From positions 1 through 24,639 of IMG/VR virus record IMGVR_UViG_3300025127_000263: DNA of 24,639 nt. One strand, written 5' to 3'. Position 1 is the stretch's first letter. Each line of letters opens with the position of its first letter. A program made the position numbers and the translations under genes. Under the pieces are notes generated by a model. It had not been told where the DNA came from and made no database searches. It saw only the letters and a program-made list of their open reading frames with translations. This DNA comes from a virus. Below, in pieces: positions 1 to 24,639 of this stretch.

Positions 1-102
1 TTTTTAAAAAACAAAAAAGTTTGGATAGGTATTGCTATCGTGATCATTGCGATCGGATGGGCAGTATGGTCTGGACAACCAGCACCTGAAGTTCAAGGTT
101 AA
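1..102 (+). CDS. C-terminal end of a small single-pass membrane protein (partial)
   Basis: The frame is open from the window edge to TAA at 100-102, giving 33 residues. Two lysines near the edge are followed by a run of Ile, Val, Ala, Gly and Trp about 18 residues long, typical of one membrane-spanning helix. A short polar tail with two prolines ends the protein. The basic residues before the helix and the short tail fit a small phage membrane protein with one transmembrane segment. The start lies outside the window, so the family cannot be recognised. A strong terminator follows within 20 nt, so this gene ends a transcription unit separate from the fibre cluster. Confidence 0.55.
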   Translation, partial: FLKNKKVWIGIAIVIIAIGWAVWSGQPAPEVQG

Positions 103-115
103 CAAACAAACTAAT

Positions 116-158
116 AAAAGGTCGATCAGTGTAGGATATTTGAAATCGACCTTTTTTT
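116..158 (+). terminator. Intrinsic terminator after the membrane-protein gene
   Basis: GGTCGAT (120-126) pairs with ATCGACC (145-151). The preceding A-run pairs with the T-run at 152-158, extending the stem. The loop is 18 nt. It separates the upstream unit from the late promoter at 186-193. Confidence 0.8.
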
Positions 159-185
159 ATGGGTGTTTAATAAATCCTGTATTAC

Positions 186-193
186 CATAAATA
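186..193 (+). promoter_or_regulatory. T4-type late promoter CATAAATA for the 145-aa structural gene
   Basis: CATAAATA differs from the T4 late consensus TATAAATA at one base. It lies just after a terminator and before a roughly 95-nt untranslated leader. This is the longest leader of any gene here. Confidence 0.65.
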
Positions 194-233
194 CACACAG
201 TTCAAACGTGCTTTTGCATACAGCAGAAGACTT

Positions 234-288
234 ATGCGGAAACAAACCGCGTAGCCAGGAGAACTGGCATTGGACTCCTAAAGAGGAG
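234..288 (+). promoter_or_regulatory. Structured 5' leader with a hairpin that covers the ribosome binding site
   Basis: Three hairpins stand in series. ATGCGG (234-239) pairs with CCGCGT (247-252). GCCAG (254-258) pairs with CTGGC (264-268). CTCCT (275-279) pairs with AGGAG (284-288), the Shine-Dalgarno of the gene starting at 296. CTCCT could instead pair with the AGGAG at 257-261, which lies inside the second hairpin, so two mutually exclusive folds exist. The pairings are visible in the sequence; a regulatory role is inference. Confidence 0.4.
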
Positions 289-295
289 AAAACAA

Positions 296-733
296 ATGGG
301 AAGACCAATCAAAAAGAGTAAAATGTCTGGCGGAGCAAATGACTTCGGTGGCAACCTATCAGGAAACATAGCAGTAACGGCATACAGACCGGACGGTGGA
401 TCTAAAGTTGATTCAACCACGGCTTATGTGGTAAACCAAAGAGGATCAGGAAAGTTCAAAATACACTTGGAAGATTCATCAGAGGCTGTGTATTGTTTAC
501 AGGCAGTTGCACCAGGATCATTACCTAGTGCCGCACCAAGCGGATCAGCAGGTACATTCTGTGTTCAGATCATCTTAGATGACTCAACAGTTGCTTACGT
601 AAGTAAGTTTTTCAACAACACAGTACACTATGTACAAGCAGATGGCACAACTGGTAATGCAAAATATCAGTTGAACACTGAAGGTACTGACGAAGGTCAA
701 GTATCAGGTATCGCTAACATCGACGTTAGATAA
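296..733 (+). CDS. Conserved marine T4-like virion structural protein (MGRPI-type)
   Basis: A 145-residue protein. The N-terminus MGRPIKK resembles a small structural protein seen in many marine T4-like phages, whose members start MGRPxNK. The rest is rich in Ser, Gly, Thr and Val with alternating hydrophobic residues, which suggests a beta-sandwich. There is no signal peptide or membrane segment. The start is set by a clear AGGAG at 284-288, 7 nt before ATG. The gene has its own late promoter (186-193) and a terminator-like hairpin after it (752-773), so it is a single-gene late unit next to the fibre cassette. The family's precise place in the virion is not known to me. Family membership is recalled from the N-terminal motif and was not searched. 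Confidence 0.6.
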   Translation: MGRPIKKSKMSGGANDFGGNLSGNIAVTAYRPDGGSKVDSTTAYVVNQRGSGKFKIHLEDSSEAVYCLQAVAPGSLPSAAPSGSAGTFCVQIILDDSTVAYVSKFFNNTVHYVQADGTTGNAKYQLNTEGTDEGQVSGIANIDVR

Positions 734-751
734 TAACGAACACGTGCTTAT

Positions 752-773
752 GGGGGAGTTTTCACACTCCCCC
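752..773 (+). terminator. GC-rich hairpin, probable terminator
   Basis: GGGGGAGT (752-759) pairs with ACTCCCCC (766-773) around a 6-nt loop. The following T-run is poor. The hairpin sits directly before the late promoter at 781, so it probably insulates the small structural gene from the fibre operon. Confidence 0.6.
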
Positions 774-780
774 TATTCTA

Positions 781-788
781 TATAAATA
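781..788 (+). promoter_or_regulatory. Consensus T4 late promoter TATAAATA
   Basis: This is an exact match to the T4 late consensus. The ATG of the 495-aa fibre gene begins 7 nt after the element, and no Shine-Dalgarno lies between. By T4 spacing the transcript would start at or within about 2 nt of the ATG. Confidence 0.8.
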
Positions 789-795
789 CTAGCAA

Positions 796-2283
796 ATGGC
801 TAAAACTTTACGTACATCAGGTGATTACACAATTAAAGCAGGTGACGGATTTGACTCTGGATCAGGCACAAATACCATTACACTTGATAGTTTGAATGTA
901 TCTGTAAACGGAAACTTGACAGTGGGTGGTACTTCAACCACTGTGAGCACAACAAACACCACGATAGAAGACAACATAATAGAATTAAACACAGGTGCAT
1001 CTGCAAACACCAATAGTGCAGGTATAATAATAGAAAGAGGCACAGCAGGAGACAACGCGGCACTGTTATGGAAAGAAGACACAGATTCATTTATTTTTGG
1101 AACGACAACGGCCACTGCGGCTGACAAGTCAAGTGCTGTATCGGTTACGGCAGGAGATCTAGAAGTAAGCAATCTTACTGCCGGTAAAGTTACAACAAAC
1201 GAGATCACAGCAAATGGTTCTAACGCCGCTTTGACAGTGGCATCATCAGGCACAGGCGATGTAACTATAGACTCAGGAGGCGACCTAATAGTTGATGTTG
1301 ATAATGCAGATTTAATATTAAAAGATGACGGCACAGAATTTGGAAGGCTCAGTAGGGTTACAGCAGACTTTGTAATCAAGTCATCAGCACAAGATAAAGA
1401 TTTAATTTTCAAAGGCAATGATAACGGTGCCACAGTGACTCCATTGACATTAGACATGAGTGAAGGCGGCGACGCTATATTTGGTGCAAAGATAGTAACT
1501 AACGGCAACAGAATTACACATGCACAGGCAGGCACAGTAAGTTTCATGGATTTCACTGTGACCCAGTTTGGACAAGACAACAACACTGTCCTAAGCAGTG
1601 TGAAAAGCATCAACATGTTTTTGGACTCAAATGGTGGCGACACAGGACAGGCATTCAGGATCTACAACAACACCAACCCAGACGGTTCACCGACAGAAAG
1701 CACATTCATTTTCAAAATTCAAGAAGATGGCGATATGTTTGTGACTGGAGATACCAGCATGACTGGCACTCTTACAGCAACAGACATCACTGCAAACAGT
1801 TTAACAACAAACACGATCACATCTAATGGATCAAACGCAGAGTTATCATTACAAGCGAGTGGTACAGGTGATGTTGTTGTTAGTGCATTAAGAGTAAATG
1901 GTACCACATTAGATTCAGCAGATTCAACAAAAATCACAGTAGCGGAAGACGTGGATGTCACAGGCACTTTGTTCTCTCGAGGAAATGTTTTTGGTGTGCA
2001 AACGCTGACTGGTTCAGGTAGCACTGAGGTAGTAAATTTGACAGACACAGTTACACTCTTAGTCACTACTGGTAGCTCACAGGCCTTTTCATTGGCAGAT
2101 GGCGTGGAAGGACAGATCAAAATAATTTCAATGAAGACCGACGGCGGCAGTGGAATAGTAACGCCGGCAAACTTTGTTAACGGCACAAGAATTACATTTG
2201 ATGATGTTGAGGACACCGTAACACTGCTTTATCAATCAACTGGTTGGGTGGCCCTTGCCCGTCAGAACGCAACCTTCTCATAA
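796..2283 (+). CDS. Tail-fibre-like repeat protein (495 aa)
   Basis: An elongated beta-rich protein, almost free of Cys and dominated by Thr, Ser, Asn, Gly and Ala. Residues about 34-105 form the module LTVGGTSTTV...IEDNIIELN...GIIIERG, common in marine T4-like fibres; a sister copy lies at residues 228-290 of the 468-aa fibre. NGSNA...GTGDV modules lie at residues 140-156 and 344-390. The second is followed by LRVNGTTLDSADSTKITVAE, shared with the 956- and 468-aa proteins. The C-terminal domain (about 400-495) has VTPANFVNGTRITFDD and ends near a GW motif, as fibre tips in cyanophages do. The gene is preceded by a consensus late promoter with no ribosome binding site. Role inferred: long or short tail fibre, or a connector. 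It could equally be a whisker-like head or neck fibre. Confidence 0.7.
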   Translation: MAKTLRTSGDYTIKAGDGFDSGSGTNTITLDSLNVSVNGNLTVGGTSTTVSTTNTTIEDNIIELNTGASANTNSAGIIIERGTAGDNAALLWKEDTDSFIFGTTTATAADKSSAVSVTAGDLEVSNLTAGKVTTNEITANGSNAALTVASSGTGDVTIDSGGDLIVDVDNADLILKDDGTEFGRLSRVTADFVIKSSAQDKDLIFKGNDNGATVTPLTLDMSEGGDAIFGAKIVTNGNRITHAQAGTVSFMDFTVTQFGQDNNTVLSSVKSINMFLDSNGGDTGQAFRIYNNTNPDGSPTESTFIFKIQEDGDMFVTGDTSMTGTLTATDITANSLTTNTITSNGSNAELSLQASGTGDVVVSALRVNGTTLDSADSTKITVAEDVDVTGTLFSRGNVFGVQTLTGSGSTEVVNLTDTVTLLVTTGSSQAFSLADGVEGQIKIISMKTDGGSGIVTPANFVNGTRITFDDVEDTVTLLYQSTGWVALARQNATFS

Positions 2284-2292
2284 GGATAACGG

Positions 2293-2736
2293 ATGAGATA
2301 TAAAGAAATAGACATTAATATAAAAGCAATTCCAGACAAAGAGGATGAGGAACTTCTAAATCAATTGATTGGATCAAAGAAAGCATCTGTATCAACAGAC
2401 AGCGAAGAGGTCAAAACGGATGACAGCAACACTGACAATCCAGGAAAAGTTTCATCAGATGATCCTAATACAAAACCTCCCATGTATCCATTACAACAAG
2501 AATTAGAATTGAAAAAACAGGAAGCAGGCAAAGATCTTGCTCAGTTTGACAACATTGTTCAAGACGCAGATGAACAAGCTGAAGATGAAATTGCAAGGAA
2601 AGACGGTCCTTTGGTCCAACAACCCGAAACAACCGGTGGAGATCAACCTGGCGTACCACAAGGAATGAAATCCAAAGAACCAAAGACAGAAAGTGAATTT
2701 ATACAAAGACTAAAAACATTATCTGGCCAAAATTAA
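2293..2736 (+). CDS. Hydrophilic acidic protein of unknown function inside the fibre cassette
   Basis: A 147-residue protein that I do not recognise beyond its context. It is very rich in Asp, Glu, Lys, Gln, Ser and Pro, with no hydrophobic core, Cys or membrane segment. The middle (about 60-95, MYPLQQELELKKQEAGKDL) may form an amphipathic helix, while the flanks look disordered. AAGGA at 2282-2286 precedes ATG 2293 and the gene starts 9 nt after the fibre stop, so it is translated from the fibre message. Its lack of beta modules in an otherwise all-fibre cassette, and its small charged character, would suit a fibre-assembly chaperone or adaptor. That is inference from position only. Confidence 0.6.
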   Translation: MRYKEIDINIKAIPDKEDEELLNQLIGSKKASVSTDSEEVKTDDSNTDNPGKVSSDDPNTKPPMYPLQQELELKKQEAGKDLAQFDNIVQDADEQAEDEIARKDGPLVQQPETTGGDQPGVPQGMKSKEPKTESEFIQRLKTLSGQN

Positions 2737-2745
2737 GGAGCGTAA

Positions 2746-3183
2746 ATGGCATTTAGAAAACTAGTAGGTTCATACAAAGATTACGATTTGTCCACACACA
2801 TCATCGAAGATGGCTACCTTGCAGTAGACGTAGACACAGGCAGTTTAAGAATAGGCGATGGAGTTACACCAGGCGGAACCGAAGTATCTTCAGGCGGCGG
2901 AGGCGGGTCTGCTAGTAGTCTGGGTGACCTTACTGCAACAGGATCAACACTGTCAGCACCTAGCAATGCAGATTTGACTTTAAGTGTAGGAGGATCAGGA
3001 AACATAGTATTAACAGGAATAACTTTCCCAAACTCCGACGGATCAGCAAACCAAGTGCTGGCAACAAACGGATCGGGGGTGTTAACATTTGTTGACAACA
3101 CAGCATCACTTAACCTAGATGGTGGTGACGCGACATCAGATTATAGTGCGATCGCGGCACTAGATGGAGGCACAGCAGAATAA
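2746..3183 (+). CDS. Short fibre protein with an Mtd-like N-terminal domain (145 aa)
   Basis: Residues about 20-45 (GYLAVDVDTGSLRIGDGVTPGG) match the pattern of the phage receptor-binding N-terminal domain seen in major tropism determinant-type fibres (GE-x-G-x-DT-x-R-x-IGDG). A glycine/serine linker follows, then a module (GDLTATGSTLSAPSNADLTL ... SDGSANQVLATNGSGVL) nearly repeated at residues 58-113 of the next gene. The tail ends with LDGG repeats. AAGGAG (2735-2740) sets the start. The stop overlaps the next start as TAATG, indicating translational coupling. It looks like a shortened paralogue of the 432-aa fibre. It may be a connector or trimerisation partner, or the product of an old partial duplication. 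Confidence 0.65.
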   Translation: MAFRKLVGSYKDYDLSTHIIEDGYLAVDVDTGSLRIGDGVTPGGTEVSSGGGGGSASSLGDLTATGSTLSAPSNADLTLSVGGSGNIVLTGITFPNSDGSANQVLATNGSGVLTFVDNTASLNLDGGDATSDYSAIAALDGGTAE

Positions 3184-4481
3184 TGCCAACACAGATTCAA
3201 TTAAGACGAGACACGGCGGCAGACTGGGCATCAAACAATCCTACCATGGCGGCAGGAGAATTTGGTTGGGAGTCGGATACAAATAGATTTAAGATTGGAA
3301 CAGGATCAACGGCTTGGAACAGTTTAGAATACGCAGACACACTAAAAACACTAGGTGATCTGGGAATAACAGGATCAACTATATCGGCACCTTCCAACGG
3401 TGACCTAACACTTACCACTTCTGGGTCAGGCAAGGTAAACATTTCAAACGCCTACACACTTCCTTCATCAGATGGTAGTGCCAACCAAGTTTTACAGACA
3501 AATGGATCAGGAGTTTTATCTTTTGGATCAGTGTCAGTTGGTGATTTCAGTTTTGTTGGTTCAACAATGAGTTCACCAAGTAATGCAGATATCACACTTT
3601 CTCCAGGAGGCACAGGCGGAGTTGTTGCATCAGGGTTAAGATTGAATGGAACAACCATAAGTGCAGACGATAGCTCAACAATAAACATCAATGATGGTCT
3701 AAATGTAGACGGTACAGCTAATATTGAAGGTGCTTTATCGACAAATACTAGTTTAGCGTTGGCGAGTGGTGCAACTGTAACAGCTATCTTGGATGAGGAT
3801 AATTTTAGTAGTGACAGTGACACTGCTTTGGCGACACAACAATCTATAAAGGCCTATGTTGATAACGAAGTGTCTAATGTAAGTGTTGGAGATCTTAGTT
3901 TTGTGGGCTCGACCATAGCCGCCCCGAGTAATGCAGATCTAACATTGACTTCGAGCAACGGAAATGTTGTGATTGAAGGAATAAGGGTGGCAGGTACCAC
4001 ACTATCAACAGAAGATTCATCCCCTGGAATCGAAATAGCAGGTAATTTGATACCCAGCCAGGACGGTGTTTTTCAGCTAGGATCATCAAGCAGAAGGTGG
4101 CAAACTTTATTTGTTGCCGCAGAAACAATTGATCTAGGAGGAGCAGTAATTTCATCAGATACAACAGGATCATTAACTATTTCTGCATCAGGTGCCACAT
4201 TACCGTCAGGATCGAAGGTCGTGGACCAGACAATAGTTTTAGGTGGAAAAACAAACAAAACAACGGCAAGACCAGTGCAAATTGTGAAAGTTTTTGTAAG
4301 CGATGGGAGTACGAATTTTTCAGATGCACAGCTACTGGCCAAAACAGCAAATTTAGAACTTGAGTTCAACGGAACAGTTGAGGATGTGCCAGTTTACACA
4401 GAAGCTGAACAACAATTTACATTATCAGACGGTAATTCTTTGGCATCAAATCAAACAGGTGTGACGCTGTTTCAGTTCTAA
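3183..4481 (+). CDS. Tail-fibre-like protein with an Mtd-like N-terminal domain (432 aa)
   Basis: Residues 1-52 (IQLRRDTAADW...GEFGWESDTNRFKIG...W) closely fit the N-terminal domain found on many phage receptor-binding fibres (major tropism determinant N-terminal type). The shaft carries PSNADITLSPGGTGGV and RLNGTTIS modules (131-185), an LDEDNFSS...LATQQSIKAYVDNEV segment (203-230) also present in the 956- and 468-aa proteins, and a further PSNAD module (248-275). Residues about 290-345 (FQLGSSSRRWQTLFV...IDLGG...GATLPSGSK) form a module known from cyanophage fibres. The last 85 residues look like a distinct tip domain. The start is the ATG of a TAATG overlap with the upstream paralogue. Function inferred: adsorption fibre. 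Confidence 0.7.
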   Translation: MPTQIQLRRDTAADWASNNPTMAAGEFGWESDTNRFKIGTGSTAWNSLEYADTLKTLGDLGITGSTISAPSNGDLTLTTSGSGKVNISNAYTLPSSDGSANQVLQTNGSGVLSFGSVSVGDFSFVGSTMSSPSNADITLSPGGTGGVVASGLRLNGTTISADDSSTININDGLNVDGTANIEGALSTNTSLALASGATVTAILDEDNFSSDSDTALATQQSIKAYVDNEVSNVSVGDLSFVGSTIAAPSNADLTLTSSNGNVVIEGIRVAGTTLSTEDSSPGIEIAGNLIPSQDGVFQLGSSSRRWQTLFVAAETIDLGGAVISSDTTGSLTISASGATLPSGSKVVDQTIVLGGKTNKTTARPVQIVKVFVSDGSTNFSDAQLLAKTANLELEFNGTVEDVPVYTEAEQQFTLSDGNSLASNQTGVTLFQF

Positions 4482-4492
4482 TTGATAAAAGC

Positions 4493-4500
4493 AATAAATA
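4493..4500 (+). promoter_or_regulatory. Late promoter AATAAATA for the 956-aa fibre
   Basis: AATAAATA lies 61 nt upstream of the ATG at 4562. The predicted leader holds a GC-rich patch (4521-4550) and has no convincing Shine-Dalgarno close to the start. Confidence 0.6.
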
Positions 4501-4561
4501 CAGCATAAACAAAAGGGAATGCATCCGGTGGGGGCAAGAAGGCCGGGCACAGAACTAGTAT

Positions 4562-7432
4562 ATGGCAGATAAGACACCGGTACGAGTAGTATTCAACGCA
4601 TCAAATGTGGCCACAGGCCTAGCAGAGTTTCAATCAGGCGACACTGTCGGCACAGCCTTTGGTGGTACAGGCTTAACTTCCATAGGTTCAGCGGGCCAAG
4701 TTTTAAAAGTTAACGCGGCAGGAAATGCATTAGAGTTCGCCGCAGAAGGTGATGTGTCAATCACCAACCTGGTAGCCCCAACAAACGCAGATTTAACATT
4801 TACAACGTCAGGCACAGGAAACATTGTGCTAGATGCAATTACGGTAAACGGTACTACTTTGAGTGCCGCAGATTCAACAAAAATTACAGTCGCAGAAGCA
4901 TTGGATGTCACAGGAGCGTTGGTTGCCGCTACCTCACTTAACATTGCAGGTGATGGTGCAACTGTAACGGGTATCAAAGATGAAGACAACATGGCATCAA
5001 ATAGTGCCACAAAATTAGCCACACAACAATCTATCAAAGCATATGTTGATAGTGAAATATCAAGTATATCAACCACAGCAATATCACAAAACGATTCAAA
5101 CATCACTGTGTCAGATTCTGGATCAGGCACAATCACGGTTACTGTGGATGGATCGACAGTTGGTGACTTCACAGGATCAGGCTTACAGCTTGGAGGCTCA
5201 GGAGCAAGAGTGACCACTGTACTAGACGAAGATGCAATGGGGACAAACAGTGCAACAGCACTTGCAACACAACAGTCAATCAAGGCTTTTGTTGAAAGTG
5301 GCACTAGCACATTAACAAATAAAACTTTAACCACGCCAACTATCAGTGCACCTACAATCACTGGCACTGCTACGATTGGAGCCATTACTACAAACGCAAT
5401 TACCTCGAATGGTTCTAATGCTGACATATCTATACAGCCAAGTGGTACAGGTGACGTTGTGGTCGGTGGAATAAGAGTCAACGGAACTACATTAGATTCA
5501 TCAGATTCAAGCACAATTAACATTAATGAAAATGTAATCATAGATGGTAACTTGACCGTAGAAGGCACAGTCGACTTCCAAGATCAAAATATATCAAATG
5601 TTGGCAGTTTATCATTAGATTCTATAAGTGGTGACGCAGATTCAAACACCTCAATTACTTTTAGCGGATCAGATGTAATCACAATGGCGACAGGTGGATC
5701 GACAGCGGCCACTTTTAACGCAGACCAAACAACATCATTCAGTGGTGCAGTCAATATTACAACAACCACTACCGATGCATCATTATTAATCACGTCAACA
5801 GAAGATTCAAACAGTGCCGCACCTGTAATTGAACTGAAAAGAAACAGTTCGAGCCCTGCAGATGCAGACTACCTTGGAAGAGTAACTTTCAAAGGAGAGA
5901 ACGACGCAGACCAGGCAGTAACTTATGCCAGAATATCAGGAAAAATTTTAGATGCATCAGATGGCACAGAAGATGGTGCAATAGAATTCAATACAATGAA
6001 AGCCGGTTCGGCAACTATTTCAGCTCGGCTTAACAGTGATGAACTTAAATTATTAAATGGCACCACACTAGACGTTGATGGTGCAGGGACTTTTGCCGGC
6101 GCCGTTACAGCAACCAGCATCACTGCAAATGATTTCACATCAAATGGTTCTAATGCAGACATTACAATAGCTCCACAAGGTACAGGAAATATCAAATTGA
6201 CGGCAGGTGCAGACGTGATAATTCCTGTAAACATAGGATTGCATTTTGCAGATGCTAATGAAAAAATCGAATCCGATGGAAGCAAATTGACAATCACATC
6301 AGGTGGTACAGCATTCAATCTACCAACATCAGATGGGTCAGCAGGTCAGGCGCTTGTGACAGACGGTTCTGGAAACTTGTCTTTCGACACTGTTTCAACC
6401 ACTGTATCAGATGACACATTGGCAACTGTAAGGAACAATAAGTCGTTAAGCACTGCGGCAAGAACGATCGATAGTATTAATGCAACATTCATAGACAGTG
6501 CATTTTATTTCTTGGTACACAATGATCTCGTAAATGAAGTGATAAGTGCAGAAATGTTAGCTGTTACAAACAACGATTCCGCTTCATTCTTAGGAAACAG
6601 ACGAGGTATTGAATCAGCAGGTGGAAGCACTGTCCCAACACTATCCACGGATGTCAGTAATGGACAATTTCGAGTAAGAGCAACAGGTACGTCAGCTGAC
6701 TGTAAAGTAAGTTTCTACAAAGTTGCTATGAGTTCCAGCACAGCCGATGCCACGAGAGGTAACACTGTCACAACCAGTAACACAGATGTAGATTCTGCGT
6801 CAGAATCAATTGACACTTTTGCTCATGCTTCATTTAGAGGTGCAAAATACTTTATAAGTGTTGATAATGATAGTAAAACAGAAATGGATGTAGTGGAGGC
6901 ACTGGTGGTTCACGACGGATCCGATGCTTACATAACATCATATGGACACAACACTTCAGGTGGCAATCCGTTGATCACTCTGACAGCCGCAATCTCAGGT
7001 GATAATGTTGTTGTAAGTGCGGCAGGCCTAGAAACAAATCTAAATTTAACAATACACAAAATTTTATTGAAAGACAACATGACAGCAGAAAGCAACGCCA
7101 ATCAAAAGGCATTTGCGGCAGTCACAGTAAGTTCAAGTGCCACAGCAATAGACACAATGGACCTAGATGAAGGTAATGGTGCAGTGTATTTTATAGTAGG
7201 GGCTAATAGTTCAGAAGGCGCATTTAGCATACAAGAGGTATACACAGCGGCAACTCCAGGAGTACCAGCCGTAGCCAATGGTCCTTTTGTTTCAACAAAA
7301 GGCACACATCAATTAGAATTCACAGCAGGCTTTGACACTTCAAGCGAAAACAGCCTTGAACTTTTTGCTTCAAGCACTTCCGGTGGAAGCACAACAGTGT
7401 CTGGTTACAGAATATCTGCATTAGCAGGCTAA
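4562..7432 (+). CDS. Large modular tail-fibre-like protein (956 aa)
   Basis: The N-terminus (PVRVVFNASNVATGLAEFQSG, then GGTGLTSIGSAGQVLKV) is the usual opening of marine T4-like fibre proteins and supports this start despite a weak ribosome binding site. The shaft contains NADLTF/NGSNADI modules at 75-120, 283-335 and 528-545. Two DEDNM/DEDAM...LATQQSIKA(Y/F)V segments lie at 132-166 and 214-246, and a TLTNKTLTTPTISAPTI linker at 250-266. Residues about 405-505 are a shaft domain (ASLLITSTEDS...ARISGKI...GAIEF). The C-terminal third consists of three related domains (632-722, 747-837, 860-956), each opening near an ID motif with an AFYF, AKYF or AVYF core. Role inferred: host-recognition fibre or other elongated virion appendage. 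Confidence 0.75.
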   Translation: MADKTPVRVVFNASNVATGLAEFQSGDTVGTAFGGTGLTSIGSAGQVLKVNAAGNALEFAAEGDVSITNLVAPTNADLTFTTSGTGNIVLDAITVNGTTLSAADSTKITVAEALDVTGALVAATSLNIAGDGATVTGIKDEDNMASNSATKLATQQSIKAYVDSEISSISTTAISQNDSNITVSDSGSGTITVTVDGSTVGDFTGSGLQLGGSGARVTTVLDEDAMGTNSATALATQQSIKAFVESGTSTLTNKTLTTPTISAPTITGTATIGAITTNAITSNGSNADISIQPSGTGDVVVGGIRVNGTTLDSSDSSTININENVIIDGNLTVEGTVDFQDQNISNVGSLSLDSISGDADSNTSITFSGSDVITMATGGSTAATFNADQTTSFSGAVNITTTTTDASLLITSTEDSNSAAPVIELKRNSSSPADADYLGRVTFKGENDADQAVTYARISGKILDASDGTEDGAIEFNTMKAGSATISARLNSDELKLLNGTTLDVDGAGTFAGAVTATSITANDFTSNGSNADITIAPQGTGNIKLTAGADVIIPVNIGLHFADANEKIESDGSKLTITSGGTAFNLPTSDGSAGQALVTDGSGNLSFDTVSTTVSDDTLATVRNNKSLSTAARTIDSINATFIDSAFYFLVHNDLVNEVISAEMLAVTNNDSASFLGNRRGIESAGGSTVPTLSTDVSNGQFRVRATGTSADCKVSFYKVAMSSSTADATRGNTVTTSNTDVDSASESIDTFAHASFRGAKYFISVDNDSKTEMDVVEALVVHDGSDAYITSYGHNTSGGNPLITLTAAISGDNVVVSAAGLETNLNLTIHKILLKDNMTAESNANQKAFAAVTVSSSATAIDTMDLDEGNGAVYFIVGANSSEGAFSIQEVYTAATPGVPAVANGPFVSTKGTHQLEFTAGFDTSSENSLELFASSTSGGSTTVSGYRISALAG
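6455..7429 (+). repeat. Three tandem diverged domain repeats in the C-terminus of the 956-aa fibre
   Basis: Residues 632-722, 747-837 and 860-956 align by eye. Each has an ID motif, then about 12 residues later a (F/K/V)YF strand, a V-x-N/D/A stretch, an E-(M/A/V)-(L/Y) strand and a closing hydrophobic strand. The third copy is more diverged and longer. The copies are repeated at protein level only; the DNA is not near-identical. Confidence 0.55.
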
Positions 7433-7435
7433 ATA
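7428..7435 (+). promoter_or_regulatory. Possible late promoter GCTAAATA for the 468-aa fibre
   Basis: The TAAATA core overlaps the stop codon (7430-7432) of the 956-aa gene and lies 37 nt before ATG 7473. A GGGAGA at 7457-7462 can serve as ribosome binding site. Weaker than the other late elements because of its first two bases. Confidence 0.4.
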
Positions 7436-7472
7436 ATAACATTAACAACAATCATGTGGGAGATATGGAACC

Positions 7473-8879
7473 ATGACAACACGTAACTTTAGAGTTAACA
7501 ATGGCTTAGAATGCGGTGATATTACATTATCAGCTTCGGCCAACACAATCACAGGTCTAGCTACATCGGCACCATCAGGAGACGGTGACGTAGTAACTAA
7601 GGCGTACAGTGACTCTGGTACGCAGACAATGACCAACAAGACTTTAACAAGTCCAACAATTTCAGCGCCAACAATACTTGGCACTGCGACAGTGGGAGCA
7701 ATCACAACTAACGTGATCGCATCCAATGGATCGAATGCTGAACTTTCAATACAACCTAGTGGAACAGGAGATCTATTACTAAGTTCTTTAAGAGTTAATG
7801 GAACGACTCTTGATTCATCTGATTCAACTAAGGTCACGATAGCGGAGGCAGTAGACATAACTGGTGCTTTATCAGCCGGCACATCACTTGTGATAGCAGG
7901 TGACGGGGCAACTGTTACAGGTATCAAAGACGAAGACAACATGGCGTCAAATAGTAACACCAAATTAGCAACACAACAGTCGATCAAAGCGTATGTTGAC
8001 AACGAAATATCAGGTATATCATCAACTGCCATTTCACAAAACAACACAAACGTGACTGTTGCTGACACAGGAGATGGATCAGTGACCGTAACTGTAGATG
8101 GCAACACTGAAATGACAATAACTGATGCAGGTGTTAGGGTACACGGTGACTTCACGGTTGACGGGACTACAACAACAATTAACACATCAACATTGACAGT
8201 TGAAGACAACGTTATCGAAGTGAACAGAAACGTTTCTGCAAATTCAGGTATGCCTACATTCTCAGGTTTGAAAGTCAACAGAGGAGAAACATCCACTGCC
8301 ACAGAACAAGACCTGTACTGGGTATGGGACGAATCATTTGCAGATGACGGAACAACTACACACGGTAATGCAGGTGGTGCCTTTACAGCACTACGTTCAC
8401 AAGGAGATAGTTCACCACAATCGGACTTTTCACTTGTAGATATACGTGCCAACGTGGTACACGCTTTATCAACTTCGGCTCAGTACGCGGACGTTGCCGA
8501 GCGTTTCGAAGCAGACGCTCCAATGGCAGAGGGTGCAGTAGTTACAGTAGGTGGCTCAGCAGAGATCACTGAAACAACAACTGACCTATCAGATTCAGTA
8601 TTTGGCGTAGTATCAACAATGCCGGCATATGCCATGAACGCAGGTGCAGGTAACAACGATTCACATCCATTTGTAGCAATGACAGGAAGAACACCAGTGA
8701 GAGTAATAGGTGAAGTAACCAAAGGACAAAGATTGGTATCAAGTTCTACAAAAGGTTGTGCAAGAGCAGTAGCACAGGGTGAGTCAATCACACCTTTCCA
8801 TGTAATTGGTAGAGCTTTAGAAAGCTCAACTGATTCAGGAATCAAGTTGGTAAACTGTGCTGTGAGAACTAACAACTAA
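7473..8879 (+). CDS. Tail-fibre-like protein with a chaperone/autoprotease-like C-terminal domain (468 aa)
   Basis: An N-terminal cap (MTTRNFRVNNGLECGDITL) and a TMTNKTLTSPTISAPTI linker lead into an NGSNAELSIQPSGTGD module (85-131). Next comes a block (141-189) almost identical in protein to residues 128-177 of the 956-aa fibre. Residues 228-290 repeat the TVDGTTTTIN...VEDNVIEVN module of the 495-aa fibre. Residues about 336-468 (YADVAERFEAD, VFGVVSTMPAY, GRTPVRVIGEVTKGQRLVSS, VIGRALES) resemble the C-terminal domain of the Peptidase_G2/IMC type that follows many phage and bacterial fibres. That type can act as an intramolecular chaperone; autocleavage here is not shown. GGGAGA at 7457-7462 supports the start. 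It is the last gene of the fibre cluster, followed by a bidirectional terminator. Confidence 0.7.
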   Translation: MTTRNFRVNNGLECGDITLSASANTITGLATSAPSGDGDVVTKAYSDSGTQTMTNKTLTSPTISAPTILGTATVGAITTNVIASNGSNAELSIQPSGTGDLLLSSLRVNGTTLDSSDSTKVTIAEAVDITGALSAGTSLVIAGDGATVTGIKDEDNMASNSNTKLATQQSIKAYVDNEISGISSTAISQNNTNVTVADTGDGSVTVTVDGNTEMTITDAGVRVHGDFTVDGTTTTINTSTLTVEDNVIEVNRNVSANSGMPTFSGLKVNRGETSTATEQDLYWVWDESFADDGTTTHGNAGGAFTALRSQGDSSPQSDFSLVDIRANVVHALSTSAQYADVAERFEADAPMAEGAVVTVGGSAEITETTTDLSDSVFGVVSTMPAYAMNAGAGNNDSHPFVAMTGRTPVRVIGEVTKGQRLVSSSTKGCARAVAQGESITPFHVIGRALESSTDSGIKLVNCAVRTNN

Positions 8880-8885
8880 TAAATA
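8878..8885 (+). promoter_or_regulatory. Orphan late-promoter-like AATAAATA with no downstream gene
   Basis: AATAAATA overlaps the stop codon of the 468-aa fibre. It is followed after about 25 nt only by a terminator, with no + strand coding sequence downstream. It may be a chance match in AT-rich DNA or a relic of a lost gene. Confidence 0.3.
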
Positions 8886-8905
8886 TTAATACTTTTTAGT
8901 AGATC

Positions 8906-8936
8906 AAAAAGGCGGCTTTCGAGTCGCCTTTTTTTT
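8906..8936. terminator. Bidirectional terminator between convergent operons
   Basis: GGCGGCT (8911-8917) pairs with AGTCGCC (8922-8928), with one G-U pair, around a TTCG tetraloop. Five A's stand on the left and eight T's on the right. It can therefore terminate the fibre operon on + and the gp14-gp15-DUF2061-Nudix operon on -. The Nudix stop codon (8935-8937) overlaps its T-run. Confidence 0.9.
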
Positions 8937-9363
8937 AGACAATTAAATCAAGGATTGTTTGTAGTTTGCCTTTAATACTTTTGTTGTTTAAAGTATTACG
9001 TAAACCGCCATGTAAATTTTTAGGCCAACATTCGAAAGCACACCAACAATACCCTGAATGTTCACCATTTAATTTTGGAATAAATTCACCGTCGATTGCG
9101 ATTAGATAGGTGTGAAAGAAAAACTTTTGATCATTTGATGTAAACAATTCTAATGGGATAACCTTCTTGAATGCCGGTGTATCTCCAACTTCTTCGGATA
9201 TTTCACGTTTCAAACCTTCAAATGCAGATTCAGTATAGTGTGCTTGGCCTCCAACAAGTCCCCAAGTGCCCTGTGTCTTTCGATCGGTTCTTTGTAAAAA
9301 CAAGAAACGTTTTGTGCTGGTGGAATAGAATAAAGCACCTGAACAAATAATATTTTCTTTCAT
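8935..9363 (-). CDS. Nudix (MutT-like) hydrolase
   Basis: A 142-residue protein with a nearly complete Nudix box, GX5EX7REUXEEXGU: G39, E45, R53, E54, E57, E58 and G60 are all present. Only the final hydrophobic position differs (Asp61). The fold is otherwise standard: an N-terminal strand (SGALFYST), a substrate-side strand (FLFLQRTDR) before GTWGLVGG, then the catalytic helix. Such enzymes hydrolyse nucleoside diphosphates linked to another group, for example oxidised dNTPs, ADP-ribose or ADP-sugars; the substrate cannot be told here. The ATG overlaps the DUF2061 stop as TAATG, so translation is coupled. Being non-structural and driven with DUF2061 by a host-type promoter, it is probably expressed early. 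T4 also carries a Nudix enzyme (nudE), but orthology is not claimed. Confidence 0.9.
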   Translation of the reverse strand: MKENIICSGALFYSTSTKRFLFLQRTDRKTQGTWGLVGGQAHYTESAFEGLKREISEEVGDTPAFKKVIPLELFTSNDQKFFFHTYLIAIDGEFIPKLNGEHSGYCWCAFECWPKNLHGGLRNTLNNKSIKGKLQTILDLIV

Positions 9364-9668
9364 TATAGTAATTTAGCCAGTCTTTTATGCTTCTTATTAA
9401 GAAAGTTTTTGAGCCTTTTAATTTTCCAATCCTCAGTAGGAAAAATTTCTGTTGGTAAGTCTAACTCCATTCTGCCCCATTTGATTTTATCCCATACTCT
9501 TTCATGACCATAGTACAAAAACATTTTAGTAACAACTTCTATGCCTGCAATGGCGCCGGCCCAAGTCCAGTTGCCTGTGATGAACCAACTTATTAAAAAT
9601 GTATCACTAGTGGCTAAAATACGCCAAGTAATTGTTTTTGTTAGACTTCTAGAAACTTTTGATTTCAT
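9363..9668 (-). CDS. DUF2061 family small membrane protein
   Basis: A 101-residue protein with the DUF2061 pattern: RSLTKTITWRILATSDTFLI, then TGNW, then IEVVTKM and YYGHERVWDKIKWGR. There are two membrane segments (about 15-32 and 34-54). The basic C-terminal tail (KIKRLKNFLNKKHKRLAK) is likely cytoplasmic. The family is widespread in bacteria and some marine phages; its function is unknown. The gene lies after gp15 but has its own sigma70-like promoter overlapping the gp15 stop. It has no Shine-Dalgarno, so its message is predicted to begin at or within a base or two of ATG. It is coupled to Nudix by TAATG. Presence in a structural operon is unusual and suggests an inserted auxiliary module acting on the host membrane. 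Confidence 0.85.
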   Translation of the reverse strand: MKSKVSRSLTKTITWRILATSDTFLISWFITGNWTWAGAIAGIEVVTKMFLYYGHERVWDKIKWGRMELDLPTEIFPTEDWKIKRLKNFLNKKHKRLAKLL

Positions 9669-9673
9669 ACAAA

Positions 9674-9702
9674 ATTATAACAGAAAAAAATTATATTATC
9701 AA
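9674..9702 (-). promoter_or_regulatory. sigma70-like promoter for DUF2061-Nudix
   Basis: On the minus strand TTGATA (9702-9697) and TATAAT (9679-9674) are separated by exactly 17 bp. The -10 is a perfect consensus and the -35 has one mismatch to TTGACA. ATG at 9668 follows 5 nt after the -10. The -35 overlaps the gp15 stop codon (9701-9699). Confidence 0.75.
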
Positions 9703-11138
9703 GGAGTAGTAGCGTCTTGCCCTGATGCATCATCGTTTGCCACAAAACCACCATCCAATACGATGGTCCAATTACCAGCGGTGTATATGCCCTCATAGGA
9801 TTTGACCCATTCGGTGCCAGTGAATCTGTATTGAATTCCCGTGTTAGAGTTTGTCACATAGTGTAAAGTTGAATCTGGATTTGATGCATCAAAAACTTTT
9901 ACAAATTTTGTTCCGTCGTATTGTATAATATCTCCAACACTGGCAACTAAATTGCCCCAAGTTGAACTTTGCACCGTTGCTGTTGAATCTCCGATCTGAT
10001 CAATTATGAGATATCTATCGCCTGCCGCATTGTTTGTAGGAGCAAATGTTAATGGATTAATTATCTTTTTCACAGCAGGTAAAGTGTTTGCAGGAATAGT
10101 ATCATTGTCGATTGTATATAACAATATGCTATCATCCAATGATGTTGTCGCAATAGTTCCGACTATTTCATTGCCAGTTGGCTGTTGTAGTCTGATCTGG
10201 CTGGTACCGTTCCTTACTTTTCCGTATTGATCAAGCAAAAGTTTCCAATTCACAGGTGGACCAAAAGTTTCGAAAGGATCTGCTAGTCCGGGATCTCGTG
10301 CCCCTGTGTGAAACCCATCACCACCAGATGACACATTTACGCCTGTAGTGCCTAGTAGGCGTAGTTGGTTTCCGGTCACAAGCAAACCAAAATTGTTTGG
10401 AGTGATAAAACTTTGTGATATCAACGGTCCGCTGATCAGGCCTTTGTTAATGCCACCGTCGTCGTCATATACGCTCATGATAATTTTTTGTATTACGCCT
10501 AATTTTGAAACTTTTACAGGAGGTGATAACCATATCGGCATACTAAATGTCATTGTTGCAACATCTATTTCCGAGTCTGCACCAACGGGAATAGTTCTAC
10601 TGCTAAATGTAATGTCTCTAAGTTCTACATAACTTAGACTAGTCCAATCAATGTAGTTGTCGCTTTTTTGTATTTCAAAATCAGGATTAAACAAATACAA
10701 TATTTGCTCCATAATTTGTAATTTTTGATCGGTGTTGCTACTATAAATGTCGGCTGTGACTTCTAATCTAAAAGGCGATGGCATAACTTTTTCAATTGTA
10801 TAGCCTGCTCCTAATTTATTACTGTAAGTACCATCCTCTAAAACATCACGTTCCTTCAAATGTTGTTTTTCCACGTGATAAGGATTTTGCATTCTCTCAC
10901 GATCATAATTTAATTCTCTGATGTAACAAGCAATTTTGGGTGCATAGTTTAAAGCATTTTCACTATTTTGCCTTATAATATTTGCTACCTGTCTAGTGGC
11001 ATCTCCATAAACGACTGGCACTGGTCTAAGTGCAATCTGATCGTCCTTGCCCCTACCAGTTTCAACACTAAAATTATTCAATATTCTCATGAATTGTGTT
11101 AAAAATCTTCTTACCTGTCCCGAATAAAAATGGAGCAT
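9699..11138 (-). CDS. gp15: gp15-like proximal tail sheath stabilisation protein, extended C-terminus
   Basis: The N-terminal 215 residues follow T4 gp15. FYSGQVRRFLTQFMRILNNF corresponds to T4 FYNSSFRRYATLMGDLFSNI. PSPFRLEVTADIYSSN...QIMEQILYLFNPDF (120-154) corresponds to PSPIKMIYELSIFTRYED...QIVEQILPYFQPHF. MTFSMPIWLSPPV (196-208) matches the T4 segment ending in YPPV. In T4 this protein caps the tail tube and sheath and joins the tail to the head. This copy has 479 residues against about 270 in T4. The extra part includes a domain at about 355-465 (KKIINPLTF, GDRYLIID, DIIQYDGTKFV, YRFTGTEWVKSYEGIY), also known from cyanophage homologues. ATG overlaps the gp14 stop (TAATG). Confidence 0.88.
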   Translation of the reverse strand: MLHFYSGQVRRFLTQFMRILNNFSVETGRGKDDQIALRPVPVVYGDATRQVANIIRQNSENALNYAPKIACYIRELNYDRERMQNPYHVEKQHLKERDVLEDGTYSNKLGAGYTIEKVMPSPFRLEVTADIYSSNTDQKLQIMEQILYLFNPDFEIQKSDNYIDWTSLSYVELRDITFSSRTIPVGADSEIDVATMTFSMPIWLSPPVKVSKLGVIQKIIMSVYDDDGGINKGLISGPLISQSFITPNNFGLLVTGNQLRLLGTTGVNVSSGGDGFHTGARDPGLADPFETFGPPVNWKLLLDQYGKVRNGTSQIRLQQPTGNEIVGTIATTSLDDSILLYTIDNDTIPANTLPAVKKIINPLTFAPTNNAAGDRYLIIDQIGDSTATVQSSTWGNLVASVGDIIQYDGTKFVKVFDASNPDSTLHYVTNSNTGIQYRFTGTEWVKSYEGIYTAGNWTIVLDGGFVANDDASGQDATTP

Positions 11139-12304
11139 TAGTTATCAGCCTTTGGTTTAAGTGCATTTTCTAAGGATTGTCTTTGATCTACAGTAAGTCC
11201 ATTTATAGTAGTAGTACCAGATCTATTAACAAAACCTGTTTTCTGCGTTGCTCTAGTATCAGTGTTACTAGTAGTGATTCTTACCGAGTCTTCAATCTTC
11301 ACCCATCTGTTACCATCATATCTAAATAATCGATTTGGCAAGTAGTCTGTCCTTAAAAAATAATCACCTTTATTTACGTTTGCGTTAGGGAAGGATATTC
11401 CAAATCCAGCTGGATGACCGTTAGGTGCAACACCGTCCCCATCTAAATAAAATCCATAGTGTGACGCGGCTGGCGTATCTATTACGGCATTTATTGGCTT
11501 GTCAGAACTGATCCTTTCAGTGGAATTAACGTTATCTGTTCTAATATTTCCTCTTTCATCAATTGGCGCAACATAATATTGTTTGTAGTTGAAGCCAGAC
11601 TTAGGTGCGTCAGCTTCTGCTTGAGCTAATACTTGATCTGATATGGTTTTTTCTCTATTGAATGTAGACATGTAGTTGGCTAAACTTCCGGTGGTTGTTG
11701 CATCGCCAAGTATATCTCTGTACTCCTGTGAATCCACTAATGACTTCAACTTCAATCTAAGAAGATGTGGCCACCAAGTTTGAGAAAACCCTTCCGCGGC
11801 TCTATTGACATCCTCTACAACATAATACCTTTTTAAAGCGATTGGAATACTTTCATCTAAAGAATAATCTTCTTTCATGTGTGGAAATTCAATGACATCT
11901 CCGCTCATTGGCTTTCGCCCTAATCTTTCTACTGAATCGTTTAGATGCACTGTCAAAAATAGCGTATCATTTTGCAGAAACATACCGAATTGTGATAAAT
12001 TGAAATCAATATCTTGGACATTATAGATTCCACGAATTGTATAGATGTCTGCATCGTACTTTCTGTCCCTATTTTCAAGAAATAATAAATCTTGGATTGT
12101 TCTTTCGTTTAGGCTATCACCTGAATATTGTGGTTGAGTAGGAGTTGCCGCTCCATCTTTATTTGTATCTCCCTGATCATAAGGACCTATGTATTTGTGG
12201 AAATGTAGGTCGGTTCCGCCGACTGTAAACATCTCTTTGATTGTTCTATCAAAGAATTTGTAGTCTGCACCTTTTTCAGGCTTAAAAATGGATAATCTTG
12301 GCAT
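11138..12304 (-). CDS. gp14: gp14-like neck protein
   Basis: The match to T4 gp14 includes IQDLLFLENRDRKYDADIYTIRG, then FNLSQFGMFLQNDTLFLTV, then SGDVIEFPH and RYYVVEDV. The T4 counterparts are ADVLVAES...YYVPRE, FFSNFGMQVQDEVTLSI and EGDLIYFP. T4 gp14 with gp13 forms the neck that seals the filled head and receives the tail. A longer frame begins at 12313, but that ATG lies inside the late promoter (12313-12320); the second ATG at 12304 is preferred, giving 388 aa. The C-terminal region (about 309-337, GDYFLRTDYLPNRLFRYDGN RWVKIED) is a small module absent from T4 gp14 and similar to units in gp15 and gp18. The gene is divergent from gp13, unlike the T4 order. Confidence 0.88.
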   Translation of the reverse strand: MPRLSIFKPEKGADYKFFDRTIKEMFTVGGTDLHFHKYIGPYDQGDTNKDGAATPTQPQYSGDSLNERTIQDLLFLENRDRKYDADIYTIRGIYNVQDIDFNLSQFGMFLQNDTLFLTVHLNDSVERLGRKPMSGDVIEFPHMKEDYSLDESIPIALKRYYVVEDVNRAAEGFSQTWWPHLLRLKLKSLVDSQEYRDILGDATTTGSLANYMSTFNREKTISDQVLAQAEADAPKSGFNYKQYYVAPIDERGNIRTDNVNSTERISSDKPINAVIDTPAASHYGFYLDGDGVAPNGHPAGFGISFPNANVNKGDYFLRTDYLPNRLFRYDGNRWVKIEDSVRITTSNTDTRATQKTGFVNRSGTTTINGLTVDQRQSLENALKPKADN

Positions 12305-12312
12305 ATCATACA

Positions 12313-12320
12313 TATTTATT
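12313..12320 (-). promoter_or_regulatory. Late promoter AATAAATA for gp14-gp15
   Basis: On the minus strand AATAAATA is followed after 8 nt by the ATG at 12304. It contains the first base of the upstream in-frame ATG (12313-12311), so the longer start cannot be used from this promoter. It is paired back to back with the + strand promoter at 12335-12342. Confidence 0.7.
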
Positions 12321-12334
12321 GTGTAGGCAAAGGC

Positions 12335-12342
12335 AATAAATA
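12335..12342 (+). promoter_or_regulatory. Late promoter AATAAATA for gp13
   Basis: AATAAATA ends 5 nt before ATG 12348 with no Shine-Dalgarno between. T4 late spacing would place +1 on the A of ATG. It diverges from the gp14 promoter, only 14 bp away. Confidence 0.75.
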
Positions 12343-12347
12343 TCAGT

Positions 12348-13109
12348 ATGTCAGAACTTCAAACAGGACAACAAGAAATATTTGATTACGTAAAAAACAA
12401 TCTAGGTGAGGGCATGATAGATGTTGAATTAGACCCAAAACACTATCATACGGCCCTGGAAAGAGCAGTCAATAGATATCGCCAGCGTAGCTCAAATGCG
12501 GTGGAAGAATCTTATGCTTTTTTAGAGTTGAAAGAAAACCAAAACACATATATACTACCAGATGAAGTAATCAATGTAAGAAAATTATTTAGAAGAACCG
12601 TTGGTTCACGAACTGAAGGTGGCGAAGGTGGTACACTGTTTGAACCATTCAATTTAGCATACACAAACACATATCTTTTGAGAGCAGGTGCAACAGGCGG
12701 GTTGGCGACTTACTATGCTTTTGCATCATATCAAGAATTAGTTGGCAAGTTGTTTGGTTCATTCATACAGTTTCACTTTGATGTGGCCACAAAAAAATTA
12801 ACAATTACACAACGACCAAGAGCCGACAATGAGACTGTGCTGATGCATACAGATAACTTTAGACCTGACATCACACTATTCAAAGACATATACTCAAAAC
12901 CATGGATAAGAGATTACACATTGGCAGTATCCAAAGTAATGTTAGGTGAGGCTAGAGGTAAATTCAACACTATCGCAAGTCCACAGGGTGGCACATCTTT
13001 AAATGGTGCTGACCTAAAACAACAAGGCATGGCTGAGATGGAAAGGCTAGACCAAGAAATTGGTAACTTCGCAGAAGGCGGCACACCTCATAGTTTTGTT
13101 ATTGGTTAA
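12348..13109 (+). CDS. gp13: gp13-like neck protein
   Basis: A 253-residue protein of mixed helix and strand. The opening helix (EIFDYVKNNLGEG) is followed by VELDPKHYHTALERAVNRYRQRSS, a pattern typical of neck/connector proteins of this family (VELTxxQxxxALxxAxxxY). Then comes YILPDEVINVRKLFRR. A FIQFHFDVATKKLTITQRP hairpin and a PWIRDYTLAVSKVMLGEARGKF helix complete the conserved core. In T4 gp13 forms part of the head-to-tail neck with gp14. Assignment rests on these motifs and on the divergent gp14 next door, not on close identity to T4 gp13, which is about 50 residues longer. The start follows a late promoter by 5 nt. Confidence 0.7.
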   Translation: MSELQTGQQEIFDYVKNNLGEGMIDVELDPKHYHTALERAVNRYRQRSSNAVEESYAFLELKENQNTYILPDEVINVRKLFRRTVGSRTEGGEGGTLFEPFNLAYTNTYLLRAGATGGLATYYAFASYQELVGKLFGSFIQFHFDVATKKLTITQRPRADNETVLMHTDNFRPDITLFKDIYSKPWIRDYTLAVSKVMLGEARGKFNTIASPQGGTSLNGADLKQQGMAEMERLDQEIGNFAEGGTPHSFVIG

Positions 13110-13125
13110 TACATAAACAAATCAC

Positions 13126-13133
13126 TTTAAATA
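13126..13133 (+). promoter_or_regulatory. Late promoter TTTAAATA for the 60-aa gene
   Basis: The TAAATA core ends 6 nt before ATG 13140, with no ribosome binding site between. Spacing is the same as at the other leaderless-type genes. Confidence 0.55.
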
Positions 13134-13139
13134 TCTTTG

Positions 13140-13322
13140 ATGACAGAAAAGAGATATAGAACATATTCAGATCTATCATTGGATGAATTAGAACAAGTGG
13201 TAGAAGATTTGGAAAACATGAGCATTGTTGCCTTGAAACAAAAGAAGAAAGAACTTAGGATTACCATTCTTAAATCTGTTGAAGAAGCAAAAAAAGAGAT
13301 TGAAAAACGCCTCAAAAAGTAA
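13140..13322 (+). CDS. Small charged helical protein of unknown function (60 aa)
   Basis: The protein starts MTEKRYRTYSDLSLDELEQV and is almost wholly charged and helical, with a heptad-like hydrophobic spacing (L, V, L, M, I, V, L, I, I, L) through EEAKKEIEKRLKK. It probably forms a short coiled coil. An in-frame TTG lies one codon upstream (13137), but ATG 13140 has the correct distance from the late promoter. I do not recognise the family. Its position between gp13 and the kinase gives no clear clue. Its 3' end carries the -35 and spacer of the kinase promoter, which limits how freely its last codons can change. Confidence 0.65.
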   Translation: MTEKRYRTYSDLSLDELEQVVEDLENMSIVALKQKKKELRITILKSVEEAKKEIEKRLKK

Positions 13323-13328
13323 TATACT
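13300..13328 (+). promoter_or_regulatory. sigma70-like promoter for the dNMP kinase gene
   Basis: TTGAAA (13300-13305) and TATACT (13323-13328) have a spacer of exactly 17 bp. ATG 13335 begins 6 nt after the -10, so the predicted transcript starts at or next to the ATG. Each hexamer differs from consensus at one or two positions. No TAAATA late element precedes this gene. Confidence 0.6.
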
Positions 13329-13334
13329 AATCAC

Positions 13335-13988
13335 ATGCTGATAGGAATAGTAGGACTTATTAGTTCTGGCAAAGGAACAGTTGCAGACAGGCTTGTTGAA
13401 AAACACGGTTATATAAAAGACAGTTTCGCCAAGAGCTTAAAGGACGCAGTTGCGTCCATGTTCAATTGGGACAGGAGTATGCTTGAGGGAGACACCGAAT
13501 CAAGTAGGCACTGGAGAGAACAACCTGATAAATTCTGGAGCGAAAAGTTTGGAAAACCAATCACACCAAGATGGGTGTTACAACATTTTGGCACCGAAGT
13601 TATGCGTGGCAACATGTATGACGGAATATGGGTTGATAGTTGCATAGGCAGATACAAAGGACAAAACACAGTTATTGCAGACACTAGATTCCCCAACGAA
13701 GTGAAACAGATACGAGCTCATGGTGGCATAATTATTCTTGTCAAACGGGGCCAAGATCCAGACTGGTTTGTCAACTATGTAGAAGGAAATATTGAGCCAA
13801 AAAACATACATTCATCCGAATACGCATGGGCAAAAGAGGAGTTTGATTTTGTGATAGAAAACAACGGTGATAAGCAAGATTTATATCAAAAGATTGATCA
13901 CTTAATCATCAGCAACAAGATCGCCCACACGCCAGCCAAGACGTCTGACCCCTTGCAACCGTTGGCAATTGGCGCAAACAGTTTTTAA
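13335..13988 (+). CDS. Deoxynucleoside monophosphate kinase, T4 gene 1 type
   Basis: A 217-residue P-loop kinase. Walker A is G7LISSGKGT15. Helical LID and substrate regions follow, with RWVLQHFGTEVMRGN (79-93) matching the T4 gp1 segment LMQALGTDLIVNN. VIADTRFPNE (113-122) matches IVPDTRQDHE, and the strand IIILVKRGQ (132-140) matches VIHVVRPGQ. The enzyme phosphorylates dNMPs to dNDPs for phage DNA synthesis. The conserved fold ends near residue 193 (DLYQKIDHLII). The last 28 codons (from 190) run antisense through the end of the zinc-ribbon gene on the other strand, so this tail is probably not conserved. As a nucleotide-metabolism gene it is expected early, in keeping with its sigma70-like promoter and lack of a late element. 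Confidence 0.85.
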   Translation: MLIGIVGLISSGKGTVADRLVEKHGYIKDSFAKSLKDAVASMFNWDRSMLEGDTESSRHWREQPDKFWSEKFGKPITPRWVLQHFGTEVMRGNMYDGIWVDSCIGRYKGQNTVIADTRFPNEVKQIRAHGGIIILVKRGQDPDWFVNYVEGNIEPKNIHSSEYAWAKEEFDFVIENNGDKQDLYQKIDHLIISNKIAHTPAKTSDPLQPLAIGANSF

Positions 13989-14261
13989 ATTTGAAGCAAC
14001 TGTGTTACGCAGATCTCCATCAACAAACAGCACATCCAATTGAATGGTGTGTTGGGCTTTAAATCCACATAATTCGCAACGGTTACGCTTTTTATATCCC
14101 GATCTCTGTAAAGCTGTTACCCCACCTATACGTTTTTTTGATTTTTTCCTAATACAACTATCGCATAACCTACGCCAATAAATTTTGTCGTGTTTCTTAT
14201 AGGCATATGCCCTGGGCCTAGAACGGCATTCTGTACATAGTGGTCTAAGGCTTTTATTCAT
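13902..14261 (-). CDS. Small double zinc-ribbon protein with a degenerate HNH-like C-terminus
   Basis: A 119-residue basic protein with four CxxC pairs: C9/C12, C33/C36, C62/C65 and C96/C99. They should bind two zinc ions. The second half (QLDVLFVDGDLRNTVASNL, then CANC) follows the HNH pattern, but the two catalytic histidines of HHxDGN are Leu78 and Phe79 and the Asn is Asp83. Nuclease activity is therefore unlikely. Closely similar small proteins (ending W-R-x-GDL) are conserved in marine T4-like phages; their function is unknown to me. CGTAAATA (14275-14268 on minus) precedes ATG by 6 nt. Its 3' end overlaps the kinase by 87 nt, tail to tail. It is the only gene on the minus strand between gp13 and the end of the window. 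Confidence 0.8.
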   Translation of the reverse strand: MNKSLRPLCTECRSRPRAYAYKKHDKIYWRRLCDSCIRKKSKKRIGGVTALQRSGYKKRNRCELCGFKAQHTIQLDVLFVDGDLRNTVASNLKTVCANCQRLQGVRRLGWRVGDLVADD

Positions 14262-14267
14262 ATAAGC

Positions 14268-14275
14268 TATTTACG
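14268..14275 (-). promoter_or_regulatory. Late promoter CGTAAATA for the zinc-ribbon gene
   Basis: On the minus strand the TAAATA core is followed after 6 nt by ATG 14261, with no Shine-Dalgarno. A sigma70 -35 at the right distance was not found. Confidence 0.55.
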
Positions 14276-14330
14276 TTGCCTATATAGGTACCAAAAAATG
14301 GTAAGTTTTGTCGTAAAATCCATATGATTG

Positions 14331-14338
14331 AATAAATA
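14331..14338 (+). promoter_or_regulatory. Late promoter AATAAATA for the tail sheath gene
   Basis: AATAAATA lies 39 nt before ATG 14378. A strong AAGGAG (14363-14368) stands 9 nt before the ATG, so this highly expressed gene has a conventional leader, unlike most of its neighbours. Confidence 0.7.
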
Positions 14339-14377
14339 CTTTCAGTAATACGTAAAACTTGCAAGGAGAACACGTAA

Positions 14378-17300
14378 ATGGCAAATTTAACATCACCAGG
14401 AGTAGAGGTAAGCGTAATAAACGAAAGTTTTTATGTACCATCAGATGCGGGTACAACACCTCTGTTTATAGTAGCATCTAGTTCAAACAAAACTGACGGA
14501 GCAGGTACAGGAACGGCGGCAGGCACAACTAGTGCAAATGCCAACACAGTAACTTTAATTTCGTCTCAAAGAGAATTAACAGAAAATTTTGGAGATCCAA
14601 AATTTTACACAGATGCTTCTAACAATCCAATTCATGGTTACGAATTGAATGAATATGGATTACAAGCGGCATACTCATTTTTGGGTGTGGCGAACAGAGC
14701 ATTTATTTTAAGAGTGAACATTGACACTTCGGAATTAATCGGAAGTGCCAATCCTCCAACAGCGGCACCTACAGATGGAACATACTGGTTTGACCTTGCA
14801 TCAAGCAGTTATGGTATATTTGAATGGTCACAAACAGATCAAAAATTCACAGCCAAAACACCAACATTAATCACTTCAGTTTCCGACCTGGTAGGAAACA
14901 GTTCAACGGGTGCACCAAAAACAAACATCGGTTCACCGGGTGATTACGCAATCAACACAACACACGTGTCTAACAAGATTTACAAAAAATCTTCTGGCAA
15001 CGCTTGGGTGAACGTTGGTTCAAGTGCTTGGCACCTAACATTACCTGTTAAAACAGTTGCATCAGGAACGACAGTTACAGGATCAGCAACAATGCAAATT
15101 AATGGTGTGCAAGTAACAACAGGTGGCACAGCATTATCAGATGTAAACACAGCAATCAACAATGCAAATATTCCTGGAGTAAGTTCAAGTATTAACAGTA
15201 CTACAAGTGCTTTAGAAATATTCCACAACGGTTTGGGATTTGGAGATTCAACAGCAGGATTCAATACAATCAGATTTGAAGAGGGCTCTGGATTATTGGC
15301 AGAATTAGGAATATCGGCAGGAACCGCAAATGGTCCTAAATTCCTACAAGCGGCTCATACAAGCAGACCAACTTGGAAAACAGCAGATGAAGATAGACCT
15401 AACGGATCAGTTTGGTTCAAAACTACATCTGCAAATTCAGGTGCAAACATTGTTGTCAAATTATACAGTGCATCAAGTGGAGCATTCTCAACAGTATCTG
15501 CACCATTACATGCAACACATCATCAAGCAATTTTTAAATTAGATCCAGCAAATGGTGGAACTGCTTTAAGTGTTGGTGACTTGTACACACAATTTAACAT
15601 CACAGAACAATCAGTAGATGGACAACAAGACACTACACCAAACGTTGGTGATTTCCAAACATTTAGATATGAAGGTGGAGAAACAATTATATCTTCAAAA
15701 ACTACACATCCAACTTTCACACATAACGAAACATTTACGGTAAGAGAATCTTTGAAAAATCAAGAAGCTTTAGATACAGCAAAAACTGTAACAGTTCAAT
15801 CAAGCGATGGTTCAACTCTTGCTGATAAAGAAGATTTTGTCACAGCATTTGCGGCGGCAGGATTTACTAACCTAGAAGCAAGTGTTATCACATCGGGTGA
15901 ATTCACAGGTGCGATACAAATCAAGCACAAACTAGGTGGTGAGTTCAGAATGAACAACACATCAGGAACTCCATTAGACGACGCAGGTTTTGGTACAGCG
16001 GCGGCTCATGCATATGGAACTTTCACTGACAACTCAACAACTTTGGTTGACAATCTTTATGTTACTCCAACTGGTGATTCTGAAGATTCAACAGTAGGTA
16101 ACGAAGTAATGGCAAGTAACTGGAAGAGATTAAGCTACACAGCTTCGATCAGTGCTCCAACAAATGAACCGGCAGACGGTGCGTTATGGTATGACACTTC
16201 GATAGACGAAGCAGACATAATGGCACACAACGGAACAACTTTCGTTGGATATAGAACAGCTTACTCAGATACAGATCCAAATGGCCCGCAGTTTAGTGCA
16301 ACGGCACCTACAACTCAATCAGATGGAACACCACTTGTAAACAATGACTTATGGATTGACACTAGTGACTTAGAAAATTATCCAAAATTATACAAGTATA
16401 ATACAGCGGCAACTATCAGTTCTACAAATACTGCAAACCAAGTTGCAGTTACAACTACCGGAGCGGCGTTTGAACTAGTTGACAAAACAGATCAAACAAC
16501 AGAAGATGGAATTGTTTTTGCAGATGCAAGATGGCAGACTACTGCTGAAAAGAATGCCAACAATAGCTCGGCGGCAGGTGACGCAAGTTCTATCAAAGAC
16601 TTATTGACAGATGGTTTCTTAGATCCGGATGCTCCAGATCCAGCTTTATTCCCGCAAGGAATATTACTATGGAACACAAGACGTTCGGGATACAATGTTA
16701 AAGAGTACAAAAACGATTACATTACTCAAACAAAATATCCAAGTTCAGGAAGTTCAGGACTAGGAAACATTAGATTCAATAATGAGTCAGTAGGCGGTTA
16801 CTTCCCAGATAGATGGGTAACCAAATCGGAAAACAATGCCGACGGTTCAGGATGTTTTGGAAGAAAATCGCAGAGAAAAGTAATTGTCCAACAATTAAAA
16901 TCTGAGATAGACACTAACCAGGCTTTAAGAGAAGATCAAAGAGGCTACAACATTATTACATGTCCTGGATACCCAGAGGTGATACAAAACATGCTAAGTT
17001 TAAACACAGATCGAAACAACACAGCATTTGTTGTTGGTGACACACCATTGAGATTGGAAGGCACAGCGACAGCAATCCAAAACTATGCTAATAACACAGC
17101 AGGTGCCACAGACAACGGCGAAGATGGTCTTGTAAGTTCAAGTGATTTCTTAGGAGTGTTTTATCCATCAGGATTAACAACAGACAACAGCGGAAATTCA
17201 ATTGTTGTTCCACCATCACACATGATTACAAGAGTGTTGGCAAATAACGACAATGTCGCGTTCCCATGGTTTGCACCAGCAGGAACTAGACGTGGTGTGG

Positions 17301-17806
17301 TCGACAACGCTACATCGGTTGGACACATTGATGCATCCACTGGAGAATTCAAAACAATATCTGTAACAGAGTCAGTGAGAGATTCTATGCACGAGGTGAA
17401 AATAAATCCAATTACTTTCTTCTCAGGAGCAGGAATTGTTAACTTTGGTAACCTAACTAAAACAGAGGCAACTTCTGCACTAGATAGAATAAATGTATCA
17501 AGATTAGCAGTATTCCTAAGAACACAATTGGATGCTATTGCTAAACCGTTTATCTTTGAACCGAATGATGAACTAACTAGAAATGAAATTAAACAAGCAG
17601 TTGAATCATTCCTGTTAGAACTTGTTGGTCAAAGAGCATTGTTTGACTTCTTAGTGGTTTGTGATGACACAAACAACACAGCTACAAGAATAGACAGAAA
17701 CGAACTTTATGTGGATATCGCGATTGAACCTGTGAAATCGGTTGAATTTATCTACATTCCGTTGAGAATCAAAAACACAGGAGAAATAGCAAAATTGGGG
17801 AACTAA
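14378..17806 (+). CDS. gp18: Tail sheath protein gp18, much enlarged
   Basis: The N-terminus (LTSPGVEVSVINES) matches T4 gp18 LLSPGIELKETTV. The C-terminal domain clearly aligns: ATSALDRINVSRLAVFLRTQ, FIFEPNDELTRNEIKQAVES, FLVVCDDTNNTATRIDRNEL and IAIEPVKSVEFIYIPL correspond to T4 PSPFDRINVRRLFNML, LFELNNAFTRSSFRTE, RVVCDTTNNTPSVIDRNEF and FYIQPARSINYITL. Sheath subunits contract to drive the tube through the cell envelope. This copy has 1142 residues; T4 has 659. The extra mass lies at about 125-680. It holds two related domains (about 228-312 and 460-542) resembling flagellin-IN repeats, plus several short W-D/F-T surface modules (130-158, 593-622, 645-675). AAGGAG supports the start. Inserted domains should face outward from the sheath. 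Confidence 0.93.
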   Translation: MANLTSPGVEVSVINESFYVPSDAGTTPLFIVASSSNKTDGAGTGTAAGTTSANANTVTLISSQRELTENFGDPKFYTDASNNPIHGYELNEYGLQAAYSFLGVANRAFILRVNIDTSELIGSANPPTAAPTDGTYWFDLASSSYGIFEWSQTDQKFTAKTPTLITSVSDLVGNSSTGAPKTNIGSPGDYAINTTHVSNKIYKKSSGNAWVNVGSSAWHLTLPVKTVASGTTVTGSATMQINGVQVTTGGTALSDVNTAINNANIPGVSSSINSTTSALEIFHNGLGFGDSTAGFNTIRFEEGSGLLAELGISAGTANGPKFLQAAHTSRPTWKTADEDRPNGSVWFKTTSANSGANIVVKLYSASSGAFSTVSAPLHATHHQAIFKLDPANGGTALSVGDLYTQFNITEQSVDGQQDTTPNVGDFQTFRYEGGETIISSKTTHPTFTHNETFTVRESLKNQEALDTAKTVTVQSSDGSTLADKEDFVTAFAAAGFTNLEASVITSGEFTGAIQIKHKLGGEFRMNNTSGTPLDDAGFGTAAAHAYGTFTDNSTTLVDNLYVTPTGDSEDSTVGNEVMASNWKRLSYTASISAPTNEPADGALWYDTSIDEADIMAHNGTTFVGYRTAYSDTDPNGPQFSATAPTTQSDGTPLVNNDLWIDTSDLENYPKLYKYNTAATISSTNTANQVAVTTTGAAFELVDKTDQTTEDGIVFADARWQTTAEKNANNSSAAGDASSIKDLLTDGFLDPDAPDPALFPQGILLWNTRRSGYNVKEYKNDYITQTKYPSSGSSGLGNIRFNNESVGGYFPDRWVTKSENNADGSGCFGRKSQRKVIVQQLKSEIDTNQALREDQRGYNIITCPGYPEVIQNMLSLNTDRNNTAFVVGDTPLRLEGTATAIQNYANNTAGATDNGEDGLVSSSDFLGVFYPSGLTTDNSGNSIVVPPSHMITRVLANNDNVAFPWFAPAGTRRGVVDNATSVGHIDASTGEFKTISVTESVRDSMHEVKINPITFFSGAGIVNFGNLTKTEATSALDRINVSRLAVFLRTQLDAIAKPFIFEPNDELTRNEIKQAVESFLLELVGQRALFDFLVVCDDTNNTATRIDRNELYVDIAIEPVKSVEFIYIPLRIKNTGEIAKLGN

Positions 17807-17811
17807 TTTTG

Positions 17812-17819
17812 GATAAATA
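17812..17819 (+). promoter_or_regulatory. Late promoter GATAAATA for gp19
   Basis: GATAAATA ends 10 nt before ATG 17830. Its end overlaps AGGAG (17819-17823), the Shine-Dalgarno. A transcript started here would begin within or after the Shine-Dalgarno, so that site serves mainly read-through mRNA from gp18. Confidence 0.55.
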
Positions 17820-17829
17820 GGAGAAACAG

Positions 17830-18456
17830 ATGGCAATATCAACTTTATCAAAATTTACAGTACCTTTAGCAAACGATCAGAGTTCAGCATCACAAGGCTT
17901 ATTGATGCCAAAACTTCAGTATCGTTTCAGAGCGATCCTGGAAAATTTTGGAGTATCAACACCTAGATCAGAATTGACAAAACAGGTGATGGATATAACA
18001 AGACCAAACTTGACTTTTGATCAAGTGACACTAGACGTATACAACTCAAGAGTATATGTTGCAGGTAAACACACTTGGGAACCAATCACAATCACACTAA
18101 GGGATGACGTAAACAATTCAGTGTCGAAATTAGTTGGTGAGCAAATTCAGAAACAATTTGATTTCTTTGAACAATCAAGTGCGGCATCAGGTATAGATTA
18201 CAAATTCACAGGTAGAATTGAAATGTTAGACGGTGGTAACGGAGCAAGTGCACCAACTGTTCTTGAAACATTTGAATTATATGGTGCGTATGTGGAAAAC
18301 GTGAATTACAATACGTTAGCATACAACGTATCAGAACCTGCTACAATAACACTTTCAGTAAGATACGATAACGCGATACAAACACCACAAGGCACAGGAA
18401 TAGGAACTGCGGTTGCAAGAACTATTGGTACTTTAAGTACTGGTGGTGGTGCGTAA
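17830..18456 (+). CDS. gp19: Tail tube protein gp19
   Basis: A 208-residue protein. LQYRFRAILENFG, the segment QVMDITRPNLTFDQVTLDVYNSRVYVAGKHTWEPITITLRDD, and ELYGAYVENVNYNTLAY...ITLSVRYDNA follow the tail-tube fold of T4 gp19 and contractile-tail tube proteins in general (FRVEI..., W-x-(D/E)-(I/P)-x-(V/I)T-(L/F)-xD, and the closing strand). The T4 protein has 163 residues; marine members are longer. Monomers stack as hexameric rings inside the sheath and form the DNA channel. The gene follows gp18 directly, as in T4, and is succeeded by a strong terminator (18483-18506). AGGAG at 17819-17823 sets the start. Confidence 0.9.
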   Translation: MAISTLSKFTVPLANDQSSASQGLLMPKLQYRFRAILENFGVSTPRSELTKQVMDITRPNLTFDQVTLDVYNSRVYVAGKHTWEPITITLRDDVNNSVSKLVGEQIQKQFDFFEQSSAASGIDYKFTGRIEMLDGGNGASAPTVLETFELYGAYVENVNYNTLAYNVSEPATITLSVRYDNAIQTPQGTGIGTAVARTIGTLSTGGGA

Positions 18457-18482
18457 TTTTCGTTAGCATTTATAACAGGAAA

Positions 18483-18506
18483 AGCGTCTTTATAGGCGCT
18501 TTTTTT
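18483..18506 (+). terminator. Intrinsic terminator after gp19
   Basis: AGCGTCT (18483-18489) pairs with AGGCGCT (18494-18500), one G-U pair, loop TTAT, followed by six T's. It closes the gp18-gp19 unit directly before the late promoter at 18512. Confidence 0.9.
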
Positions 18507-18511
18507 GTGGC

Positions 18512-18519
18512 TATAAATA
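18512..18519 (+). promoter_or_regulatory. Consensus late promoter TATAAATA
   Basis: Exact T4 late consensus, 6 nt before ATG 18526, with no Shine-Dalgarno. It is placed immediately after the gp19 terminator, so the downstream operon is expressed independently of gp18-gp19. Confidence 0.8.
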
Positions 18520-18525
18520 ACACGT

Positions 18526-19914
18526 ATGCCAAGAATTAACGATTACTTACAGGGTTTCCAAAACGGCCTGCCAGGCATGAAAGACTATCGACATGCCTCA
18601 CGATTGTACATAGACGATAACTTCAAACTAATGCCGAAGCAAAAGTTTTTGTTTCATGTGGTATTCAATCTTGATGAAACATTATTCGATCCTGCCTTTA
18701 CAGCCAACGAAAGGTTCCAATTAAACATGTTGGTAAAAGCCGCGGATCTTCCTAGATACGGGTACAACGTTGAGGAAAAAATACAATACAATAAAAAAAT
18801 GTACACAGCAACACGTATCCAGTATGAGCCTGTAAACATTACATTTCATGATGATCATGCCGACACAGTCAATGCTTTTTGGAAGAAATATTATGAGTAC
18901 ACCGTTGCAGACGGTGTCTCAATGAATTCTGATTTACAGATCAATGAAACAAAAGATGACTATTACAGAACTGCATACGTCAAAAACTCAACAAATAAGT
19001 ACGGACTAGATACACCAAAACAAAGAGGAAAGCCATACATTAAAGGTATTGAAATTTTTGTACTACACAAGCAAAGATTTACATCCATGACATTGGTGAA
19101 TCCTGTAATTGGATCTTTTGCACATGACACATTAGATCAGGCCGATGGAGCAGGAGTCATGCAAAACACAATGCAAATTTTTTACGAAACAGTTTTATAT
19201 AAGTCAGGCATAATTAACGTCAACACAGTGCCAGGATTTGCAACAATAAATTACGACAAAGAACCTTCACCTTTGACTGTCTTAGGTGGCGGAACAAACT
19301 CGATATTTGGACCAGGAGGCGTAGTAGACGGTATTGGGTCGGTGATAAAAAATGTACAATCCGGAAACATTTTAGGTGCTATTTTATCAGCGTCAAATAC
19401 TTACAACAACGCCAAAAAGATCAAAAAAGGAGCCGCAAAAGAAGAACTAAAAGGTATTGCAAAAAGAGGAATACTTGAAATTGGAAAACAAGCAGGAACC
19501 ACGAGTCCGGTAGATCAATTTAAGATCGGCGCCGCAGTAGCAACTGGATTAACAATTGCAAACAAAAAAGGTACTAACGATAATACCAATAAGTCCGATG
19601 TAAAGAGGCTTTCAAATGTATCATTAGATACAACACGATTTTATACCGCTGATGAATCTTTTAAGCTAGTTAATAATGATTCCAACGTAAAGGATGAAGT
19701 GGCGGCAGGCTTATATTACAAAGATATCGGATCAAGAAAAAATTTAACAGTTGCCGAATCCGATGTTGAATTTGAAAACGCTTCAACTAGCGTTAAAACA
19801 GTATATCGAAGTAAAGCAACTACAAATATTAGAAAATTAGTTACTGAAGGATACTTAAAAATAGAGAGAACATCAAAAAGTGTTTCTATATCTGTTGAGA
19901 AAGCGAGTTTATAA
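18526..19914 (+). CDS. Second tail-tube-fold virion protein (462 aa), possibly a tube initiator or cap
   Basis: The first 240 residues contain a tube-like core: QKFLFHVVFNLDE, LVKAADLPRYGYNVEEKIQYNKK, VNITFHDDHADTVNAFWKKYY, and the closing region NPVIGSFAHDTLDQ...MQIFYETVLY. The layout (membrane-free beta core, D-HAD-x-V, a W-KKYY helix, then S-F-x-HDT) resembles structural proteins of marine T4-like phages with the tube fold. T4 gp54 and gp48, which cap and start the tube at the baseplate, have the same kind of closing motif. VPGFATINYDKEPSPLTVLG follows, then a Gly-rich and Lys/Ala-rich region. The last 100 residues look flexible. It stands right after gp19. gp54-like is the best guess but cannot be settled by eye. 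The stop overlaps the next start as TAATG. Confidence 0.6.
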   Translation: MPRINDYLQGFQNGLPGMKDYRHASRLYIDDNFKLMPKQKFLFHVVFNLDETLFDPAFTANERFQLNMLVKAADLPRYGYNVEEKIQYNKKMYTATRIQYEPVNITFHDDHADTVNAFWKKYYEYTVADGVSMNSDLQINETKDDYYRTAYVKNSTNKYGLDTPKQRGKPYIKGIEIFVLHKQRFTSMTLVNPVIGSFAHDTLDQADGAGVMQNTMQIFYETVLYKSGIINVNTVPGFATINYDKEPSPLTVLGGGTNSIFGPGGVVDGIGSVIKNVQSGNILGAILSASNTYNNAKKIKKGAAKEELKGIAKRGILEIGKQAGTTSPVDQFKIGAAVATGLTIANKKGTNDNTNKSDVKRLSNVSLDTTRFYTADESFKLVNNDSNVKDEVAAGLYYKDIGSRKNLTVAESDVEFENASTSVKTVYRSKATTNIRKLVTEGYLKIERTSKSVSISVEKASL

Positions 19915-20291
19915 TGGCAGAATTTTATACAAACCTACCACAAAAAGATAAAGATAATCTGCAGGATACAATCGATAAACTAAAGACGGCCAATTATCAA
20001 GAGGAATACCAATTCAACGCAGGTGAATATGATGCGGCAATTGCCTTTTTTGTTCAACGGGGTTTCAAGAGAGAATCTGCAGAGTCAACAGCTTATGTAA
20101 TTTTGGCACAGGCAAAGATTGATAATATAAATCCGCAAGAACTTTTGGACAAATTGACATATGCAACACCGGCCCAACTGTCAGAACTTATAACAATCAT
20201 ACTTAATGCTAACAGATACAAGTCTAGTAGATTGGGTGTGAGGCAAACACTCGCTACCAAAGACCTAGTATCTAGAAATATTCTAGACTAA
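19914..20291 (+). CDS. Conserved small helical protein, probably structural (125 aa)
   Basis: An all-helical, soluble protein starting MAEFYTNLPQKDKDNLQDTI. NAGEYDAAIAFFVQRGFKRESAESTAYVILAQAKIDNINPQELLDKL is its core, and it ends RYKSSRLGVRQTLATKDLVSRNILD. I recall similar proteins at this place in marine T4-like phage genomes; no T4 counterpart or function is known to me. ATG overlaps the upstream stop (TAATG), and its own stop overlaps the start of gp4 in the same way, so three genes are translationally chained. Such tight linkage to a tube-fold protein and to head-completion gp4 suggests a virion or assembly role. Confidence 0.65.
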   Translation: MAEFYTNLPQKDKDNLQDTIDKLKTANYQEEYQFNAGEYDAAIAFFVQRGFKRESAESTAYVILAQAKIDNINPQELLDKLTYATPAQLSELITIILNANRYKSSRLGVRQTLATKDLVSRNILD

Positions 20292-20731
20292 TGTTGCCCA
20301 GATTCGCAAAAGGAAAATTCTATCCAAAAAATCAAGAAAAGTATGTTGGCTTGAAAACACCAACATATAGATCTAGTTGGGAACATGCATTTATGAGATT
20401 GTGTGATCAACATCCTAACGTGGCAAAGTGGGCAAGTGAATCAATTAAGATACCTTATAGACATCCTTTGACTGGAAAGTACACGGTGTATGTGCCAGAC
20501 TTTTTTGTTGTGTACGTAGATAAAAATGGCGCCAAACACGCTGAACTGATTGAAGTGAAACCAAAATCACAAACTAACATTCGTGATGCTGGTAAAAGTC
20601 AAGGTAAGAAAAAGCAGGCCGTGATAAACATGGCCAAATGGGAGGCGGCAAATGCTTACGCAAAACAAAATAAAATTAGGTTCAGGGTATTGTCAGAAGA
20701 ACAGTTATTCCATCAAGGCTCACGTAAGTAA
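20291..20731 (+). CDS. gp4: Head completion protein gp4 (PD-(D/E)XK-like fold)
   Basis: A 146-residue protein aligning along its length with T4 gp4. KFYPKNQEKYVG (T4 KWVPKNISKYRG), TYRSSWEHAFMRLCDQHPNVAKWASESIKIPY (TYRSNWEKFFFEWLDKNPEIIAWGSETAVIPY), the middle segment ELIEVKPKSQT (FIEIKPKKET) and MAKWEAANAYAKQNKIRFRVLSEEQL (KWKAAQSLAEKRGIKFRILTEDGL) correspond. Acidic D70 in YVPD and the E88-V-K90 pair fit a PD-(D/E)XK nuclease-type core, with E31 in SSWE as a likely further ligand. In T4 gp4 is needed to finish packaged heads so that tails can join. It is coupled to the upstream gene by TAATG. Confidence 0.93.
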   Translation: MLPRFAKGKFYPKNQEKYVGLKTPTYRSSWEHAFMRLCDQHPNVAKWASESIKIPYRHPLTGKYTVYVPDFFVVYVDKNGAKHAELIEVKPKSQTNIRDAGKSQGKKKQAVINMAKWEAANAYAKQNKIRFRVLSEEQLFHQGSRK

Positions 20732-20734
20732 ATA
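20727..20734 (+). promoter_or_regulatory. Late promoter AGTAAATA for gp16
   Basis: The TAAATA core begins at the gp4 stop codon TAA (20729-20731) and ends 5 nt before ATG 20740. There is no Shine-Dalgarno. Confidence 0.6.
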
Positions 20735-20739
20735 AAGCA

Positions 20740-21255
20740 ATGACAAAGAAGTTAGAAGAAATTTTAAATTTACCAAATGTTAAAGAAGCATTTGCAAAGG
20801 TTGATGCTAAAGACAAAGAAAAAGCCGATCAAGCTAATGGCAAAAGCAAAAACTTAGACCCGCAAACACAAAAGAACTTAGAGAAAAGTTATGCCGAATT
20901 TGATAAGATTTCCTCAGCTTTGCCACAAGTCAAAGGTCTTGGAGAATTGTCTGACCTAGAACTGGACAAACTGGCGGTTGAGGCCGAAGAAAGTTACAAA
21001 AATTTAATGGATTTGGGTATGAATGTTGACTCGCGTTACTCAGGACGTATATTCGAAGTGGCAAGTACCATGTTAAGAAATGCTATTGATGCCAAATCTA
21101 ACAAAATTGATAAGAAATTGAAAATGGTTGAATTACAACTTAAAAAGCAAAAAATTGACCAAGGCAATAAGGATGATACAGGTATAGAAGAGCAGGATGG
21201 TTTCGTGATATCTGACCGCAACGAATTGATGAAGAAACTACTTAAAAAAGACTAA
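20740..21255 (+). CDS. gp16: Small terminase subunit gp16
   Basis: A 171-residue acidic, mostly helical protein. The central part (ELSDLELDKLAVEAEESYKNLMDLGMNVDSRYSGRIFEVASTMLRNAIDAK, followed by KMVELQLKKQK) has the long antiparallel coiled-coil pattern of T4 gp16 ([39 protein letters not shown]). The end (VISDRNELMKKL) matches T4 VFMGSPTELMDEI. The subunit recognises concatemeric DNA and stimulates gp17 during packaging. Here gp17 is two genes downstream rather than adjacent. A late promoter overlaps the gp4 stop and sets the start at 20740. Confidence 0.8.
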   Translation: MTKKLEEILNLPNVKEAFAKVDAKDKEKADQANGKSKNLDPQTQKNLEKSYAEFDKISSALPQVKGLGELSDLELDKLAVEAEESYKNLMDLGMNVDSRYSGRIFEVASTMLRNAIDAKSNKIDKKLKMVELQLKKQKIDQGNKDDTGIEEQDGFVISDRNELMKKLLKKD

Positions 21256-21258
21256 ATA
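21251..21258 (+). promoter_or_regulatory. Late promoter ACTAAATA for the internal-protein candidate
   Basis: The TAAATA core begins at the gp16 stop codon TAA (21253-21255) and ends 6 nt before ATG 21265. There is no Shine-Dalgarno. Confidence 0.6.
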
Positions 21259-21264
21259 TACTAA

Positions 21265-21861
21265 ATGAGCACTTTTAAACAATACCTAACAGAAGCACAT
21301 AAGTCATATGACTATAAAATAAAGGTTGCCGGCGAGCCTAAAGATATAGATAAAAATCGTTTAGAAACTGCATTACAAAAATTTGAACTAGCAAAAATGT
21401 CCGCAGGCAAAAACACACCTATACAAAAATTACCATTAGATTTTCCGGCTCTAAGCAACGAATCAGTTACAATATTTGATGTTACTACAAATTATCCTGC
21501 TTCACCAAGGGAAATGAAAGAATATTTAGGCACATACTTGAATATACCGCAAACACATATTGTTGTTCGAAAACCAAACGAACCATCGGAAGAATATCAA
21601 GAACAAATGCAAGTGGCAGAAAAATCAGAATATGTGAATAAATTAAGAGATATCGAATACAAAGATGCTCCAAAAGTCAACGCTGAAGATTTTCATTCTA
21701 CCAAAGCTAACATGAGTTTGTTAAAAGAATTATTAAAAGACAGAGAAGAAGACAAGGACATGCCAAAAGAAAATCCAAATATTCAAAGCAAAGAAGAAGT
21801 TGCAACACCAAGTCCTTTCACAAAATCAACCAATCCACATCCAGATCCAGCAAGGAAATAA
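21265..21861 (+). CDS. Probable internal head protein with a capsid-targeting sequence (198 aa)
   Basis: The first ten residues, MSTFKQYLTE, followed by Ala11, parallel the T4 capsid-targeting sequence MKTYQEFIAE-A of internal proteins IPI-IPIII. They also contain L8-T9-E10 before A11, a perfect T4 prohead-protease (gp21) site, (L/I)xE before A/G/S. The mature protein would have 188 residues. The rest shows no signal peptide or membrane helix. Residues about 15-110 (YDYKIKVAGE, LETALQKFELAKM, VTIFDVTTNYPASPREMKEYL, IPQTHIVVRKP) look like a small alpha/beta domain with ferredoxin-like strand order, and the last 60 residues are charged and disordered. Similar proteins occur beside terminases in marine T4-like phages, but I know no function. 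The targeting-sequence reading is inference from motif position and sequence. Confidence 0.65.
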   Translation: MSTFKQYLTEAHKSYDYKIKVAGEPKDIDKNRLETALQKFELAKMSAGKNTPIQKLPLDFPALSNESVTIFDVTTNYPASPREMKEYLGTYLNIPQTHIVVRKPNEPSEEYQEQMQVAEKSEYVNKLRDIEYKDAPKVNAEDFHSTKANMSLLKELLKDREEDKDMPKENPNIQSKEEVATPSPFTKSTNPHPDPARK

Positions 21862-21865
21862 ACCT

Positions 21866-23023
21866 ATGGAAATGATTGACGTATTGAAGAGATTGCAAGA
21901 AATCGCTAACAAAAGTCCTGAAGTGCAAAAAGCAATCAGTTCAACAGAAGCAATGAATCCAAAACAGCAGGCGGCAATTGCCATTGCTAAAAAAGAAAAA
22001 AATGAAGCCCATGGTGGCCAACACACAACAACGGGCAGATCAATGACAAGCGGCGAAATGGACAAAAGAGAAAAAATTGTCAAAGGCATGAAAAAAGACA
22101 AGGCAGGGTTCAAGAAAAGATATGGCAAAGACGCAGATGCAGTCATGTATGCCACAGCAACAAAGCAGGCAATGAAGGATGACGAAATGCAAGAAAAAGT
22201 TGGTGGAATGAGTGATGTTTTCATCGGTGCCGAAGAGGCGATTGGTGATTATGTCGACGATGACGGTGTGTTAAAAATGCCAAAGCAGGATGTTGTTAGA
22301 GATCTTGTGAAAAGATCAAAAGAAGCACCATTTCCTAAGTCATACGAACTAGAAACAGCGGCCAAAATGGTTGCGGACAAATTTGGTGACGATGGTGAAG
22401 AAAAATATATGGGCGATGATACACTAAATACAAACACTATGGAAACAAAAGACAAAAAAGAAGTAAAAGAAGCGATCCAAATCACAACCGACTCTCCAGA
22501 AGAAGCAGGTATGATGATGCAAATTTTAAAATTAGCAGGTGTCAAACCAATGGGTGCTGACATGCCAGACATGAAGCCTGACATGGAACCAAAACACGAC
22601 ATGGATCACGGTGACGATGATGCAATGATGTCGATGGACATGGGACGAATGAGAGACATGGTAATGAAACCTGACATGGAGAAACAAGAAGAAACTTTTG
22701 CAAACTCTCCAGGCGACAGACCAAAAGCTGAACCAACAGTGCAAGATGTTGATTCGCTAGTGAATGTGCATTCGGGTGGATTGAACAGACAAAAAACTCA
22801 GTACAGAAAAGAATATCCAGGTGACAACCCAATGGCTGTTGCTCAAGAAGACAAAATTACTGAAGAAGAACTTTCAAACAGTCTAAGAACGCAATACGAG
22901 TCTTTCAAGAAAGCATACACTGAAGCGGCAAAACCTGATTACATCGATCTAGATAAAGATGGTAATAAGACAGAGCCAATGAAAAAAGCGGCCAAAGACA
23001 AAGAAGCAAAAGAGAAAAAATAA
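21866..23023 (+). CDS. Met/Asp/Lys-rich virion-associated protein of unknown function (385 aa)
   Basis: The frame is open from 21800, but ATG 21866 has AAGGA (21852-21856) 9 nt before it and avoids a long overlap, so it is preferred. Residues about 68-103 hold DKREKIVKGMKKDKAGFKKRYG and AVMYATATKQAMK, a motif repeated in many marine T4-like phage proteins of unknown role. SPEEAGMMMQILKLAG lies at 210-225. Residues 228-271 are an unusual run of Met, Asp, Pro and His. Residues 279-318 (NSPGDRPKAEPTVQDVDSLV, GGLNRQKTQYRKEYPGDNP) are conserved-looking. Near the end DLDKDGNKTEP (361-371) resembles a short calcium loop. It is highly charged and largely disordered. A scaffold-like or internal head role is possible by position beside gp16 and gp17; function is not known. 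Confidence 0.7.
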   Translation: MEMIDVLKRLQEIANKSPEVQKAISSTEAMNPKQQAAIAIAKKEKNEAHGGQHTTTGRSMTSGEMDKREKIVKGMKKDKAGFKKRYGKDADAVMYATATKQAMKDDEMQEKVGGMSDVFIGAEEAIGDYVDDDGVLKMPKQDVVRDLVKRSKEAPFPKSYELETAAKMVADKFGDDGEEKYMGDDTLNTNTMETKDKKEVKEAIQITTDSPEEAGMMMQILKLAGVKPMGADMPDMKPDMEPKHDMDHGDDDAMMSMDMGRMRDMVMKPDMEKQEETFANSPGDRPKAEPTVQDVDSLVNVHSGGLNRQKTQYRKEYPGDNPMAVAQEDKITEEELSNSLRTQYESFKKAYTEAAKPDYIDLDKDGNKTEPMKKAAKDKEAKEKK

Positions 23024-23047
23024 GTCTTTTCCTAACAATCCTTAACC

Positions 23048-23055
23048 ATTAAATA
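23048..23055 (+). promoter_or_regulatory. Late promoter ATTAAATA for gp17
   Basis: The TAAATA core ends 7 nt before ATG 23063. There is no Shine-Dalgarno in the 39-nt gap after the preceding gene. Confidence 0.6.
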
Positions 23056-23062
23056 CTACACT

Positions 23063-24639
23063 ATGGCGTATGTTAGTTTAGATTCGCAACAAATTAAACG
23101 TGCAAACAAAAAGCACAAATATACCAAGGATCAGGTAGAGCAATTGGAAAAATGCATGGACCCTAAAACAGGTCCGCTGTATTTCATGAAGCAATTTATG
23201 AAAATACAACATCCAACCAAAGGCGAGATGCCGTTCAAACCTTATCCTTATCAAGAAAGATTAATTGAAGCTTACAATTCACATAGGTTTTCGATATCAA
23301 TGTTACCTAGGCAGACAGGGAAGACCACGTGTGCCTCAGGTTATTTGATATGGTATGCCATGTTCCATCCTGACTCATCGATACTAATCGCGGCACACAA
23401 ATACGCAGGAGCATCGGACATCATGTCCAGGGTTCGTTACGCATATGAGATGTTGCCTGGTTGGATAAAGGCAGGTGTGCAACAGTATAACAGGAACAGT
23501 ATTGAATTTGACAACGGGTCAAAAATAATGGCAACTACCACAACAGAAAATACAGGTAGAGGTATGTCCTTGACTATGATATACTGCGATGAGTTTGCAT
23601 TCGTGCAACCTCCCGAAAAAGCAGTTGAGTTTTGGACTTCGCTATCTCCGACATTGAGTACAGGAGGAAAATGCCTAATAACTTCCACACCTAATAGTGA
23701 CGAGGATCAATTTGCATTGATCTGGAAAGAAGCAAACAAAAGGTTTGATGAGTACGGAAACGACAAGATAATAGGAACCAATGGTTTCTATGCAATGAAG
23801 GCACACTGGAATGAACATCCGGATAGAGATGAAGCATGGGCAGAAGCGGAAAGATCGAGAATAGGTGAAGAAAGATTCAGAAGGGAACACGAATGTGAAT
23901 TCTTAATCTTTGATGAAACCTTGATCAGTAGTATCACACTGGCGGACATGGAAGGTGTTGCTCCAGTGGAGACAACAGGACAAGTGCGTTGGTTCAAACG
24001 CCCAACACCGGGACACACATATCTTGTCAGCCTTGATCCAAGCATGGGCACGGGCGGAGACTACGCGGCAATACAGGTTTTTGAATTGCCAACATTTGAA
24101 CAGGTAGGTGAATGGCATCACAACCAGACACCAATGAATCAGCAAATTAGGATATTGCAAGGCATCAACAAGCATATACATGACACTATAATGGAAAAAG
24201 ACAGCACAGCAACACCGCAAATTTTTTATTCAATGGAAAACAATACCATAGGAGAAGCCGCTTTGATGAGGGTGATGGACATAGGTGAAGAAAATATAGT
24301 TGGCATGTTTTTATCAGAACCTATAAGAAAAGGACACAGACGTAAATTTAGAAGAGGATTCAACACAACCGCAAAACACAAGATTGATGCTTGTACAAAA
24401 TTTAAAGAACTTGTCGAAGGTGGTAAAATGAAAATAAATTCACAGCTTTTGATCTCCGAAATGAAGGATTTTGTGGCGTCAGGCCTGAGCTACAAGGCAA
24501 AACCCGGACAGCACGATGACCTTGTAAGTTCTTGTCTTTTGATGACACGTATGATGAAAGTTTTGGCTGATTTTGACCCTAAAATATTTGAAAAATGGAC
24601 AGATAGAACTTCAGAATTAACAACACCAATGCCGATATT
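23063..24639 (+). CDS. gp17: Large terminase subunit gp17 (3' end outside window)
   Basis: The frame is open from ATG 23063 to the window edge: 525 residues, probably lacking only a short tail (T4: 610). ATPase domain: adenine-site PYPYQ (60-64), Walker A MLPRQTGKTT (80-89, T4 SRQLGKTT), Walker B MIYCDEFAF (172-180) and coupling motif ITSTPNS (206-212). Nuclease domain (RNase H-like): LVSLDPSMGTGGDYAAIQV (321-339; first Asp325, T4 TLDCSEGRGQDY), SMENNTIGE (390-398), and GQHDDLVSSCL (482-492; T4 GYHDDLVMSL). The protein translocates DNA into the prohead and makes the headful cut. It reads directly from a late promoter (gap 7 nt). The nuclease acidic residues are all in place, so the enzyme should be active. 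Confidence 0.95.
   Translation, partial: MAYVSLDSQQIKRANKKHKYTKDQVEQLEKCMDPKTGPLYFMKQFMKIQHPTKGEMPFKPYPYQERLIEAYNSHRFSISMLPRQTGKTTCASGYLIWYAMFHPDSSILIAAHKYAGASDIMSRVRYAYEMLPGWIKAGVQQYNRNSIEFDNGSKIMATTTTENTGRGMSLTMIYCDEFAFVQPPEKAVEFWTSLSPTLSTGGKCLITSTPNSDEDQFALIWKEANKRFDEYGNDKIIGTNGFYAMKAHWNEHPDRDEAWAEAERSRIGEERFRREHECEFLIFDETLISSITLADMEGVAPVETTGQVRWFKRPTPGHTYLVSLDPSMGTGGDYAAIQVFELPTFEQVGEWHHNQTPMNQQIRILQGINKHIHDTIMEKDSTATPQIFYSMENNTIGEAALMRVMDIGEENIVGMFLSEPIRKGHRRKFRRGFNTTAKHKIDACTKFKELVEGGKMKINSQLLISEMKDFVASGLSYKAKPGQHDDLVSSCLLMTRMMKVLADFDPKIFEKWTDRTSELTTPMPI

What the first reader, a model, noticed from the sequence alone, without database searches (positions are those of the whole stretch)
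21265..21297. T4-like capsid-targeting sequence on a gene beside the terminase
MSTFKQYLTE-A matches T4 internal protein leaders (MKTYQEFIAE-A) in length and in residue type at most positions, and carries a canonical prohead-protease site after Glu10. It predicts that this 198-aa protein is packed inside the head, trimmed by gp21 and injected with DNA. In T4 such proteins counter host defence (for example IPI). This is a route to an unrecognised injected effector.
Basis: partly seen in the sequence, partly recalled or inferred. Interest (0 to 1): 0.66.

Follow-up and report, generated by a model that had tools for sequence, protein, structure and literature searches.

The report
Head-loading tag on phage virion protein
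A conserved virion protein of an abundant marine phage lineage begins with a ten-residue tag very like the one phage T4 uses to load proteins into its head and then clip off, but it looks like a core structural part rather than a new injected weapon against the host.

Summary
The leader MSTFKQYLTE-A is really at 21265-21297 and is not chance. Among 2,450 phage N-termini only T4's own leader proteins outscore the marine family against the T4 capsid-targeting sequence (CTS); none of 6,120 internal-Met controls reaches its score. In 62 non-redundant marine homologues, positions 4 (F), 7 (Y), 8 (L) and 10 (E) are invariant: the four positions reported to control targeting (4, 7) and processing (8, 10) in T4 IPIII. 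A gp21-type protease lies on a contig of the same lineage, whose gp23 has a matching YLAE site. A CTS-like leader, probably cleaved, is well supported for this clade; neither targeting nor cleavage is shown experimentally.

'Unrecognised injected effector' is not supported. The family (PHROG 14802, 'virion structural protein') is found in jumbo-phage virions by mass spectrometry (PA5oct; CBB_210, 13 peptides), is present in 146 of 146 marine TerS-TerL loci, has a generic ferredoxin-like core, and is not basic like IPII/III. In cultured jumbo relatives the hydrophobic residues are kept, but E10 is often D, S or A; Asp10 blocks T4 processing but not targeting. Best reading: a core head protein with a docking leader that is a strict processing site only in some clades.

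The parts
21265..21861 (+). 198-aa protein, PHROG 14802 'virion structural protein' family
   Evidence: ORF; PHROG 14802 E=2.1e-11 over residues 1-165; jumbo-phage homologues
21265..21294 (+). Ten-residue capsid-targeting-like leader MSTFKQYLTE
   Evidence: Scores above all controls against the T4 CTS; positions 4, 7, 8, 10 invariant in 62 marine homologues; low-confidence short helix in the model
21292..21297 (+). Predicted prohead-protease cut, Glu10|Ala11
   Evidence: E10 with A/S at 11 in all 62 marine homologues; lineage gp23 has YLAE|Q before its conserved core; inferred, not shown
21307..21570 (+). Residues 15-102, ferredoxin-like core of the mature protein
   Evidence: AlphaFold2, block pLDDT mostly 70-91; best Foldseek matches are generic ferredoxin-like folds
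21592..21858 (+). Residues 110-198: low-confidence helices and tail, with a conserved NMSLLKELLK helix and an SP...NPHPxPxRK end
   Evidence: pLDDT about 41-61; conserved columns
20740..21255 (+). 171-aa gene directly upstream, small-terminase-like (weak)
   Evidence: PHROG 16202 E=3.5e-15; PHROG 445 terminase small subunit E=0.002
20291..20731 (+). Head completion/closure protein (T4 gp4-like, TnsA-like nuclease fold)
   Evidence: PHROG 218 E=1.3e-41; PF08722 E=1.7e-22
21866..23023 (+). 385-aa neighbour starting MEMIDVLKRLQEIA; poorly conserved and acidic; possible further head-core protein
   Evidence: Median 43.6% identity, near-full matches in 46 of 180 loci; pI 5.1
22892..23020 (+). C-terminal segment QYESFKKAYTE-AAKPDYIDLDKDGNKTEPMKK..., leader-like followed by a mini-motif
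   Evidence: Matches the N-terminus of cyanophage S-SCSM1 'virion protein' PQC12_gp280
23063..24637 (+). Large terminase (gp17-like)
   Evidence: PHROG 36964 E=1.6e-108; PF03237 E=1.8e-18

Best explanation
The gene encodes a core head protein of a T4-like lineage. Its first ten residues form a short amphipathic leader that works like the T4 capsid-targeting sequence: residues F4 and Y7 (with L8) dock the protein onto the assembling prohead core, and the gp21-type protease then cuts after E10, leaving a ~21.6-kDa protein with a ferredoxin-like core inside the head. Shown: the leader, its selective conservation, and a protease with a matching gp23 site in the lineage. Known for orthologues: virion residence by mass spectrometry. 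Inferred: docking, cleavage in this phage, location inside the head. Its job there is most likely structural (prohead-core or DNA-organising) rather than anti-host; whether it also enters the cell is open.
For: T4 IPIII mutants place targeting at residues 4 and 7 and processing at 8 and 10 (PMC9026906); exactly these four are invariant in 62 marine homologues while 5, 6 and 12 are free. If four invariant positions fell at random among positions 2-12, hitting exactly these would be 1 in 330. Gp21 (PF03420) lies on contig G018 with a 78%-identical orthologue. The predicted gp23 maturation sites are YLAE|Q (G018), FLVE|N (PA5oct), LRE|S (GAP32), LME|S (Vibrio), against FLTE|A in T4. gp22-like scaffolds start MSKLDKFLNE-S (GAP32) and MSKLEQLLKE-S (Vibrio), like the orthologues' own MNKLQKILTE and MKDLNTILTE-S. 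Virion MS: PA5oct EST35_0202; CBB_210, 13 peptides, 60.5% coverage (PMC5259590). The leader is weakly ordered in the model, pLDDT 55 against 80-91 for most of the core. Present in 146 of 146 loci.
Against: No direct proof of cleavage or interior location in any member. In cultured jumbo relatives position 10 is often D, S or A (XbC2, BF, RaK2, Munch, XaC1, PA5oct, Phosso), even between near-identical proteins, so processing is not a family-wide need, and virion presence does not depend on it. In GAP32 and CBB, E10 is followed by L, not A/S. The mature protein is near neutral to acidic (pI 5.9), unlike the basic T4 proteins with the identical leader. No second protein with this leader was seen in the sampled marine contigs.
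Confidence: 0.6

Rival explanations
1. The first ten residues are a permanent docking helix, never cleaved. The protein is a structural part of the head, portal or neck region, and E10 is kept in the marine clade for contacts rather than for cutting.
For: Hydrophobic 4 and 7 are kept family-wide while E10 changes to D, S or A in many jumbo relatives; PA5oct lacks any E in the leader yet the protein is in virions; Asp10 in T4 allows targeting but not processing (PMC9026906); the gene sits among tail-tube, head-closure and packaging genes.
Against: All 62 marine homologues keep E10 with A/S at 11, and the lineage gp23 carries the same L-x-E site; the leader is weakly ordered in the model.
Confidence: 0.22
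2. The protein is a T4 internal-protein-like effector: packed, trimmed, injected with the DNA, and active against host defence.
For: Leader similarity to T4 IPs; Ip1-3 of T4 share only this leader and inhibit GmrSD nucleases (PMC12373910).
Against: Core, syntenic, single-copy gene present in 146/146 loci and conserved into phages of unrelated hosts; no effector-like fold match; annotated structural protein.
Confidence: 0.1
3. The likeness to the T4 leader is chance or simply an ordinary N-terminal amphipathic helix of a folded protein.
For: The leader is short; M1, F4, Y7 and L8 could lie on one helix face.
Against: 0 of 6,120 controls score as high; invariant E10 is not explained by a hydrophobic face; low pLDDT for residues 1-10.
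Confidence: 0.08

Closest known systems
T4 internal proteins IPI, IPII, IPIII with the capsid-targeting sequence (CTS)
   Same: Length of leader, aromatic at 4 and 7, aliphatic at 8, E at 10 followed by A; gp21-type protease in the lineage
   Different: Query is a conserved core gene, not a variable accessory gene; not basic like the T4 proteins with the identical leader; no homology beyond the leader; only one such protein seen here
PHROG 14802 virion structural protein of jumbo phages (PA5oct EST35_0202, CBB_210, GAP32_204)
   Same: Homologous over residues 1-165, same gene neighbourhood (tail tube, head completion, TerS-like), virion residence by MS for PA5oct and CBB
   Different: Marine clade keeps F4-Y7-L8-E10-A/S strictly; jumbo members often lack E10
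T4 gp24 and gp22-like scaffolds
   Same: N-terminal leaders of the same kind (MAKINELLRE-S in T4 gp24; MSKLDKFLNE-S in GAP32)
   Different: Vertex and scaffold proteins with unrelated mature sequences

Membership tests
PHROG 14802 virion structural protein | Profile match over most of the protein | tested here: met
   E=2.1e-11, residues 1-165 of 198
PHROG 14802 virion structural protein | Conserved position after the head-completion and TerS-like genes | tested here: met
   Same order in PA5oct, GAP32, CBB and Vibrio 2.275
PHROG 14802 virion structural protein | Present in virions | not testable with these tools
   Known only for orthologues: PA5oct, CBB_210 (PMC5259590)
T4 CTS-bearing internal protein | Ten-residue leader with targeting residues 4, 7 and processing residues 8, 10 | tested here: met
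T4 CTS-bearing internal protein | gp21-type prohead protease in the same genome | tested here: inconclusive
   Window record is a fragment; protease found on G018 with an orthologue 78% identical
T4 CTS-bearing internal protein | Leader removed in the virion | not testable with these tools
   Needs N-terminal peptide mapping
T4 CTS-bearing internal protein | Small basic mature protein | tested here: not met
   Mature pI 5.9, family mean 6.2; the T4 leader proteins at 65416 and 65834 are 9.6
T4 CTS-bearing internal protein | Variable accessory gene | tested here: not met
   Present in 146 of 146 TerS-TerL loci
T4 CTS-bearing internal protein | Injected into the host | not testable with these tools
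   Needs a translocation assay

The most novel reading that the evidence does not exclude
Position 10 of this leader acts as a natural switch. Where it is E, the protein is cut free in the head (and may leave with the DNA); where it is D, S or A, the same protein stays anchored to the core or shell. The marine clade has fixed the cut form, so a core structural protein has been turned into a releasable one.
Probability: 0.22. Interest if true: 0.6.

Novelty: new member of a known kind. Interest (0 to 1): 0.42.

Why it matters
It extends the T4 capsid-targeting logic to a large uncultivated marine lineage and to a conserved jumbo-phage virion protein of unknown role, and gives a sequence rule (positions 4, 7, 8, 10) that can be scanned for elsewhere. 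The same rule flags a virion-borne NMNAT of cyanophage S-SCSM1, whose route into particles its discoverers did not explain. The E10/D10 variation among close relatives is a ready-made test of targeting versus processing.

Tried and rejected
Pfam: no match above cut-off. PDB sequence profile search: nothing significant. Foldseek against PDB: only generic ferredoxin-like folds (S6, PII, E1 DNA-binding domain) with low TM-scores, not used for function; viral library: uncharacterised proteins, one from Atu_ph07, a phage whose orthologue was also found by sequence. Tail terminator/sheath stabiliser identity rejected: that role is taken by 9699-11138 (PHROG 227). Searching the window's own whole genome for other leader proteins was not possible: the record is only the 24.6-kb fragment; ten records of the lineage (window included) and the fetched loci were scanned instead. 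Mapping E10 further through Atu_ph07 relatives found only Atu_ph07 itself. In S-SCSM1 only two N-termini score like the leader; one is MS-detected, the other is not annotated as virion, so that test of 'leader predicts virion' is weak. RaK2 paper text does not discuss its orthologue under the names searched.

Full report
The observation. The window encodes a 198-aa protein at 21265-21861 (+) that begins MSTFKQYLTEAHKSYDYKIKVAG. The first eleven codons are exactly those quoted. The gene lies directly after a TerS-like gene and a gp4-like head-completion gene, and one gene before the large terminase.

Is it more than chance? I scored N-terminal residues 2-11 of 2,450 ORFs from T4, PA5oct, GAP32, Vibrio phage 2.275 and the window's marine relatives against the T4 leader KTYQEFIAEA. 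The two identical T4 leaders and T4 gp61.1 come first; then comes the query family (up to 26; the query scores 25). None of 6,120 internal-Met controls reaches 25. In about 2,041 ORFs of the marine lineage a looser leader pattern occurs 122 times, 121 of them in this family.

What selection has kept. In 62 marine homologues less than 85% identical to one another, positions 1, 4, 7, 8 and 10 are invariant (M, F, Y, L, E), position 11 is only A or S, and positions 5, 6 and 12 are free. The codons of F4, Y7 and L8 vary synonymously; E10 is GAA throughout. A review of T4 head assembly reports that in the IPIII leader targeting depends mainly on residues 4 and 7, processing on 8 and 10, and that Asp at 10 blocks processing but not targeting (PMC9026906). 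The match of invariant positions to these four is the strongest single argument for a capsid-targeting leader.

The protease and its sites. A gp21-type protease (PF03420) occurs in PA5oct, GAP32, CBB, Vibrio 2.275 and Phosso and on marine contig G018, which also carries a 78%-identical orthologue of the query. On G018 the protease is followed by a gp22-like scaffold and gp23. The last L-x-E before the conserved gp23 core is YLAE|Q on G018, FLVE|N in PA5oct, LRE|S in GAP32 and LME|S in Vibrio 2.275; T4 gp23 has FLTE|A. The maturation sites of these relatives are predicted by position, not by peptide data. The gp22-like scaffolds of GAP32 and Vibrio 2.275 begin MSKLDKFLNE-S and MSKLEQLLKE-S, much like the leaders of the query's orthologues there.

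What the protein is. It matches PHROG 14802, 'virion structural protein', with homologues about 26-32% identical in jumbo phages of Pseudomonas, Cronobacter, Pectobacterium, Erwinia, Serratia, Vibrio, Salmonella, Klebsiella, Escherichia, Xanthomonas, Agrobacterium and Sinorhizobium. Gene order is shared with PA5oct, GAP32, CBB and Vibrio 2.275. The PA5oct orthologue is marked ESI-MS/MS. CBB_210 gave 13 unique peptides and 60.5% coverage from virions (PMC5259590 Table 4). In the marine lineage all 146 loci with TerS and the start of TerL have it. It diverges faster than gp4 or TerS (68% against about 81% median identity) but like the second tail-tube gene (71%).

Structure. AlphaFold2 with 61 sequences gives mean pLDDT 66.9. 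Residues 15-102 form a ferredoxin-like core (block pLDDT mostly 70-91), residues 1-10 are weakly ordered (55), and the C-terminal half is mostly low confidence. Foldseek finds only generic ferredoxin-like folds in the PDB. This gives no function, but fits a leader attached to a domain.

Against a family-wide processing site. In cultured jumbo relatives the hydrophobic residues at 4 and 7, and nearly always an aliphatic at 8, are kept, but position 10 is E in GAP32, CBB, PBECO4, Atu_ph07 and Vibrio 2.275, D in XbC2, BF, RaK2/K64-1 and Hallingskeid, S in Munch and Phosso, and A in XaC1 and PA5oct. Near-identical proteins from IMG/VR differ E/D/S at this position. So docking is probably general and cutting clade-specific. 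PA5oct shows that the protein reaches virions without E10.

Interpretation. Best explanation (0.60): a core head protein brought into the prohead by a CTS-like leader and, in the marine clade, cut after E10. Rivals: an uncleaved docking helix on a head or neck part (0.22); an injected effector (0.10); chance or an ordinary helix (0.08). The effector reading is weakened by universal presence, synteny and breadth of hosts, whereas T4 IPs are variable accessory proteins, each specific to particular nuclease variants (PMC12373910). Mature pI is 5.9 here against 9.6 for the two T4 proteins carrying the identical leader.

Side result. The leader score picks out two proteins in cyanophage S-SCSM1: a 106-aa hypothetical protein and NMNAT, which begins MKSFLQFLKE-AAE. 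The NMNAT was found in virions by mass spectrometry and its authors suggested it might be carried by the particle (PMC9602691). A CTS-like leader would explain that. Novelty: a new member of a known kind. I found no paper describing this leader on the PHROG 14802 family, within the open-access library searched.

Noticed in passing
L304:1762-2991 (NC_070962.1 88819-90048): NMNAT of cyanophage S-SCSM1, detected in virions by MS, starts MKSFLQFLKE-AAE: a CTS-like leader on a metabolic enzyme.
   Followed up: partly
L321:716-1036 (NC_070962.1 44215-44535): 106-aa S-SCSM1 hypothetical protein between two virion-protein genes starts MKTFKQFMSE-S, the best leader score in that genome.
   Followed up: partly
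L305:167-331 (NC_000866.4 18966-19130): T4 gp61.1 (54 aa, hypothetical) starts MKTFKEFIKE-D and scores next after the identical IP leaders.
   Followed up: partly
window 22892-23020: C-terminus of the 385-aa neighbour carries FKKAYTE-AAKPDYIDLDKDGNKTEPMKK, a mini-motif found at the N-terminus of a cyanophage virion protein.
   Followed up: partly
L306:122-343 (MK797984.1 82921-83142): PA5oct EST35_0150, 73 aa next to the portal, MS-detected, starts MKINDIITE-G: another leader-like N-terminus.
   Followed up: no
L301:1677-1895: 72-aa gene resembling a cold-shock protein (GKVKWFNPNKGFGFI, by eye) inserted between the 385-aa homologue and terL in contig G007.
   Followed up: no
window 296-8879: Several ORFs share repeated segments (SNGSNAxLSIQPSGTGDVV, DSSTININE), suggesting paralogous fibre-like genes, by eye.
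   Followed up: no
window 8935-9363: Minus-strand ORF with a Nudix-like signature (GGQAHYTESAFEGLKREISEEVG), by eye.
   Followed up: no
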